This document shows, one piece after another, positions 1-64,000 of a DNA stretch of 64,000 bases. The stretch spans positions 434,001-498,000 of the forward strand of contig CP032507.1 in assembly GCA_008375315.1 (NCBI GenBank). Direction: 5' to 3'. Below the pieces are notes generated by a model. It was not told the origin of the DNA. It saw only the letters and a program-made list of their open reading frames with translations, and ran no database searches. The stretch is from Ectothiorhodospiraceae bacterium BW-2 (GTDB lineage Bacteria; Pseudomonadota; Gammaproteobacteria; Thiohalomonadales; Thiohalomonadaceae). Made by a program: the position numbers and the translations under genes. Numbering within the stretch: position 1 is the stretch's first letter; each line of letters begins with the position of its first letter.

Positions 1-1
1 C

Positions 2-271
2 ATTATTCCGTTCCACAAGCTCGAAACTGACGAAGATTTCGAGTATCTCGAAGAGCTAGCGGGTGAGATTATCGACTTCTTCGCCGAAAATGCACTAGAG
101 CATGAGCGTACCGGAGAGATGATTGAGCGCATCGGTCTGGTGAACTTCCTCGAAGGGATCGGCCTTGAGATCGACCCCAACATGATCACCAACCCACGAA
201 TGAACCCCTATGTTCGTACCGATGGTTGGGATGAAGAGGCCGAAAAGTGGTTTGAGCGTAAAGCCGGCTAA
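2..271 (+). CDS. dsrA: DsrA, siroheme sulfite reductase alpha subunit (3' end only)
   Basis: The gene is open from the window edge and ends with TAA at 269-271, so only the last 89 residues are visible. They read as the C-terminal tail of DsrA, with IIPFHKLETDEDFEYLEEL near the start and an ending in EEAEKWFERKAG. DsrA pairs with DsrB in the cytoplasmic alpha2beta2 reverse sulfite reductase, which oxidizes sulfane sulfur to sulfite in sulfur oxidizers. The assignment rests on this tail plus the directly following dsrB and the rest of the operon. The siroheme and ferredoxin motifs lie outside the window. Confidence 0.9.
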   Translation: MIPFHKLETDEDFEYLEELAGEIIDFFAENALEHERTGEMIERIGLVNFLEGIGLEIDPNMITNPRMNPYVRTDGWDEEAEKWFERKAG

Positions 272-302
272 CGACCCTACTTCAACTTAAACTTTACCCT
301 TA

Positions 303-328
303 GCGGGGTCTGACTAAGATGACCCCGC
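303..328 (+). promoter_or_regulatory. Intercistronic hairpin between dsrA and dsrB
   Basis: A perfect 8-bp inverted repeat (gcggggtc at 303-310, gaccccgc at 321-328) encloses a 10-nt loop in the 84-nt dsrA-dsrB gap. No T-tract follows it, so it is not a standard terminator. It lies 15 nt before the dsrB ribosome binding site. A role in mRNA processing or stabilization of dsr segments is inference. Confidence 0.5.
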
Positions 329-355
329 GATTTTCCCGAATTCTGGAGGATTTAT

Positions 356-1426
356 ATGTCAGAACCACGCATGCCGATTGAGAGTGGCGTACCAGAGATG
401 GAGCCGTACCTGCACCCTACCCTGAAGAAGAACTACGGGCAGTGGGCATGGCACGATCGTCCCCGTCCTGGCGTGCTACACCATGTAGCGAAGGGAGGCG
501 ATGAGGTCTGGACTGTCCGCGCAGGAACCCAACGCCAAATGGATGTTTACACCATTCGCAAACTGATGGATATTGCCGATGAGTTTGCTGAAGGGTATGT
601 CCGTTTTACTATTCGCTCTAACATTGAGTTTATGGTGACCGATGAGAGCAAAGTTAAACCCCTGATTGAGAAACTGAACGCCGAGGGCTTCCCTATCGGC
701 GGTACCGGTAACTCGGTCTCCATGATCTCGCACACTCAAGGCTGGCTCCACTGCGATATTCCCGGTACCGATGCCTCAGGTGCGGTCAAAGCGCTAATGG
801 ATGAGCTCTATCATGAGTTTACCCACGAAGAGATGCCTAACCGCGTCCGTATCACCACCTCCTGCTGCCAGATTAACTGTGGCGGTCAAGGAGATATCGC
901 GATCAATATCCAACACACCAAGCCACCTAAGATTAACCACAATCTAGTTGCCAATGTCTGTGAGCGCCCTTCGGTTGTTGCACGCTGTCCGGTTGCCGCG
1001 ATTCGTCCGGCGATGGTAAACGGCAAGCCTTCACTTGAGGTCGATGAGAAGAAGTGTATCTGCTGTGGTGCCTGCTTCCCCCCCTGCCCGCCGATGCAGA
1101 TTAACGATCCGGAGCACTCCAAATTTGCCATCTGGGTTGGCGGTAAAAACTCCAACGCCCGCTCTAAGCCGACCTTCCATAAACTAGTCGCAGCGGGTAT
1201 CCCCAACAATCCGCCTCGCTGGCCTGAAGTCTCAGAAGTGGTCAAGAAGATTCTCGCCGCTTACAAAGCCGATGCGAAGGATTGGGAGCGGATGAACGAG
1301 TGGATCGATCGTATCGGTTGGCCCCGCTTCTTCGAGAAGACCGGTCTGCCATTTACCAAGTATCACATCGATAACTGGCGTGGTGGTCGCGTTAACCTTA
1401 ACGCGTCGGCTCATATTCGTTTCTAA
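356..1426 (+). CDS. dsrB: DsrB, siroheme sulfite reductase beta subunit
   Basis: This 356-residue protein is the beta subunit of dissimilatory sulfite reductase, running in the oxidizing direction here. It acts in the cytoplasm with DsrA and binds siroheme and [4Fe-4S] clusters. The cysteine block TTSCCQINCGGQGDIA (about 167-182) is the sulfite/siroheme-site motif. VARCPVAAIRP follows, then an inserted ferredoxin-like block CICCGACFPPCPPM near residue 235. The length is normal for DsrB. The ATG at 356 has a strong GGAGGA site at 344-349. It lies 84 nt after dsrA and 33 nt before dsrE, clearly in one operon. Confidence 0.97.
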   Translation: MSEPRMPIESGVPEMEPYLHPTLKKNYGQWAWHDRPRPGVLHHVAKGGDEVWTVRAGTQRQMDVYTIRKLMDIADEFAEGYVRFTIRSNIEFMVTDESKVKPLIEKLNAEGFPIGGTGNSVSMISHTQGWLHCDIPGTDASGAVKALMDELYHEFTHEEMPNRVRITTSCCQINCGGQGDIAINIQHTKPPKINHNLVANVCERPSVVARCPVAAIRPAMVNGKPSLEVDEKKCICCGACFPPCPPMQINDPEHSKFAIWVGGKNSNARSKPTFHKLVAAGIPNNPPRWPEVSEVVKKILAAYKADAKDWERMNEWIDRIGWPRFFEKTGLPFTKYHIDNWRGGRVNLNASAHIRF

Positions 1427-1459
1427 GTGTCACTTGAAAAGAGTAAGGTATCCTGACTA

Positions 1460-1852
1460 ATGAAATTTACGATTCAGGTCAACGAAGGGCCCTATACCCA
1501 CCAAGCCTCTGATAGCGCCTACCAGTTCACCAAAGCGGCACTGGCGGCGGGTCATGAGATATTTCGGGTATTCTTCTATCACGATGGGGTCAACAATGCG
1601 ACTCGGCTCACCACTCCACCGCAAGATGATCGCAATGTCATCAACCGCTGGAGTGAGCTGGCTGCTGCCCATAACCTCGACTTGGTCGTCTGTGTTGCTG
1701 CGGCCCAACGCCGCGGCATCGCTGACGAAGATGAGGCTAGACGCAACGGCAAGGATGGCCACAATCTCGCTGCCGGTTTCCGGATATCCGGACTCGGTCA
1801 GCTGATTGAAGGGGGCATTCAGTCCGATCGCTTGGTTGTGTTTGGTGACTAG
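1460..1852 (+). CDS. dsrE: DsrE, sulfurtransferase subunit of DsrEFH
   Basis: This 130-residue protein belongs to the DsrE/TusD family. In sulfur oxidizers the DsrE2F2H2 hexamer passes persulfide sulfur from TusA to DsrC. The sequence starts MKFTIQVNEGPYTHQ and has a Cys at residue 78 within LDLVVCVAAAQRRG, the same position as the sulfur-carrying Cys78 of Allochromatium DsrE. Together with dsrF and dsrH this gene marks the operon as oxidative, since sulfate reducers lack the trio. It lies 33 nt after dsrB with a modest TAAGG site upstream. Confidence 0.96.
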   Translation: MKFTIQVNEGPYTHQASDSAYQFTKAALAAGHEIFRVFFYHDGVNNATRLTTPPQDDRNVINRWSELAAAHNLDLVVCVAAAQRRGIADEDEARRNGKDGHNLAAGFRISGLGQLIEGGIQSDRLVVFGD

Positions 1853-1868
1853 GTAGAGGAGTTAAACA

Positions 1869-2276
1869 ATGAGCGACACCAAAAAATTTCTGTATGTCAA
1901 TCGCAGGGCTCCCTACGGTACGGTCTATGCACTAGAGTCGTTAGAGGTTGTGCTTATCGGTGCTGCATTCGAACAGGATGTTAGCCTGCTATTTATGGAT
2001 GATGGCGTATTTCAAATCACTAAGGGACAGAAGACCGATGGGATTGAGATGAAAAACTTCTCGCCCACCTATTCAGCGCTCGGTGATTACGATGTGAGAA
2101 ATATCTATGTCGATAAGCAGTCACTCGCAGAGCGGGGGCTAACGCTAGACGATCTACTCCATCTGACTTGGGAAGATGAGGATGACGACTACGCTAAAAA
2201 GGACTCTATTGTTCTGGTTGATCGAGCCGAAGTCACCCATCTGATGACTGGCGCTGATGTCATTCTGAGCTTCTAG
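1869..2276 (+). CDS. dsrF: DsrF, DsrEFH subunit
   Basis: This 135-residue DsrE/TusC-like protein is the middle subunit of the DsrEFH sulfur-transfer hexamer. The sequence MSDTKKFLYVNRRAPYG is followed by a Rossmann-like core (VVLIGAAFEQDVSLLFMDDGV). It contains no cysteine, which fits a structural rather than a sulfur-carrying subunit. The ATG is preceded by AGAGGAG. Spacing is 16 nt to dsrE and 11 nt to dsrH, so the three are translated as a block. Confidence 0.95.
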   Translation: MSDTKKFLYVNRRAPYGTVYALESLEVVLIGAAFEQDVSLLFMDDGVFQITKGQKTDGIEMKNFSPTYSALGDYDVRNIYVDKQSLAERGLTLDDLLHLTWEDEDDDYAKKDSIVLVDRAEVTHLMTGADVILSF

Positions 2277-2287
2277 GAGAAGGACAC

Positions 2288-2587
2288 ATGCTACATATTG
2301 TCAATAAATCCCCTTTTCAGACTAATGCCCTTGAGGGTTGTCTTAGCTGTGCTGAAGATGGCGGCGCGGTACTGCTCTATGAAGATGGTGTCTATGCGGC
2401 ACTAGCTAATAGCGCGGTTGCCGAGAAGATGAAGCAGGCGCTCTCTCGCCTCACCATCTACGCACTAGAGGGTGATCTACAGGCCCGAGGCATAGCCGAT
2501 AAGGTTCTTGAAGGTATTCAGCTGACCGATTATGCTGGGTTTGTCGAACTCGCTGTTAATCAAGATAAAGTTAATAGCTGGTTATAA
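2288..2587 (+). CDS. dsrH: DsrH, DsrEFH subunit
   Basis: This 99-residue protein belongs to the DsrH/TusB family and completes the DsrEFH hexamer. It begins MLHIVNKSPFQTNALEGC and has cysteines at residues 18 and 21, in the region where Allochromatium DsrH carries its conserved cysteine. The length is typical. A TAGGAGAAGG ribosome binding site overlaps the dsrF stop, indicating tight translational coupling. dsrC follows after 42 nt. Confidence 0.94.
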   Translation: MLHIVNKSPFQTNALEGCLSCAEDGGAVLLYEDGVYAALANSAVAEKMKQALSRLTIYALEGDLQARGIADKVLEGIQLTDYAGFVELAVNQDKVNSWL

Positions 2588-2629
2588 TTAATTTTCTGTT
2601 GTTATTTAAACTGTAAGGAGAGAAGCACT

Positions 2630-2962
2630 ATGGGTATCGTCATTAATGGTACTGAGCTTGAAACTGATGAAGAGGGTTATCTGGTTGATCTAAACGACTG
2701 GACTAAAGATGCGGCGGTTGAGCTAGCTAAGTCTGAAAATGTCGAGATGACCGATAGCCACTGGGAAGTCATCGACTTTCTGCGTGAGTACTATGATGAG
2801 TACCAGATCGCCCCTGCGGTTCGGGTACTAACCAAAGCGATTGGTAAGAAATTGGGTAAAGAGAAGGGTAACAGTAAGTATCTCTATGAGCTGTTCCCTT
2901 ACGGCCCTGCGAAGCAGGCGTGTAAAATTGCCGGCCTGCCAAAGCCGACTGGCTGTATCTAA
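2630..2962 (+). CDS. dsrC: DsrC, sulfur carrier protein
   Basis: This 110-residue DsrC/TusE-family protein carries sulfur as a persulfide or trisulfide between DsrEFH, the DsrAB reductase and the membrane DsrMKJOP complex. The flexible C-terminal arm is complete: Cys98 (in KQACKIAGLPKP) and the penultimate Cys109 (TGCI end). Having both cysteines separates true DsrC from TusE-like relatives with one. The start has a strong TAAGGAG site. It is followed by a perfect GC-rich hairpin (2982-3001). Confidence 0.97.
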   Translation: MGIVINGTELETDEEGYLVDLNDWTKDAAVELAKSENVEMTDSHWEVIDFLREYYDEYQIAPAVRVLTKAIGKKLGKEKGNSKYLYELFPYGPAKQACKIAGLPKPTGCI

Positions 2963-2981
2963 ATCCATTCGCATCGGGATT

Positions 2982-3001
2982 GAGGGCGGCTGACCGCCCT
3001 C
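2982..3001 (+). promoter_or_regulatory. Hairpin between dsrC and dsrM
   Basis: The arms gagggcgg (2982-2989) and ccgccctc (2994-3001) form a perfect 8-bp stem with a 4-nt loop. A run of cytosines follows instead of thymines, so it is not a classical terminator. Its place after dsrC suggests it may protect the 3' end of a dsrC-containing transcript or weaken read-through into dsrM; that is inference. Confidence 0.5.
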
Positions 3002-3031
3002 CCCCACTGCCGTTTAACGGAGGGTCAATTA

Positions 3032-3751
3032 ATGTCAGTGCTATTTGCACTTCTGTTCTATGCAGCGACTGCGCTGTTTATTGCCGGGTTGGCTTATCGA
3101 ATCGGCCTCTATTTTAAGACTCCGGCACCGTTAAAGATTCCCACGACTCCGGCTCCAACGACCCAGTCGGGTGTGCTGTGGCGTATGGCACGGGAGGTGC
3201 TCTTCTTTGAAAGCCTATTTAAATCGAACAAATGGATCTGGTTGTTCGGCTACCTGTTTCATGTCGGGCTGGCGCTGGTTCTTATGCGTCACCTACGCTA
3301 CTTTACCGATCCAACTTGGGGGTGGGTAGAGTTTATTCAGCCTTTTGGTATCTATGCCTCTTTCGCTATGGTCGCAGGACTGCTCGGACTCTGGCTGCGA
3401 CGGGTATTAGTGCCCCGTATTCGCTATATCTCTAACCCTTCAGATCATCTCATGCTGTTTCTACTAGTGATGATTGGCGTCAGCGGCATGATGATGAAGT
3501 TTGTCAGCCATACCGATATCGTCATGGTTAAACAGTATATGCTCGGTCTGATGCGCTTTGAGATTCGAGACCTCCCTATGGATGGTCCGCTACTCATCCA
3601 TCTGACTTTGGTGGCTGTTTTGATGATTATCTTCCCGATTAGCAAGCTGCTGCACGCTCCGGGAATACTCTTCAGCCCGACCCGTAATCAGGTCGATAAC
3701 CCGCGCGAAAAACGCCACTTGGCATCGTGGGCAGCTGAGCTAGACAAATAA
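3032..3751 (+). CDS. dsrM: DsrM, membrane heme b subunit of DsrMKJOP
   Basis: This 239-residue integral membrane protein resembles the gamma subunit of respiratory nitrate reductase. It is expected to bind heme b and move electrons between the quinone pool and DsrK. Several hydrophobic segments are visible (about 1-25, 70-88, 110-127, 143-158, 190-208). Histidines in YLFHVGLALVLMRHLRYF and LIHLTLVAVLMI/KLLHAPG are candidate heme ligands. The ATG follows a GGAGGG site. dsrK starts 36 nt downstream. Confidence 0.93.
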   Translation: MSVLFALLFYAATALFIAGLAYRIGLYFKTPAPLKIPTTPAPTTQSGVLWRMAREVLFFESLFKSNKWIWLFGYLFHVGLALVLMRHLRYFTDPTWGWVEFIQPFGIYASFAMVAGLLGLWLRRVLVPRIRYISNPSDHLMLFLLVMIGVSGMMMKFVSHTDIVMVKQYMLGLMRFEIRDLPMDGPLLIHLTLVAVLMIIFPISKLLHAPGILFSPTRNQVDNPREKRHLASWAAELDK

Positions 3752-3787
3752 ACCGTAACTCCAACTTTAAAGTGACAGGAGAGTCGT

Positions 3788-5359
3788 GTGGCCGATTTTC
3801 AAACACCTGAATTTCGTCAATTTCCAAGCGTTCCAAATAGGCTGCAAGCCGATGCAACCAAGCATCTAAGCCCATTTGTCGCTAAGCCGGATCACCAAAA
3901 AAATATCGGCTTTCCCGGTGAGCTAGTCGATAACTGGGAGCAGAAAGCTATTGAGAAGATGGGCGAGCTGCTCTCTAAATATCGCTCCCTACAGGTCTAT
4001 CTCGACTCGTGCGTTAAGTGTGGTGCGTGTACCGATAAGTGCCACTACTTTCAAGGCACTAGTGACCCTAAGAACATGCCGGTCGCAAGACAGGATCTGC
4101 TACGAAGCGTCTATCGCCGCTACTACACTATCGCCGGAAAATATTTCCCTAAGCTAGTCGGTGCCCGCGATATGACCCGCGAGGTACTCGATGAGTGGCA
4201 TAGCTACTTCCACCAGTGTTCCCAGTGTCGCCGCTGCTCGGTCTTCTGCCCCTACGGTATCGATACAGCCGAAATTTCGATGGCGGCACGGGAAATTATG
4301 GATAGCGTCGGCCATGGCCAGAAATACTGTAATGAGATTCTCGGTAAAGTACAGACAATCGGCAATAACCTCGGCCTTCCCGGCCCTGCGCTAGAGGCGA
4401 CACTAGAGGAGTTTGAAGAGGAGATCGAAGAGGATACTGGCCTGCCGGTTAAGATTCCGATTGATGTGAAAGGGGCCGATATTCTGCTCATCACCCCCTC
4501 CGCCGACTTCTTTGCCGAACCCCACATCGATGGCTTAATGGGCTACGCTAAGGTCTTCCATGAGGCAGGAGTCAACTGGACGCTAAGCAGCTACGCCTCT
4601 GAAGCGGCCAACTTCTCGATGTTTATCGGCAGCTACTCTAACCTAAAAAAGGTGGCCGAACGGATACGCAAAGCGGCACTCGATTTAGGCGTAAAACGCA
4701 TTGTTGTCGGCGAATGCGGCCACGCTTGGCGCGTCGCCTACAGCTTCTGGAATACGGTCGCCGGCATTGGTTCGGGAGGGGATGATGTCTATGCACGCGA
4801 GCTACAAAAACAGCTCGACCACAGCTATCCGATTCCGCAACATATTTGTGAGTTCACCTACGATCTCATTAAAGAGAACAAACTGCGCTTTAATAAAGCG
4901 GAGAACGATCACCGCACAGTGACCTTCCACGACTCCTGCAATGTGGCTAGAGGGAGTCGCATGGGCAACTACGCCGGTGGGCAGTTCGATATTCCTCGGG
5001 CGCTGATCAAGGCCTCGTGTAACAACTTTGTCGATATGGATATCTCAACGATTAAAGAGGCAACCTACTGCTGTGGCGGTGGGGGGGGGCTACTCACCGA
5101 TGATCTGATGGAGATTCGGGTCAAAGGAGCCCTACCGCGAATGGAGGCTCTCAATGATGTTGTCAAATCTGATGGCGTTACCCACATGGCGGCCATCTGC
5201 GCCATCTGTAAAGCTCAATTCGCCAAAATCCTACCCTACTACAACTTCCCCATGGACATGATCCTCAGCACTCACCAATTAGTTGGCGAGGCGCTAGTGA
5301 TGAAAGGCTCCCTCCAAGAGCAGGAGCTCGATGGCAATGGTGATGATGATGATAGCTAA
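3788..5359 (+). CDS. dsrK: DsrK, HdrD-like iron-sulfur subunit
   Basis: This 523-residue cytoplasmic iron-sulfur protein is related to the catalytic subunit of heterodisulfide reductase. It is the proposed site where the DsrC disulfide/trisulfide arm meets the membrane complex. Two ferredoxin-type clusters are visible, CVKCGACTDKCHYF and CSQCRRCSVFCPYG. The C-terminal half has the cysteine-rich HdrD-type segments HDSCNVARG, TYCCGGGGGLL and AICAICKAQF. The start codon is GTG, with ACAGGAGAG upstream. The C-terminus is acidic (GNGDDDDS). Confidence 0.95.
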   Translation: MADFQTPEFRQFPSVPNRLQADATKHLSPFVAKPDHQKNIGFPGELVDNWEQKAIEKMGELLSKYRSLQVYLDSCVKCGACTDKCHYFQGTSDPKNMPVARQDLLRSVYRRYYTIAGKYFPKLVGARDMTREVLDEWHSYFHQCSQCRRCSVFCPYGIDTAEISMAAREIMDSVGHGQKYCNEILGKVQTIGNNLGLPGPALEATLEEFEEEIEEDTGLPVKIPIDVKGADILLITPSADFFAEPHIDGLMGYAKVFHEAGVNWTLSSYASEAANFSMFIGSYSNLKKVAERIRKAALDLGVKRIVVGECGHAWRVAYSFWNTVAGIGSGGDDVYARELQKQLDHSYPIPQHICEFTYDLIKENKLRFNKAENDHRTVTFHDSCNVARGSRMGNYAGGQFDIPRALIKASCNNFVDMDISTIKEATYCCGGGGGLLTDDLMEIRVKGALPRMEALNDVVKSDGVTHMAAICAICKAQFAKILPYYNFPMDMILSTHQLVGEALVMKGSLQEQELDGNGDDDDS

Positions 5360-5429
5360 TTTAACCGAATCTATCCGTTTTAACCCAAATTTACCTAACA
5401 AAATTTTATAGCATAGGAGATTAACACTG

Positions 5430-7421
5430 ATGGCTACTTCCAGCGACGCAATGCAGAAAGATTTTACCTTCCGCCGCTATCAAGATGGCGACCATGAACA
5501 TAGAGGCTCTTGGAGTGACGAGATTTTCCAAGCTAGCTGGTCACATAAGTGCCCTACCTATGTGCATCGCACCCCCCCTTGCCAAGGTAGCTGCCCCTCC
5601 GGTCACGACATTCGTGGCTGGCTCGATATTGTTCGCGGTATCGAAAAGCCTGTCGGCGACATGACCATGCAGGAGTACGCTTTCCGTCGCGCTACCGATG
5701 CGAACCCCTTCCCCTCGGTGATGGGTCGAGTCTGCCCCGCCCCTTGTGAAGATGGCTGTAACCGTAACATGGTCGAAGATCATGTCGGCATTAACTCGGT
5801 CGAGCAGTACATCGGCGATCAGGCACTCAGTAACGGCTATAAATTTGAAGCCGGTGCCGAAACAGGCAAAAAGGTGGCGATTATCGGCGGTGGCCCCGCC
5901 GGTCTTGCCGCAGCCTATCAGCTACGCCGTTTAGGTCACGGGGCGACAATTATCGAGATGCAGCAGGAGCTCGGCGGCATGATGCGCTACGGCATCCCCG
6001 GCTACCGTACGCCAAGAGATGTACTCGATGGTGAAATTAACCGTATTATCGATATGGGGGTCGAAGTTAAGACATCGACTAAAGTCGGACGGGATATCAC
6101 TCTGGCGCAGATTGAGAACGATTTTGATGCCATTTTATTCGCGAACGGGGCTTGGTCGGGCCGCGCACTCCCTATTCCGGGGGCCGATGCGGTTAACTGC
6201 ATCTCCGGTATCGCCTTTCTAGCTGCCTTCAATGAGGGCCGCCTAAAGCATGTCAGTGGCAAAGTCGTTGTTGTCGGTGGTGGTGATACCTCTATCGATG
6301 TCGCCTCGGTAGCCCGTCGCCTCGGCAATATTACCGTTGAGAACGAAAAAGATCGTCCAGAGCATGTCGTCATTAACCAAACCGCACACGATGTTGCCGA
6401 AACGGCGGCTCGTCAAGGTGCTGATGTCATGCTTATCTCCCGCTCCTCGCTAGAGAATATGCCGGCTGCCGAGCATGAGCTCGAAGACGCGACCCGTGAA
6501 GGGGTCGAGATTATCGGCCAACTCAATCCGGTAGAGGTCATTAAAGGTGCCGATGGTCGCGCCAAGGCGCTGCGGGTCTGTCAACTCGAAGCCGATGGCA
6601 AGACTCCGATTGAGGGCTCTGAGTATGAGATTGAGTGTGAACTGATTGTCGCCGCTATCGGTCAAACCGGTGACATGAGCGGAATGGAGGGGGTCGCCAA
6701 TGAGCGCCACCTCGTCGATGCCGACAAAAATTTCCAAATCAAGGGCAAAGCCGGCTATTTTGCCTGCGGTGATATCGTTCGCCCCCACCTGCTCACCACG
6801 GCGATTGGTCAGGCGAGTATTGCGGTCGAGAGCATTAACTTCTACCTCAATAGCAAAGAGCTGAGACCTCGGCCTAAGGTCGATGTTCACCACTTCAATC
6901 TATTAGCAAAGCTGCGTGAAACCGGCCACACTCCTGAAGCATACCAATCACTCGATGCAGAGAGCGTCAAGGCCGAAGAGGGGTACGCTAAAGAGATCGA
7001 TCTCGGTAAACGGGGAACTTCGGAGGAGAAGTATGCCATTCACAACTACGAAGATCGCTCTAGCCAAGAGATTATCTCCTCCGATATGCTCTTTTTAGGC
7101 CATTTTGAAGAGACTCCCCGCTACAAGCGTGAGCACATTAAGGTCTATGCCGAAGATGTCATCGGTAACTTCCAAGAGCGGCTGCAACCTCTGAGCGAAG
7201 AGGATGTCATTAAAGAGGCCAAACGCTGCATGAGCTGCGGTATGTGCTTTGAGTGCGATAACTGTGTCATCTTCTGCCCGCAGGATGCGGTTAAGAAGAC
7301 GCCCAAAAAGGATTCGACGACCGGTCGTTATGTCTATACCGACTATAACCGCTGTATCGGTTGCCACATCTGCGCCGATGTCTGCCCTACCGGCTATATC
7401 GATATGGGTATGGGTGAGTAA
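5430..7421 (+). CDS. dsrL: DsrL, iron-sulfur flavoprotein NAD(P)H oxidoreductase
   Basis: This 663-residue protein resembles the small subunit of glutamate synthase with added iron-sulfur modules. DsrL takes electrons from DsrAB during sulfur oxidation and reduces NAD(P)+. In order: an N-terminal cysteine block (PPCQGSCPSGHDIRGW), an FAD Rossmann motif (VAIIGGGPAGLAAAYQL), a second nucleotide motif (VVVVGGGDTSIDVA), and a C-terminal two-cluster ferredoxin domain (CMSCGMCFECDNC, CIGCHICADVCPTG). The C-terminal ferredoxin module is expected for the oxidative DsrL-1 type. The ATG follows a TAGGAG site, and dsrJ starts 20 nt downstream. Confidence 0.95.
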   Translation: MATSSDAMQKDFTFRRYQDGDHEHRGSWSDEIFQASWSHKCPTYVHRTPPCQGSCPSGHDIRGWLDIVRGIEKPVGDMTMQEYAFRRATDANPFPSVMGRVCPAPCEDGCNRNMVEDHVGINSVEQYIGDQALSNGYKFEAGAETGKKVAIIGGGPAGLAAAYQLRRLGHGATIIEMQQELGGMMRYGIPGYRTPRDVLDGEINRIIDMGVEVKTSTKVGRDITLAQIENDFDAILFANGAWSGRALPIPGADAVNCISGIAFLAAFNEGRLKHVSGKVVVVGGGDTSIDVASVARRLGNITVENEKDRPEHVVINQTAHDVAETAARQGADVMLISRSSLENMPAAEHELEDATREGVEIIGQLNPVEVIKGADGRAKALRVCQLEADGKTPIEGSEYEIECELIVAAIGQTGDMSGMEGVANERHLVDADKNFQIKGKAGYFACGDIVRPHLLTTAIGQASIAVESINFYLNSKELRPRPKVDVHHFNLLAKLRETGHTPEAYQSLDAESVKAEEGYAKEIDLGKRGTSEEKYAIHNYEDRSSQEIISSDMLFLGHFEETPRYKREHIKVYAEDVIGNFQERLQPLSEEDVIKEAKRCMSCGMCFECDNCVIFCPQDAVKKTPKKDSTTGRYVYTDYNRCIGCHICADVCPTGYIDMGMGE

Positions 7422-7441
7422 TAACCACTTTGGAGATTCTG

Positions 7442-7909
7442 ATGCGAATGAAGCGAGTCAATCAGCTTCTCAAATCGGCTACCGTTGTGCTGGCAGTCGC
7501 ACTGCCAGCCGGCGTTTACGCTGAATCGGGGCTATCCATTCCGGCCCCGGTCAAAGGCAAGCAGTGTGTGGAACCGACCGATCAGATCCGTCGTAACCAC
7601 ATGGACTACTTGATGCACCAACGAGATAAGACTATGCGTGAGGGGATTCGTACCCAAAAATATAGTCTTAAAGAGTGCATCAACTGCCATGTTCCTGCCA
7701 AAACGGCTCCACAACAGGCAACTGGCGACCACTTCTGCATGAATTGCCATCAATACACTAGTGTCAAGATCGACTGTTTTGAGTGCCATGCGACCCATCC
7801 AGAAGCGGATGCGACGACCACTCTCAGTCCCAAGATGGGCAACTCGACGATTGCCCACCGAGCACTATCCCACTCACCTGAGCAAGCTGTCAGTTCAAAC
7901 GGTAATTGA
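7442..7909 (+). CDS. dsrJ: DsrJ, periplasmic triheme cytochrome c
   Basis: About 155 residues with an N-terminal signal sequence (KRVNQLLKSATVVLAVALPAGVYA). Three CxxCH heme c motifs are present: CINCH, CMNCH and CFECH. DsrJ is the periplasmic cytochrome of the DsrMKJOP complex; one heme in the family has unusual His/Cys ligation. A longer frame opens at a TTG at 7430. I chose the ATG at 7442 because a GGAG site (7432-7435) sits 6 nt upstream and would lie inside the longer version; the ATG at 7448 is also possible. dsrO begins 6 nt after the stop. Confidence 0.92.
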   Translation: MRMKRVNQLLKSATVVLAVALPAGVYAESGLSIPAPVKGKQCVEPTDQIRRNHMDYLMHQRDKTMREGIRTQKYSLKECINCHVPAKTAPQQATGDHFCMNCHQYTSVKIDCFECHATHPEADATTTLSPKMGNSTIAHRALSHSPEQAVSSNGN

Positions 7910-7915
7910 TCTATT

Positions 7916-8677
7916 ATGAATTCCAATCAACCGATCTCATCATCACGCCGTCATTTTCTGCTCGGCAGTGGCAAAGCCGCCGCTGCCGCCTCACTCGGCG
8001 GCGGAGTGTTTCTCTACGGAGCCCAGTCACAGGCGCGTGCCCCTGAAGAGCCGGCCTCGAACAAAGTTCGTTGGGGAATGTTAATCGATACCACCCAGTG
8101 TGCCGATGGTTGCAGTGACTGCGTGACTGCCTGCCAGAGTGAGCACGGTTGGGGGGGAGAGGAGAATAGCGAGAAGCGGTCGCGTCCCGATCAGCAGGCG
8201 CAGTGGATTCGCAAAGTCAAACTGAAAGATTTGACCACCCAAGCGACCCACTCCCTACCGATTATGTGTCAACACTGCGACAATCCGCCCTGTGTCGATG
8301 TCTGCCCGACCAAAGCCTCCATGATTCGCGCCGATGGCGTCGTCCTAGTTGATCGCCACGCCTGTATCGGCTGTCGCTACTGTATGATGGCCTGCCCCTA
8401 TAAGGCTCGCTCATTTATTCACGAGTCGATTAGCGACCAAAAACCCTATATGCCCCGCGGCAAAGGGTGCGTTGAGTCGTGTACGCTCTGTGTGCACAAA
8501 CTTGATGCAGGTGAGAACGAGACCGCCTGTTCGAGCGCCTGTGAACACAATGCGATTCTCGTAGGCGACCTGAACGATCCCGAGAGTAAAATCAGTCAGC
8601 GGCTCAAGTCACAGATGACCACCCAGATTCGTGCCGATCTAGGTCTCAATCCGGGCGTTCGTTACATAGGGATCTAA
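7916..8677 (+). CDS. dsrO: DsrO, Tat-exported periplasmic iron-sulfur protein
   Basis: This 253-residue protein resembles the ferredoxin subunits of DMSO/polysulfide reductases. A twin-arginine signal (SSRRHFLLGSG, then an alanine-rich segment) marks it as exported in folded form. Four cysteine groups for [4Fe-4S] clusters are visible: CADGCSDCVTAC, CQHCDNPPCVDVC, CIGCRYCMMACPYKA and the CVESCTLC/CSSACEH pair. It is expected to link DsrJ to the NrfD-like DsrP. It sits 6 nt after dsrJ and 15 nt before dsrP. Confidence 0.94.
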   Translation: MNSNQPISSSRRHFLLGSGKAAAAASLGGGVFLYGAQSQARAPEEPASNKVRWGMLIDTTQCADGCSDCVTACQSEHGWGGEENSEKRSRPDQQAQWIRKVKLKDLTTQATHSLPIMCQHCDNPPCVDVCPTKASMIRADGVVLVDRHACIGCRYCMMACPYKARSFIHESISDQKPYMPRGKGCVESCTLCVHKLDAGENETACSSACEHNAILVGDLNDPESKISQRLKSQMTTQIRADLGLNPGVRYIGI

Positions 8678-8692
8678 AGTTAAGGTTTTACC

Positions 8693-9895
8693 ATGAAACA
8701 GCTTCGTTTTTCACAAGTGGACTCCGGCCTCGGCTTCTATCTGCTGTTGGCTATTTTAGGTGCAATTAGCGCCGTCGGCCTCTGGGCGACCGCGATTATG
8801 GAGCATGAGGGTCATGTCGTGACCGGCATGAGTAATCAGGTTGTCTGGGGGATGCCACATATCTTTGCCATCTTTCTGATAGTGGCCGCCTCCGGTGCGC
8901 TCAATATCGCCTCTATCGCCTCGGTGTTTGGCAAGAAGTTCTATAAACCGCTAGCTCCGTTGTCGGCTCTGCTCGCCGTCGCCTTGTTAAGCGGGGGGCT
9001 CGCGGTGCTAGTGCTCGATTTAGGCAAGCCCGATCGACTCACCGTTGCCATGACCCAAATGAACTTTAAGTCGATCTTCTCTTGGAATATCATCCTCTAT
9101 AACGGCTTTTTAGCCATTGTGCTGGCCTATATGTGGGTGATGCTCGATAAACCGATGCAAAAATACTCCACCGCCGTCGGAACACTCGCCTTTGTCTGGC
9201 GGCTGGTTCTGACCACTGGTACCGGCTCAATCTTCGGCTTTCTAGTCGCTCGTCAAGGTTATGATGCGGCCATTATGGCACCAATGTTTGTGGTTATGTC
9301 CTTTGCCTACGGTCTGGCCTTCTTCTACATCGTCCTTAGCGCCACCTATCGTATGACGGGAAGGGAGCTTGGCAAAGTGATGATTAATCGGCTGCGACTG
9401 CTGCTAGCTATCTTTATTGCCGGTGCCTTCTACTTTACCGCAGTGCAGCATCTCACTAATCTCTACGCCACCGAGCACCACGGCTTTGAGGCCTTTATCC
9501 TACGGGATGGCGGTATCTATACCACCGTATTCTGGCTCGGCCAAGTTCTCATCGGCTACCTGATCCCCTTTGCACTGCTGCTCTATCCGGCAACCGCTCA
9601 GAGTCGTTGCGGTGTCGCTTTCGCCTCCTTTCTAGTCATTATCGGTGGTTTCGCCCAAATGTATGTGACAGTCATTGGTGGCCAAGCCTATCCACTACAA
9701 CTCTTCCCCGGCTATGAGGTGAGCAGTAGCTTCTACGATGGCGTTGTTGCTGACTACAGCCCTAGCTCTTACGAGACACTGCTCGGCTTTTTGGGCATCT
9801 CGCTAGCGCTGATTATTGTCACCATCGCGGTGCGTAATCTACGCTTGCTACCGGTCTCACTTGCCGATGCCGCCATCGATCCACACCACAAGTAA
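8693..9895 (+). CDS. dsrP: DsrP, NrfD-like membrane subunit
   Basis: This 400-residue polytopic membrane protein of the NrfD/PsrC family has about ten hydrophobic segments. With DsrO it forms the quinone-interacting module of DsrMKJOP. It starts MKQLRFSQVDSGLGFYLLL and shows family-like stretches such as LDLGKPDRL and FSWNIILYNGFLA. It is the last gene before a strong terminator at 9911-9935, so it closes the dsr transcript. Confidence 0.93.
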   Translation: MKQLRFSQVDSGLGFYLLLAILGAISAVGLWATAIMEHEGHVVTGMSNQVVWGMPHIFAIFLIVAASGALNIASIASVFGKKFYKPLAPLSALLAVALLSGGLAVLVLDLGKPDRLTVAMTQMNFKSIFSWNIILYNGFLAIVLAYMWVMLDKPMQKYSTAVGTLAFVWRLVLTTGTGSIFGFLVARQGYDAAIMAPMFVVMSFAYGLAFFYIVLSATYRMTGRELGKVMINRLRLLLAIFIAGAFYFTAVQHLTNLYATEHHGFEAFILRDGGIYTTVFWLGQVLIGYLIPFALLLYPATAQSRCGVAFASFLVIIGGFAQMYVTVIGGQAYPLQLFPGYEVSSSFYDGVVADYSPSSYETLLGFLGISLALIIVTIAVRNLRLLPVSLADAAIDPHHK

Positions 9896-9910
9896 CTTCC
9901 CACACACCTT

Positions 9911-9935
9911 AACCGGCCTTCTGGCCGGTTTTTTG
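9911..9935 (+). terminator. Rho-independent terminator after dsrP
   Basis: The perfect 8-bp stem aaccggcc (9911-9918) / ggccggtt (9923-9930) has a 4-nt loop ttct and is followed by a T-rich tract (gttttttgttt). It lies 15 nt beyond the dsrP stop and marks the 3' end of the dsr operon. Confidence 0.93.
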
Positions 9936-10000
9936 TTTGTAGGCTTTTTTCTCCCTCTATCTGACCCTATTTAAGCGGTTACCACAACCAATCAGGAACG

Positions 10001-10999
10001 ATGACCATGCAGCAAGAACACCCCTTTGCAGAGATTATTCGTATTTTGGGCAAAGGCCGTAATGGCTCCCGAGGTCTCACTTATGATGAGGCTTATCGGG
10101 CGATGAGTATGATCATGGCCGAAGAGGTCGAACCGGTTCAGCTCGGTGCCTTTTTAATGTTAATGCGAGTCAAAGAGGAGAGTCCTGAAGAGGTCGCCGC
10201 TGCCGTCAATGCCATTAAACCGACGCTTACTATTCCGACCGATATGCCGACTGTCGATATCGACTGGTCCTCCTATGCCGGTAAAAAGCGGGTACTACCA
10301 TGGTATCTGCTCGCGACACTCTTAATGGCTCAAAATGGGCTGAAGATCTTTATGCATGGTGCCAGTGGCCATACCGCCGGCCGCATCTACACTAAAAATA
10401 TCCTGCCACAGCTCGGTCTTGAACCGGCCACATCGCTCGATGAGGCCAAAACCCAGCTACAGCAGCACAACTTTAGCTATATCGATTTAGAGCACCTATC
10501 CCCTAAACTGCACCAAATAATAGAGATGCGGCCCCTACTAGGACTACGCTCTCCAGTACACACTATCGCCAGACTATTAAACCCGCTCGATGCTGAGACC
10601 GTCATGCAGGGTATCTTCCACCCCGGCTACCGACCCACCCATCAAGAGGCCGGACTGAAGCTAAATATCCCCCATCTAGCGGTCATTAAAGGGGAGGGAG
10701 GAGAGATTGAACGCAATCCCGACCAGCCGCTACTCATTCAGAGTGTCCATAACGGCACCCTGAGCGAAGAGGAGTGGCCGGCGATGTTTGACAAACGCCA
10801 CACCCGCTCCGATGAGCTTATCGTTGACAATATGGTACAGCTATGGCGTGGTGAGTTAGAGGATGAGTATGCCGAAGCGGCCACTATCGGCACGGTCGCA
10901 GTGGCCCTCTATACCCTACAGCGATCTGCGAATCGGGAGGAGGCAGAGGCCACCGCTCAACAGTGGTGGCAGCAGCGAGATAGAGAGCGACTATTTTAA
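10001..10999 (+). CDS. TrpD2/YbiB-like glycosyltransferase family 3 protein
   Basis: This 332-residue protein has the anthranilate phosphoribosyltransferase fold. The helical N-terminal domain (LTYDEAYRAMSMIMAEEVEPVQ, read in parts) and FMHGASGHTAGRIYTKN match TrpD/YbiB relatives. The glycine-rich PRPP loop (GTGGDG in real TrpD) is replaced by WSSYAGKKRVLPW. The protein is therefore unlikely to make phosphoribosyl-anthranilate and fits TrpD2/YbiB, a group linked to nucleic-acid binding. It starts at ATG 10001 after AGGAACG, behind the dsr terminator, and lies 15 nt before the dsrN-like gene. Its role here is unknown. Confidence 0.82.
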   Translation: MTMQQEHPFAEIIRILGKGRNGSRGLTYDEAYRAMSMIMAEEVEPVQLGAFLMLMRVKEESPEEVAAAVNAIKPTLTIPTDMPTVDIDWSSYAGKKRVLPWYLLATLLMAQNGLKIFMHGASGHTAGRIYTKNILPQLGLEPATSLDEAKTQLQQHNFSYIDLEHLSPKLHQIIEMRPLLGLRSPVHTIARLLNPLDAETVMQGIFHPGYRPTHQEAGLKLNIPHLAVIKGEGGEIERNPDQPLLIQSVHNGTLSEEEWPAMFDKRHTRSDELIVDNMVQLWRGELEDEYAEAATIGTVAVALYTLQRSANREEAEATAQQWWQQRDRERLF

Positions 11000-11014
11000 C
11001 CCCCCTCCCCTACC

Positions 11015-12388
11015 GTGCAAGCTCTCTACCTTGCCGCACCGCATAAGTCATCCGGCAAGACCACTATCACTATCGCCCTAGCCGCTACCCTCACGGCTAG
11101 GGGGAGTGTTACGCAGCTATTTAAAAAGGGGCCTGACTATATCGATCCGATGTGGCACCAGAGCGCCTCTAATCGCCCCGGAGTTAATCTCGACTTCCAT
11201 ACGCTAACTCAGGCTGAGATAGTAGCTCGGTTTCACCACTATAGCCGTGATGCCGATTTTGCCATCGTTGAGGGCAATATGGGGCTCTTCGATAGCCTTG
11301 ATGTCGCTGGCCATGAGAGTAATGCCGAGCTAGCAAAACTGCTACAGACGCCGGTCGTATTAGTGGTTGATGCTAAGGGGGCAACCCGTAGCTGGGTTGC
11401 AATGATTCAGGGGCTGCAACAGTTTGATCCCGAGCTAAAGTTCTGTGGTCTGATATTTAACAATGTGGCAGGAGAGCGCCATCGCCAACGGCTACAGCAG
11501 GTGGTAGAGCACTACCTTGATACACCATTGCTAGGGGCGCTACTACGCGATCCCGCGCTCAATATTGATGAGCGCCATTTAGGATTAATTCCCAGCCCTG
11601 AGTGTAGCCAGAGTCGTCCCATTATTGAGCGCCTAATCAGTAGCGCTAGCGAACAGATCGATATTGATCTGCTATGTGAGCAGTTAACTGACTATCCGCT
11701 CCCCTCCCCCTCGCCCCCCCGCTGCCATAGTCGCGTAGCCCATCTACGCATCGCCATTGCCCGCGATGAGGCGTTTAATTTCTACTACACCACCGATCTC
11801 GACTACTTCCAGCGCTGTGGCGTTGAACTAGTCCCCTTTAGCCCGATTCGCGATCCCCAACTGCCACCCAATATTGACGCACTATTGATTGGCGGCGGTT
11901 TCCCTGAGAACTTTGCCGCTGAACTAGCGGCCAATCGGATGCTACGACACCAGATAGCAGCCAAAATTGAGGCAGGCCTACCCACCTATGCCGAGTGCGG
12001 CGGGCTTATCTACCTCTCTAAATCGCTACAACAATCTCAGCGCCGAGATAGCCTGATCGGCGTTATCCCCGCTAGCTGTCAACTACACTCCAAACCGGTA
12101 GGGCGCGGCTACGCCCGTTTTACCCCGACAGCGAACCACCCCTGGCCTTTGGCCAGAGCCCACCAGCAGCCGGTGGCGGCACACGAATTTCATTATAGCG
12201 ATATTCAGTTTCACTCTAACACTCCAAAGTGGCAACCTGCCTATCAACTCCAACGAGGTCACGGCATCGGTAATCGACTCGATGGTTACTGCCATCACAA
12301 CCTACTCGCCAGTTATCTCCACCTACAACATAGCCAAAATTTCCCGTGGATAGACTACTTTATCGATTTTATTCAGCGGGTTAAGTAG
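11015..12388 (+). CDS. dsrN: Cobyrinate a,c-diamide synthase family protein, DsrN-like
   Basis: This 457-residue protein belongs to the CbiA/CobB family. The N-terminal dethiobiotin-synthetase-like ATPase domain has the P-loop SSGKTTI (about 11-17) and VEGNMGLFD. The C-terminal class I glutamine amidotransferase-like domain has the nucleophile Cys in YAECGGLIYLS and HEFHYSD near the end. In Allochromatium, dsrN follows dsrP and is proposed to amidate siroheme to siroamide for DsrAB. The position supports the dsrN name, but a cobalamin enzyme cannot be excluded from sequence alone. The start is GTG, 15 nt after the TrpD2-like gene. It is convergent with the next gene, 49 nt away. Confidence 0.85.
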   Translation: MQALYLAAPHKSSGKTTITIALAATLTARGSVTQLFKKGPDYIDPMWHQSASNRPGVNLDFHTLTQAEIVARFHHYSRDADFAIVEGNMGLFDSLDVAGHESNAELAKLLQTPVVLVVDAKGATRSWVAMIQGLQQFDPELKFCGLIFNNVAGERHRQRLQQVVEHYLDTPLLGALLRDPALNIDERHLGLIPSPECSQSRPIIERLISSASEQIDIDLLCEQLTDYPLPSPSPPRCHSRVAHLRIAIARDEAFNFYYTTDLDYFQRCGVELVPFSPIRDPQLPPNIDALLIGGGFPENFAAELAANRMLRHQIAAKIEAGLPTYAECGGLIYLSKSLQQSQRRDSLIGVIPASCQLHSKPVGRGYARFTPTANHPWPLARAHQQPVAAHEFHYSDIQFHSNTPKWQPAYQLQRGHGIGNRLDGYCHHNLLASYLHLQHSQNFPWIDYFIDFIQRVK

Positions 12389-12437
12389 CCTCCATTCCAA
12401 CCCTACCCCCCCAGCGACTCACTCAGAGTAAGGGTTA

Positions 12438-14282
12438 TCATGACTCAATATAAAGCGATGATGGCTCCCCATGAATGAATACCCGCTCTTGGGCGGTTAC
12501 CGTAGGAAGATATCCCGACATCAGCTCAAAGCCCCTAGGGTTATCAATATACATTTTTTCACAATATAGCTGTTCACCATAGGTATGGCAGCAGCGCTGG
12601 TGTAGCAGCAACCACTGCCTTAACTTAGAGTCGATATCCTGCTCTGGATCACCATCATAGCTCTCGACATAGACTAGTCCTGTCTCAGGGTGAATTTGTA
12701 AAAAAGCTAGCGCCCGTTCAGCACTAGCGCTATCACGAAAATCGCCGCAGTAGAGCTGTTCGATCTCAAGTGGCTCATCGTTGTAGCCGGGCTGCATCAG
12801 CCGTGGGACAGGAAACACACGAGGAAACTGTTGATAGTTAAGATGGTGTAGCAGCAAAGTTTGATGGGCAGCCCGATAGCTAGCGGCATACTCTTTGCGG
12901 GCACCATAGAGTACACCGTTATAGCCAGAGAGAGTATTCACGGTAAGCGAGCTATCACTCACTCGTGCTATGGCACTAATAGCATCGAGCTCTGCTATCC
13001 GCTCGGCTCCAAAACAGCGCTGCAAACGGTGATAAAACTCGGTATCGGCCCCAAAACGCACCTCATCCCAGCCTCCGAGCTGGCTAAAGACCAGTTTACG
13101 ACACATCAGTGAGGAGATATTTAGTTGTCGATAGTAGGGCTGCCCGCGACGAATAAGTTGCAAATCGGGCGTGGCCCGTAACCACGAGGCGATATTAGCC
13201 ACAAAGTCAGGATTAGCTAGTAGCTGTTGTACCTGTAGCTCAATCTTTTGTGGATGGTGCCAATCATCCGCATCGGCTACGGTCATTAACTCCCCGCTCG
13301 CCTGCTGCAATGCTAGATTACGGCTGTGATAGGGACCGCTATTTTGCCGCTTAGCGATGATTTTAATACGGCTATCGCTTTGGGCTATCGGCTCTATTTG
13401 CGCTAAGGTCGTGTCAGTGCTGGCATCATCGACCACAATTAGCTCTAAATTGCGCCAGCTCTGCTGCTGTAACGACTGCAGAGCCGTTTTAATCGTTGCT
13501 GCTGCATTGTAACAGGCGATAATAACTGTCACCTTTACCGTCGCGTTAACGGTCGATATCTTTACCGGATTGAACGGTGTCAAACTATCAAATAGCGTAT
13601 GGTTACCCTCGCCGATAGCCACCGTTGCCAAGCCAGCCTCAGCAAAAATAGCATTAAGCGCCTCGATTTTGGCCGTCGCAGTCGCTGCGCGGTGCAGCTG
13701 CTGCGCTAGGTAGTCAACATAGAGTGAATTATCCCGATTCGGTGGCGGTTGCGGCGTATCCTGTTGACGCTGCGCTGCTAGCTCCGCTGTTAATAACGGC
13801 AGATAGTGCTGTAGAGAGTCTGGTAGATCTGTCGCCGCTAATAGGGTATCTAGATCTTTTTGGGCTTGTAGCTGTACCGCTGTATCGGTTTGATCGAGCC
13901 GAAGCAGTAGCAGTGCCCAGTGAGCGTGGAGTGCTAACTGGCGCTCTGCGCCTGTCAGTGCGATAAGATCAACCACCGCCTGTTCACCATAACCGGGGTT
14001 ACGCGCTTTAACCATTAAACGGCGTACCGGCTGGGGAATTGAGTGGTGCCAGTAGGGTTGCGTTGGCGTCCGAATGGTAAAGGGGAGTGGTTTGGGTCGA
14101 TTTCGTAGCTGTTGACAGAGGCCATCGGGGGAGCATCTCATCCGCCGCGCCAGCAGTTGTAGGTTGAGTTGCAGTAGTGGCTGCAACACGGAATAGCGCC
14201 GTAATGCCCGACAGTAGAGCGTTTGTGCCAACGGGTAGTCCCCACAGCGAAAAGCGAGATTGGCTAGCTGTAACAGTCGCAT
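12438..14282 (-). CDS. Glycosyltransferase family 2 with helical-repeat N-terminus
   Basis: About 614 residues from the ATG at 14282. The N-terminal ~240 residues are TPR-like (LLQLANLAFRCGDYPLAQTLY). The GT2 domain follows, with VTVIIACYNAAATIKTALQSL, the metal-binding VVDDASTD and VADADDWHHPQK. It is closely related in layout to its upstream neighbour, suggesting duplication. A longer TTG start at 14309 would overlap that neighbour by 20 nt. I prefer ATG 14282 because it starts directly before the conserved LLQLANLAF helix. It is last in the - strand polysaccharide run. Sugar specificity is unknown. Confidence 0.85.
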   Translation of the reverse strand: MRLLQLANLAFRCGDYPLAQTLYCRALRRYSVLQPLLQLNLQLLARRMRCSPDGLCQQLRNRPKPLPFTIRTPTQPYWHHSIPQPVRRLMVKARNPGYGEQAVVDLIALTGAERQLALHAHWALLLLRLDQTDTAVQLQAQKDLDTLLAATDLPDSLQHYLPLLTAELAAQRQQDTPQPPPNRDNSLYVDYLAQQLHRAATATAKIEALNAIFAEAGLATVAIGEGNHTLFDSLTPFNPVKISTVNATVKVTVIIACYNAAATIKTALQSLQQQSWRNLELIVVDDASTDTTLAQIEPIAQSDSRIKIIAKRQNSGPYHSRNLALQQASGELMTVADADDWHHPQKIELQVQQLLANPDFVANIASWLRATPDLQLIRRGQPYYRQLNISSLMCRKLVFSQLGGWDEVRFGADTEFYHRLQRCFGAERIAELDAISAIARVSDSSLTVNTLSGYNGVLYGARKEYAASYRAAHQTLLLHHLNYQQFPRVFPVPRLMQPGYNDEPLEIEQLYCGDFRDSASAERALAFLQIHPETGLVYVESYDGDPEQDIDSKLRQWLLLHQRCCHTYGEQLYCEKMYIDNPRGFELMSGYLPTVTAQERVFIHGEPSSLYIES

Positions 14283-14289
14283 TGACAGG

Positions 14290-16287
14290 TTAGGCAAATT
14301 GCGGCGCAAGCTTAAAACAGTATTGACAAGTCACCATAAGTGCCTGCCACTGCGCTATGTCAGCCATCACTCCACCACTCCAAATCGTCACGCTCTTAGC
14401 TGACTCCATATCAGGAGTGTGATCGACCTGATACTGCAGCAGCGCTAAACCGGCAATCCATACCCTATTAACAGCCAGACGCTGGCCATGGACAACCGGT
14501 TCAACTGAACGCTGTTGTAACAGATAAAAATAATCATAATCAAACGGCTGTTCCGGTTGCGACAATTCAGGCCAGTGTAATAAGCCAATAGGGGTCTCAG
14601 GCGGCAGCGATTGTAGTGCCTGCTGTAGATCAGGCGGTAACGGTTGACGATAGTCAGCAATCAGCAGTAGTTCAAGCTTAAACTTCGCCTGATCCCCTAA
14701 CAGCAGTCGTGGCACTTTAAAAGGGCGATCATTAAGTTTCGGATCAAGAGAGAGCGAGTCGGCCTGACAGTGCCAGTAGCTTTGATTCTGACGATAGATA
14801 TAGCGCAAACCAAACCAGAGCGTGCGCACATGAGTGATCTGTGATCGGGTTAACGAGTTGTCACTATCTAGGGCAAAAGCAAGCGGTAGCTGCGGTTCGA
14901 TAAAAGCGACCGTCCCCTCCCCCGCCAGATGACAGAGCCGCCGTAGCAGCTCACTATCAGCCGAAACCCGTACTGAATCCCAACCCCCTAGCTGTTGCAA
15001 GGCACTGCGGCGATAGATCAATGACACATAGCTTTGATGAATTAGCGTTGGATTAAGGCGCCAGTTATGGCGAAAATTGAGCTGCGAATCAACCCGCACC
15101 CAATAGCTCCCGACAGCCTGTAGCTGATCGTTATGCAGTAGCTGCTCCATCTGCCGCTGTAGCTTCTGCGGATGGGACCAGTCATCGCTATCGTGGGTGG
15201 TAATAAAGTCACCTTTCGCTAATGCCAATGCCCGGTTACGCGCCACATAAGGGCCGCTGTTCTGTTTTAGCTGTATCAGTTTCAGGCGCGAATCGTGTGC
15301 AGCAAGCTGTTGTACCACAGCTACGGTAGCATCGCTACTGTTATCATCGACCACGATTAGCTCTAAATTGCGCCAACTCTGCTGTAAAACAGCACTAATC
15401 GCCGTGATAATTCGATCTGCCCCATTATGAACCGGCATAATCACACTAATGCAATAGGGACTATCAACAGCGTGAGCCGTTGCGGTCAGATTATGCAGGC
15501 CAAGTGGCTGCTGCCGATCTTTTTTCTGAACGGGTACCAGTTGATGGCGCTGTAGTAGCTGATTAAGCTGTTGTAATTTAAGATCTTCGTGCTGTTGCAG
15601 TGTCACCAATACCAGCCTGAGATCGCTGTCATCAGGGTGGCGTTGCCGATAACCCTCAACCCATTTAAGTGCCCGCTGTCGCTGCTGCAGTTCGGTATAA
15701 CCGTAGGCAAACAGTAGCGCCACCTCTTTACTCTCTGCCCATGTTTGCCCTAGCGTTACGAGTCGCTGGCCATACTCCAATAGCTGCGACCACTGCTGCT
15801 GAAACGAGCACCAACGCGCTAACTCTAATCCGGCGCGAAAGCGATACTCTTGCGGCGCTGTGATGTTATTTAATAACCTCTCCAGCCCATCTATTGCCGG
15901 GCGTGACAGACCACCCCATAACGCACTGACGATTAATTCAGTATGGCGTTGTAAATGAGCGTCTGTCGAAACAGTGCCTGATGCGGTAAAACCGGATTGA
16001 GGTGCAGTGGCCTCGACCCCCCGTTGCTGCTCAGAGTACGGCAGATTATCGCGGCGAATGAGTGCCGCAAAGTAGCACTGATCAGCATACTCCAATTGTG
16101 GCCAGAGCCGTTGCCATGCGGTAACAAAATCGGCTTGCGTCGCAGCGATAGTGAGTAGTGGACGGTGAATTAGCGCTAAAGTACGAATACGGCTAATAAC
16201 AACCCTTTTTTTCAGCTGCGGTAACGATTCAGGTAGTGCCATGACTGCGTGGCGGAGCTGGGTGAGTGGGGCTGATAGTTTCACCAA
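14290..16287 (-). CDS. Glycosyltransferase family 2 with helical-repeat N-terminus
   Basis: This protein of about 665 residues has a long helical, TPR-like N-terminal region (about 1-275). A GT2 domain follows with ISVIMPVHNGADRIITAI, VVDDNSSDATV and THDSDDWSHPQK, then a variable C-terminal region. It is a paralog of the next gene (14282 downward), with near-identical phrases QQSWRNLELIVVDD and QNSGPY. It should add a sugar to the surface polysaccharide from the cytoplasmic side. The start is ambiguous between adjacent TTG (16287) and GTG (16284). A 111-nt gap without a gene separates it from the upstream gene. Confidence 0.86.
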   Translation of the reverse strand: MVKLSAPLTQLRHAVMALPESLPQLKKRVVISRIRTLALIHRPLLTIAATQADFVTAWQRLWPQLEYADQCYFAALIRRDNLPYSEQQRGVEATAPQSGFTASGTVSTDAHLQRHTELIVSALWGGLSRPAIDGLERLLNNITAPQEYRFRAGLELARWCSFQQQWSQLLEYGQRLVTLGQTWAESKEVALLFAYGYTELQQRQRALKWVEGYRQRHPDDSDLRLVLVTLQQHEDLKLQQLNQLLQRHQLVPVQKKDRQQPLGLHNLTATAHAVDSPYCISVIMPVHNGADRIITAISAVLQQSWRNLELIVVDDNSSDATVAVVQQLAAHDSRLKLIQLKQNSGPYVARNRALALAKGDFITTHDSDDWSHPQKLQRQMEQLLHNDQLQAVGSYWVRVDSQLNFRHNWRLNPTLIHQSYVSLIYRRSALQQLGGWDSVRVSADSELLRRLCHLAGEGTVAFIEPQLPLAFALDSDNSLTRSQITHVRTLWFGLRYIYRQNQSYWHCQADSLSLDPKLNDRPFKVPRLLLGDQAKFKLELLLIADYRQPLPPDLQQALQSLPPETPIGLLHWPELSQPEQPFDYDYFYLLQQRSVEPVVHGQRLAVNRVWIAGLALLQYQVDHTPDMESAKSVTIWSGGVMADIAQWQALMVTCQYCFKLAPQFA

Positions 16288-16398
16288 TTGAGTAGAACCT
16301 AATTTACAAATAACATCTGGAAAAGAAGAAGATAATGACTTCCATACTATTGTCTATAACCATAGCCACCCATTCGCCCCTAACTCTCCAAAATCACT

Positions 16399-18507
16399 CT
16401 AAAAATCGTGTCCACTCATCTCGACCCTCTCATAGCCGATCGAGAGCCGCATCGCTAATTCGGTAAACGAGCTCCAGGTACTGCCAAGCAGAGAGCGACA
16501 ACGGCTGAGCAAGATTGCATCGGCCAAGGCATAGATAATTTGATCCTTAGAGCGATCAAACTGAGAGCGAGGCAAAAAGAGGATCCTTTCCCCATAACGC
16601 TGCCGCATCATCTGATAGGTCTGCTCTCGGTCGGTAGCTAAAAAGAACTTCACCTCAGGCTGCTCTTCAATGATCTGATCCATACGGGAGATAAAGTGAC
16701 GATAGTGGCTCTTCTCTCGCCAGTAGTGGAGCTGCTCATGCCCCTTTTGACTCCAGTTCTCGGGAGCATCATAACTCAAGTGATCCAGCCCCTTCCCCCC
16801 TTCCATACGAATATGGACACCAATAGATTGCGACACCCCATAAGGCTCTATGAGTTGAACTACCTCATAATTAGGCTGTAGGGTTTGCAGATAACGATTC
16901 TCCTGATCTGCATCGGCAAGTTCGCTTTTTAGCGCATACGCTGAACGAATGTAGAGATCCTGCCCAACCTGCGGCTCTATCGGGGCAAATTTTTTCGCAC
17001 CGGGTTCTATCTCCATATAGTTATACAGCTTCATTGATCGACTTTGCGCTGTCTGAATAAAGCTCTGTTCTAACACTTCCCCCTGATAGTCAAACAGATC
17101 GCGAAACTGGCAATGACAGTGATGATCTGGCTGCCACACAATCACTAGCTCTCTATCAGTCGCCTGAGCAATCACTGCAGCTGAAGCGATCGCCCGCAGC
17201 CGATTACCTAAGCCATGCTGTGCATCAATATAGAGTCGTCCACCTGAATAGCTCTTAACCTGTGAGCTAGACTGAGGCTGACCCTGTACGCTTCTCTTAA
17301 TCTCAGAAATGGTAATCGTATCGTAATCGAATTTATGCAGCAGATTTTCTGCCTCATGACGCTGCAACTGATAGGCAATCTCTCCACCACGCCAAGAGAG
17401 CATCTCCAACATCGCGTAATATTCGGCATCACATTCAATATGGGGGGCGACCGTGTGGGACGACCTCCCTCTCTGCTTCACTCTCAATTCGTTATCGTAC
17501 TGCGCGGTAATGGTAAACAGAAGCATCATCTGCTGCCTTCCCCAACATGGCATAAGTGCAGCGATATATTTATTGCAGCGAATAGCAAATTGAGTAGAGT
17601 GTCGAAAACGGTTAAAGCGATCATCGGCCTGCGACGGCTCTAGCCGCTCGGCGTGACGGTGCGGTAGATGGTAGAGCGTCGCCGGGTTAACATCGTATCG
17701 CACTACTCCAGCCTGCTGTAGTCGTTGGTAGATATCGTTATCGTCCCAACCGTAACGGGTAAGATACTCATTAAAACCGTTAATCGACAGTAAATCGTGG
17801 CGGTGAATGTAGAAAAAACCGTTAATATGAGCCTGCTCCGAGGCTACTTTTCGCCAGTTACCGGCAATAACACTTTTAGGCAGGAGCTGCTGTTGGGTAA
17901 AAAAGGAGGGGTAGATTAAAATATCAGCATCGGCTTTAATAATTTTATCGTAACTCGCTACCCGAAAACCGAGATTAAAGGCGTAACTAAGAATCCAGCG
18001 CGACTGTCCCTCCACCCGAACAATCTTAACCCGCTCATCATGTAGCTGCTGCTGTTGCAGAAATTGGGTTAGCGGTTCGGTTGAAGACCAGTCAACAATT
18101 ACCACTTCATTAATCGCCTCACAAGCAAGCCAGGAGCGTAATGCCTTAAGCAGATTAGCGTGACGATTCATGGTACAGCTCACCACCGAAATGCCACTAC
18201 CAATCTGCTCGACATAGTTATCGATTCCCCCCCCGACTATGGGGTTAACCTGAGTACCGCGATAATCGGTTTGCCTCTCAAGTAGCGATTCAAACTGCTC
18301 TTTTAAGCGATAGGTGGTCAAAAATTGCTGTAAAAAGGGTCGATAGCGCCGATTTTTAGTCGTCGTCTGCTGCTGCGATAGTGCGGCTAATGCCGTTAAA
18401 TGGTGCTCTAGGGTATCGTGCTGCTGCTGCTTAACCGCAATCCGGGCACCATTAATATGGCACCAAAAGGCGATATCACTCCGTTCTACTCTCTCTCTGG
18501 CCGCCAT
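16399..18507 (-). CDS. Bifunctional GT2-like / fucosyltransferase-like protein
   Basis: 702 residues with two catalytic-looking parts. The first (about 105-330) is GT2/galactosyltransferase-like: ISVVSCTMNRHANLLKAL, VIVDWSSTEP, IKADADILI, and RYGWDDNDIYQRL typical of the acceptor region. The second (about 425-700) starts at RLYIDAQHGLGNRLRAIASA, continues with VHIRMEGGKG and ends with a LLGSTWSSFTELA motif. This resembles NodZ/O-fucosyltransferase-type GT-B enzymes (GLGNR and HxR signatures). Two linked transferases suggest sequential addition of two sugars. It lies 2 nt after the neighbouring gene. Fucose specificity is inferred from motifs only. Confidence 0.72.
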   Translation of the reverse strand: MAARERVERSDIAFWCHINGARIAVKQQQHDTLEHHLTALAALSQQQTTTKNRRYRPFLQQFLTTYRLKEQFESLLERQTDYRGTQVNPIVGGGIDNYVEQIGSGISVVSCTMNRHANLLKALRSWLACEAINEVVIVDWSSTEPLTQFLQQQQLHDERVKIVRVEGQSRWILSYAFNLGFRVASYDKIIKADADILIYPSFFTQQQLLPKSVIAGNWRKVASEQAHINGFFYIHRHDLLSINGFNEYLTRYGWDDNDIYQRLQQAGVVRYDVNPATLYHLPHRHAERLEPSQADDRFNRFRHSTQFAIRCNKYIAALMPCWGRQQMMLLFTITAQYDNELRVKQRGRSSHTVAPHIECDAEYYAMLEMLSWRGGEIAYQLQRHEAENLLHKFDYDTITISEIKRSVQGQPQSSSQVKSYSGGRLYIDAQHGLGNRLRAIASAAVIAQATDRELVIVWQPDHHCHCQFRDLFDYQGEVLEQSFIQTAQSRSMKLYNYMEIEPGAKKFAPIEPQVGQDLYIRSAYALKSELADADQENRYLQTLQPNYEVVQLIEPYGVSQSIGVHIRMEGGKGLDHLSYDAPENWSQKGHEQLHYWREKSHYRHFISRMDQIIEEQPEVKFFLATDREQTYQMMRQRYGERILFLPRSQFDRSKDQIIYALADAILLSRCRSLLGSTWSSFTELAMRLSIGYERVEMSGHDF

Positions 18508-18509
18508 GG

Positions 18510-19751
18510 TTATCTGGCTATACGAAGATAGTGTTGCGGATAGGTTAACATCTGCTGGCGCTGCTCTGGTGTATTACGCCAATTGGCTAAAATAGTCTGC
18601 TGATAGTTGCCGTTAATATCTTGGATTAGGACAAATTTGATATCGCTTCGCTCCAACCCCCACACGGCAGTTTTATCTATTTGAAAATAGTAGACCGTTT
18701 TAACCACTTTAGAGAGACAGATAAGCGGATAGGTAAAGGTACCACGCCCAATCACCAGATGTTCAGCGGCTGCTAATATAGCGATATCATCAGCCAGCGT
18801 GCCTGAGGCGATACTATAGGGCAACTTTCGGTTATCGAGCTCTGTTTTGAGTGCGGCAACGACAGGATTTCCCTCATCTTCATAAACTAGCTGCACTGCA
18901 TGCCAGCGTCGCTGTTGTAACACCGCGATATAGAACGCGAGCGGTGGCTGACCATAACCAAAGTGGGGGGTATTATCACTAAAGATGTCGCCGGCACGCA
19001 GGTGAATCGTTAGGGTATTGTGCGGATGGAGAGGCTGTTCAGGCAGCTCATAGGCTAAACAGGGGCGCAACTGCTGCAAAATATCGTAGCGGCTTAAATT
19101 GGGAGTAGTCAGTGGTTTAAGTGTCTGGTTATAGAAAAAGACAGATACCAACAGATTAGCTTGTAGCGCGGCGGGTGCAACCCGCAACTGCTCAATAGTA
19201 ATGCCATTAACGGTACAAGCGGGGCGAATGGCACTAAAGCCACTGTGATATATCTTTTTAATCCCATGGGTGAGGGCTAAATTATAGGCATAATTCAGTT
19301 TTATTAAGCTATTGGCAAAGCGCGCTTCACCGTGAATCAGGAGCGCATCGATCTGTGGCAGAATCGAGCCGGGTTTAAAGCCGCGATTGGCGATAATGGA
19401 GCTCTCATCAGTTCGGACTAACCGGTAGTTATCGATCCGCTCCCCTAAAAACAGATTCAGATCGATACCGTTCTGGTAACAAAACTGCCGCTCAATAGCC
19501 GTGGGCTTACGAATAAGATCAAAATCGAGCCGCTTTAGCTGTTCAATGCGTTGTAGCGTCTGGCGTTGTGCTGCGTTCCAAGTCGCAATAAGCTGTCGAT
19601 AGTGCCGCTTAACGACAGGATCAGTTGTCAGTTCGGTTTGAACTACCTCAGGTTGCAGCCACAGACGGGTTAATAGCGCTTGTGTGAGCTGCTGCGAGCT
19701 GAGTGGCTGCCGCATCAACGATGCGAGGCTCTGTCGTAGAGTAGATGACAC
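18510..19751 (-). CDS. Fucosyltransferase-like GT-B protein
   Basis: This 413-residue protein has TIHLRAGDIFSDN (HxRxGD-type motif) in the middle and LVIGRGTFTYPLICLS near the C-terminus, a pattern of alpha-1,2 and related fucosyltransferases. The N-terminal ~90 residues are helical. The start is GTG. No strong ribosome binding site is visible and the frame closes 12 codons upstream, so the start may depend on coupling to the upstream coiled-coil gene, which ends 46 nt away. It could also be another sugar transferase of the same fold. Confidence 0.6.
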   Translation of the reverse strand: MSSTLRQSLASLMRQPLSSQQLTQALLTRLWLQPEVVQTELTTDPVVKRHYRQLIATWNAAQRQTLQRIEQLKRLDFDLIRKPTAIERQFCYQNGIDLNLFLGERIDNYRLVRTDESSIIANRGFKPGSILPQIDALLIHGEARFANSLIKLNYAYNLALTHGIKKIYHSGFSAIRPACTVNGITIEQLRVAPAALQANLLVSVFFYNQTLKPLTTPNLSRYDILQQLRPCLAYELPEQPLHPHNTLTIHLRAGDIFSDNTPHFGYGQPPLAFYIAVLQQRRWHAVQLVYEDEGNPVVAALKTELDNRKLPYSIASGTLADDIAILAAAEHLVIGRGTFTYPLICLSKVVKTVYYFQIDKTAVWGLERSDIKFVLIQDINGNYQQTILANWRNTPEQRQQMLTYPQHYLRIAR

Positions 19752-19797
19752 CGGCTTGGCAGCTACAGCACTTGGTGTTTGCGATCTCTATCAAAGT

Positions 19798-21594
19798 TTA
19801 AAGTTTATCGAGCATGAGGTCTTTTATCAGATCAATTTGGGCTTCCGCTTTCACGAGCTCAGTCTCAAGTAGCTGCTGTCGCTGCTCGTTTTCCTGATTA
19901 CGCTGTTGTAGCTGCTGGTTCTGTTGGGTTAACTCGCCTTGACTCGACTCTAACGCTGCAACACGGCTCTTAAGCTGATCTCGCTCGGCTGTAACCGACT
20001 TATGGGTTTCAGTCAATTCGTGTAGCTGTTTTCGCGCTGCATCGCGCTCACCAGTAAGGCTTTTAGTCGCTTCGGTCAGCTCTGTGGCTTGGTTGCGGGC
20101 ACTATCGCGCTCGGCGGTGAGATTTTTATTTGCCTCAGTCAGCTCAGATGCCTGTTTACGGGCACTATCTCGCTCGGCGGTGAGGTTTTTAGTCGCTTCA
20201 GTGAGTTCTGATGCCTGCTTGCGGGCACTATCGCGCTCGGCAGTGAGGTTTTTAGTCGCTTCGGTCAGCTCTGTGGCTTGCTTGCAGGCACTATCGCGCT
20301 CGGCGGTGAGGTTTTTAGTCGCTTCAGTGAGTTCTGCTGCCTGCTTGCGGGCACCATCGCGCTCAGCAGTAAGGTTTTTATTTGCTTCGGTCAGCTCTGT
20401 GGCTTGCTTGCGGGCACTATCGCGCTCGGCAGTGAGGTTTTTAGTCGCTTCGGTCAGCTCTGTGGCTTGCTTGCGGGCACTATCGCGCTCGGCGGTGAGG
20501 TTTTTAGTCGCTTCAGTGAGTTCTGCTGCCTGCTTGCGGGCACCATCGCGCTCAGCAGTAAGGTTTTTATTTGCTTCGGTCAGCTCTGTGGCTTGGTTGC
20601 GGGCACTATCGCACTCGGCGGTGAGGTTTTTAGTCGCTTCAGTGAGTTCTGCTGCCTGCTTGCGGGCACTATCGCGCTCGGCGGTGAGGTTTTTAGTCGC
20701 TTCAGTCAGCTCTGCTGCCTGCTTGCGGGCACTATCGCACTCGGCGGTGAGGTTTTTAGTCGCTTCAGTCAGTTCTGCTGCCTGCTTGCGGGCACTATCG
20801 CGCTCGGCGGTGAGGTTTTTATTTGCTTCAGTGAGTTCTGCTGCCTGCTTGCGGGCACTATCGCGCTCGGCGGTGAGGTTTTTAGTCGCTTCAGTCAGCT
20901 CTGCTGCCTGCTTGCGGGCACTATCGCGCTCAGTGGTTAACTGATTTAGCTGCTGCGAGAGCTGTAGATTCTGCAGCATCATATCGTTGCGTTTTAGCTT
21001 CCAACAAGGTCTATCGGGGTCACGACTCTCATCCTGCTCTGTGACTTCATACCCCTGAGTCGCCAACCACTCTACCACCTCTGCGGCGGCTACACTGTCG
21101 TGATAGAGAGCATCAATACCACAATAGAGCTCTATCTGGCTAAACTGACCTAACTGCTCGGTCGCAGCAAGCGCCTGTAGCAGCGGTAACTCTACTCCCG
21201 GTGTATCGATCACCAACAGCTGCGGCAGCTGACTATCTAAATTTAACCCAGCCATTAGCTCAGCAACCGGTTCACTCGCCACTTCAAGCTGCTCTAGCAG
21301 CTTTAACCCCGGATAGAGCTGTTTTAGCCCGGTCGCTTGATGCAGACTATTAGCCTGCGGCAAGTTATAACGATAGAGCGTGCTATTAGAACCGCGCTCG
21401 GCCGTTACGGCAACACGCTTAATCTCTACTTCAGTCGTGGGTTGAAGCTGCTCTATCTGCTGCTGTAGTAGTGCAGACTGCTCAGGATCAGCTTCTATTA
21501 AGATCAGTTTTTGTGGCTGTTGGGGCAAATAGTCGGGTAGTTCACTACCGTTACCAGCTCCCAGATAGATAATCGTCTGTAGTTGCGCGTTCAT
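19798..21594 (-). CDS. FkbM-like methyltransferase domain fused to a 21-residue-repeat coiled coil
   Basis: 598 residues. Residues 1-200 form an FkbM-like SAM-dependent methyltransferase domain: TIIYLGAGNGSELPDYL (SAM motif I), LILIEADPEQ (acidic ribose-binding position) and LLVIDTPGVELPLLQAL (the FkbM vDveG region). From about 205 to the end the protein is coiled coil. About fifteen tandem copies have the consensus TAERDSARKQAAELTEATKNL, 21 residues or three heptads each. The layout resembles WbdD-type chain terminators with a coiled-coil ruler, but no kinase domain is present. A 63-bp DNA repeat encodes the rod. It neighbours a second coiled-coil gene in the ABC-type polysaccharide locus. 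Confidence 0.8.
   Translation of the reverse strand: MNAQLQTIIYLGAGNGSELPDYLPQQPQKLILIEADPEQSALLQQQIEQLQPTTEVEIKRVAVTAERGSNSTLYRYNLPQANSLHQATGLKQLYPGLKLLEQLEVASEPVAELMAGLNLDSQLPQLLVIDTPGVELPLLQALAATEQLGQFSQIELYCGIDALYHDSVAAAEVVEWLATQGYEVTEQDESRDPDRPCWKLKRNDMMLQNLQLSQQLNQLTTERDSARKQAAELTEATKNLTAERDSARKQAAELTEANKNLTAERDSARKQAAELTEATKNLTAECDSARKQAAELTEATKNLTAERDSARKQAAELTEATKNLTAECDSARNQATELTEANKNLTAERDGARKQAAELTEATKNLTAERDSARKQATELTEATKNLTAERDSARKQATELTEANKNLTAERDGARKQAAELTEATKNLTAERDSACKQATELTEATKNLTAERDSARKQASELTEATKNLTAERDSARKQASELTEANKNLTAERDSARNQATELTEATKSLTGERDAARKQLHELTETHKSVTAERDQLKSRVAALESSQGELTQQNQQLQQRNQENEQRQQLLETELVKAEAQIDLIKDLMLDKL
19980..20940 (-). repeat. 63-bp in-frame minisatellite, about 15 copies
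   Basis: Near-identical 63-bp units run head to tail across the coiled-coil part of the methyltransferase gene. The unit begins gcctgcttgcgggcactatc on the + strand. Differences between units fall at a few fixed positions (Thr/Asn, Arg/Cys, Ala/Thr/Ser, Ser/Gly), and the pattern of variants recurs along the array, implying repeated duplication of blocks. Units at the left end (encoding the C-terminus) are degenerate. Copy number is likely to vary between cells and is prone to misassembly. Confidence 0.93.
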
Positions 21595-21639
21595 TCGTTC
21601 TCGCCTTATTTAGATAGATTGCGGAAAGCAGATCACGGC

Positions 21640-23916
21640 TTAAACCGCGTCTAACGCCTCTCTGCTGCCGACAGCGGCAATAGCCCGCCCCTCTTGCTGT
21701 CCAAAATTTAAGTAGTGGATTAGGGGGTTAATCCCCATCGCTGCCACATCGGTGTGTTGATTCAGATAATAAGCAGTATCGAAATGGGGTGAGGGATTGC
21801 GTAATTCACCGGCACCAAACTGTAAAAAGTGGAGCGCAGGGTCGATATCGGCTTCAGCCACATCAGGGTTATGGGCTCTATACCACGCTTCGTCAAACAG
21901 TTCAGACTGGCGAATCGTTTCGGCCATTTTTTTAAGCGCCTTTTTACGCTTCTGCTTCTGTAGTGGATTCAGTTTAGCAACGAGCCCTCTCCCTTGCTGC
22001 TGCTGTGTCTGTAGATGAATAGCGCCATGGAGCCGGCCTAGTGTGGTTATCTTCTCATTTAACTGCTGTTCTAATTTTAATCGAAACTTTTCGTTTTGAG
22101 TTAGCTGCTGTTGTAACTGCTGTTCGCGCTGCTGCCATGCCTGCAACTCACTATTTAACTGCTGGTTCTCCTCTATCCGCTGCTGCAGTTGCCACTGTAG
22201 CTCTTCCGCTTCGGTTGTTTTATCACTATAACTCAGTTGCAGTTCGCTGTGCTGTTCCTGAAGTTGGTAGAGCTCCTCTGCAGCAAGTCGGTTTTCATCT
22301 ATCAGCCCCTGCTCTTTCTGCTCTAACGATTTAATCTGCTGCTGGCGCTGCTCTAACTGCTGCTCTGTCTGCTGATTTTGTAGATAGAGCTCTTCTAAGC
22401 TCTCTTGTACACTATGGAGCTGTAGCAGGATTAACTCGTTCTCTTCAGTTAGCTCCTGTTGACTACTCTGTAGCTGTTCAAACTGCTGTTTTTGCTGCTG
22501 ATACTGCTCCTTAAGCTGTTGTGTTTGCTTATTAGCTTCACTGCGTTCAGCAATGAGGGTTTTATTTGTTTCACCAAGCTCTTTGGCCTGCTTACGGGCA
22601 CTATCTCGCTCAGTGGTAAGGTTTTTAGCCGCTTCGGTCAGCTCTGCAACCTGTTTACGGGCACTATCGCGTTCAGTGGTAAGGCTTTTATTTGATGCGG
22701 CGAGCTCTGCAGCCTGCTTTTGGCTTTGCTGTAGCTGCTGCTTATGGTTGTTTGTCTCCCCTTCTAACTGCTTAATCCGCTGTTGACTGTCACTAAGCCG
22801 CTGTTGCTGTTGTTTGAGTTCACTCTCTAACTGCTGCTTCTGTTGATAGGTCTCCTCTAATGACTCTTGCACGCTATGGAGCTGTAGCAGCAGCAGTTCG
22901 CTCTCTTCTGTGAGCTCTTTCTCTCTGGCCTGCAGAGTATCACTCTGCTGCTTCTGCTGCTGATATTGCTCCTTAAGCTGTTGTACTTGCTTGTTAGCAC
23001 TATCGCGTTCAGTGGTAAGGCTTTTATTCGATGCGGCGAGCTCTGCAGCCTGCTTTTGGCTTTGCTGTAGCTGCTGCTTATGGTTGTTTGTCTCCCCTTC
23101 TAACTGCTTAATCTGTGTCTGACTCTCGCTGAGTTGGCGGCTCCTGCCACTTAACTCCATCTCTAGCTGTTTAACCCGATGCTGACTTTCACCAAGCCGC
23201 TGTTGCTCTATTTGAGCTTGGGCTAAGTCGGTCACCATTTGGTGATAGGCTCTATAGAGCTGTTCAAACTGAGCTGTCCAATCTACCTCTAACAGCTCCG
23301 ACAACGGCCAACTGCTCGCTTCCAGCTCTCGCTGTAGGCGATTAATCTCATCATCCGGCAGATAAGCGCTAGCCAGTACGCTCTCTAACCTGAGTTCAGA
23401 GAAAGGATCCACAGGATCCCAATGGTGCTCTCCATGCGGTAGATTAAGCCCAAAAGTCGTTAAAGTCTGAATCAATTCGGTAGGCGATGCGACCACCTGA
23501 CCACTATGAAGGAGTAACGCCCGCCGACGCTGCATGCGCTGAAACTGTAACAGTTGGCGACTAGACTCCCGCCACTGCGCCACCATCAGATCCGGCTCAA
23601 CGCCAGATTGAAGCGCCGTGGCCAGTGCGGAACGAAAAGGGAGATAGAACAGCAGAAAAGTAGCCTGCGGCAATCGTTTGTGCCACTTCCCCAGCGCGAA
23701 GGGATCGGACTCTTCAATCCAGTAGATCGCTGCATCGTCAACCGGCTCAGGCAAATGTGCCTGAAGTAGTGTCAAATCGACCCCACCGGAGGCATCTTCA
23801 GATGATAACAGCGGCTGCAATAGAGTTGTCGGAATTGGGGTAAATAACTCCGCCAATATCGGTTGAACACGGCTCCAACCGCTATAGGGTGCTGCTGTGC
23901 TAATCACAAATCGCAT
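21640..23916 (-). CDS. Long coiled-coil protein with C-terminal NPDV modules
   Basis: 758 residues. The N-terminal ~230 residues are globular and not recognised (MRFVISTAAPYSGWSRVQPI, YWIEESDPFALGKW). A glutamine-rich coiled coil follows (about 235-650). It includes two copies of the TERDSARKQ-type unit that makes up the neighbouring methyltransferase rod, and two duplicated blocks of SQKQAAELAASNKSLTTERD. The C-terminus has two modules of the form FDxxYYxxxxPDVxxxxxxPxxHxxxFGxxE, shared with glycosyltransferases of this locus. Start ATG with GAGG upstream. A scaffold or length-sensing role in polysaccharide assembly is inference. Confidence 0.72.
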   Translation of the reverse strand: MRFVISTAAPYSGWSRVQPILAELFTPIPTTLLQPLLSSEDASGGVDLTLLQAHLPEPVDDAAIYWIEESDPFALGKWHKRLPQATFLLFYLPFRSALATALQSGVEPDLMVAQWRESSRQLLQFQRMQRRRALLLHSGQVVASPTELIQTLTTFGLNLPHGEHHWDPVDPFSELRLESVLASAYLPDDEINRLQRELEASSWPLSELLEVDWTAQFEQLYRAYHQMVTDLAQAQIEQQRLGESQHRVKQLEMELSGRSRQLSESQTQIKQLEGETNNHKQQLQQSQKQAAELAASNKSLTTERDSANKQVQQLKEQYQQQKQQSDTLQAREKELTEESELLLLQLHSVQESLEETYQQKQQLESELKQQQQRLSDSQQRIKQLEGETNNHKQQLQQSQKQAAELAASNKSLTTERDSARKQVAELTEAAKNLTTERDSARKQAKELGETNKTLIAERSEANKQTQQLKEQYQQQKQQFEQLQSSQQELTEENELILLQLHSVQESLEELYLQNQQTEQQLEQRQQQIKSLEQKEQGLIDENRLAAEELYQLQEQHSELQLSYSDKTTEAEELQWQLQQRIEENQQLNSELQAWQQREQQLQQQLTQNEKFRLKLEQQLNEKITTLGRLHGAIHLQTQQQQGRGLVAKLNPLQKQKRKKALKKMAETIRQSELFDEAWYRAHNPDVAEADIDPALHFLQFGAGELRNPSPHFDTAYYLNQHTDVAAMGINPLIHYLNFGQQEGRAIAAVGSREALDAV

Positions 23917-23949
23917 AAAATTTCCTCAAAAAAGTCAGTTCTTGTCGGT

Positions 23950-25197
23950 TCAATTCAGGCCAAAAGTCGCAGTCGGCGCAGCGAGTAATGCCAACTCCGA
24001 TAGTGCTGCGCTGCGCGGATTATACGCTGAGACTGTCTGAATTGCATTCAGCCGCAAGGGATCGGAGTGGTAGTGACACTCAATAATGGAGGTCACACGC
24101 TGCAGCAGCTCTGGCGAGTCGATATCGAGTAAAAAGCCGTTAACGCCATCGAAAATATACTCCGAAGCAGCCCCAGCTGAAGTGATTAATACAATCACCC
24201 CACACGCCATCGCCTCCACCGCTGTGCGGCCAAAGGCCTGGTAGTCGGAGAGATCGAGAAAAAAGTGGCTCTGCTGCAGAAGGCGAGCGACCTGCTGGCG
24301 CGTCAGCTCACCGTGGTTATGGTAACGAAAATCGCTTACTAACCGATAGTCTGATAATCGCTCTTCAGCCGTTCCAAAAATATCGATAGTAATATCGTTA
24401 CCAAAAATATCGGCTAACGCTTTTAATAGCGTCATGGTTCTTGCCGCTCCCCGCCGTGGAGTTTCGGGTCGCACCATCGCAGCTACCCGAATAGGCACCT
24501 CCCGTTTTAACCAAAATGGAGCGTTAGGATCAGGAGAGTAGATTTGGTGATCAAGGCTAGGGGTAACCTGATGCACGGTAACATCGTGCTGTTTTGAGAC
24601 CCGATTCGCTAGCCAGCCGGTTTTAGCAAAACAGAGCGTATCGGGCAGCAGTCGATAGGAGTCATACGCCTGCTGCCACGCAGTGGAACCAGGCTCAAAA
24701 AAATCGGGTTCATAATCTTGTATATAGTAGGCCGGTTGTAACTGCGGATAGCGCTCCACCATCGATTTTACCAACGCCATTGAGCTATATAGGGTAGCGA
24801 TTAGGGTATCAACTCCCTCAACAACCCGCTCCAGATAGCTCTCATCAAAATTGACCAACATCTGCTCAATATCATCAATCACGCTATAGTGAGCTAAAAA
24901 AAAGTGGCGGTTATGGGGACGAATCGCAATCTGCGCCTCAACCCCTAACTGCCGCATTGCCGCACACTCCTGCACAATCGAGTGAATCCCCCCAGCGATA
25001 CCGGCAATTGGTAACAGAAACAGAATACGCTGTTGCCGTGCTGATAGGGGTAACTCTGTATTAACAGCGGCGGGCGAGTAATATTTAATAAACAGATTCG
25101 GGTCGGTCACATCACAGCGACGCTCTGCTAGCGCCAGATTAAAGCCGAACCGAGTGGCTAACTGCGGAGAGTGCTGCAACAGCTGGCGATAGAGCAC
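23950..25197 (-). CDS. Glycosyltransferase family 4 protein, start unclear
   Basis: This is a GT4-type (GT-B) glycosyltransferase of at least 415 residues: ILFLLPIAGIAGGIHSIVQE at the N-terminal domain, YYIQDYEPDFF, and the nucleotide-sugar site LSDYQAFGRTAVEAMACGV followed by EYIFDGVNGFLLD. GTG 25197 is the first canonical start, but the same frame stays open upstream to the galE stop at 25273. It encodes KLKQANRAFQQRNYPLALV there, a helix shared with other proteins of this locus. Translation therefore probably begins further upstream at a non-standard codon, such as ATT at 25269 behind a GAGAGG site, or the two genes were once fused. Confidence 0.83.
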   Translation of the reverse strand: MLYRQLLQHSPQLATRFGFNLALAERRCDVTDPNLFIKYYSPAAVNTELPLSARQQRILFLLPIAGIAGGIHSIVQECAAMRQLGVEAQIAIRPHNRHFFLAHYSVIDDIEQMLVNFDESYLERVVEGVDTLIATLYSSMALVKSMVERYPQLQPAYYIQDYEPDFFEPGSTAWQQAYDSYRLLPDTLCFAKTGWLANRVSKQHDVTVHQVTPSLDHQIYSPDPNAPFWLKREVPIRVAAMVRPETPRRGAARTMTLLKALADIFGNDITIDIFGTAEERLSDYRLVSDFRYHNHGELTRQQVARLLQQSHFFLDLSDYQAFGRTAVEAMACGVIVLITSAGAASEYIFDGVNGFLLDIDSPELLQRVTSIIECHYHSDPLRLNAIQTVSAYNPRSAALSELALLAAPTATFGLN

Positions 25198-25272
25198 TAG
25201 CGCTAGCGGGTAGTTGCGCTGCTGAAAAGCGCGATTAGCCTGTTTAAGTTTTTCAATTAAAAGGGGAATCGT

Positions 25273-27051
25273 TCAACCTCTCACGGCTTGCCAAGCGTGT
25301 TCAACAAGGGTATCAAGATCACGATAGCGTGGCTGCCATCCCAATTCCACTTCGGCTTTTTGACTATCGGCCACTAAAACGGCCGGATCCCCCGCTCGAC
25401 GAGCTACAACTTCAGCCGGAATATCGTGCCCGGTGATACGGCGACAGCTATCGATCACCTGCTGTACCGAATAGCCCTCGCCATTACCTAAATTAAACTG
25501 AAGACTCTGCCCCTCCTGCCATAACTTCTCTAGTGCTAAAATATGGGCTCGGCAGAGATCACTGACATGAATGTAGTCACGAATACAGCTACCATCTGCG
25601 GTCTCATAGTCGTTACCATACATAGCTATCGCCGGCCGCTGCCCAAGTGCGACCTGCAGCGTTAGCGGAATGAGGTGGGTCTCCGGATCGTGCCGTTCAC
25701 GCAGGCCACTCCCCGGCTCGGCACCGGCGGCGTTAAAGTAGCGCAGCGCTACCGATTTCAGGCCAAACGCGTGATCATAGTCTTGTAGTAGCAGCTCAAC
25801 CATCCACTTAGTGCGACCATAGGGGTTAATCGGCTGCTGCGGGTGGTTCTCATCAAGCGGGATCTGCTGCGGTTGACCAAAAATAGCTGCAGTGGAGGAG
25901 AAGATCAGCGCCTTAACCTGGTGTCGCACCAGCGCATTTAGCAGGTTAATCGTGTTAGCCAAATTATTATGGTAGTAGAGATCAGGCCGCGTTACCGACT
26001 CACCGACCTGAATCGAAGAGGCAAAGTGCATTACTCCGTCAATCGTATAGTTTTGCAACAGTCGATCCAGTGCGGCACTATCACCAATATCGCCTTCAAT
26101 AAACTCGCCACCCACGACTGCATCACGATAGCCGGCCGAGAGATTATCAAAGGTAACCACACGATACCCCTGCTGTAGCAGTAGATAGACCATATGGGAG
26201 CCGATATAGCCAGCGCCTCCAACGACTAACACGGTTCGTTGTGAGGGCTGACTTTGCGGCGACGCTATCGCTTCGGTAACCAAGGGATTAGGTGTTTTAG
26301 GCTCCGCTTCAGCGCTCTGATCAGCCACCGCGCTGTGCTCTTGCTCAACGGTTTGCCGCTCCTCATCGGTCAGAGCTGTGCGGCAGTGCTCGATAAGCTG
26401 ATCAAATAGCGTTTGATTCGCTTCATAACCGGCTAGCTGCGGCAGCTCCAGTGCCATACGATAGGCGCGTTGATAGAGTTTTTGATTAAACAGAATGCGG
26501 ATCTGGTTATCTCGTAGCCAGATGCTCTGCAGCCCCTGAGCTTCAGCCTGTTGTAGGATTTTCATCGCACTAAAAAAGCGCTGCTGCTCACGATAGGCTA
26601 TCGCCAACTCCAAATAGAGCAGCAGATTATAACGCTGCGACTCTAATAGTGGGGTCAGATGATCAACCACGGCAGACCAGTTGAGCCGCTCTTTATCGAG
26701 GGCTATCTGCTGTCGCCACTCGGTCGTTTCAGCAGCGTAGAGCCGTTCGAGCTGCTGATTAAAGAACTCTTTATCGGCCACCGGAGCTAATTGAAGCGCC
26801 TGAACCCAGTGCGCTAGCGCCTGCTGCTGCTGTTGTAGTTCAACTTTAGCCCGGGCACGGTTATCTTCAATCCAGCAGCTCGTGCCAAACCTAAGTTCGG
26901 CTTCATCCAGCCACTGTAGTGATGTCTCAATTTCCCTCTGATTACGCAAGGCGATGGCGAGTTTAAGTAGATCATCCAAGGCGGCACTTGGGTGTTGAGC
27001 CTGTTGCTGAAGCAGAGTGAGTTCATCCTCTGCACTCTCGTTGTGTTGCAT
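25273..27051 (-). CDS. galE: TPR-domain / UDP-glucose 4-epimerase (GalE) fusion
   Basis: 592 residues. Residues 1-230 are helical TPR-like repeats and about 231-270 a polar linker. From 272 onward there is a full-length GalE-type extended SDR: VLVVGGAGYIGSHMVY (NAD-binding, GxxGxxG at 278-284), the catalytic Tyr-Lys in PYGRTKWMVE near 420, and YGNDYETADGSCIRDYIHV, diagnostic of GalE. The enzyme interconverts UDP-glucose and UDP-galactose (or the N-acetyl forms) and would supply sugars for the polysaccharide. Normal GalE lacks the TPR half, so the fusion may tether the epimerase to the assembly machinery. It lies 2 nt after the upstream gene. Confidence 0.92.
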   Translation of the reverse strand: MQHNESAEDELTLLQQQAQHPSAALDDLLKLAIALRNQREIETSLQWLDEAELRFGTSCWIEDNRARAKVELQQQQQALAHWVQALQLAPVADKEFFNQQLERLYAAETTEWRQQIALDKERLNWSAVVDHLTPLLESQRYNLLLYLELAIAYREQQRFFSAMKILQQAEAQGLQSIWLRDNQIRILFNQKLYQRAYRMALELPQLAGYEANQTLFDQLIEHCRTALTDEERQTVEQEHSAVADQSAEAEPKTPNPLVTEAIASPQSQPSQRTVLVVGGAGYIGSHMVYLLLQQGYRVVTFDNLSAGYRDAVVGGEFIEGDIGDSAALDRLLQNYTIDGVMHFASSIQVGESVTRPDLYYHNNLANTINLLNALVRHQVKALIFSSTAAIFGQPQQIPLDENHPQQPINPYGRTKWMVELLLQDYDHAFGLKSVALRYFNAAGAEPGSGLRERHDPETHLIPLTLQVALGQRPAIAMYGNDYETADGSCIRDYIHVSDLCRAHILALEKLWQEGQSLQFNLGNGEGYSVQQVIDSCRRITGHDIPAEVVARRAGDPAVLVADSQKAEVELGWQPRYRDLDTLVEHAWQAVRG

Positions 27052-27053
27052 AA

Positions 27054-27893
27054 CTACTCCTGTGGCTGATATGGCATGTTGGAATCGATAAAAAAGTGTT
27101 CGTTAACCTGCTCTAACGATAGAGCGGAGAGTCGATTAATCGCTTTAATATGGCGCTGAAAAGTATCCGATTGCGGGTGAAACAGGCGCATAAAGTGATA
27201 CTCACGCGAGTCGAGAATCGTAGGTGAGGTGGTATCAACTTTAGTATGTGCTCCTTGAGTAAAGATATTTTGCCCACGAACAGAGAGAATACCCCGTTTA
27301 TTCAAAAAATTGATATAAGCAAGACCGATGGCAATTTTGGGGTAGTAGTACGATTTAAACGCGCTGAAGTGAGGGTTTGGCTCGGTACTGACAATAGCGG
27401 CGACACCTTTACCTAATGAGATTGAGTAGCCAATATTAAGGCGGCGAACATATTTAGAGAGCTGAGAACAGTAGTTTCGTGAAAGCGCATCGTCATCATC
27501 TAATCTGACTGTTACAACAAAATCACCTTTAGTAGCATGTTGTTTGGTATAGCGGTTAATAATATTGGCTAAATTAACAGAGTTTTGCGCCATCTCTATG
27601 ATATCAAGCTGGTGATGCTGCTCAGCAAGTTGATAAAGATTGCTTTTAAACGGTTCGGGAAGCGCTTTTGAGGTAATAACTAAGTGTTTAACCGTTATAT
27701 TATCTATCCCCTCAAGGTTTTGCTGAATTACTGAGGGAAGCGTAACCGTTTGAAACAGATGTTGGTGGAGTTGGAGACGCTGCGGTAAAAAGAGCTTTTG
27801 GCGGTAGCGGGGGTAGTTCTGCCGGCCAATTGCCCAGCCTGTGGCAAGTTGTTTGGAGAGGATGGAGTAGCGGGTTATGAAGGTGAGGAGCAT
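27054..27893 (-). CDS. Putative rhamnosyltransferase-like glycosyltransferase
   Basis: This 279-residue protein resembles the putative rhamnosyl transferase family: LTFITRYSI at the start, TVTLPSVIQQ, VVTVRLDDDDALSRNYC (acidic metal-binding motif) and GYSISLGKG. It probably acts on a nucleotide sugar in the cytoplasm. The gene marks the left edge of the AT-rich stretch, though its own composition is still closer to the galE side. It is tightly linked to galE (2 nt). The actual sugar is not determinable. Confidence 0.75.
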   Translation of the reverse strand: MLLTFITRYSILSKQLATGWAIGRQNYPRYRQKLFLPQRLQLHQHLFQTVTLPSVIQQNLEGIDNITVKHLVITSKALPEPFKSNLYQLAEQHHQLDIIEMAQNSVNLANIINRYTKQHATKGDFVVTVRLDDDDALSRNYCSQLSKYVRRLNIGYSISLGKGVAAIVSTEPNPHFSAFKSYYYPKIAIGLAYINFLNKRGILSVRGQNIFTQGAHTKVDTTSPTILDSREYHFMRLFHPQSDTFQRHIKAINRLSALSLEQVNEHFFIDSNMPYQPQE

Positions 27894-27924
27894 TAAGAAA
27901 TTATTAATTAACCAATAACATCAA

Positions 27925-28662
27925 TCAACACAAGTTTTGAAAAAAATGACAAATTTTTTCTATATGAATTTTTCTAACAAACAATGTATCAGAGATGTGG
28001 TGATCTTGGCCTGTTGGAATATATTTTTCATCAATCAGCCCGTTATACTTTAAAATAGAATCATTAATATCAAAGTAACCAAAACCATTAAGGACACACT
28101 GTTTTTTCAAATAGACATTAAAATCCAAATGCATCTTTGTTCTCTTTTTTCCATTAGGAAATTTATTTAACATGGCTGTAAAGATATTTTTTGCATCATC
28201 ATCAGAATTTACATTTTCCGTAATTATCTTTTTAGTGTACCCAATTGATTTTTTTTTATCATAAACCAAAACTGGAACATTAATACCTTTAATTAACACT
28301 CTATCATATACTAGATTTAGTGATTTCAAAAAATCCATATAAACACCAACAATATCACTTACATACATATCAAAATCAATAAATTCTCTCTTTACAAAGA
28401 TAGAATAGTAATAACCTAGTTCTATATCAACCTGACCAAAACAAAAAACGAAACCATCAAATTTTGCTTCCGCTAATTTTTTTTGAATTATTTTAGCTGT
28501 ATTTAGTGTTGACTCTCTTTTACCAAATCCTTTAATCGTTGATGCGCGAATAACATTGTTATCAATAACAAAATTTTTAGGTAAATTGCCAATTAATGAT
28601 TTAATTTGCGGAGTTATTGTCAAATATTTACTATGAGAGTCTCCAAAGGCTAATATACGCAT
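27925..28662 (-). CDS. SGNH/GDSL-like hydrolase
   Basis: This 245-residue protein begins MRILAFGDSHSKYL, with the block I GDSH motif and its candidate catalytic Ser at residue 9 of ILAFGDSHS. A CFGQVDIELGYYY segment fits block III, and QDHHISD (about 219-225) supplies the late Asp/His pair. Such enzymes in polysaccharide loci usually add or remove O-acetyl groups, so it is probably a sugar O-acetyl esterase or acyltransferase partner. The gene is strongly AT-rich with lysine- and asparagine-heavy codons, unlike galE next to it. Confidence 0.7.
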   Translation of the reverse strand: MRILAFGDSHSKYLTITPQIKSLIGNLPKNFVIDNNVIRASTIKGFGKRESTLNTAKIIQKKLAEAKFDGFVFCFGQVDIELGYYYSIFVKREFIDFDMYVSDIVGVYMDFLKSLNLVYDRVLIKGINVPVLVYDKKKSIGYTKKIITENVNSDDDAKNIFTAMLNKFPNGKKRTKMHLDFNVYLKKQCVLNGFGYFDINDSILKYNGLIDEKYIPTGQDHHISDTLFVRKIHIEKICHFFQNLC

Positions 28663-28809
28663 AACACAAACCTAAATCTGATAACCAAAAACAGCCTTTT
28701 TCATCGTTTTACCATTTTTCAGTTCCCGCTCCAACTCTCCCTCTTTGAGGGAGTCTTAAAGGGGGAAAATCATAGATCGCAAACATGAAAAATTGATAAA
28801 CAATCTGAA

Positions 28810-29217
28810 CTAACCCATAGACCGATAAATATAAGCATCCTCTATAAATTGCCCCGGTACCACACTGCGGGAGAAGCGAATACCGCTAAGGCTAGCATCG
28901 GTATGAATAGCACGACTTAACGACTGCACCAGTCGGTTACCGCTGTCCCTCGCCTCAATATGGTGGGGATGGATTACGATCTCATCGCTAGCAGCACTCT
29001 TATTAGCATCCAGCACCCGCAAATAGAACTTTTTCGGGCCATCACGACCCACCAGTGGTGAGGCGATAATTAAACGCCACTCCCGGTTCTCGTCATTGTA
29101 GAGCCAAAAGGCGCTGGTAACTTCACAGCCGTCGCTATCAAGGCGTTCAACTAAGTGTCTACCTGCTTGTAGCATTTCGTTGCTGAGGTGATCTCTTACC
29201 AGTAGTTCTTCAGCCAT
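28810..29217 (-). CDS. Small protein partnered with a HEPN gene
   Basis: This 135-residue protein of unknown family begins MAEELLVRDHLSNEML and contains FWLYNDENREWRLIIASPLV and a charged C-terminal half. It overlaps the upstream HEPN gene by 22 nt, so the two are translationally coupled. No nucleotidyltransferase GSxxxG signature is present, so it is not the MNT partner usual for HEPN toxins. Base composition matches the GC-richer parts of the window, unlike the AT-rich genes on either side. A 7-bp hairpin (28737-28753) lies downstream without a T-tract. Confidence 0.65.
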   Translation of the reverse strand: MAEELLVRDHLSNEMLQAGRHLVERLDSDGCEVTSAFWLYNDENREWRLIIASPLVGRDGPKKFYLRVLDANKSAASDEIVIHPHHIEARDSGNRLVQSLSRAIHTDASLSGIRFSRSVVPGQFIEDAYIYRSMG

Positions 29218-29612
29218 TGTAATACTCCTGATTCTGGGTCGTTGATTGCTGAGATCATGTCTTCTGCCATCGATTGGCTGAGTTCACACTCATAGCGGGA
29301 GGTTTCTGACCAGTCTTTTGCGGTCAGCCAATTTGAGTAAAGAGTTTCATCACTCTTTTCTTGCTCAGATAGTTGTTGTTTGAGGCCAGCGGTATTAATC
29401 AATTTTTCTAGATCGTGCGTGTATGAGTTATTGGTTAGGTTTTTATCGGGGAAATCGTACTGTTGCACCTGTTTTGCGATACAGGATTTTAAGGCACATT
29501 CAATCGCATAACCGGCAAGGTAGTAGGCACCGTGATAGCAGTTAGCTGAAAGCAGCTTTTCTGCCTCTGTGAGACGGATATTAGATAAGAGCTGAAGGTC
29601 TTTTCTATTCAT
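29196..29612 (-). CDS. HEPN-domain protein
   Basis: This 138-residue all-helical protein has the HEPN signature AYYLAGYAIECALKSCIAKQ, then THDLEKLINTAGL and the WSETSRYE stretch typical of this subgroup. The RNase motif of active HEPN toxins, R followed 4-6 residues later by H, is not seen after SRYE. Ribonuclease activity is therefore doubtful, and the domain may instead bind nucleotides or its partner. It is co-oriented and overlapping with the downstream gene. A toxin-antitoxin-like module is possible but unproven. Confidence 0.8.
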   Translation of the reverse strand: MNRKDLQLLSNIRLTEAEKLLSANCYHGAYYLAGYAIECALKSCIAKQVQQYDFPDKNLTNNSYTHDLEKLINTAGLKQQLSEQEKSDETLYSNWLTAKDWSETSRYECELSQSMAEDMISAINDPESGVLQWLKNYW

Positions 29613-29807
29613 AAGTGATTTTCTAATATGAATTAAGCATATTTAAATAAAATCCAGTTATATTTTTACCACTCTAAATTGCCTGTGGCATTGTCTATTT
29701 TAGATGTTTTTATAATGGTTTTGTATTTGTAGAATTCATAACCAAATCGCTCCTCAACTATTATATGAATAGCAAATTAATAATCTAACTTACTATGACC
29801 AATCAAT

Positions 29808-30569
29808 CTAAAGAATATCATATCCAAAATATTCCATCAAACCATAATCTAATCGAGAGTTAATATATTCAATTGACTGTTTATTTAAATCTTTTTTCCA
29901 AATCTCATCCAAGTAATATTTTCTATAAAAATCACCATCTTTATTTTTATCTTTCGTTGATTTATTAAAATTAACAAAATCGAATGTTTTTTTCTCTATA
30001 CTTGACATGCCCGAAAAAATAGTATCGACAATCAATTTTGGGGAACGAAACATATCTTCAGTTATCAAATTAATAAAACGCATCCCACCTTTATTAATAT
30101 ATGAACGATTTTTAATATTCCATAAATCCACTGGTGAAACCAATGAACTACAATTGACATTTTCTCTAGATACAGTTTTCCACTCAGTGGTTAAAAATTC
30201 ATAAAATGAACGCGGCTTATTTTTGTAGTATTGATGATATGGATTTCGATAAAGAGAGAGAAGCCAAGAGTACGGGTTTTTGGTAACAGTAACGAATAAA
30301 ATTTCATTATCATTAACTATATCATAGCTTAATAAACATTCCCTATCTAATACTTTGGAGTGTTTCCATCCTAAATTTTTATTGAAATTTATATCAAAAT
30401 ACTCATCAATGACAGCCTCTTTTTTTAACCAGTTTTTATTTTTATATAACCTTGTTTTCCTCTTAGGAAGAGTCCCCTCCAATTGTTCAACATTCAAGTT
30501 TAATTCAATAATCTTTGTTAGATAGTTAGTGTTAGTATTCCTTTCACCATATAATTTTAAAAACGCCAT
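29808..30569 (-). CDS. Sulfotransferase-like protein
   Basis: This 253-residue protein has LYGERNTNTNYL (6-17), a variant of the PAPS 5'-phosphosulfate loop, and VTKNPYSWLLSLYRNP (95-110), which matches the 3'-phosphate-binding RDPxxxxxSxY region. It probably transfers sulfate from PAPS to a sugar. Codon and base use are strongly AT-rich. About 195 nt of AT-rich DNA without a visible gene separate it from the HEPN pair. The 12-nt spacing to the upstream sulfotransferase suggests an operon. Confidence 0.68.
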   Translation of the reverse strand: MAFLKLYGERNTNTNYLTKIIELNLNVEQLEGTLPKRKTRLYKNKNWLKKEAVIDEYFDINFNKNLGWKHSKVLDRECLLSYDIVNDNEILFVTVTKNPYSWLLSLYRNPYHQYYKNKPRSFYEFLTTEWKTVSRENVNCSSLVSPVDLWNIKNRSYINKGGMRFINLITEDMFRSPKLIVDTIFSGMSSIEKKTFDFVNFNKSTKDKNKDGDFYRKYYLDEIWKKDLNKQSIEYINSRLDYGLMEYFGYDIL

Positions 30570-30581
30570 AATAATCCTATT

Positions 30582-31313
30582 TTATTTGAGTGAGTTATTA
30601 CCCCAAAACATATCTATAAATTTTTCATACAGCTCTTCTTTTTTTATATCAGATTGTCTATTTAGCTTAGATTGAAAATCACTAACACCGTATTTTTTTA
30701 AATATAAAACAGGATCTACAACAAGATCTTCATAAACAATCGAATCAAAATTTATTTTATATTTATAAAAAAAAGCTAATGAGACAGCTTCCCAATGTTG
30801 AATTTTATTCAATCTATTTTTTATTAACTTAAAATTAAACGCAATAGAATCATTATTCTTAGCATAATGCTCACTCCATTCACCACTAACAGAAGCGTGA
30901 TAATAACTAACAGCCTGTTTAATCTTATCTCTTCGTGTTAGGTGAATAAATACCGTATCAACACTAGGAAAATATGGCCAATATTTCATAAATAGAGGCA
31001 AATGACTACCATGTAGGTTTATTCCTAAAACGCCAACAGACGATGTTCTGTGTTTAATCAAATTATTAACATAGTCTTCTTCAATCTTATTTTTATCATT
31101 ACAATTCCAAACATTAAATAGAAAAGGCATATACTGAAATGGTTGGAAATATTCATGCGGCAAACAAATTCCGGAACGATAAAGTATATCTGACAACCAT
31201 GTACTACCAGATCGTGGAGTGCTAACAATGATTACTATTTTCTCAAGCTTAACATTAGAATTATAATCAAATTCAGGCTGAACAAAATCATTATCAGGAA
31301 TATTAAATTTCAT
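30582..31313 (-). CDS. Stf0-like sulfotransferase
   Basis: About 243 residues from ATG 31313. IVIIVSTPRSGSTWLSDIL (27-44 region) is the PAPS-binding P-loop, and CLPHEYFQP is the phrase typical of Stf0 (LPS/trehalose sulfotransferase) relatives. HLTRRDKIKQAVSYYHA is the 3'-phosphate-binding segment. A longer TTG start at 31343 overlaps the upstream gene; ATG 31313 leaves a 7-nt gap and starts at a normal distance from the P-loop. It probably sulfates a saccharide. AT-rich like its neighbours. Confidence 0.82.
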   Translation of the reverse strand: MKFNIPDNDFVQPEFDYNSNVKLEKIVIIVSTPRSGSTWLSDILYRSGICLPHEYFQPFQYMPFLFNVWNCNDKNKIEEDYVNNLIKHRTSSVGVLGINLHGSHLPLFMKYWPYFPSVDTVFIHLTRRDKIKQAVSYYHASVSGEWSEHYAKNNDSIAFNFKLIKNRLNKIQHWEAVSLAFFYKYKINFDSIVYEDLVVDPVLYLKKYGVSDFQSKLNRQSDIKKEELYEKFIDMFWGNNSLK

Positions 31314-31320
31314 AGTGGTA

Positions 31321-33435
31321 TTATGTAGCAGAATAAAAATCAACTAAACTCTTATTAAATGCTGATACAAACTCGTCATCATTACTATAGACAAATTCAC
31401 GACTCAAATCCATAGAATATTTTTTTGCAAATACTTTCTCAACAAGAAAATGTAGCCCATACCCTAGCCCATAACTCACACTTGATGTTAATTTATTTTT
31501 ATAGTATTGCGGAGTATTTATAGGATCAACCAATGGAATAATACAATAGGCATCGATAAATTGGCGATGAAAATCAGTAAAGTTTAGGTTAAAATGTGTA
31601 CTTAATCTACTATCAGTAGCATAATTCTCTAATTCTTTAGGAAGTTTACCTCGTCCAACCAATCTAATTTCATAATCATAATCATTCTCAAATAAACATT
31701 GTAATAATTTAAAATTTCTTCTTTTATCTGTCATATTTCCCTGAACAATATACACAGGCTTTTTCGCCATTTTCTTTTCTTTATTAAAAGGCAAATGACT
31801 TGCATAAAACCATCTATCAATCCCACATAACGGAGTTAAAAACCATACATTTGATAATGAGATTAATTCTGGAGTTACCTCATGTGCAACAAATGCAGAT
31901 TTAAAACCACGAAAATTAGAAATATGCCTTATATCCCTATTATAAATAGTACATTCAACATAAAATTCACAATACATTAGCTCAAAAGAGGAAAATCTAA
32001 TATTCGGATATCTACTTTTAAAGTATTGAACTACTTTATCTCTTTTGACTGGAATATTCAGATAGATACATTTAAATTCATAATGCTTCTTACCAAAAAT
32101 AGCAAATAAATTTTCTATAATTGACTCAATTACCTCGTAATGGAAATCTTTTGAATTATTAATAAAAATAGATGGCAAATTTTCATTCCCCTTTATATTG
32201 CTATTCACCCAGTTAATTGCCTCTTTATCATCAGGCTTATATTGCAGATATTTTCGCCACCACAACTCAGCACTCTTTTCATCCCCAGCCTTATCATAAG
32301 CCCTAGCAAAAAGATTTTCATGCCAATGACAACCACCAATATCTCCTTTATTAGGAATTAGTTTTTTCGCATCATCCCATCTCTGTTGTTTTAGATATAA
32401 ACGCATGAGTTCTTTTTTAAAAACAGGATGGCCAAAAGAATCATTTTTTTCCGTATAACTATTCAATCCATTAAGTAAAATTTTTTCTGCAATATTATAT
32501 TTTCTTTGATCAGCAAAAAATAGAGCAACCTCAATCTGAGGTGGCAGATCTAAACAAAAATTAATAAATTGTAAATTTAGCTGTTCATACTGCGCATCAA
32601 GTAAAGAAAATTTTTGACAGGCCGATTGGTCATAAATAATGTTTTTATTCATCATACGGAAATATTTTTCTGTATGCCGTTTTTTACCGGTAGTATTAGC
32701 TAGACCTCTGCCTCTTTTTTGTCTATTACTATACTCCTCTGAACTTTTTACTGCATAATGATTGACTTGAGCCACATCAATAATAGCATCTCTATCTAGC
32801 CCTGTTTTTTCTCCATTTCTAAATGACTCTAAAACAGAATAGCCATGACTATATTTTTCACTAGGAACAATCCAAGCAATACGATTACAATCAGTATCTT
32901 TAAGAAATGGCCTATGCGCTCCGAATCCAGAGATATTATCATTTAACCTCCATAATGACTTCATCTCTTTATTTAACGGAAAAAGAGGATGAGAGCATCT
33001 CTTAAATCGACAAGTAACAGGCAATGGTTCAAAACTCTTTTTTTCTGATGAACCAAAAACTCTCCAATTAAACGAGATCACATCTGGACATTCATATTCA
33101 TTAACTAAATCTTGAATAGAATTATGCTTCTTTAGCAGTAAAAACTCATCTAGATCCACACACAAAACATATTCATTAAAATACTCGTTTATCAAGGTTG
33201 AAAATATTTTAAACGCACCCACTCGTTGTGGCACATCATCTGATTTAATTTTATTATGAAAAATTGTAACTGTTTTTTGCGTTTCACTTAAAAAAGTCAG
33301 AATATTCTCACTTGCATCAGTACAATCATTATATATATATACAAAATCAGTAACACCTAAATTTTTATACCAAATATAATGTTCTAATATATATCTATCT
33401 TCATTTTTCAGAAAAGCGACTAAAACAACCTTCAT
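31321..33435 (-). CDS. GT92-like glycosyltransferase with TPR and second transferase-like region
   Basis: 704 residues. The N-terminus (KVVLVAFLKNEDRYILEHY, YIYNDCTDASEN, LCVDLDEFLLL) is the glycosyltransferase family 92/Glyco_tranf_2_4 pattern, with a DxD-like metal site. A TPR-like middle follows (about 300-410). The C-terminal ~290 residues resemble a GT-B half (FYASHLPFNKEKKMAKKPVYIVQG, GLGYGLHFLVE). It probably adds one or two sugars. AT-rich. The upstream sulfotransferase gene ends 7 nt before its start. Confidence 0.75.
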   Translation of the reverse strand: MKVVLVAFLKNEDRYILEHYIWYKNLGVTDFVYIYNDCTDASENILTFLSETQKTVTIFHNKIKSDDVPQRVGAFKIFSTLINEYFNEYVLCVDLDEFLLLKKHNSIQDLVNEYECPDVISFNWRVFGSSEKKSFEPLPVTCRFKRCSHPLFPLNKEMKSLWRLNDNISGFGAHRPFLKDTDCNRIAWIVPSEKYSHGYSVLESFRNGEKTGLDRDAIIDVAQVNHYAVKSSEEYSNRQKRGRGLANTTGKKRHTEKYFRMMNKNIIYDQSACQKFSLLDAQYEQLNLQFINFCLDLPPQIEVALFFADQRKYNIAEKILLNGLNSYTEKNDSFGHPVFKKELMRLYLKQQRWDDAKKLIPNKGDIGGCHWHENLFARAYDKAGDEKSAELWWRKYLQYKPDDKEAINWVNSNIKGNENLPSIFINNSKDFHYEVIESIIENLFAIFGKKHYEFKCIYLNIPVKRDKVVQYFKSRYPNIRFSSFELMYCEFYVECTIYNRDIRHISNFRGFKSAFVAHEVTPELISLSNVWFLTPLCGIDRWFYASHLPFNKEKKMAKKPVYIVQGNMTDKRRNFKLLQCLFENDYDYEIRLVGRGKLPKELENYATDSRLSTHFNLNFTDFHRQFIDAYCIIPLVDPINTPQYYKNKLTSSVSYGLGYGLHFLVEKVFAKKYSMDLSREFVYSNDDEFVSAFNKSLVDFYSAT

Positions 33436-33442
33436 AAAGAAA

Positions 33443-34453
33443 TCACACTAACCCAAAATCAGACATTAATTGATAGTCTTCCGAATAGAACTCCAAAAGA
33501 ATATTTTCAACATAATCAGGCACAAACTGACTATAATCATCAATTTTATCAAATTGAATCTTTTTTGGATCCAAATCAAAAAACTCACCTGAACATGCAT
33601 TTTTTGTATAAACTTTCCCTAAACTTTTATTATTTATTTCACTTTGAGAAATATTATATTCCATGCCTTGCAACCATTCAAAAATTTGGCTTTGCAAAAC
33701 CAGATGTTGTAGCTCTATTCCTATTAAAAAGTCAGCTTGAGGTCGCCAATGTTCATTTAACGCATAAGATGGTGTATTAATCACAGAAAGCAAGAACTCA
33801 GAAAAACTAATTCCCCTATCAAATCTTCTCTTTATGATTTTTTTATTGTAGAAGGAGTGAATGATATTTTCAATAAATGGTTCAAATGGTCTATCATAAA
33901 TCACTGGTTTTGCAATCTTATCCAAATAACAACTGACAAACCTTTCAATTGGATCTCGAATAACCGAGACATTCAAACAATCAGAGGGTTGGTTTTTATC
34001 CTTATTATTCAAATACTCTTTTAAAGTATATCCCCATTTTTCCTGAACCGTCTCATGAAAACGCCAAGAAGGAATATCAACATCAACACCCTCACACTCA
34101 TTTAATATAAATACATTTTTCAAATATGTACAAGCATTCTTAGGAATCCAATAATAATTCACTTTTGAATTAGGGAAATGGCAATAATAGGAAAACAGAT
34201 TAACAGTATGCCCTGCTCTATCTAATCGCCCTTGCTCATAATATATATTCATTATTTTTTTCAATCCATCTTTTAACGATGAATCAATTATTGATTTATA
34301 ACTCTTATTCAATACTCTTGATTTAGCAGAAAAAAAATAATCCAGTCTAGGAACTAAAACATTGAGACCAAACCCAAAAGAAGAAATATTAACTTTGCCT
34401 TCATCAAATATATGCCCCATAGATTCATAAACCGCATATATATCACTATTCAT
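33443..34453 (-). CDS. Sulfotransferase-like protein (carbohydrate type)
   Basis: This 336-residue protein has YYWIPKNACTYLKNVFI (P-loop at 104-110, here PKNACTY) and VIRDPIERFVSCYLDKI (about 158-174), the two PAPS-binding signatures of the Sulfotransfer_2/carbohydrate sulfotransferase group. It is the first gene of the AT-rich block in transcription order. 147 nt of AT-rich spacer separate it from the large glycosyltransferase upstream. The natural acceptor is unknown. Confidence 0.75.
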   Translation of the reverse strand: MNSDIYAVYESMGHIFDEGKVNISSFGFGLNVLVPRLDYFFSAKSRVLNKSYKSIIDSSLKDGLKKIMNIYYEQGRLDRAGHTVNLFSYYCHFPNSKVNYYWIPKNACTYLKNVFILNECEGVDVDIPSWRFHETVQEKWGYTLKEYLNNKDKNQPSDCLNVSVIRDPIERFVSCYLDKIAKPVIYDRPFEPFIENIIHSFYNKKIIKRRFDRGISFSEFLLSVINTPSYALNEHWRPQADFLIGIELQHLVLQSQIFEWLQGMEYNISQSEINNKSLGKVYTKNACSGEFFDLDPKKIQFDKIDDYSQFVPDYVENILLEFYSEDYQLMSDFGLV

Positions 34454-34600
34454 TTAAATAATACCAAAAATAAAAAATATTAACGCAACGGTTAGCAAAA
34501 CTTCTTGTCAAAAGATCAAGAATAATTCGATTTAATAATCATAAATTATACCGATTTGACCACAAAAACAATCGAAGCAAAACTCTCCACCACTCGAAAA

Positions 34601-37600
34601 CTAAATATCCATCGTTTCTTTAACACCATTGACGATGTGACGATAACACGCCACAATCTCCTCAACCTGCTCGGCCACATAACGCGGTTTCTTAGCTTGC
34701 GCCAACCCCTTATACCACAATGGGTTAGCATCAATCTGCTCAATCACTGCAACTAACGCCTCCACAGTCGGTTCAATCACATGACCACTCTTACCTTCAA
34801 TCACATCCTCCCCAATACCACCCCGATTACTGGCAACCACCCAACAACCACACGCGGCCGCTTCACGAGTCACCAGACCAAAACTCTCTGGCCAGATAGA
34901 GGGAGCAAACAAAATATCCATCTGCTGATAAAATTCAACCATCCGTTGTTGCGACAATCGCCCCATAAAAGTAACAGGTGTTTCACCCCAATGGCGCTGA
35001 TAGCGCTCTCCTTCCACTTTAGCGTGATCCACTACAATAAAGCGTAAGTTTTTCGGTCGAACCTGCTCTACCGCTAATTTTAGCAGATCGTACCCCTTAT
35101 GGGCAGAGATTCCTCCGATATGGCCACAAATCACCGCAGACTCCTGCTGCGTCTGCTTAGGTCGCCAAGCCGTTTTAGCCGAAAGCCCATTGCGGGTAAC
35201 GACTATGTTCTCAAAGCCATTTTTTTGGTATAGCCTAGCAAAAGCCGCTGACACTAATAGCAGTTTATCTGCAGATTGCAATAATTTACGCAGCATCGCC
35301 CTTCGCTGTAGCGAAGCATCTAAGCTAATCCCCTCAGGAAGCGGAATAATCTGATAAGGATCGGGATGGCCATCCGGATAGACCCTACCCTGCCCGTCAA
35401 CCAAAAACTGATAATCGGATATCCACCAGGCATCATGCAAAGTAATAAAATAGGGGATTTTACGCTTATTAGCCGCCACAACGACAGAGGCTGTCAGGCG
35501 CTGCACACAATGAAAATGGACTAAATCGGGCTGCTCTAAAGCAAGTACCTGATTAAATAGCGTCTCTATCTCGCTATCTTCAGCATGCCAATCCATATTC
35601 TCTCGCCACTTTACCGTAGTGCGATAGACTCTAACCCCCTTATAGTTATAGGCTGACAGTTGATAAGGTTCAGTACAGTAGTTATCACTAGTAAAGGCGA
35701 CTAGTTGAAATTTATCGCTGTATGACTCTAGTAATATATCAATATTATCAGCCACAACCCGAGTGGCTCCACCAATTGCCTGTGGTGGGAAAAAGACATT
35801 TACCACCATAATTTTGGGCTTAGATTTCTGATTATGTCTGCTGATCCAATCCACTAACTGTTGCTTCAGCTGCGATCCTAATATTGTAACAGCATACTCT
35901 TTCTCTACTCGGTTAAGCGCCTGAGAACCGATTTTTTGCCTATATTCTGGCTCGACAATTAGCCGTTCAAGCTGTCGATACCAATCATCCACTGTTGCTG
36001 CTAACACTCCATCTACCCCATCGATAACAATGTCACGATAATTTTCGGTATGACTAACAACTGATGGAATCGAAAAACAGGCCGCCTCAAACCATTTAAG
36101 CTCACTTTTACAATCATTAATTTTATCTTGATGAAGTACCGCAATATTAATATCGGCCTGCTGTAGTAGTTGCCAATAGCTCTGAACCTGTTTCACAAGC
36201 GGCAGCATAATAATTTGTTCGAAAAACTGCTGCGTAAACGATTGAGGCAAGGCTAAATAGCCGACAACAATAAGTCTAACATTCTGATACTTCTCTAATA
36301 ATCGTATTAATGCCGGTAACACTAATTCAATAAAATCGCTATTATGAGCCATCGTGCCACTACCATAAAAAATATCGATAGTCTTTTTATGACCTTTATC
36401 TATACTCTTAATTTCGTTTAAATGGTCAAGACCATTACGATGAGTCAATGCCTGTTTAGACTGCACTAATGCAGCAAGATGGCGTTGTAAAGGTATAGTT
36501 GAGGCAATCCCGAGCTGGCAACACTGTATCGCGGCTCGATTCAACGCCATCCCCTGCTCTAAGCCGCGCCATGTCGTATAGTCAACATAACCACCATAGC
36601 TCTCTAATACAGGAGGATAGATAGGATCAAAAATAAGATCATCTACCTCATAAATAGCCAATTTACCAACGCTATTTAACTGTGCCATTGCTTTAATTAA
36701 TATAGGCAGTGCAGGAGTGCGATAAAAAATAACAATATCATGCAGCAGTAGTTGATTAAATGCATCACTATCAAATTTTATCCAATCGATAACTGTTACC
36801 GCGATATCAACAGAGGATAACTGCTCTATTTTTTGATTAATACGATAGCGTACACACTGTGGCACATGGTGATCACCTATAATTAAAATACGGGTTAAAT
36901 CAGTGATACAGAGGGGGGGTAATTTTTCAGAGACCCCAAAAGTTAACAGATATGTTTCATATAATTTTTTTACCCCTTCACTCAATCCACTCACCATTTT
37001 TGAGCGTTGTTCTGTTTCATGAAACCCTATAGATAATTGACTCCTTAGCTGTAACATATAGGCTTCAGCAACCTTATCTAGCTCTACCTTTAATTCACCA
37101 TAATCTGGATAACATTTAATAAACTCAGAAAGGAGCTCGATAGCTTTAGTATAGTTTTGTAACTCAAATTGAGATTTGACCAAATTAAGCATTGGCCATA
37201 TTTTAGTGTGATTAACGCTTAGAGACTGATGATAATACTCCTGCGCAGCATAGTAATCTCGTTTATCAAAACACAAATTACCTAACAACTCATAACAGTA
37301 ACTATCTTTAGAAAAGTAGAGTGATAGCTGTAGGAGAGAAGCACAAACATGATCTTTTTCTTTTTCTACACTTTGACTAAACTCTAACTGATAAATAGCT
37401 AATTTTTTATAAATTTCTGCTGTGTCGCTCTTAGATGGCAATAGCTGTAGTGGTAAAGGCTTTTTTCCGGATAAAGTTTGACATATTTTTTCGATATCAA
37501 TCTGTGGAAATTTATCAAGATTAAGAGCAATAACGGTATCACAATTTAACTCAATATCATTGATATCTTCAGTTTTAATACGCCCATTAAGCCACTCCAT

Positions 37601-38455
37601 TAAATTTCCGAATCTTGCTATCTCTTTATGGCCTATTCTAATATAGTGCAATATTGCATCTAATGGAGTAGTGATATTAGACTGTGATAAATCAGTATGA
37701 ATATAGAGATAGAATTCCGGCTCAAACTTCTCTAATTTTAGCTGTAACGATTTTGGCTGTGACTCAAATAGTACCTGAAGGCTTGGAATGCGTCCTTCAA
37801 TCTTGCCACAGCGGTGCCAATGTCGCCTCAACTCCTCATCCGATAACTCAGCCAAATCTTCATAGTAGTTACGATAAAATATAATATCCGGTTCATTTAC
37901 GGATGAGTCAGTAGTGTCTATGTTTAACTGCTGCAGCAGTTGAGTCACATTTTTTAATAGCAGATGAGATGATGCTACATGTTGCTGTAACAGACTGTAG
38001 ATAGCTAGCCCTGAGTGAGGTAGAATCGCTTTTAGTGGAACAGTTAAAGTTTCAATCGTATAGTGGTAGCTTATTGGTGGAATTTGATAAATACAATTAT
38101 CTTTAGTTATCAAAACCAATCGATTACCAGAAGACCATGATGGTATTAACAGAGAAAAACCTAACTGACCAAGCTGCTCCTCCTTGACAGATTTAGCTTG
38201 CGCCACATCTTCACGACTTAGCCGCTTAAGCTGTTCTTCAGGAACAGATATCAGCTCAAACTCAACAGATGTCGAATTAGAGCTACTATTCGGTTGTAAA
38301 TATCCCCAACCTAAAATCTGCCGTTCTTTATCGAGTAACCAGCCACACCATAAACCGATGCTATCTATATGAATAGCTAAATCGATACATAACTCAATAG
38401 CGCTTAGCCGATTAATTGAGCTAATCTGTTTTAGCGTAACTATCGTTTGACTCAT
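34601..38455 (-). CDS. Giant multidomain protein with TPR and two GT4 domains
   Basis: About 1284 residues from ATG 38455, which overlaps the upstream stop as ATGA. In order: an unrecognised N-terminal domain (to ~210), degenerate NPDV-type modules (FEPEFYLYIHTDLSQSN and HYIRIGHKE), TPR repeats (about 355-460), a first GT4-like domain (RILIIGDHHVPQCVRYRINQ, IYEVDDLIFDP, WFEAACFSIPSVVS) and a second GT4 domain (MVVNVFFPPQAIGGATRVVA, HFHCVQRLT, SIWPESFGLVTREAAACGC). Two linked retaining transferases suggest polymer-building activity. The first domain resembles transferases that lack a full donor site, so one half may be structural. Confidence 0.85.
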   Translation of the reverse strand: MSQTIVTLKQISSINRLSAIELCIDLAIHIDSIGLWCGWLLDKERQILGWGYLQPNSSSNSTSVEFELISVPEEQLKRLSREDVAQAKSVKEEQLGQLGFSLLIPSWSSGNRLVLITKDNCIYQIPPISYHYTIETLTVPLKAILPHSGLAIYSLLQQHVASSHLLLKNVTQLLQQLNIDTTDSSVNEPDIIFYRNYYEDLAELSDEELRRHWHRCGKIEGRIPSLQVLFESQPKSLQLKLEKFEPEFYLYIHTDLSQSNITTPLDAILHYIRIGHKEIARFGNLMEWLNGRIKTEDINDIELNCDTVIALNLDKFPQIDIEKICQTLSGKKPLPLQLLPSKSDTAEIYKKLAIYQLEFSQSVEKEKDHVCASLLQLSLYFSKDSYCYELLGNLCFDKRDYYAAQEYYHQSLSVNHTKIWPMLNLVKSQFELQNYTKAIELLSEFIKCYPDYGELKVELDKVAEAYMLQLRSQLSIGFHETEQRSKMVSGLSEGVKKLYETYLLTFGVSEKLPPLCITDLTRILIIGDHHVPQCVRYRINQKIEQLSSVDIAVTVIDWIKFDSDAFNQLLLHDIVIFYRTPALPILIKAMAQLNSVGKLAIYEVDDLIFDPIYPPVLESYGGYVDYTTWRGLEQGMALNRAAIQCCQLGIASTIPLQRHLAALVQSKQALTHRNGLDHLNEIKSIDKGHKKTIDIFYGSGTMAHNSDFIELVLPALIRLLEKYQNVRLIVVGYLALPQSFTQQFFEQIIMLPLVKQVQSYWQLLQQADINIAVLHQDKINDCKSELKWFEAACFSIPSVVSHTENYRDIVIDGVDGVLAATVDDWYRQLERLIVEPEYRQKIGSQALNRVEKEYAVTILGSQLKQQLVDWISRHNQKSKPKIMVVNVFFPPQAIGGATRVVADNIDILLESYSDKFQLVAFTSDNYCTEPYQLSAYNYKGVRVYRTTVKWRENMDWHAEDSEIETLFNQVLALEQPDLVHFHCVQRLTASVVVAANKRKIPYFITLHDAWWISDYQFLVDGQGRVYPDGHPDPYQIIPLPEGISLDASLQRRAMLRKLLQSADKLLLVSAAFARLYQKNGFENIVVTRNGLSAKTAWRPKQTQQESAVICGHIGGISAHKGYDLLKLAVEQVRPKNLRFIVVDHAKVEGERYQRHWGETPVTFMGRLSQQRMVEFYQQMDILFAPSIWPESFGLVTREAAACGCWVVASNRGGIGEDVIEGKSGHVIEPTVEALVAVIEQIDANPLWYKGLAQAKKPRYVAEQVEEIVACYRHIVNGVKETMDI

Positions 38456-39411
38456 GGTTGCCACTCTCCCAAAACATGTCCCTCGCTGCTTTGAACCGTT
38501 AACGGCTCGGTTAAATATTTTTTTGGAACATGGTAACCAATACAGCCCCCTCTGACCGGATTAAATTGTGCTAACTGCGGCTGAAATTCCGTCGCATAAC
38601 AGTAATAGAGTACGACTCCGTTACTATTTAACACCTCAATTTTTACCGGGTGATCACTATGACTATAGTAACACCATCCGCTAATCCCACGCGGTACATT
38701 TTTTAGGCCATCGCTTCGATAGAGATAGTATCCTGACTGCTCATATTCGCTATATTGCTGTTCAAAACGGGCTAACGCTTTAGCATATAGCCGCATATCT
38801 TGCCGATTTTGTTGTTTAATTAACTGCTCTGTTGCGGGTTCTACCTGATAGAGCTCCTCCGTTCGCTGTTGATTAAAATTTAATTTTAACTCTTCAATGG
38901 AGATATTCCATAGTTTGGCTAGTAGCTGTAGTGAAATAGTGAATTTTTCGGTTAGCCCAATAAAACCGATTAGATTAAGTGGATAGTTGTTAAAACTTCT
39001 ATTTTGTAAATTACGAAATTGGGGCTGGCGACAAAACACTTCTAAACTCTGCTTATATCCGCCATGTCTCTTAAAGTGGTAGTAGTGTGAAATCACTTGC
39101 TGCACCGGATCGCGCACAAAGGTAGCGATATTTTTCGCTAAAATAAAATGGCTATATCGCTTTATTCCAAAATGCCCTGCGATTAATGATCGAGAAGAGC
39201 ATTTACCTAAATATTCAAATAACCGATATGAGTCGGGAATCTCTCCATAGAGGAGATCGCTCACTAAAGCACTAGTCTCTGATGCTGTTTTACCATAATC
39301 ATAGTAAACAGACTCTTTCCCTAACGCCTGTTCAAAAGCAATACGCAGACTAGTGCCTGCCGTTTTAGGTATATGAACAAAAAGACATATTGAGTTATTG
39401 ATTGTATTCAT
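38452..39411 (-). CDS. Sulfotransferase family protein
   Basis: This 319-residue protein begins with LFVHIPKTAGTSLRIAFEQA; the PAPS 5' loop PKTAGTS is at 15-21. FVRDPVQQVISHYYHFKRHGG is the 3'-phosphate-binding helix. This is the Sulfotransfer_2 pattern of polysaccharide (heparan/chondroitin-like) sulfotransferases. A C-terminal ~80-residue extension (DGLKNVPRGISGWCYYS) resembles the small beta domain at the N-terminus of the neighbouring glycosyltransferase. It is translationally coupled (ATGA) to the giant GT4 gene downstream. Confidence 0.87.
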   Translation of the reverse strand: MNTINNSICLFVHIPKTAGTSLRIAFEQALGKESVYYDYGKTASETSALVSDLLYGEIPDSYRLFEYLGKCSSRSLIAGHFGIKRYSHFILAKNIATFVRDPVQQVISHYYHFKRHGGYKQSLEVFCRQPQFRNLQNRSFNNYPLNLIGFIGLTEKFTISLQLLAKLWNISIEELKLNFNQQRTEELYQVEPATEQLIKQQNRQDMRLYAKALARFEQQYSEYEQSGYYLYRSDGLKNVPRGISGWCYYSHSDHPVKIEVLNSNGVVLYYCYATEFQPQLAQFNPVRGGCIGYHVPKKYLTEPLTVQSSEGHVLGEWQP

Positions 39412-39420
39412 ACTATAAAA

Positions 39421-41769
39421 TCAATCGATGGCTAAAGAAAAATCCTCATACTGCCGTGTTAGATACGGACTATAGTAGGGATCATTTTGTAATATATCGC
39501 CCCATTTATGCTGCATAAACCTCACCTCACTCTCAAATCGAGCCCGTTTTTCCGGGGTATCATCCTCTCCCCGACTTAATGATTCATGGTGGTAGAGCTC
39601 TGCATAAGGCGTCCAAAGATTACGGTAACCCGCCTCTCTCACTTTAAGACAGAAATCGACATCGTTAAAAGCAATTTTCAAATTCTCCTCATCTAGCCCA
39701 CCCACCTGTTGATAGATCTCTTTTCGAACTAATAGACAGGCAGCGGTAACGGCAGAGCAGTTTTGTACCAGATTTAGTCTATCGAAATAGCCTGAGCTCT
39801 CTTTAGGAAAATACTTATGCGCATGACCAGCCACCCCCCCTATTCCTAAGATAACCCCACCATGTTGAATGGTGTTATTACTATAATACAGCTTAGCTCC
39901 GACACAGCCGATATCGGGACGCATCGCATGACTGACCATCTCAGTAAGCCAGTTTGAGTTAATCACTTCAATATCGTTGTTTATTAATCCAATAACCTCC
40001 CCTTTTGCATACTGTACTCCTAAGTTATTGAGCAGCGAGAAGTTAAACGGTACATCATGACGATAGATCGATATATTTTTTTTCTCGGTTATCTGCTCAA
40101 AATAATGCAAAGTCTCCTTTTCAACACTACCATTATCGATAATAATAATTTCATAATTTTCATATATTGTCTTAAATAAAAGAGACTCTATTGCATTTTT
40201 TAGAAGATTAACTCTATCACGAGTAGCTATAATTAATGATACTAACGGTAATTTATCAGGAAGTGGCCAAATAATATGATAGCTATTTATCGCAATCCCC
40301 GCAGTCACCCGACCCGTTTGGCTATATCGACCATTAAAATAGTCACTCAAGGCCTTAATACCCGCACATTGAGTATATTGCTTTGCATCAGGAGATGCTG
40401 CGGTTGACTCTTCATGACTACGCCAGTGGTACAGTAGATACGAAATATGCTCTATCTCACTATCGTCTATCTGCTGCAATGTTCGTAAAATCAGATCATA
40501 GTCCTGACTCCCTTCAACGCCAGGACGAAACCCGCCAATTAACTCTATGACGCGACGCTCTATCGCAACTAAATGACCTAAATAGTTGTGTGAATAGAAT
40601 AGATCCCGATTCCACTCCGATTTAAAATGGGGCTGGTAGAGTCCCCCGTCACAACTGACTTTATCCTCATCACTGTAGAGCAGTTTGACTGTTGGCCTCT
40701 GCTGAATTACCGTTGCCAAATGGTAGAGTGCATCGGGTGTCAACTGATCATCATGATCGAGTAGTACCATATAGTCTCCAGTTGCCAGCTGTAATGCACT
40801 ATTAGAGGCTACTGATATGTGGCCATTTTCAGTACGAAAAACCACTTTAATCCGGTTATCTACCTCCTGATATCGGGTTAGTAGTGTTCTAGTTGCTACA
40901 TCGGTAGAGGCATCATCCGCTACACAGAGCTCCCAATAGGGATAGACTTGAGCTAAAACTGACTCAATACACTGCTGCAGATAGTCCGCTTTAGTATTAT
41001 AGACCGGAACAATCACTGAAAATTTAGGCGTCGCGTTAGCTGCTGTTAGATCTGAGATTTGCTGTAAAGAGGGCTGCTGCTTGTTAATAAATTCGCGCAG
41101 CCAACTATCTAAATCGAAAGGGAGCTTTAATACTGGCAGTAGCTGGCTATCATTAACTCGAATAGGATGGAAATTTTCCAACTTAGCAACCCGAGCTTGC
41201 TGTAATAACTCTTGATACCAAGGATACTTAATCCTACAACAGAAACCGCTATGGAGATAGCTCTTGCCAAACTGCTTAGCAATATCGACTCTAGGCAGCC
41301 ATGCCACCTGCAGTGTTAACCAACTGTCATTAATATTGAGCCATAAATTAATCGAACTATTGCCTCGGCGCTTAACCCAACCGTAAATGGCGTTCGCCTG
41401 AATATCTTCAACAAAACCGTCACTACAATAACTAGCTGCATAGGCTGAAAAACTTTGCCGCTCTAGCGCATCTGCTGCAATGATTAAACTATCGTTGTTA
41501 GCATATAACCACTTAAACCGTTGCTTATAACGGGCAATAATATAATATTGCCATGGCAGCAAGGCACAGACAAACCCGCCATAACTCCACTCCTCTCCCA
41601 ATTTATCAGCCACATCACTGCGTTGATACCACTCTGGCTGCAACGGATATTTTTGACCAAACAGGGTTAAGGTGATGGTGATCTTTTCATCGGCTCTTCG
41701 CGCAACCCAGCCACTCAGAGCATTAGGCTGCACCGCCTCAACATAGCCTTCCCTTACTCTACGCAACAT
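39421..41769 (-). CDS. Tandem GT2 glycosyltransferase with two N-terminal beta modules
   Basis: 782 residues. Two N-terminal copies of a short module (VEAVQPNALSGWVARRA and VEDIQANAIYGWVKRRG) precede two GT2 domains. The first has FSVIVPVYNTKADYLQQCI, VADDASTD and LLDHDDQLTPDAL. The second has VSLIIATRDRVNLLKNAI, IIIDNGSVE and INNDIEVINSNWL. Two active sites in one chain are typical of enzymes that lay down a repeating disaccharide. The start overlaps the upstream gene by 16 nt. Sulfotransferase gene 38452 follows after 9 nt. Confidence 0.88.
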   Translation of the reverse strand: MLRRVREGYVEAVQPNALSGWVARRADEKITITLTLFGQKYPLQPEWYQRSDVADKLGEEWSYGGFVCALLPWQYYIIARYKQRFKWLYANNDSLIIAADALERQSFSAYAASYCSDGFVEDIQANAIYGWVKRRGNSSINLWLNINDSWLTLQVAWLPRVDIAKQFGKSYLHSGFCCRIKYPWYQELLQQARVAKLENFHPIRVNDSQLLPVLKLPFDLDSWLREFINKQQPSLQQISDLTAANATPKFSVIVPVYNTKADYLQQCIESVLAQVYPYWELCVADDASTDVATRTLLTRYQEVDNRIKVVFRTENGHISVASNSALQLATGDYMVLLDHDDQLTPDALYHLATVIQQRPTVKLLYSDEDKVSCDGGLYQPHFKSEWNRDLFYSHNYLGHLVAIERRVIELIGGFRPGVEGSQDYDLILRTLQQIDDSEIEHISYLLYHWRSHEESTAASPDAKQYTQCAGIKALSDYFNGRYSQTGRVTAGIAINSYHIIWPLPDKLPLVSLIIATRDRVNLLKNAIESLLFKTIYENYEIIIIDNGSVEKETLHYFEQITEKKNISIYRHDVPFNFSLLNNLGVQYAKGEVIGLINNDIEVINSNWLTEMVSHAMRPDIGCVGAKLYYSNNTIQHGGVILGIGGVAGHAHKYFPKESSGYFDRLNLVQNCSAVTAACLLVRKEIYQQVGGLDEENLKIAFNDVDFCLKVREAGYRNLWTPYAELYHHESLSRGEDDTPEKRARFESEVRFMQHKWGDILQNDPYYSPYLTRQYEDFSLAID

Positions 41770-44375
41770 TGGGCTCGGATGCTATCTAGCGCATTAACAA
41801 GCTGCCGACTCTGTTCCGATCGTGCATAGCTTAACGGCATTAAATGGTAACCCTCTTCTAGTTGGCGTAACCGTTCAGCAATGGCTCCGATATCAAAAGC
41901 GATCACCGGATAGCCTGTTGTGAGTGCTAGTGATAAGGTATAGCTATAGGTTTCAGGCCACACCGAAGGGAGCCAAACATAGTGGGGATTAAGTTGAGCT
42001 AACATGTTCGGCCCATCCACCTCCTGATAGCGCCCGGTAATGACAACCCCCTCCTGTCGTAGTAATTTATCATCCATGGTATAGCCCATCACAGTCAGGC
42101 GTAGCGGTAGCTGCTGCGCTCTAATCAATCGCGCTAAATGCAAAATAACCAAATAGCCCTTTATCGCCGATACCGCTCCTGGAATCACCAAATGCAGCGG
42201 CTCGTTATGACTCAGCTTAGGTTGTTTAAAGTTAAGTGCATTAATATCGATCTCTTCATGCGGCGTAGTGCATAGACTCAATTCAGAGTAGTAGCGTCTT
42301 AACCGATTGGCAACATCTTCACTCGGCACATTAACACAGTCGGCCTGCTCTAATATCGGCTGATGCAGCCGCCGCCACCAGCCAATATCGGTTACTGCAA
42401 AGTCGGAACCGAGCTGAGTTAAGCATCGATTACACCCCATCTCATCCGGTTCACCACAATAATAACCGTTACGATCATGCAGATTGATACGGGGACAGAT
42501 CACTTTATAGTCATGAATATTGACCTCTAGCCGCAGCTGGTACTGTTGGCACCACTGTCCGATGCGTGTCGCCATATCGGGTTGAAAATCGGTCAGACCA
42601 TGGCTATGAATTTCGCTAATTTTAAACCGCTGTAGCAGCTCAGCTATCGCACTATCATCACTAAAGACTACCTCTGGCATAGAGGGGGTGTTTCTTACTA
42701 ATGGGTGAGAAAAGGAGCCGGTTTGCGCCATTTTATGTAGAGGACGCAAAAAAAAGACTCCCTTATTCAACGACATCAGTCGTTGTACATCTTCACTAAT
42801 ATGACGCTCGGTCCCTCCGCCTCGATCATGAGAGATAATCAGAATATTCTCCCGCTTACAGTAGCGCTGTAACCGAGCCATATCGATTGCATAACGATAA
42901 CGCAGCAGAGGATCAGCATCAATAAAACGGGCCACATCACGATGATAGCGCGGAAAATCGCGCCGAATACGCCGCATCGCTACCTGAATTCGCTTCTCCC
43001 GCTCTCCCTGAAACGAAACCGCCCCCCAGTGACGCACAAAAATATCGGTTGCAATGCGGTTTTTATAACCTGCGACGATAGCCCGCTGACAAAAATCGTT
43101 CTCTTCGCCATAGCCTCTGCCGTAGCGTTTGACATTAAATAGGCCAATACGATCTAATACCTCACGCCGAATATAGAGACAAAAACCAACTCCGGTAGGC
43201 GTTTCAACCGATGCCCCCCGATTCACCTGCTCCATTAGCTGATCTAACTGACCATCTTCCAACTCTAACTGATAGGTATTGTCGTGTAAAAAACGGGGGT
43301 AGCTGCATATTGTCGCGTTATTAGAGATCGGCGTTACCGTGGCCGTGTGCGGCTGCTGCGCGTGATCATAGAGCCGATCCAGCCAACGATCAAAGACTTC
43401 AATATCGCTATTTAACAGCACGACATCACGCTGCTGATGCTGCTCCATGCCTCTATTTACGGTAGCAACAAATCCAAGGTTACGCGGTTGATTAATGAGG
43501 GTAAAGAGGCCGTCATCTGATAGTTGTTGCAGTGTATCGGCTAACTCACTATCCGGGGTGTGATCATTAATAACGATTAACTCATAGTCGATCGCCGTAG
43601 CCGCCTGCAGCACACTAGCAATAGCGCGTAAGGTCTCAGTTTTACCGCGATAGATCGGCATAATGACATCGACAACGGCACTCCCCATATTTTTACGCGG
43701 TACAAGGTTTTGCCACAAGTGACTATCGGGCAGGGGTAGCTGTAATCGACACAACGGCTGCTGTATCGTGGCATCATGAAACGAAATCATGGTATCACGA
43801 TTATGGTAACGCCCCTGCTGCAGATAGTGGATGAGCGGATTTACACGCTGGCGAGCGACATCGGGGTTGGTATCAAGATAGTAACGGCTGTCAAACTGGG
43901 GTGACGGGGCTCGCCCCTCCTGCCCACCATAGAAGATGAAGTGCCACAGTGGCTCTACTCGGCTCTGAACAACATCGCTATTTCGGGCTATATAGTAGCT
44001 TAAATCAAACCAAGGACTCGGAGAGAGGCTGCAATAGCGCCCAACCCAAAGATAGTGCAACAGGCTGTTGCTGCGTTTAACCCAAAAGTCACTACGGTGG
44101 CTGCGGTAGTAGCTGGGATCAAACAGCAGGTGAGGTCTTCGCCCTTCACGATCGCCATCGCGCACATAGTGTTCTAACGGTTCGACAGCAGCACTCTGCA
44201 CATCGGGATTCTGCTTCAGATAGCTCTCGGCATCAAACAGACCACTGCGCTCAATCTGTCGCTGCAGATAGCGATAGTAGAATCGACGGCAGCCACACAG
44301 ATGGGTGATAATTTTAACCAGCCATAGCAGCGCTATCCGGACTGAACCGACAGCAAACCGTAAACGCTGTATCAC
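41754..44375 (-). CDS. NPDV-module glycosyltransferase with GT2 and GT4 domains
   Basis: 873 residues. After a basic hydrophobic start come four NPDV-type modules (about 45-200; for example FDAESYLKQNPDV and FDSRYYLDTNPDV). A GT2 domain follows (VDVIMPIYRGKTETLRAI, VINDHTPDSE, LLNSDIEVFDRW, YGRGYGEENDFCQRA). The C-terminal GT4-like domain (NILIISHDRGGGTERHISED, VVITGRYQEVDGPNML, LPSVWPETYSYTLSLALTTG) ends the protein. The same modules end the coiled-coil protein at 21640-23916, suggesting the two interact. Start GTG; 25 nt after the export gene. Confidence 0.87.
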   Translation of the reverse strand: MIQRLRFAVGSVRIALLWLVKIITHLCGCRRFYYRYLQRQIERSGLFDAESYLKQNPDVQSAAVEPLEHYVRDGDREGRRPHLLFDPSYYRSHRSDFWVKRSNSLLHYLWVGRYCSLSPSPWFDLSYYIARNSDVVQSRVEPLWHFIFYGGQEGRAPSPQFDSRYYLDTNPDVARQRVNPLIHYLQQGRYHNRDTMISFHDATIQQPLCRLQLPLPDSHLWQNLVPRKNMGSAVVDVIMPIYRGKTETLRAIASVLQAATAIDYELIVINDHTPDSELADTLQQLSDDGLFTLINQPRNLGFVATVNRGMEQHQQRDVVLLNSDIEVFDRWLDRLYDHAQQPHTATVTPISNNATICSYPRFLHDNTYQLELEDGQLDQLMEQVNRGASVETPTGVGFCLYIRREVLDRIGLFNVKRYGRGYGEENDFCQRAIVAGYKNRIATDIFVRHWGAVSFQGEREKRIQVAMRRIRRDFPRYHRDVARFIDADPLLRYRYAIDMARLQRYCKRENILIISHDRGGGTERHISEDVQRLMSLNKGVFFLRPLHKMAQTGSFSHPLVRNTPSMPEVVFSDDSAIAELLQRFKISEIHSHGLTDFQPDMATRIGQWCQQYQLRLEVNIHDYKVICPRINLHDRNGYYCGEPDEMGCNRCLTQLGSDFAVTDIGWWRRLHQPILEQADCVNVPSEDVANRLRRYYSELSLCTTPHEEIDINALNFKQPKLSHNEPLHLVIPGAVSAIKGYLVILHLARLIRAQQLPLRLTVMGYTMDDKLLRQEGVVITGRYQEVDGPNMLAQLNPHYVWLPSVWPETYSYTLSLALTTGYPVIAFDIGAIAERLRQLEEGYHLMPLSYARSEQSRQLVNALDSIRAQCCVE

Positions 44376-44400
44376 AATAGCTTAATGGCTAATAGTGCGG

Positions 44401-46089
44401 TTAGAGATCGAGCACAACTTTAGCACTAATGGCCACCTGATAGATAATCTGCATCATATCCTTCCAAAACTGGCGCGATTTTAGCTCAACCCGAGGCAAA
44501 ACCATGACCTCATCACCGCTTTTGATTAATAGCTGTTTACCGCTATCGCTATAGGTTGAAAAACTACCATCGCTATGGGCGATCACAATACGGGAGGTAT
44601 CGGCACTTTGACTATACCCACCGGAGAGATCGATATAGTCATCCAGCCCTAGAACTGCATCATAGGCGATAGCATTTGGATAGAGCACTTCCCCACTCAC
44701 CAACACCAAGCCATCTTTAGTCGGAATACGAATAATATCGCCACTCTCTAGGGGAAGCTCCATCAGTTGGCTACTTCTGGCAATCACTACCTGCCCTTTA
44801 GGTTCAATGTCACGCGCGAGCTGTATCCAGCGTAAAATTAATTCCGCTTCATTTTTACGCAGCTCTGCTTCAGCCGAAGAGCCGGAGCGAGTGGTGAGAA
44901 TACGGGTCTCCATTCCATCAAGAGCCCGATTCAGACTCTCTTTTTGCCGCTCAGCTACACTGTGGCGAAACAGTTGCGGATAGTATAGGTCTGAGCGGCT
45001 GTTAAACTCAATTTTTGCCAACAGCTCCCCCATTAGGGTACCACTTGGCAAGACATACTCCTGTGGGCTGTTATGAGCACCCTCGACTCTTACCGAGATA
45101 GTTCCAGCCTTTTTATCTGCCGTCACCGCTACCACATCACCCGCATAAACCACACTCCCCTGTAACCCCTCTAGCGGCAGATAGTCAACATTAGTCGTCA
45201 TGCCACTGTTACGGGTAATCCGAATATGGGTTGCCACCGGCTCGGGTCGGGCTAATGAGAGCAGCGCATCGAGGCTAAATTGTGATGATTTAAACTCAAA
45301 CTGCTTCGGGTTCTCAACCAGTCCGGTCACCTGTACTACCTTTTGCCGTGGTGGTACAAAGATTACATCCCCCGAACGGAGCTGATAGTGAGGCAAGACT
45401 CCATTTACCAAAAAATCGTAGAGATTAATCTTTGCCCGAATCTGGTTACCTCGTTTAATCTGAATATCCAAAAAGGTACCCCGCTCGGTATCGATCCCCC
45501 CCGCTTTATCGAGATAGTAGAGCACACTATCCATACTAGTACCACCGTAGGCACCGGGTCGGTTAACATAGCCGCCGACATAGACCTGTAATGGCTGGGC
45601 TGCTGCTAGGGTGACATAACTAAAGACATTGGCTTTAAAGGTTCGTTTAATCGCTTTTTCAACAAGCTGTTGCAGATCACGATTAGCAACCCCCTGTAGT
45701 TTTACCGGCCCGACATGAGGAATAAAGATATTCCCCTGCAGATCAACATCAAGCAGGGTATCGATTTCAAACCCGCCCCACATTCTTAGCTGCACCCGAT
45801 CCCCCTGATGAATCACATAGTCAGGATTAAAGGGAGTCCCCTCTTCTGCTGCAAAGGCACCGGTAAAGAGCTGTGCCCCAAAGACATCGCTCTCAAGATT
45901 ATATTGGTAATCCTCCTGCTGCGGTAGTAGCGGCACCCCACTCTCTGTCGCAGTAGCAGTATCGATTGCTGTCCTAGGGGGAGGAGAAGATAACCCGAGC
46001 GCTTGATTCACGCCAAAAAGGTCATTAGCCGTAGCGACCGTGACAACCAGAATAGGTAACAGAATAGAATAGGCGAAAGGTTTTACCAT
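44401..46089 (-). CDS. Polysaccharide export protein, KpsD/Wza family
   Basis: This 562-residue protein has an N-terminal signal peptide (about 1-22). The polysaccharide export domain reads VIHQGDRVQLRMWGGFEIDT and LDLQGNIFIPHVGPVKLQG-like, followed by several SLBB-type beta-grasp repeats (VYVGGYVNRPGAYGG, VVQVTGLVENPKQFEF, VLVSGEVLYPNAIAYD). The length matches KpsD (about 560) rather than Wza (about 380), and no lipobox cysteine is visible. It should form the periplasmic/outer-membrane part of the capsule export channel with the KpsE-like protein 5 nt upstream. Confidence 0.92.
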   Translation of the reverse strand: MVKPFAYSILLPILVVTVATANDLFGVNQALGLSSPPPRTAIDTATATESGVPLLPQQEDYQYNLESDVFGAQLFTGAFAAEEGTPFNPDYVIHQGDRVQLRMWGGFEIDTLLDVDLQGNIFIPHVGPVKLQGVANRDLQQLVEKAIKRTFKANVFSYVTLAAAQPLQVYVGGYVNRPGAYGGTSMDSVLYYLDKAGGIDTERGTFLDIQIKRGNQIRAKINLYDFLVNGVLPHYQLRSGDVIFVPPRQKVVQVTGLVENPKQFEFKSSQFSLDALLSLARPEPVATHIRITRNSGMTTNVDYLPLEGLQGSVVYAGDVVAVTADKKAGTISVRVEGAHNSPQEYVLPSGTLMGELLAKIEFNSRSDLYYPQLFRHSVAERQKESLNRALDGMETRILTTRSGSSAEAELRKNEAELILRWIQLARDIEPKGQVVIARSSQLMELPLESGDIIRIPTKDGLVLVSGEVLYPNAIAYDAVLGLDDYIDLSGGYSQSADTSRIVIAHSDGSFSTYSDSGKQLLIKSGDEVMVLPRVELKSRQFWKDMMQIIYQVAISAKVVLDL

Positions 46090-46094
46090 AACAA

Positions 46095-47186
46095 TTAATC
46101 CTGATGATCACGAATGATAGATAACATTAACTCAAAAATAGCCGCTAAAATGAGTGCCGCTAAGGTAAAAGCGAGGCTATTATATATCCTCTCCGGCATC
46201 AGCGGATATTGCGGTGAGGTCGGGCTCTGCAAAATAGAGACCTTTTTCAAGGTACGGGTCGCATCAATGCGCCCCTTCTCTAGGGCCACTAATGCCGTCC
46301 GATAGGTATCCTGAGCAAACTCATCCATCAGTTTCAAACTTTGGTACTCCTGTACCGTCTGATTCAGCGCCTCCCCACTACTAGAGGCGAGGCGGCGCTT
46401 CTCGGCAGCGATCTGCTCCTTAACTGACTGGATCTGCATATCGGCCTCGACGACAGCCGAGGCATCTCTGCTGAGATAAGCTAACATGGTCGAACGCTTA
46501 GTATTTAACTCAGTTAACTGTCCTTCAAGTTTATTAATCGTCGCCGCTAGACTCTGTACTGTCCCCTCCGGCGAGACCATCTCATTGCGGTTCTGAAACT
46601 CCAACAGCTGCTGTCTAGCGGCGAGTGCAGTAGCTTGGCGCTCATCTACCTGCTGCTCTAAAAAGGCGACCTGTTCACGCGCTAACCGATGAGCGAGCAG
46701 ATTCATATAGCGCTCACCATCCTCGACTAAACGCGATGCAATTGCTTTAGCCATCTCCGGCGTATAAGCCTGTGCCTGAATCACCAAAATCCCCGCCTCT
46801 GGGTCAAATTCAATGAGAGTGCGATCCTGATAGTGGCTATGAAACCACTCTATCGGCGCATCCGCCTGCCACATCCGCGAAATAATATCATACGCCGGAT
46901 CACTATAGTGGTGGCGCAGGTCAAGCTGTTCATCTAGTAGCAACAGCATATCGACAGAGAGCAGATAGTCCATTAACAGCAACTGCTCAGTATTGCTAAT
47001 TGAACTACTACCCGTCAGTATGGCGCTAAAATCGACACTCTGCCCGCCACTCATATCGGTACGCTGAATCACGATATGCGCTTCAGAGATATAGCGATCT
47101 GAGGCAATAAAAGCCCAATAAGTAGCAACTAAAATTGAGGCGATCAGCGCTAAGCGAAACGAGTTTTTTTTCGGAATCCACTTCAT
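46095..47186 (-). CDS. Capsule export inner-membrane protein, KpsE/CtrB type
   Basis: About 363 residues from ATG 47186, which has AAGGA upstream; the TTG at 47195 is a longer alternative. Transmembrane segments near residues 10-28 and 335-353 flank a large periplasmic coiled-coil domain (HRLAREQVAFLEQQVDERQ, INKLEGQLTELNTKR). A PxxP-type motif (SPTSPQYPLMPERIYN) sits before the second membrane segment. This is the polysaccharide co-polymerase layout of ABC-dependent capsules. It links the ABC transporter to the KpsD-like protein. Confidence 0.9.
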   Translation of the reverse strand: MKWIPKKNSFRLALIASILVATYWAFIASDRYISEAHIVIQRTDMSGGQSVDFSAILTGSSSISNTEQLLLMDYLLSVDMLLLLDEQLDLRHHYSDPAYDIISRMWQADAPIEWFHSHYQDRTLIEFDPEAGILVIQAQAYTPEMAKAIASRLVEDGERYMNLLAHRLAREQVAFLEQQVDERQATALAARQQLLEFQNRNEMVSPEGTVQSLAATINKLEGQLTELNTKRSTMLAYLSRDASAVVEADMQIQSVKEQIAAEKRRLASSSGEALNQTVQEYQSLKLMDEFAQDTYRTALVALEKGRIDATRTLKKVSILQSPTSPQYPLMPERIYNSLAFTLAALILAAIFELMLSIIRDHQD

Positions 47187-47216
47187 GGTTAACAATCCTT
47201 AGATAATGCTATGAGT

Positions 47217-47906
47217 CTAACCTACTTTTTTGGCTCTATTTTTTGCTTCGATACAGCTATTATAGGCCTCAAGTGCATCTTCAACTCGATCAAACCACAA
47301 CACCTTGCCCTGAAACAGAAAAATACCAGCTTGGCAAAACTCTTTTAACTGCTCTTCAGCGTGCGACACCATAATCAGACTAGAGCGCCCCATCAAATCT
47401 TCAAATGCCTGTTTAGCTTTCTGCTTAAACGCCTTATCGCCGACAGCCGTCATCTCATCAGAGAGGTAAACATCAAAATCAAACGCTAGCGACAACGCAA
47501 AGGTGAGCCTTGCTTTCATACCACTGGAGTAGGTGGATACCGGCTCATAGAACGATTTACCAATTTCAGAAAAGTCCTGAATCTGTTGTAAAACATCGGC
47601 CATACTCTGCTCAACACCATGTACTCTGCAGAGAAATTTGGCATTTTGATGCCCACTCAATTTAGGGTGTAATCCTCCACCAAACCCTAACGGCCAAGAG
47701 ATACGACAGTTACGAACAATTTTACCTTGATTAGGCTGCTCTAAACCGCCAATCAGACGCAATAGTGTCGATTTACCGGCACCATTATGGCCAATGAGTC
47801 CCACATTAACCTGTGCCGGAATAGTTAGAGTAATATCATCCAATACCCAAGGCCCGGGGCCTTTAGCGGTAATATAGCGTTTACTGACTTGCTGTAGTTC
47901 AATCAT
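47217..47906 (-). CDS. Polysaccharide ABC transporter ATPase, KpsT type
   Basis: This 229-residue ATPase has Walker A GHNGAGKSTLL, signature YSSGMKARLTFALSLAFD, Walker B-like VYLSDEMTAVGD and the switch His in IMVSHAEEQL. It is short, like KpsT/CtrD, and has no extra C-terminal carbohydrate-binding domain as in Wzt(O9a). The terminus of the polysaccharide is therefore probably not read by this ATPase. It is coupled to the permease gene by an ATGA overlap (47903-47906). Confidence 0.95.
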   Translation of the reverse strand: MIELQQVSKRYITAKGPGPWVLDDITLTIPAQVNVGLIGHNGAGKSTLLRLIGGLEQPNQGKIVRNCRISWPLGFGGGLHPKLSGHQNAKFLCRVHGVEQSMADVLQQIQDFSEIGKSFYEPVSTYSSGMKARLTFALSLAFDFDVYLSDEMTAVGDKAFKQKAKQAFEDLMGRSSLIMVSHAEEQLKEFCQAGIFLFQGKVLWFDRVEDALEAYNSCIEAKNRAKKVG

Positions 47907-48709
47907 CGCATCAAAATCTGCTGCTCATAACGACGAATTAATAGCAGACCAAAAAAAAAGCTGCCAACGGCCCACTTAGCCAAATAGTCTATCTCAATCG
48001 GCTCGAACGGCAGATAGGGATCGGCAAAACCGTGCCTCACCGCTGCCACACCATGCATCAAGGGGTTGTAGGTCAAATATTCGAAGACTTCAGGAATATT
48101 TTGAAATCGCTCTAAAGGAAAGATAACACCTGAAGTAATAAACAGCGGTCGATGCATAAAGTCGAGAATTTTAGCCACAAACGGCGACATGATCTTACAG
48201 ACCGCATGAACCATAGCATACCCTACCCCTAACAGCGCCATCAGTGCTGCCGCCTCTATAATTGTTAATAGCGTATCTGGAAAGATATCAAATTGAAACA
48301 GCACCCAACTACCCAGCAGAATCACTATAGCAACAAGCAGTTGCAGATAAATCGACAAAAACCCTTTAACCAGTATCGTATCGACGACTTTAACCTGCCG
48401 ATAGGCGATAAGCTGCTTATTCGCATTAATCGCATTAGAGGCCTGATTCGCAGGCAACTGAAACAGATAGTAGAACAGCACACCAGTCATAATCCAGACT
48501 TCAGTCTCCATCCCCTCGATAATTCTCATTCTGATAAAGGTAAACATTAAAATCAGAAAAATAATTAATAGCAGCGGATTAACGACTATCCATATCCAGC
48601 CATACTCCCCCTCTTTAGCGGTAAGAACCTGCATCGCCTCGCGCAAAAAGAGTGCGCGCCAGACTGCCCAGGTCACCTGCCACTGTGTTCGTGTATTATT
48701 TTGAGTCAA
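47903..48709 (-). CDS. Polysaccharide ABC-2 permease, KpsM type
   Basis: This 268-residue protein has about six membrane segments (for example WIVVNPLLLIIFLILMFTF, MALLGVGYAMVHAVCKI). ITSGVIFPLERFQNIPEVFEY and YNPLMHGVAAVRHGF are typical of capsule and O-antigen ABC-2 exporters. It moves lipid-linked polysaccharide across the inner membrane with the ATPase encoded next. The start appears to be TTG at 48709, inside the end of the upstream gene (14-nt overlap). Confidence 0.93.
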   Translation of the reverse strand: MTQNNTRTQWQVTWAVWRALFLREAMQVLTAKEGEYGWIWIVVNPLLLIIFLILMFTFIRMRIIEGMETEVWIMTGVLFYYLFQLPANQASNAINANKQLIAYRQVKVVDTILVKGFLSIYLQLLVAIVILLGSWVLFQFDIFPDTLLTIIEAAALMALLGVGYAMVHAVCKIMSPFVAKILDFMHRPLFITSGVIFPLERFQNIPEVFEYLTYNPLMHGVAAVRHGFADPYLPFEPIEIDYLAKWAVGSFFFGLLLIRRYEQQILMR

Positions 48710-49913
48710 AGTGTAGGTCTGTTTTTTTAACCGATAACTCAGTTTCGGTGTGTTCTGTTATCGTCTGCTCAACACGACACTGCAACTTTTGTAGTTGTGT
48801 TGCATACTTCTCAAACATTTGCTGAATGTTATAGTGGTTTTCAATATGCTGTCTCGCATCGCGACCCTTTTGTTTAACCTCTTGTTGATGGCGTAATACC
48901 CAACTGACTAGAGGCGGAATATCCTCACTATGTTTAAAATAGCGGGCACACTCTGCGGCTACCTCCCGATTAAAAAGGTTATCGTGCGCTATCACCAGAT
49001 TGCCACAACTCATCGCCTCAAGTAGCGACGGATTAGTCCCGCCAACGGTATGGCCGTGAAATGCTGCTAAAGCAAAATAGCGCAACGACTGCAGATGATC
49101 CCGAAAATAGATAGCACCAATAAAACGAATGCGGTGACCACTATAAGCGAGAAGCTTACGCACATAACTATCATGATTAGAGACATCACTCACCACCACT
49201 AAGGGTAACTCGGTTTCACTCTTCATAAAGCCTGTTACAATCTCCAGCAGACTATTTTCGGGTACAGCTCGCGCAACCATAATAAAATATTGATTAGGTT
49301 GTAGATCAAACGGATCTAAGTGGCGTAACTCGGGCAGAATCGGTGTCGTATCGGTACCATACACAATAGTCTCAAAGCTCGATATCGCGCCATATCGTTG
49401 GGTTAAATGGCACTTAATCTGCTCCGAATCGCAAATAACTTTATCAGCAATCGATACCGCTCTGCGCTCCATCCACTTAAACCAAAGCTGACCATACCAA
49501 GGCCACTTCGCTCGCGCCCACTCTAAACCATCCATATTAATCCACACCAAAGCCCCCTCTCGTTTCGGTGCGGCGCAAAAGAGCGCGGAGCCATAGCCGA
49601 GCATGTAGATTAAGTCGTATTTTTTACGACATTGGCGCAAGGTTAGCCAGTCATAAATTAGAGACGAAGCGGTACCTAAAGGGGGGACACGAATATATTT
49701 TAATGCAACCCCTTTATAGTTATCCGGCCCCGGAATAACCCCCTCTTCGCAATAGACAGTCACATGAAACCCACTATTCACCCAATACACAGCTAAATCT
49801 TCGGCGAAAGTCTCAAAACCGCCATAGTGAGCCGGAATACCACGAACCCCCACAATCGCAATACGAAACGGTTTAAGTGAGTCGCCTCTACTCTCTGCAA
49901 TAGTCTGTTTCAA
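48696..49913 (-). CDS. GT4 glycosyltransferase with DUF1972 domain
   Basis: 405 residues. FRIAIVGVRGIPAHYGGFETFAEDLA is the DUF1972 signature (read as FRIAIVGVRGIPAHYGG then FETFAEDL) found in rhamnosyl- and related transferases of exopolysaccharide loci. GHTVGGTNPSLLEAMSCGNL is the C-terminal donor-binding motif. It probably acts early on the polysaccharide. The start is TTG (49913) by the open frame. Its 3' end overlaps the permease gene. Confidence 0.87.
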   Translation of the reverse strand: MKQTIAESRGDSLKPFRIAIVGVRGIPAHYGGFETFAEDLAVYWVNSGFHVTVYCEEGVIPGPDNYKGVALKYIRVPPLGTASSLIYDWLTLRQCRKKYDLIYMLGYGSALFCAAPKREGALVWINMDGLEWARAKWPWYGQLWFKWMERRAVSIADKVICDSEQIKCHLTQRYGAISSFETIVYGTDTTPILPELRHLDPFDLQPNQYFIMVARAVPENSLLEIVTGFMKSETELPLVVVSDVSNHDSYVRKLLAYSGHRIRFIGAIYFRDHLQSLRYFALAAFHGHTVGGTNPSLLEAMSCGNLVIAHDNLFNREVAAECARYFKHSEDIPPLVSWVLRHQQEVKQKGRDARQHIENHYNIQQMFEKYATQLQKLQCRVEQTITEHTETELSVKKTDLHFDSK

Positions 49914-49942
49914 TTTGAATTATTATTACCTAATATTTTAAA

Positions 49943-51100
49943 TCAATTTAGCTGCAATAACTGCCGTTCTAGCAAGTCGAGTTGACGAGATAGTTGAAAA
50001 CGGCTCTGCCAGCGCCGATAGCCCGCCTGAGCCAACTGCTGTCGCCAATGGCTATCGTTAATCAGCCGCAACAACGCTACCGCCCAGTGCTGTTGCGTTG
50101 TCCGCGCCACCAACACACCACTCTCATTCGATACCACTATATCATTTAAGCCACCAACCGCCGATGCAATCAAAGGTTTAGCCGCAGCCATCGCCTCCAC
50201 CGCAACCAACCCAAACCCCTCAGCACTCATTGAGGGCACGGCTACAATATCGGCAGCGGCATAAACTGCGCCCATACTAGCACGCCAAGGCAACAAGGTA
50301 AATCTTGCTGCCTTGGTGCTCCTCGCAATCAGTTGTTCTAACTGGTGGCCATAGTAGGACTGATTCGGCGAGACAGAACCGACAAAGACAAACTCAATCT
50401 CTAAATCAGGAGATAGAATACTAATATAGTTAGCTGCCCTAATTAACAGATGCTGCCCTTTACGCCAGCTCAGCCTACCGGGAACCACAATCGTTAGCGC
50501 GGTAACGGAGAGGCCTAGCCTCTTTTTAGCGACCAAGGGATCGAGTAAGTTGTTATAAGGCGCTACCCCGTTCCAAATGACACAACACTTCCGCCTAGCG
50601 ATAGTATCAGCGGACCAGAGTGACTCTCTGACCGCTTCAGAGACACAGATGATGCGCTCACTCCAACCCAAAATCAGACGGCCCGCCCAACAGCGCAGCC
50701 AGTATGGCCCCGGCACCACCTCATGCAGGTGCCATAAGTGTCGGATACCGCGATAGCGAGCCACCACCACACCACTGAGTGTCGCTAGTGAGTTACTGTA
50801 GATGATATCGGGCTGAAACTGCTTAACCGCACGATTTAGCTGCCACACGCTACGCACAGCTTCCAACATAAACGGCAGCCATAGCCTCGGCTTTTTCAGA
50901 CCCGAATGGAGACGCCATACCGGCTCTATCTGATACTCAATCGTCTCCTGTTGTAGCACTTTAGTTAGCTCCCCTTCTGCTGGTAAAAGCACCTTTAACC
51001 GATACCCCCTCTGTTGCAGATGGATAAGTAGCCCAAGCAGTACCCGATCCGAGCCATAGAGCTCAGCCGACTGATGGACAAACAGAATCGATGGCTTCAT
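49943..51100 (-). CDS. GT4 glycosyltransferase
   Basis: About 385 residues from ATG 51100, whose ATGA overlaps the stop of the upstream GT2 gene. A longer frame to 51133 is less likely. The N-terminal domain reads ILFVHQSAELYGSDRVLLGLL and YSNSLATLSGVVVA. The C-terminal domain has the family hallmark VPSMSAEGFGLVAVEAMAAAKP with the E-x7-E glutamates and VGGLNDIVVSNESGVLV. It retains a standard nucleotide-sugar site. Product linkage unknown. Confidence 0.9.
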   Translation of the reverse strand: MKPSILFVHQSAELYGSDRVLLGLLIHLQQRGYRLKVLLPAEGELTKVLQQETIEYQIEPVWRLHSGLKKPRLWLPFMLEAVRSVWQLNRAVKQFQPDIIYSNSLATLSGVVVARYRGIRHLWHLHEVVPGPYWLRCWAGRLILGWSERIICVSEAVRESLWSADTIARRKCCVIWNGVAPYNNLLDPLVAKKRLGLSVTALTIVVPGRLSWRKGQHLLIRAANYISILSPDLEIEFVFVGSVSPNQSYYGHQLEQLIARSTKAARFTLLPWRASMGAVYAAADIVAVPSMSAEGFGLVAVEAMAAAKPLIASAVGGLNDIVVSNESGVLVARTTQQHWAVALLRLINDSHWRQQLAQAGYRRWQSRFQLSRQLDLLERQLLQLN

Positions 51101-51888
51101 CGACAGCGCCACCAGAGTCGCAAACGGTACCACTGTTGATAGCAGCGGGTCAAAAAGCGTTCAAAGCGTGTGTGGTTATAGATCACGCCTAGCGCCTGAA
51201 TCATCTCTAGCTGTTTAGCCCGATACACATCGCTACGATAGGAGAGCTGCGCTTCGGCCAGATTGTGTTGTAACCGGCTCTGCAGCAGCCATACAGATGG
51301 ATAACGGCTCTCATACTGCCGCATGAGCCAAGAGTCGGTACCATAGACAAACAGAGCATCAGGGTAGCACAGAGAGGAGAGAAAGCGGCCACTTAGCGTC
51401 ATGCCACTATTCATAGCGACTAGGCGCCGGCTACTCACTACCCCAACGGCATTAGCCATCGACTGTGAGTGATAACCCCGTGCGCCCCAACGCCTTCCCG
51501 GACTCATTAGACGGTTACTGCTCCAAAGCTGTGGCAAAATCAGCGGCCACTGCTGTTGCATCGCCTCATTCATTTCGTGCCAATAAGATTGTGGTATAAG
51601 CGTATCTTGATCTAGCAGGGTCAAATAGTCTTCAGGCGTTATATAATTAGCAATAACATGGTTATAGGCAGCGGCCAAACCCCAATTTTTACCCGGCACG
51701 ATATGGATCAGAGAGTAAGCCGCAAAATGGTGCTGCAACCACGCTCGCTCCTCTGCAGTAACGGTAGAGTTACTCCATAACAGCAGTCGCTGATTCGGAT
51801 AGGGCGGCTCAGGGGCTAGCGACTGCAGCGCAGCGCTGTGCCACAGTTGACAGTGGTAACTCACTATCAAAATAGTGTGGTAGCGCAT
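51097..51888 (-). CDS. GT2 rhamnosyltransferase-like protein
   Basis: This 263-residue protein is a short GT2 enzyme with ILIVSYHCQLWHSAALQSL, NWGLAAAYNHVIANY and LTLLDQDTLIPQSYW (DxD-like LDQDT). This resembles the rhamnosyltransferase branch of GT2. ATGA coupling to the downstream GT4 gene supports a shared pathway. It lies 19 nt after the YjbH-like gene. Confidence 0.83.
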   Translation of the reverse strand: MRYHTILIVSYHCQLWHSAALQSLAPEPPYPNQRLLLWSNSTVTAEERAWLQHHFAAYSLIHIVPGKNWGLAAAYNHVIANYITPEDYLTLLDQDTLIPQSYWHEMNEAMQQQWPLILPQLWSSNRLMSPGRRWGARGYHSQSMANAVGVVSSRRLVAMNSGMTLSGRFLSSLCYPDALFVYGTDSWLMRQYESRYPSVWLLQSRLQHNLAEAQLSYRSDVYRAKQLEMIQALGVIYNHTRFERFLTRCYQQWYRLRLWWRCR

Positions 51889-51906
51889 ACGCTAATGGGT
51901 TATCGC

Positions 51907-54126
51907 TTAACGAAACCGCCAGTAAGCCTCCCGTAACCGCGGCAAAGAGCGTTCAAGCACCACCCCATCAAGACGATCATCATCCAAATAGCGACCAGCG
52001 ATTGAGACCTCAGTCACCGGCTGCTGTAGTAATAGCGGTTTTAAGGTATTGTTACCGTCACCAATAAAGGTAGTCTGTACTTCAATTTCAAAGGCGCTAT
52101 CACCATGCACTTTAACCGGCCCGACCTGCCAGCTACGGCGGCTATCGAGTGGTAGAGCAACTTTAAGCGCCACTGCGCGAATATCAAAGTCATCTTTATA
52201 GGTCGCACCAACACTTAAATCACCAAACTGACGAGTTAGGTCGAGTTGTATGCCCCGATCCTGATAGAGAAACTGCCCGGCAGTTAGCTCTATACGACTA
52301 GCCCACTCTGGCCATAAGTAGCGGTAACCGATTAACCAACTATCCCCCTTATCGCCCTCATCGTAACCATAAGGGGAGTCACTGCTATCGCGATAGGGCT
52401 GGTAGTGGCCTAACTGTAGCCGCAGACGGCGATATTCGCTTTGGCGCCAAATCGTCTCATTAGTCAGCAGATAGAAGTCGCGCCGCGCAATACCCAATGA
52501 GCTCTGGTTATACCAGTCACGCTCTAACTGTAGCGTCTGGTTCAGGGTTAACTCTCGCAGACCGCTTTGTAAACGATAAGATTCAAATAACTGATTGTCA
52601 TCAAAGTTACGACTATGGTGCAGCGGCACCTCCCCCTGTAACGCTAACACTGCACCGTGCCATAGCGGCTGCAATAGGGTCGGTCGCAATGATAGAGAGT
52701 AGTCATACTCACCGACCTCAGTACCGATACGGTGCTTTAACCCGCCCCGAAAAGCAAGTTCTGACAGCGGCCAGCTATCTTTCGCAGTGATAAGCCAATC
52801 GACCTGTAATGGCCACGAAGCGTTCGCCGGCATCACCTTTAGGGTCAACGAGGGAGGAGTTCGGGTCAGACACTCAACAGCTCGGCAGTCACTCAGTTCA
52901 AGATAGCGACGATACTCATTTAACTTAACCCGAATATCCCATAGGGCGATGCCATCACGCTTTACCCTAAGCCAGAGCCAGCTATAGTGAAGCGAATCGG
53001 TCGTGGCGACCGCTCCTAAGAGTAGCCCTAGCGCATCGATAGCGTTACGATCAAAGCGGTGATCGGTTAACTCAATCACCAGTGTCTGCTGTTCAACTTC
53101 ACCGACATGAAAGCGATAGCCGTAGTCGCGCAGCCTTTTAACCAATTTAGCGAGCACAGCAGAGGGCGCAGCTTTAATACTTGCAGCACCGGCATTACTC
53201 TCGGCACGCTCCTGCTGCTGTCGCTGCTCTAACCACTGGCGATAGGGGTTAACGACGCTACTCTTATCGTTAGCTCGACCCGATTGTGCCATTTCATCAC
53301 TACGCTCAAAAGGCAACGAATGATCTGGCCGCTCTATCGCTGCTGTCGTGGTGTCGGTCATCACCATCGCATTGCGGTTTTTATGCAGTGAGGTGGTAAA
53401 AGTGAGAGCTAACGAATGTTCATCAGGACGGTTGCCATCAAAAGCTGCGGCCATTAAGCCAAACTGCCCCCACGATAACCACTGTTTAGGCGTTTCGGCT
53501 CGTAGCGCCAAACTATACTGCTGTGGCTCATGCTCCGCTAGTAGCGCGAGTGACGGGTGTAGCTGCCACTCTGTGCCGATGTAGAAGCCACTATGAATAT
53601 CACTATGACGATAGCCGCCGATAAACTGCCAATCATGCCATCGCTTAGAGAGGGTTAAAAAGGTGGCGTTAAACTCAGTCGCGTTACCGGCTCCGCCCAA
53701 ATCCCGTGCTACTAGTGCAACAGCCGGCAAGGTACGGCTCTCTTGATGTAGCTTAATTTTCAGGTTAGCCGACAGGTCATTAAGCAGCCGATCCTCCTGC
53801 CAGTTAAGTCGCTCTAAAATCGATCCTTGCGGATAGCGCCGCTCCCGTGCCGAGTAACGAGCCATATGGCGTGCCGTTAACTCAAAACGGTTAAACAGTC
53901 CTAACTGAAACATCCAGTTGCGCCCCTTTACCGCTTTAACTCGATGCTCCATATCGTAGTCGAGCTGATTGGAGTAGAGTAGTGAAAATTGACCGTCAGT
54001 AGCGGTTTCAGCGTCGGGTAGGTTAATTAAACCGCTATAGCCCTGGAGGGAGATGGCTGCTGTCACATTGAGGGAGAGTGATAGCAGACTACCCAAAAAA
54101 ATCAGATTAAGCTTTTGTTTTAGCAT
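51907..54126 (-). CDS. YjbH-like outer-membrane exopolysaccharide protein
   Basis: 739 residues with a signal peptide (about 1-23, ending VTAA). ISLQGYSGLINLPDAETATDG is the YjbH/WbfB family opening, and beta-strand-rich sequence continues to the end (GFYIGTEWQLHPSLALLAEH, WLIGYRYLWPEWASRIEL). YjbH is an outer-membrane protein of uncertain function linked to exopolysaccharide production. Here it stands alone without YjbE, YjbF or YjbG partners. It probably acts in export or anchoring together with the KpsD-like channel. Confidence 0.85.
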   Translation of the reverse strand: MLKQKLNLIFLGSLLSLSLNVTAAISLQGYSGLINLPDAETATDGQFSLLYSNQLDYDMEHRVKAVKGRNWMFQLGLFNRFELTARHMARYSARERRYPQGSILERLNWQEDRLLNDLSANLKIKLHQESRTLPAVALVARDLGGAGNATEFNATFLTLSKRWHDWQFIGGYRHSDIHSGFYIGTEWQLHPSLALLAEHEPQQYSLALRAETPKQWLSWGQFGLMAAAFDGNRPDEHSLALTFTTSLHKNRNAMVMTDTTTAAIERPDHSLPFERSDEMAQSGRANDKSSVVNPYRQWLEQRQQQERAESNAGAASIKAAPSAVLAKLVKRLRDYGYRFHVGEVEQQTLVIELTDHRFDRNAIDALGLLLGAVATTDSLHYSWLWLRVKRDGIALWDIRVKLNEYRRYLELSDCRAVECLTRTPPSLTLKVMPANASWPLQVDWLITAKDSWPLSELAFRGGLKHRIGTEVGEYDYSLSLRPTLLQPLWHGAVLALQGEVPLHHSRNFDDNQLFESYRLQSGLRELTLNQTLQLERDWYNQSSLGIARRDFYLLTNETIWRQSEYRRLRLQLGHYQPYRDSSDSPYGYDEGDKGDSWLIGYRYLWPEWASRIELTAGQFLYQDRGIQLDLTRQFGDLSVGATYKDDFDIRAVALKVALPLDSRRSWQVGPVKVHGDSAFEIEVQTTFIGDGNNTLKPLLLQQPVTEVSIAGRYLDDDRLDGVVLERSLPRLREAYWRFR

Positions 54127-54154
54127 AAAATTAATTCAAAATCGCAATAAAATA

Positions 54155-55171
54155 TTAACTCTCTAATGCACGTACGATTTCAGCAGCGATATCCATTGGT
54201 CTCGGTAGGGTCGCAACATCAAACTCATCTAACTCATTAGGGAGGGGATCGTAGAAGAGTATATCATCTTCTCTGCCTAAATATTCACGCGCAATGTAGC
54301 CATAATCTTCCTGATTCGCTTCAATTAGGGCCATCGCCATCTCTCGTGACAGCAGAGTAGCGTTACTCTCTGAAGGGATATCTAAATGATACAGATAGTG
54401 CATAATTTTATGGTAACTTTTATCACTCATCGTTGTTCGCTGCACCACATCCATAATTTGAATCACATAGGGGGATAGGCTACGATTGATCGGTTGAGTT
54501 ATTTTAGTTGTATCAATAGTCTGGCTTTCGGCACCAATTGTCTGCAAAAAATCGGAAAAGATATTAGGCAGATTTTGTTTTTTTTCATAAGGACGAACTA
54601 AAATATGCTCTTTACCAAAGACATTAGCCCACTTATCTATCAAACTGCGATAATTACTATACACAAGTCTTCTGCGATGATGAAAGCATAAAAAGGCATT
54701 AATCCCTCGTTGCCACGGAGGGTTCTGCCTAGACTTTACTGCCTGATTATACAGGGATAACCACCAATGATCATGACGGCGCAAATAGATGACAATAAAC
54801 ACTTCATAGGGCTCAAAAAACTGTTTTACCCTCTCTATTTCGCCAGGTAAGACGAACATTTCTGAACTAATAATAATTTTTTCAGGTTGAAATCTCTCTT
54901 TTTCTGCCTGAAACTCATCATATAGTCCTTTAATATCTATAGTTTGCGGATGTTGTTTTTTGCTTTCATGAATAAAACCCATCGCATAACTAAAGTGGTA
55001 GTGAGCGATATGATCACATCCTGCTTTAGGATAGAGAATTTTATGTTTTAATAACGGCTTACGGTTGTTATGTAAGAACTGTTGTATTGCCGTGGTACCG
55101 GTTTTATTGGTTCCGATATGTAAATAGATCTCGGGTTGAGATTTTTTCTTGTTAAAAAGTCCCAACAACAA
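54155..55171 (-). CDS. Sulfotransferase family protein
   Basis: 338 residues. IYLHIGTNKTGTTAIQQFL (P-loop TNKTGTT at 21-27) and VIYLRRHDHWWLSLYNQAV (about 130-148) are the two PAPS-binding regions. A Trp-rich GTP-like lid is absent, so this is a normal cytosolic-type bacterial sulfotransferase. It is the first gene of the polysaccharide run in transcription order, followed by the YjbH-like gene after 28 nt. It is separated from the upstream lipoprotein gene by a terminator. Confidence 0.85.
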   Translation of the reverse strand: MLLGLFNKKKSQPEIYLHIGTNKTGTTAIQQFLHNNRKPLLKHKILYPKAGCDHIAHYHFSYAMGFIHESKKQHPQTIDIKGLYDEFQAEKERFQPEKIIISSEMFVLPGEIERVKQFFEPYEVFIVIYLRRHDHWWLSLYNQAVKSRQNPPWQRGINAFLCFHHRRRLVYSNYRSLIDKWANVFGKEHILVRPYEKKQNLPNIFSDFLQTIGAESQTIDTTKITQPINRSLSPYVIQIMDVVQRTTMSDKSYHKIMHYLYHLDIPSESNATLLSREMAMALIEANQEDYGYIAREYLGREDDILFYDPLPNELDEFDVATLPRPMDIAAEIVRALES

Positions 55172-55202
55172 CGCTCCTTAAACACTTTTTAAACTGATAT
55201 GA

Positions 55203-55239
55203 TAAAAAAAGCCACCCTCAGTAGAGGGTGGCTTTTGAA
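55203..55239 (-). terminator. Rho-independent terminator after the lipoprotein gene
   Basis: The perfect 9-bp stem gccaccctc (55211-55219) / gagggtggc (55224-55232) with a 4-nt loop has an A-run on its left, which reads as a T-run on the - strand. It lies just downstream of the lipoprotein gene and isolates it from the polysaccharide run. Confidence 0.93.
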
Positions 55240-55262
55240 TTAGATTTTTATAAAATTAATAT

Positions 55263-56714
55263 CTAGTTTCCAGCTCCAGTTACGACAGCACAAGTACGGG
55301 TAGCTGTATCAAAAATACCACCACGCGCCTCACAGGCAGTCTGTAACAGAGTATTAGCTGCATTAGTTGCAGCATTAGTAGTACTTGTCGTTGCTTGCTC
55401 TAATAGTTGCTCATCATCAATAAACTCATCCAGATTTTCAGCTAACTGTTGCAGAACTTCATCCCCTATTTCCTCTAGGGTTACGACCGATTCAACAATG
55501 ACAATAGCTTCACTTTTACCAGCCTCACTTAGGATATTTTCAGAGTTGGTGACAGCGTCATCAACAGTCTGCTTAGCGGTAGTTTGAACATTGTCAGCTG
55601 TAATTGCCCCACTCGCAACACCACTCGCCACATCCGATTTAACTTTAATGACAACAGCAGCCACTTTTTTAGCGACATTTACCGCATCTGTAGCTGCATC
55701 TCCCGTTCCTTCTTCGTCATCAGTCGCTTCAACAGCCTCTTTAATCACGCTAGCTGTTGCTGAAAAGGTGGAAGCTTTAGCCTGAACTTCTGCCGGAACA
55801 ATCTTTTCCATGAAGGTAGTATCAGTCAGTTTATCATCCAGAGAACGCGCCGTCGTACCAGTCAGCTCAGCGTTCTTCTGCTCGGTCACAGCCTCTTGGA
55901 TCATCTTTTTAAAGACATCATTCATAGCCGCTTTAGTTTCGGTAGTAGCTGTCGCATCATCTATGCCCGAGTCGGTTTTGGCTTGTTGCACCGACTGTTT
56001 CACTATTTCAAGGATAGTCACAATTTTAGCGGCTGCTTTTTGCACACTTGGGTTGGTTACAGGATCCTTTTTCAGATCCTCTATAGCTATCCCTGTCATA
56101 GCAGCAATTGACGCCTCAGCCTGTTGATTTAACTCTTCATCCGAGAGTGTCTGCCCTGTAGCTTCCGTCTCTGCTTTAAGCTGCTCTTTAGCGATCGACA
56201 CCATGGTAGTGATGGGGGTAACGGTAGAGCTATCCGCTCCGTCACCACCATCTGCGTGGTTATCACTTTGCATATCGGCAATCTCTGCACCAGTGATTGA
56301 GTCAACACAATCGATAGCCCCGACAGGTTTATGAGTTACTGTACCGTCCTCATTAGTCGTTGAAAGCTCCCCTGTGAAGGTATATTTCCCCGGCGTCCCT
56401 GTTGCTAGCGCCTTTTTCTCACCAACAGTTACGCTGTTACACTCGGCGTAAGGATCAGAGACGATAATGGAGGAGAGGGTAACCCCTGACAGAGTCTCTT
56501 TAACCGCAGCCACTTTTGCGTCTTTTTCAGCATTTTCCAGTTCTTCCGAAGAGACTAAGTCGGTAGAATCTAGCTGAGTAACCGTATCCGTCGCGGTATC
56601 CGTCGCCGTATCCTCAGCACTATCGCTATCGCTAGAACAGCCCATCGCCAGCGCAACGGAGAGCGACAGCAGCGACACTTTAGCCAAAATTAAAAAATTA
56701 TCATTGATTTTCAC
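55263..56714 (-). CDS. Putative lipoprotein, Ala/Thr-rich
   Basis: About 483 residues from a GTG at 56714, with GGAG 9 nt upstream; a TTG at 56729 extends the same frame. The hydrophobic signal ends LSVALAMGC followed by SSDSDSAEDTATDTATD, a lipobox and acidic linker. The rest is rich in Ala, Thr, Val and Glu with long predicted helices, and only late cysteines (ACEARGGIFDTATRTC), which may form a disulfide. No known domain is recognised. A terminator follows, so it is a single-gene unit. Surface exposure is likely. Confidence 0.75.
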   Translation of the reverse strand: MKINDNFLILAKVSLLSLSVALAMGCSSDSDSAEDTATDTATDTVTQLDSTDLVSSEELENAEKDAKVAAVKETLSGVTLSSIIVSDPYAECNSVTVGEKKALATGTPGKYTFTGELSTTNEDGTVTHKPVGAIDCVDSITGAEIADMQSDNHADGGDGADSSTVTPITTMVSIAKEQLKAETEATGQTLSDEELNQQAEASIAAMTGIAIEDLKKDPVTNPSVQKAAAKIVTILEIVKQSVQQAKTDSGIDDATATTETKAAMNDVFKKMIQEAVTEQKNAELTGTTARSLDDKLTDTTFMEKIVPAEVQAKASTFSATASVIKEAVEATDDEEGTGDAATDAVNVAKKVAAVVIKVKSDVASGVASGAITADNVQTTAKQTVDDAVTNSENILSEAGKSEAIVIVESVVTLEEIGDEVLQQLAENLDEFIDDEQLLEQATTSTTNAATNAANTLLQTACEARGGIFDTATRTCAVVTGAGN

Positions 56715-56729
56715 AACACTAAACTCCAA

Positions 56730-56870
56730 TTATTTCAAATAGATAGTATCATCAAAGCAGGCACTGCTCCACACATAGTAGCCCCACCAGCCAATTCGTT
56801 TAGAGTCTAAAGTACCATGTTTTGGTAAAATTGCAACTTTAACTTTAAGATATTTCGATTGGGGCGCGAT
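56730..56870 (-). pseudogene. 3' remnant of an unknown gene
   Basis: The - strand frame encodes 46 residues ending at TAA (56730-56732): KYLKVKVAILPKHGTLDSKR followed by an aromatic-rich IGWWGYYVWSSACFDD end. It looks like a genuine protein C-terminus, but a TGA at 56871-56873 closes it, with no start codon or ribosome site. Repeat-rich DNA begins just beyond. It touches the lipoprotein gene's longer start. The reading is based on composition alone. Confidence 0.35.
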
Positions 56871-56920
56871 TCAAGCCGTGCTTTTTATGCCTCCATTTCA
56901 TGACAGCCGCCCCAATGGCG

Positions 56921-57034
56921 GGCCTTGTTCATCGTTCCGTCAGGCTTGCGGTTTCTATTATTCCCCCCTCCAACCCCCCCCAGCGGGGGAGGGTTGGGGT
57001 GGGGGCAAAAAATGGCGAAACGATGAACAAGGCC
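56921..57034. mobile_element. MITE-like palindromic element with 8-bp target duplication
   Basis: The perfect 16-bp terminal inverted repeats are ggccttgttcatcgtt (56921-56936) and aacgatgaacaaggcc (57019-57034). They enclose 82 bp that contain a C-rich/G-rich internal palindrome and no gene. The 8-bp direct repeat caatggcg flanks it on both sides (56913-56920 and 57035-57042), as expected for a target-site duplication from transposition. It is a short non-autonomous element about 114 bp long. The mobilising transposase is not in the window. Confidence 0.78.
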
Positions 57035-57042
57035 CAATGGCG

Positions 57043-57628
57043 ATTCCACTCACCATTTTCACGGCAAACATGCAGCACAATCATGGCATCTGCATGATGG
57101 TCTCGCCGCCATGCCTCCAGCTAGTTTCAATCGTTCCTAAGTCACATAACGATGCGCACTTTCAATTTCGCCCACGCCGACTTGGAATCAATTGCTGCAA
57201 ACGGTTGGAGAGGGAGTGCAACCCGCCTCCCACTCCCCAAATCAAGCTCGCAACAACTCACAGGCCAACTCCTCATTTGAGGCCTCCATATCCAGCGGTA
57301 TATTTGGAAAACGCTTCTGCTGTTCGCGTTCGATGCTTTGTTCATCTCTTCGTCAGCTCCCCTCCACCCCCTTCCCTCTAGGGGAGGCGGAGAGGGAAGG
57401 CGAGGGAGTCACGCCTCGTGAGGGTAACGAGACGATGAACAAGGCCTGCGAACGATCTGATCCTATTTATTCCGAGGCTAATCGTGGGTTCACTTGCGTT
57501 ACGGCCTACTATGTTGCTGCGTGTCAACTTACGACATTGTGTTACCACAACACTGCTTACTCATGCTACCGGGATGCTCCGGCTAAATTGACTCTCGGTT
57601 TTCCGGGCACAGGCTTTCACTGTCGTTG
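57043..57628. other. Gene-poor accessory DNA
   Basis: I see no convincing gene here. Open frames of 67 residues (- strand) and 146 residues (+ strand) exist, but both are cysteine- or low-complexity-rich, cross repeats and lack good ribosome sites. The section 57335-57446 is a degenerate relative of the MITE-like element. The last ~180 bp (57450-57628) resemble no element I can name. The composition differs from the flanking genes. Confidence 0.5.
57335..57446. mobile_element. Degenerate relative of the MITE-like element
   Basis: The left end gctttgttcatc (57335-57346) and right end gatgaacaaggcc (57434-57446) match the terminal repeats of the element at 56921-57034 with mismatches, and enclose a similar pyrimidine/purine-rich palindrome. 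No target duplication is seen. Instead the inverted symmetry extends outward (cgttcg at left, cgaacg at right). Confidence 0.55.
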
Positions 57629-58399
57629 TTAAGGGGACGGTGACATTGTAACAAAATTTAATTCGTCTCTGACCCCATTTATTTTTCGTTGTTGCAGGAT
57701 GGCATTAAATGCAACATCAGGATTATCTAATTTAAACTGGCATTTACTACAAAAATTTGCACGCCTTTTTTTAAAAGCATCAGCAGTATTCCACCCTTTT
57801 TTTTGAACAAACGCCTCAGAGAAGGTTGCCATCGGGCAGTACTCACCCCGACTATCAGGATAGGGGTTATGGTGAGACAAATGCAATGCATGCCCTAACT
57901 CATGTACTGCATGAGAAAATAGGTTTTCGAAATACTCTTTTGAATCTATTTCTTTAAACTCCTTATAGCCAGTTGACACAAAACAGACTTGGCCTAACAA
58001 CTCATCACCTAGGCCATATACGAACTTATTTTGTTGATAGAAAGCAACAGACGGATAAGATGTTATCCCTAACACAATCGTGTAGGGTTTTACATATCGT
58101 TCCAATGCTAAAATCAAATGCTCACCGATTAAAAAACCTTTAGAATCAAAAAAGTTAGTCACACTATAGCGGCTACCAAATCTTATTCTTGGCCCCAAAA
58201 AACCATATTTTGACTCTTCCCATGCATCACTAAATGAAATATTTTCTTTAGATTTAATAATTAGTTCATCAATTGCAATATTTTGCTTTATTTCATAAAA
58301 ACGAACAATAGAGCTAAAGCTTGTAATTAAACTTTTACACCAATCTGCCAATCTAACTAAATCACCCAAATAGCAGATAGGGATAACCAATAATTTCAT
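57629..58399 (-). CDS. Archaemetzincin-like zinc metalloprotease
   Basis: 256 residues. HELGHALHLSH (166-176) is the zinc-binding helix HExxHxxxxxH; CPM (188-190) gives the Met-turn; CSKC (217-220) supplies the second, cysteine zinc site. This order, plus NKFVYGLGDELLG, fits archaemetzincins (M54), known mostly from archaea and vertebrates with scattered bacterial members. The usual glycine at position 8 of the motif is His173. The last ten residues (NFVTMSPSP) are encoded inside a dispersed repeat, so the original C-terminus has been replaced. Isolated gene with moderate AT-richness. Confidence 0.75.
   Translation of the reverse strand: MKLLVIPICYLGDLVRLADWCKSLITSFSSIVRFYEIKQNIAIDELIIKSKENISFSDAWEESKYGFLGPRIRFGSRYSVTNFFDSKGFLIGEHLILALERYVKPYTIVLGITSYPSVAFYQQNKFVYGLGDELLGQVCFVSTGYKEFKEIDSKEYFENLFSHAVHELGHALHLSHHNPYPDSRGEYCPMATFSEAFVQKKGWNTADAFKKRRANFCSKCQFKLDNPDVAFNAILQQRKINGVRDELNFVTMSPSP
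57633..57676. repeat. Dispersed palindrome-like repeat at gene 3' end
   Basis: The 44-bp segment starts gggg and ends cccc, with imperfectly inverted 12-bp ends (ggggacggtgac / gtctctgacccc). From memory, very similar strings ending in ctctgacccc recur in many bacterial genomes, often near REP-associated transposases; this was not searched. It overlaps the end of the archaemetzincin-like gene. Confidence 0.5.
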
Positions 58400-58499
58400 C
58401 GAACAATCACCTAATTAGTAGTAGAGTCGGCATCGCGACTGTGGGAGCATTATGTCTGCATGCTTAAGCCGGAGCATGGGAACCAGAAAAGCGCATACC

Positions 58500-58529
58500 G
58501 TAGATCGGATTAGCACGGTGTAACCCGAC
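58500..58529. repeat. Short dispersed repeat next to the AAA array
   Basis: The segment gtagatcggattagcacggt (58500-58519) followed by gtaacccgac is imperfectly palindromic (tcggatta / taacccga). It interrupts the sequence that in the other two unit junctions runs directly from gcgcatacc to gacacccctagcgcc, so it looks like an insertion of about 27 bp. Similar strings are common dispersed repeats in proteobacteria (from memory). Confidence 0.45.
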
Positions 58530-58533
58530 ACCC

Positions 58534-60312
58534 CTAGCGCCACACCAGCCGCCGTGTACCTAGACTCACCACCGCAAACGACTTTAAATTCCACTCTACC
58601 GCCGGAAAGAGCTGCTCTAATGTCGGTTGATACGAGGCTAACTGCCGCTCGGCGTCATCTAACAGTTTTTTTACCGGTGCCAACTCAGCTAGCTGCTCTC
58701 GACTCAGTTCAGATAGCTGCTCTGCGCTCAATTTGAGATCTTTGAGTGACAGATATTTGAGCTCAAATAGCAGATCATATAGCGGTGCCTGGCGCTTATC
58801 GGGGCGAATTTCAAATAGAAGATCACTATAACCGCCACCTAAGGATAACTCTGAGCGCGGCAGGTAGTAGAGGTCATTGGTCAGCAGCAGTAGTAGCGTG
58901 GTTTTGAGCGTCAACTCATTACTCCAGCGCCTATCGCGATTATCGAGCACGCTATAAAAACGCTGTTCGATAAAGTCAACTAGGGGTTCAAATTCGGCCT
59001 CGGTATAGAGCTGTTTTGCTACCGCTTGCTGGCGGTTATTATCTTCATAGCCATTGAGTAGCTGCTGCTGAATTCGGTCGATATAGAGCGAGCGCACTAC
59101 CTGATTCGGAATCGTCACCGTTAACTCGCCTAACAGATTCACCGACTCAATCGTCAATACGCCAAAATAGACCAGTAGTGAGATGATAAAGCTGGCATCA
59201 GGCGGATCGTTTAGCATCGCTTTAACACCAAAGTTTTGTGCAAGCTTGGCTACCCATAGCGACTGCTGCGGATTAAGCGCCGCTTCAATTACCTCTGTGC
59301 CGTGCGGTAGCGCGGCGATATAGCGTAGCCGGTTTTTGTCCATCGCTAAATTGTCATCTAACAGCTCATCAGGGTAGCGACAGCGCCGCTGCCAATGTTT
59401 CAAAAAGTAGAGGGTGAGGGTCGGGTTATAGAGCCGCTGCGTCTCTTCACGACAGAAGCGGTAGCCGTTATAGAAGTTTCGCATCATCGCCAGCGCCTCG
59501 TCTGCCGCGCTCTCAGGTAGCTGACAATGTTGCGCTATTTGGTGACACACCGGTTGCAACTCTTCAGCGGTTAAGCCGCACAGAGCATGAAATTCGGGCC
59601 AGTGGCTAATATTTTCGGCCACATTGTAGCCGCTGGTGATATCGCTCATCACTACCGGTGAGACGCCGGTGATAAAGACTCGCTCTAAGCCTAGGCCATC
59701 GGTCGCCGCTTTGACCGCTTTAAATACGGTTTTGATAACGCCTTCCCCCTCAACCAGCTCATTATAACGCTGCCGTCCCTGTTCACGACTGGTGAGCACC
59801 TCATTAGCAAAGTTATCGTACTCATCTATCAGTAGGTAGAGCGGAAAATTAAACCGTTTCGCTACAATAAGTAACTTTTCAAGTGAGCCCAGTCCATCGG
59901 TCTGGTCAATCGGTACCGCTTCCGGTAAAAAATCGTGGTAGCGCGCTGAAAAAAATTCGATTGAGTTATTAATGTGGCGATGAATGCGGCTTACCAGCTG
60001 CTGATAATCACCGCCCGGATCGATAACCGAAAAGTTCCATTTCAGCATAAAGTAGCGGTTACGGTTCGGGGTCGGGTTTTGCCCTATCGCTAAATCGCCA
60101 AATAGGGGATCAAATTGATCCGCTGCAGCGATGTCGTAGTAGCTCTCTAATAGCGTTAGCCATAGCGTTTTGCCAAAACGGCGCGGGCGTAGAAACAGCA
60201 ACTGCCGTCCTGCCGCTTCTAATTCAGGTAAAAGATGGGTGCGATCAAAATAGAGTCCACCCTCCTCTCTGAGGGTTTTAAAGTGACCCAAACCATATGA
60301 GATATTGACCAT
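58534..60312 (-). CDS. AAA-ATPase-like / PD-(D/E)XK nuclease-like protein, copy 1
   Basis: 592 residues. The N-terminal AAA-ATPase-like domain has the variant P-loop RPRRFGKT (42-49) and Walker B LLIDEYDN (160-167). The C-terminal domain resembles PDDEXK_9: GYSDLLFEIRPDKR followed by LLFELKYLS, giving the D...ExK pattern. Such genes are abundant in some bacterial genomes and have no established function; links to mobile DNA or defence are speculative. This copy carries unique residues in 395-410 (ESVNLLGELTVT) and about eight other differences from copies 2 and 3. Confidence 0.88.
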   Translation of the reverse strand: MVNISYGLGHFKTLREEGGLYFDRTHLLPELEAAGRQLLFLRPRRFGKTLWLTLLESYYDIAAADQFDPLFGDLAIGQNPTPNRNRYFMLKWNFSVIDPGGDYQQLVSRIHRHINNSIEFFSARYHDFLPEAVPIDQTDGLGSLEKLLIVAKRFNFPLYLLIDEYDNFANEVLTSREQGRQRYNELVEGEGVIKTVFKAVKAATDGLGLERVFITGVSPVVMSDITSGYNVAENISHWPEFHALCGLTAEELQPVCHQIAQHCQLPESAADEALAMMRNFYNGYRFCREETQRLYNPTLTLYFLKHWQRRCRYPDELLDDNLAMDKNRLRYIAALPHGTEVIEAALNPQQSLWVAKLAQNFGVKAMLNDPPDASFIISLLVYFGVLTIESVNLLGELTVTIPNQVVRSLYIDRIQQQLLNGYEDNNRQQAVAKQLYTEAEFEPLVDFIEQRFYSVLDNRDRRWSNELTLKTTLLLLLTNDLYYLPRSELSLGGGYSDLLFEIRPDKRQAPLYDLLFELKYLSLKDLKLSAEQLSELSREQLAELAPVKKLLDDAERQLASYQPTLEQLFPAVEWNLKSFAVVSLGTRRLVWR

Positions 60313-60433
60313 GTGCGATCCTTAATTTACTCGTTCCCACGCTCCAGCATGGGAACGCAGATCTACCCCAAACAAGCGCTAGTATGAATTTCCACGGTGA
60401 CCGTGGGAACCCAAAAAGCGCATACCGACACCC
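60313..60433. repeat. Spacer between AAA copies with two hairpins
   Basis: The 121-bp spacer holds the palindrome cgttccca (60332-60339) / tgggaacg (60350-60357) and a second one, ccacgg (60392-60397) / ccgtgg (60401-60406). The first is a common dispersed palindrome type in sulfur bacteria and relatives (from memory). No promoter is obvious. Confidence 0.6.
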
Positions 60434-62212
60434 CTAGCGCCACACCAGCCGCCGTGTACCTAGACTCACCACCGCAAACGACTTTAATTTCCACTCTACC
60501 GCCGGAAAGAGCTGCTCTAATGTCGGCTGATACGAGGCTAACTGCCCCTCTGCGTCATCTAACAGTTTTTTTACCGGTGCCAACTCAGCTAGCTGCTCCC
60601 GGCTCATCTCATTTAGCTGCTCTGCGCTCAATTTGAGATCTTTGAGTGATAGATATTTGAGCTCAAATAGCAGATCATATAGCGGTGCCTGGCGCTTATC
60701 GGGGCGAATTTCAAATAGAAGATCACTATAACCGCCACCTAAGGATAACTCTGAGCGCGGCAGGTAGTAGAGGTCATTGGTCAGCAGCAGTAGTAGCGTG
60801 GTTTTGAGCGTCAGCTCATTACTCCAGCGCATATCACGATTATCGAGCACGCTATAAAAACGCTGTTCGATAAAGTCAACTAGGGGTTCAAAGTCGGCCT
60901 CGGTATAGAGCTGCTCCGCCACCGCCTGTTGACGGTTATTATCTTCATAGCCATTGAGTAGCTGCTGCTGAATTCGGTCGATATAGAGCGAACGAACCAC
61001 CTGATTAGGAATGGCTACCTCCAGCTTCCCGAGTGGCGAGACATCCTGAATCGTCAATACCCCAAAATAGACCAGTAGTGAGATGATAAAGCTGGCATCA
61101 GGCGGATCGTTTAGCATCGCTTTAACACCAAAGTTTTGTGCAAGCTTAGCTACCCATAGCGACTGCTGCGGATTAAGCGCCGCTTCAATTACCTCTGTGC
61201 CGTGCGGTAGCGCGGCGATATAGCGTAGCCGGTTTTTGTCCATCGCTAAATTGTCATCTAACAGCTCATCAGGGTAGCGACAGCGCCGCTGCCAATGTTT
61301 CAAAAAGTAGAGGGTGAGGGTCGGGTTATAGAGCCGCTGCGCCTCTTCACGACAGAAGCGGTAGCCGTTATAGAAGTTTCGCATCATCGACAGCGCCTCG
61401 TCTGCCGCGCTCTCAGGTAGCTGACAATGTTGCGCTATTTGGTGACACACCGGTTGCAACTCTTCAGCGGTTAAGCCGCACAGGGCATGAAATTCGGGCC
61501 AGTGGCTAATATTTTCGGCCACATTGTAGCCGCTGGTGATATCGCTCATCACTACCGGTGAGACGCCGGTGATAAAGACTCGCTCTAAGCCTAGGCCATC
61601 GGTCGCCGCTTTGACTGCTTTAAATACGGTTTTGATAACGCCTTCCCCCTCAACCAGCTCATTATAACGCTGCCGTCCCTGTTCACGACTGGTGAGCACC
61701 TCATTAGCAAAGTTATCGTACTCATCTATCAGTAGGTAGAGCGGAAAATTAAACCGTTTCGCTACAATAAGTAACTTTTCAAGTGAGCCCAGTCCATCGG
61801 TCTGGTCAATCGGTACCGCTTCCGGTAAAAAATCGTGGTAGCGCGCTGAAAAAAATTCGATTGAGTTATTAATGTGGCGATGAATGCGGCTTACCAGCTG
61901 CTGATAATCACCGCCCGGATCGATAACCGAAAAGTTCCATTTCAGCATAAAGTAGCGGTTACGGTTCGGGGTCGGGTTTTGCCCTATCGCTAAATCGCCA
62001 AATAGGGGATCAAATTGATCCGCTGCAGCGATGTCGTAGTAGCTCTCTAATAGCGTTAGCCATAGCGTTTTGCCAAAACGGCGCGGGCGTAGAAACAGCA
62101 ACTGCCGTCCTGCCGCTTCTAATTCAGGTAAAAGATGGGTGCGATCAAAATAGAGTCCACCCTCCTCTCTGAGGGTTTTAAAGTGACCCAAACCATATGA
62201 GATATTGACCAT
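60434..62212 (-). CDS. AAA-ATPase-like / PD-(D/E)XK nuclease-like protein, copy 2
   Basis: 592 residues with the same domain order as copy 1: P-loop RPRRFGKT at 42-49, LLIDEYDN at 160-167, and a C-terminal nuclease-like D...ExK core. It appears identical to the visible part of copy 3. Relative to copy 1 it has QDVSPLGKLEVAIPNQ in the variable patch and changes such as LNEMSREQ. It is intact, with start ATG at 62212. Near-identity argues for very recent duplication. Confidence 0.88.
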   Translation of the reverse strand: MVNISYGLGHFKTLREEGGLYFDRTHLLPELEAAGRQLLFLRPRRFGKTLWLTLLESYYDIAAADQFDPLFGDLAIGQNPTPNRNRYFMLKWNFSVIDPGGDYQQLVSRIHRHINNSIEFFSARYHDFLPEAVPIDQTDGLGSLEKLLIVAKRFNFPLYLLIDEYDNFANEVLTSREQGRQRYNELVEGEGVIKTVFKAVKAATDGLGLERVFITGVSPVVMSDITSGYNVAENISHWPEFHALCGLTAEELQPVCHQIAQHCQLPESAADEALSMMRNFYNGYRFCREEAQRLYNPTLTLYFLKHWQRRCRYPDELLDDNLAMDKNRLRYIAALPHGTEVIEAALNPQQSLWVAKLAQNFGVKAMLNDPPDASFIISLLVYFGVLTIQDVSPLGKLEVAIPNQVVRSLYIDRIQQQLLNGYEDNNRQQAVAEQLYTEADFEPLVDFIEQRFYSVLDNRDMRWSNELTLKTTLLLLLTNDLYYLPRSELSLGGGYSDLLFEIRPDKRQAPLYDLLFELKYLSLKDLKLSAEQLNEMSREQLAELAPVKKLLDDAEGQLASYQPTLEQLFPAVEWKLKSFAVVSLGTRRLVWR

Positions 62213-62333
62213 GTGCGATCCTTAATTTACTCGTTCCCACGCTCCAGCATGGGAACGCAGATCTACCCCAAACAAGCGCTAGTATGAATTTCCACGGTGA
62301 CCGTGGGAACCCAAAAAGCGCATACCGACACCC
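62213..62333. repeat. Second spacer between AAA copies
   Basis: This 121-bp spacer is the same as 60313-60433 shifted by 1900 bp. It holds the hairpins at 62232-62257 and 62292-62306. No gene is present. Confidence 0.6.
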
Positions 62334-64000
62334 CTAGCGCCACACCAGCCGCCGTGTACCTAGACTCACCACCGCAAACGACTTTAATTTCCACTCTACC
62401 GCCGGAAAGAGCTGCTCTAATGTCGGCTGATACGAGGCTAACTGCCCCTCTGCGTCATCTAACAGTTTTTTTACCGGTGCCAACTCAGCTAGCTGCTCCC
62501 GGCTCATCTCATTTAGCTGCTCTGCGCTCAATTTGAGATCTTTGAGTGATAGATATTTGAGCTCAAATAGCAGATCATATAGCGGTGCCTGGCGCTTATC
62601 GGGGCGAATTTCAAATAGAAGATCACTATAACCGCCACCTAAGGATAACTCTGAGCGCGGCAGGTAGTAGAGGTCATTGGTCAGCAGCAGTAGTAGCGTG
62701 GTTTTGAGCGTCAGCTCATTACTCCAGCGCATATCACGATTATCGAGCACGCTATAAAAACGCTGTTCGATAAAGTCAACTAGGGGTTCAAAGTCGGCCT
62801 CGGTATAGAGCTGCTCCGCCACCGCCTGTTGACGGTTATTATCTTCATAGCCATTGAGTAGCTGCTGCTGAATTCGGTCGATATAGAGCGAACGAACCAC
62901 CTGATTAGGAATGGCTACCTCCAGCTTCCCGAGTGGCGAGACATCCTGAATCGTCAATACCCCAAAATAGACCAGTAGTGAGATGATAAAGCTGGCATCA
63001 GGCGGATCGTTTAGCATCGCTTTAACACCAAAGTTTTGTGCAAGCTTAGCTACCCATAGCGACTGCTGCGGATTAAGCGCCGCTTCAATTACCTCTGTGC
63101 CGTGCGGTAGCGCGGCGATATAGCGTAGCCGGTTTTTGTCCATCGCTAAATTGTCATCTAACAGCTCATCAGGGTAGCGACAGCGCCGCTGCCAATGTTT
63201 CAAAAAGTAGAGGGTGAGGGTCGGGTTATAGAGCCGCTGCGCCTCTTCACGACAGAAGCGGTAGCCGTTATAGAAGTTTCGCATCATCGACAGCGCCTCG
63301 TCTGCCGCGCTCTCAGGTAGCTGACAATGTTGCGCTATTTGGTGACACACCGGTTGCAACTCTTCAGCGGTTAAGCCGCACAGGGCATGAAATTCGGGCC
63401 AGTGGCTAATATTTTCGGCCACATTGTAGCCGCTGGTGATATCGCTCATCACTACCGGTGAGACGCCGGTGATAAAGACTCGCTCTAAGCCTAGGCCATC
63501 GGTCGCCGCTTTGACTGCTTTAAATACGGTTTTGATAACGCCTTCCCCCTCAACCAGCTCATTATAACGCTGCCGTCCCTGTTCACGACTGGTGAGCACC
63601 TCATTAGCAAAGTTATCGTACTCATCTATCAGTAGGTAGAGCGGAAAATTAAACCGTTTCGCTACAATAAGTAACTTTTCAAGTGAGCCCAGTCCATCGG
63701 TCTGGTCAATCGGTACCGCTTCCGGTAAAAAATCGTGGTAGCGCGCTGAAAAAAATTCGATTGAGTTATTAATGTGGCGATGAATGCGGCTTACCAGCTG
63801 CTGATAATCACCGCCCGGATCGATAACCGAAAAGTTCCATTTCAGCATAAAGTAGCGGTTACGGTTCGGGGTCGGGTTTTGCCCTATCGCTAAATCGCCA
63901 AATAGGGGATCAAATTGATCCGCTGCAGCGATGTCGTAGTAGCTCTCTAATAGCGTTAGCCATAGCGTTTTGCCAAAACGGCGCGGGCGTAGAAACAGCA
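62334..64000 (-). CDS. AAA-ATPase-like / PD-(D/E)XK nuclease-like protein, copy 3 (5' end outside window)
   Basis: The C-terminal ~555 codons are visible and match copy 2 without a difference that I can see. By the 1900-bp period the start should lie at about 64112, beyond the window. The methionine at 63848 (MLKWNFS) is internal, corresponding to residue 89 of the full protein, and is not the true start. Walker B and the nuclease-like core are present. Confidence 0.88.
   Translation of the reverse strand, partial: LFLRPRRFGKTLWLTLLESYYDIAAADQFDPLFGDLAIGQNPTPNRNRYFMLKWNFSVIDPGGDYQQLVSRIHRHINNSIEFFSARYHDFLPEAVPIDQTDGLGSLEKLLIVAKRFNFPLYLLIDEYDNFANEVLTSREQGRQRYNELVEGEGVIKTVFKAVKAATDGLGLERVFITGVSPVVMSDITSGYNVAENISHWPEFHALCGLTAEELQPVCHQIAQHCQLPESAADEALSMMRNFYNGYRFCREEAQRLYNPTLTLYFLKHWQRRCRYPDELLDDNLAMDKNRLRYIAALPHGTEVIEAALNPQQSLWVAKLAQNFGVKAMLNDPPDASFIISLLVYFGVLTIQDVSPLGKLEVAIPNQVVRSLYIDRIQQQLLNGYEDNNRQQAVAEQLYTEADFEPLVDFIEQRFYSVLDNRDMRWSNELTLKTTLLLLLTNDLYYLPRSELSLGGGYSDLLFEIRPDKRQAPLYDLLFELKYLSLKDLKLSAEQLNEMSREQLAELAPVKKLLDDAEGQLASYQPTLEQLFPAVEWKLKSFAVVSLGTRRLVWR

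Follow-up and report, generated by a model that had tools for sequence, protein, structure and literature searches.

A gene pair with enzyme-like heads on repeat-built helical arms in a capsule-type polysaccharide locus: a candidate length-adjustable glycan-tailoring module

Two adjacent genes, here called A and B, lie in a capsule-type ABC export locus of Ectothiorhodospiraceae bacterium BW-2 and may act together as a two-protein module for glycan tailoring whose arms are adjustable in length, arm length setting where or when the chain is modified; we advance this reading tentatively, as a little short of an even chance. Each product is predicted to comprise an enzyme-like head (a methyltransferase fold in B, perhaps a sulfotransferase in A), a long helical arm and a C-terminal end. 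The window, i.e., the whole 64-kb stretch of DNA that was analysed, had received an initial annotation that centred on B; the partner A, which carries part of B's repeat unit, and the recurrence of repeat arrays across the family both go beyond it. Coordinates are collected in Table 1.

Table 1. Features of the A/B pair and of the export genes, in window coordinates.
Feature	Position	Strand	Basis
Gene B, methyltransferase-fold head and repeat-built helical arm, 598 aa	19798..21594	-	one ORF
B N-terminal domain, residues 1-204, class I methyltransferase fold (predicted), FkbM-like below cut-off	20983..21594	-	profiles, AF2
SAM motif I, LGAGNGSE, residues 11-18	21541..21564	-	sequence, family comparison
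LIEADP, acidic residue after strand 2, residues 32-37	21484..21501	-	sequence, family comparison
Array of 15 units of 63 bp/21 aa, B residues 222-536	19987..20931	-	TRF, unit alignment
B C-terminal end ELVKAEAQIDLIKDLMLDKL, residues 579-598	19801..19860	-	relatives' ends similar by eye
Gene A, head (possible sulfotransferase fold), coil and C-terminal module, 758 aa	21640..23916	-	ORF, HMM, model
A N-terminal domain, residues about 1-210, no Pfam match	23287..23916	-	poor model, best matches sulfotransferases
2-3 copies of B's 21-aa unit within the A coil	22556..22719	-	TRF, unit alignment
A C-terminal module, FDxxYYLxxxxDV...PLxHYLxxGxxEGR-like, no Pfam match	21643..21933	-	also in 41754-44375 by eye
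OPX-like polysaccharide export protein	44401..46089	-	profile match
KpsE/BexC/CtrB-like inner-membrane protein	46095..47195	-	profile match
Polysaccharide-type ABC ATPase, 229 aa, no room for a C-terminal carbohydrate-binding domain	47217..47906	-	ORF, profiles
KpsM-like ABC permease	47903..48709	-	profile match

The head and repeat array of B

The repeat structure of B agrees with the initial annotation, which had counted about fifteen 21-residue units encoded by a 63-bp minisatellite: 14 near-identical units begin at residue 222 and are followed by a decayed 15th (residues 516-536) and a hardly recognisable 16th. At the DNA level, TRF reports 14.1 copies of a 63-bp period with zero indels and a score of 1313, the highest among the three arrays in the window. 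Units 7 and 10 have the same sequence, and a stretch of 120 nt recurs exactly at a distance of 189 bp (three units), which points to multi-unit duplications. When the 14 units are compared codon by codon, 4 of the 21 columns are invariant, 9 carry silent changes only and 8 carry residue changes. Two antisense frames on the + strand, at 20084-20944 (286 aa) and 20278-20940 (220 aa), are open inside the array, probably because a 63-bp period repeats any open frame.

The tail of B, 394 residues long and entirely free of proline, is matched by coiled-coil Pfam families and is probably helical and of the coiled-coil type. Its strong 3.5-residue periodicity (z-score 31.6 over the whole tail) is inflated by the repetition itself, so that a test on the single unit is the fairer one; there the heptad signal is weak, with shuffled units equalling its 3.5-residue power in 17% of trials (P 0.17) and with best core letters of A/L/L and R/A/T. 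The earlier description of the unit as three heptads is right as arithmetic (21 = 3 x 7) but finds little echo in the unit's own heptad signal. With so weak a core, a single helix is conceivable; B may alternatively assemble as a coiled-coil oligomer. On the assumption of a full helix, the fifteen units would span 46.8 nm, which reproduces the earlier figure of about 47 nm, and the whole stretch from residue 222 to residue 598 about 56 nm.

The head had been described as an FkbM-like SAM-binding domain. LGAGNGSE, LIEADP and the predicted methyltransferase fold uphold this description, but the FkbM profiles score below their curated cut-offs (PF05050, 18.9 bits against 22.7; TIGR01444, 29 bits against 37.7). 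An AF2 model of the head built from two sequences (mean pLDDT 71) retrieved structures that are, by title, almost all methyltransferases; the best VIA-align match was rat COMT (Z 11.1, 150 residues, rmsd 3.3), with many rows tied, and Foldseek placed WbdD (4azt) at rank 23 (E 4.4e-4). The model supports a class I methyltransferase fold, and the intact motif suggests that the window's B may be active with SAM. A separate phmmer search of the PDB with B gave weak matches, mostly to haloalkane dehalogenases, which were judged to be chance.

The partner gene, its locus and the wider family

Gene A lies directly upstream of B and has two or three copies of B's 21-aa unit in its coil, the closest pair differing at 10 of 63 bases. 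When six A heads were scanned against Pfam, four, including that of the window, were without a match, and two had matches far below cut-off. Structure comparison of the window's A head returned sulfotransferases as the top PDB matches; since the model is poor (pLDDT 52.6), this likeness is a lead only, and the fold is perhaps that of a sulfotransferase. By its consensus FDxxYYLxxNPDV...PLxHYLxxGxxEGR, the C-terminal module of A (21643-21933) is, by eye, common to A and the glycosyltransferase at 41754-44375.

The initial annotation's placement of B in an ABC-dependent polysaccharide locus is borne out. On the same strand as B runs a series of glycosyltransferases, sulfotransferases (PF03567, PF09037) and KpsE-like, OPX-like, KpsM-like permease and ATPase (KpsT-like) genes; the exporter genes span 44401-48709, about 23 kb from B, and their profile matches are strong (TIGR01010, 6.8e-73; KpsM, 3.6e-28), yet under the NCBIfam cut-offs. 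The KpsM/KpsT/KpsE/OPX-like set is shared with group 2/3 (Kps-type) capsule loci; unlike these, the genome has no match to KpsC/KpsS (PF05159), a profile that was positive in 2 of 14 controls. A search of the same genome for Wzt_C (PF14524) likewise gave 0 matches, again with 2 of 14 controls positive.

Elsewhere in the window, positions 356-12388 hold what we take by eye to be a dissimilatory sulfur-oxidation (dsr) cluster, followed by a CbiA/CobB-like gene, which suggests a sulfur-oxidising gammaproteobacterium. A 12-bp repeat (a TDTATD-type run) occupies 56582-56613, close to where a lipoprotein-like gene (55263-56729) begins. At 58534-63998 a 592-aa protein is encoded three times in tandem, the third copy being cut by the window's end; by eye the copies look very similar and belong to an AAA-ATPase/nuclease-like family.

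For the family comparison, 31 B loci were opened (the window, locus L032 and 29 regions) and 29 were kept, after removal of L116 and L117, in which FkbM domains are fused to other enzymes; nine plasmid loci bring the set to 38. Weaker FkbM-like matches, and plasmid records from Ensifer, Azospirillum and Neorhizobium, were left outside it. Locus L104 was retained; by eye, its B gene ends inside the head and is followed by a transposase-like ORF (7696-9703). By eye, too, the B proteins of L033 (7217-9250) and L101 (5335-7512) carry a second methyltransferase-like domain past the coil.

A B-like head was present in 1 of 95 related genomes, namely the organism's own, in a set that contains no other genome of its genus. 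At class level, early queries found heads in 7 of 369 genomes, and an 11-row profile found them in 15 of 369; the early queries also gave 17 of 398 genomes for the phylum, and the profile 10 of 121 and 32 of 179 for two families. All of these counts include plain FkbM domains. In the genus of genome G830, B occurs in 2 of 10 genomes, the two heads being 31% identical over 129 columns. A related-locus search yielded one locus on genome contigs and none on viral contigs.

The pairing with A recurs: an A-like gene is present in 24 of the 29 B loci by HMM, plus two by eye, and stands directly upstream of B in 19 (21 with the by-eye cases), as it does in six of the nine plasmid loci. When 21 neighbourhoods were extended, KpsM- and KpsT-like genes appeared in 11, ten of which also have a KpsE-like gene; the other ten lack the KpsM-plus-KpsT set within the bases fetched, one of them having a KpsM-like ORF and one, by eye, Wzx/Wzy-like genes.

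Within this family the SAM site, scored as kept when the two motif I glycines and the acidic residue after strand 2 were present, is kept in 15 of 29 heads, including the window's, and degraded in 14, which makes a methyl cap unlikely as the common function. A PG pair within an [FY]PGL-like motif is found in 24 of 29 heads. Matches to FkbM at E <=0.01 were obtained for 2 of 11 family heads with Pfam and for 4 of 11 with TIGR01444. The stretch after the head ranges from 59 to 595 aa across relatives (L104 aside) with no preferred length, and the C-terminal ends of distant members are similar by eye.

A heteromeric ruler with matched A and B arms was considered and rejected, as the arm lengths are not reliably correlated. 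With a crude measure, rho was 0.58 (P 0.011) over 18 adjacent pairs; with a better one it was 0.37 (P 0.13) over 18 pairs and 0.27 (P 0.23) over 22; post hoc removal of L109 gave rho 0.63 (P 0.006) over 17. The L102 pair, which stands outside those correlations and combines a 1530-aa A with a 190-aa B tail, further argues against matching.

Recurrent arrays and a one-unit strain difference

Strong arrays, defined by a TRF score of 200 or more, occur in 13 of the 29 B genes, whereas of 609 other ORFs in the same loci 8 have one (odds ratio 61). The controls were stop-to-stop ORFs of at least 250 aa on both strands, outside A and B and with the window excluded, some of which are not genes. Strong arrays are also found in 5 of 26 A-like genes, and an A gene has the most extreme arm of all, with 12.4 copies of an 88-aa unit at 97% match. 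The remaining 16 B genes have no strong array, and in two of the nine plasmid loci, those of Salipiger abyssi and Sulfitobacter sp. D7, an array was looked for and none was found.

The best-scoring B units measure 21, 28 (twice), 32, 42, 49, 56, 60, 63 (twice), 70, 106 and 151 aa, a spread that speaks for several origins, the unit sequences having been compared by eye only. All 13 arrays are in frame, and nine have units that are multiples of 7 aa (binomial P 1e-5); the other four are 4 mod 7 (three) or 1 mod 7 (one). In coiled-coil geometry, 4 and 1 mod 7 correspond to one or two 11-residue steps on top of heptads. Because the set {0,4,1} mod 7 was picked after the first 13 arrays, a fresh test used five plasmid arrays, with three Leisingera arrays counted as one: their units of 35, 35, 39, 42 and 74 aa are only 0 or 4 mod 7 (P 0.014). 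Overall, unit length is a multiple of 7 residues in 12 of 18 B arrays and at 4 or 1 mod 7 in the other six. Of the five A-like arrays, one has a 31-aa unit (3 mod 7) and the other four again fall at 0, 4 or 1 mod 7. The available text of one study (PMC5082667) describes local discontinuities where coiled coils contain insertions.

Two Leisingera strains differ by a single unit. Around the A/B pair, Leisingera sp. NJS204 and M527, both marine isolates, have their genes in the same order, and the B genes (1356 and 1461 bp, respectively) are 93.7% identical with a single 105-bp gap, equal to one 35-residue (five-heptad) unit; their A genes are both 900 bp long and 97.2% identical without gaps. 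The difference is one event, read from deposited assemblies, and indicates that arm length changes by whole phase-keeping units. The 105-bp unit is present in 2.5 copies in L. caerulea, against 3.4 and 4.5 in NJS204 and M527, and the C-terminal end of B in L. caerulea is unlike that of the other two. Comparison of L161 (8947-10122) with L159 (8944-10299), both from Leisingera, reveals C-terminal ends that differ in kind behind similar heads and coils. The repeat-driven change in length that the initial annotation expected is thus seen, as a whole in-frame unit, in these relatives rather than in the window's own species.

Possible roles of the paired arms

If A and B tailor a glycan, gain or loss of tandem DNA units would lengthen or shorten the arm, with frame- and phase-keeping units persisting. 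The arm may be anchored at its C-terminal end, on the polymerase or exporter, and would then keep the head at a set distance from that anchor. The head of B would be catalytic in the window's species and perhaps only sugar-binding where the SAM motif is lost. Arm length would in this way set the site on the chain, or the lateness in growth, at which modification takes place; judged by layout, a link between arm length and polymer length is plausible.

A drifting-length scaffold is nearly as likely as this length-adjustable tailoring module. Under such a scheme, which is possible if doubtful, the arms would just oligomerise or dock A and B, while slippage lets their length drift and phase-breaking units are removed. 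Free drift would give the wide spread of lengths after the B head, and the want of a reliable match between A and B arms, the lopsided L102 pair and the frequency of degraded SAM motifs all fit it. Against it, long arms and similar C-terminal ends are kept in distant members, although this suggests that the arm is needed rather than that its length is read.

The initial annotation had likened B to WbdD, the chain-terminating enzyme of E. coli O9a. A shared layout is evident: WbdD (E. coli O8/O9a), K. pneumoniae WbbB (O12), ORF7 (O4) and ORF6 (O7) likewise place an enzyme head N-terminally, followed by a long helical arm, in an ABC-dependent locus. In WbdD-type terminators an amphipathic membrane helix at the C-terminus brings in the polymerase, and a kinase domain is present in the O9a enzyme and absent from that of O8. 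No kinase family is among the Pfam matches of the whole B protein, and WbdD is absent among the 60 best PDB chains listed by phmmer for B (up to E 1.3). Unlike WbdD-type systems, the B locus has a second arm protein, its family has tandem arrays of differing length, and about half of the family has a degraded SAM motif.

An O9a-type role, in which B methylates the non-reducing end and the cap halts growth and licenses export, would accord with the intact SAM motif of the window's B, the methyltransferase fold, the ABC locus and the long helical arm. In O9a, a module on Wzt recognises the terminated chain (PMC3482155, PMC11231755), and every terminated O-antigen example is stated to possess such a module (PMC11231755). 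The 229-aa ATPase has no room for a carbohydrate-binding domain and the genome no Wzt_C match, which, together with the degraded motifs in 14 of 29 relatives, renders classical capping with exporter recognition unlikely, and quite markedly so. With KpsC/S also unmatched, the likeness of B to WbdD is one of layout and not of membership, and the earlier proposal of a WbdD-like device is supported only in part. Least probable of all is a neutral, non-functional minisatellite or a misassembly of this one genome, as near-identical units and multi-unit duplicates might suggest: the genome is a single contig of 99.73% completeness, frame and phase are preserved, and 13 of 29 family members carry an array in the corresponding position.

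Returning to the tailoring module, a bolder extension would cast A/B as the length control so far missing from Kps-type and related surface polysaccharides, with the minisatellites as a heritable dial of length or modification spacing that dispenses with cap recognition by the exporter; we regard this as unlikely, albeit worth stating. Among the matches listed in a search of open-licence literature, we found no work on FkbM-like coiled-coil proteins or on repeat-length change in polysaccharide loci. If arm length matters, NJS204 and M527, one B unit apart with an equal A, would offer a direct test. The A/B pair is present in distant bacteria, including marine Rhodobacterales that carry it on plasmids, and its helical arms have grown repeatedly by units that mostly preserve helical phase. 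If true, the bolder extension would make A/B a previously undescribed two-gene system, possibly of a sulfotransferase-like A and a methyltransferase-like B on repeat-built arms.
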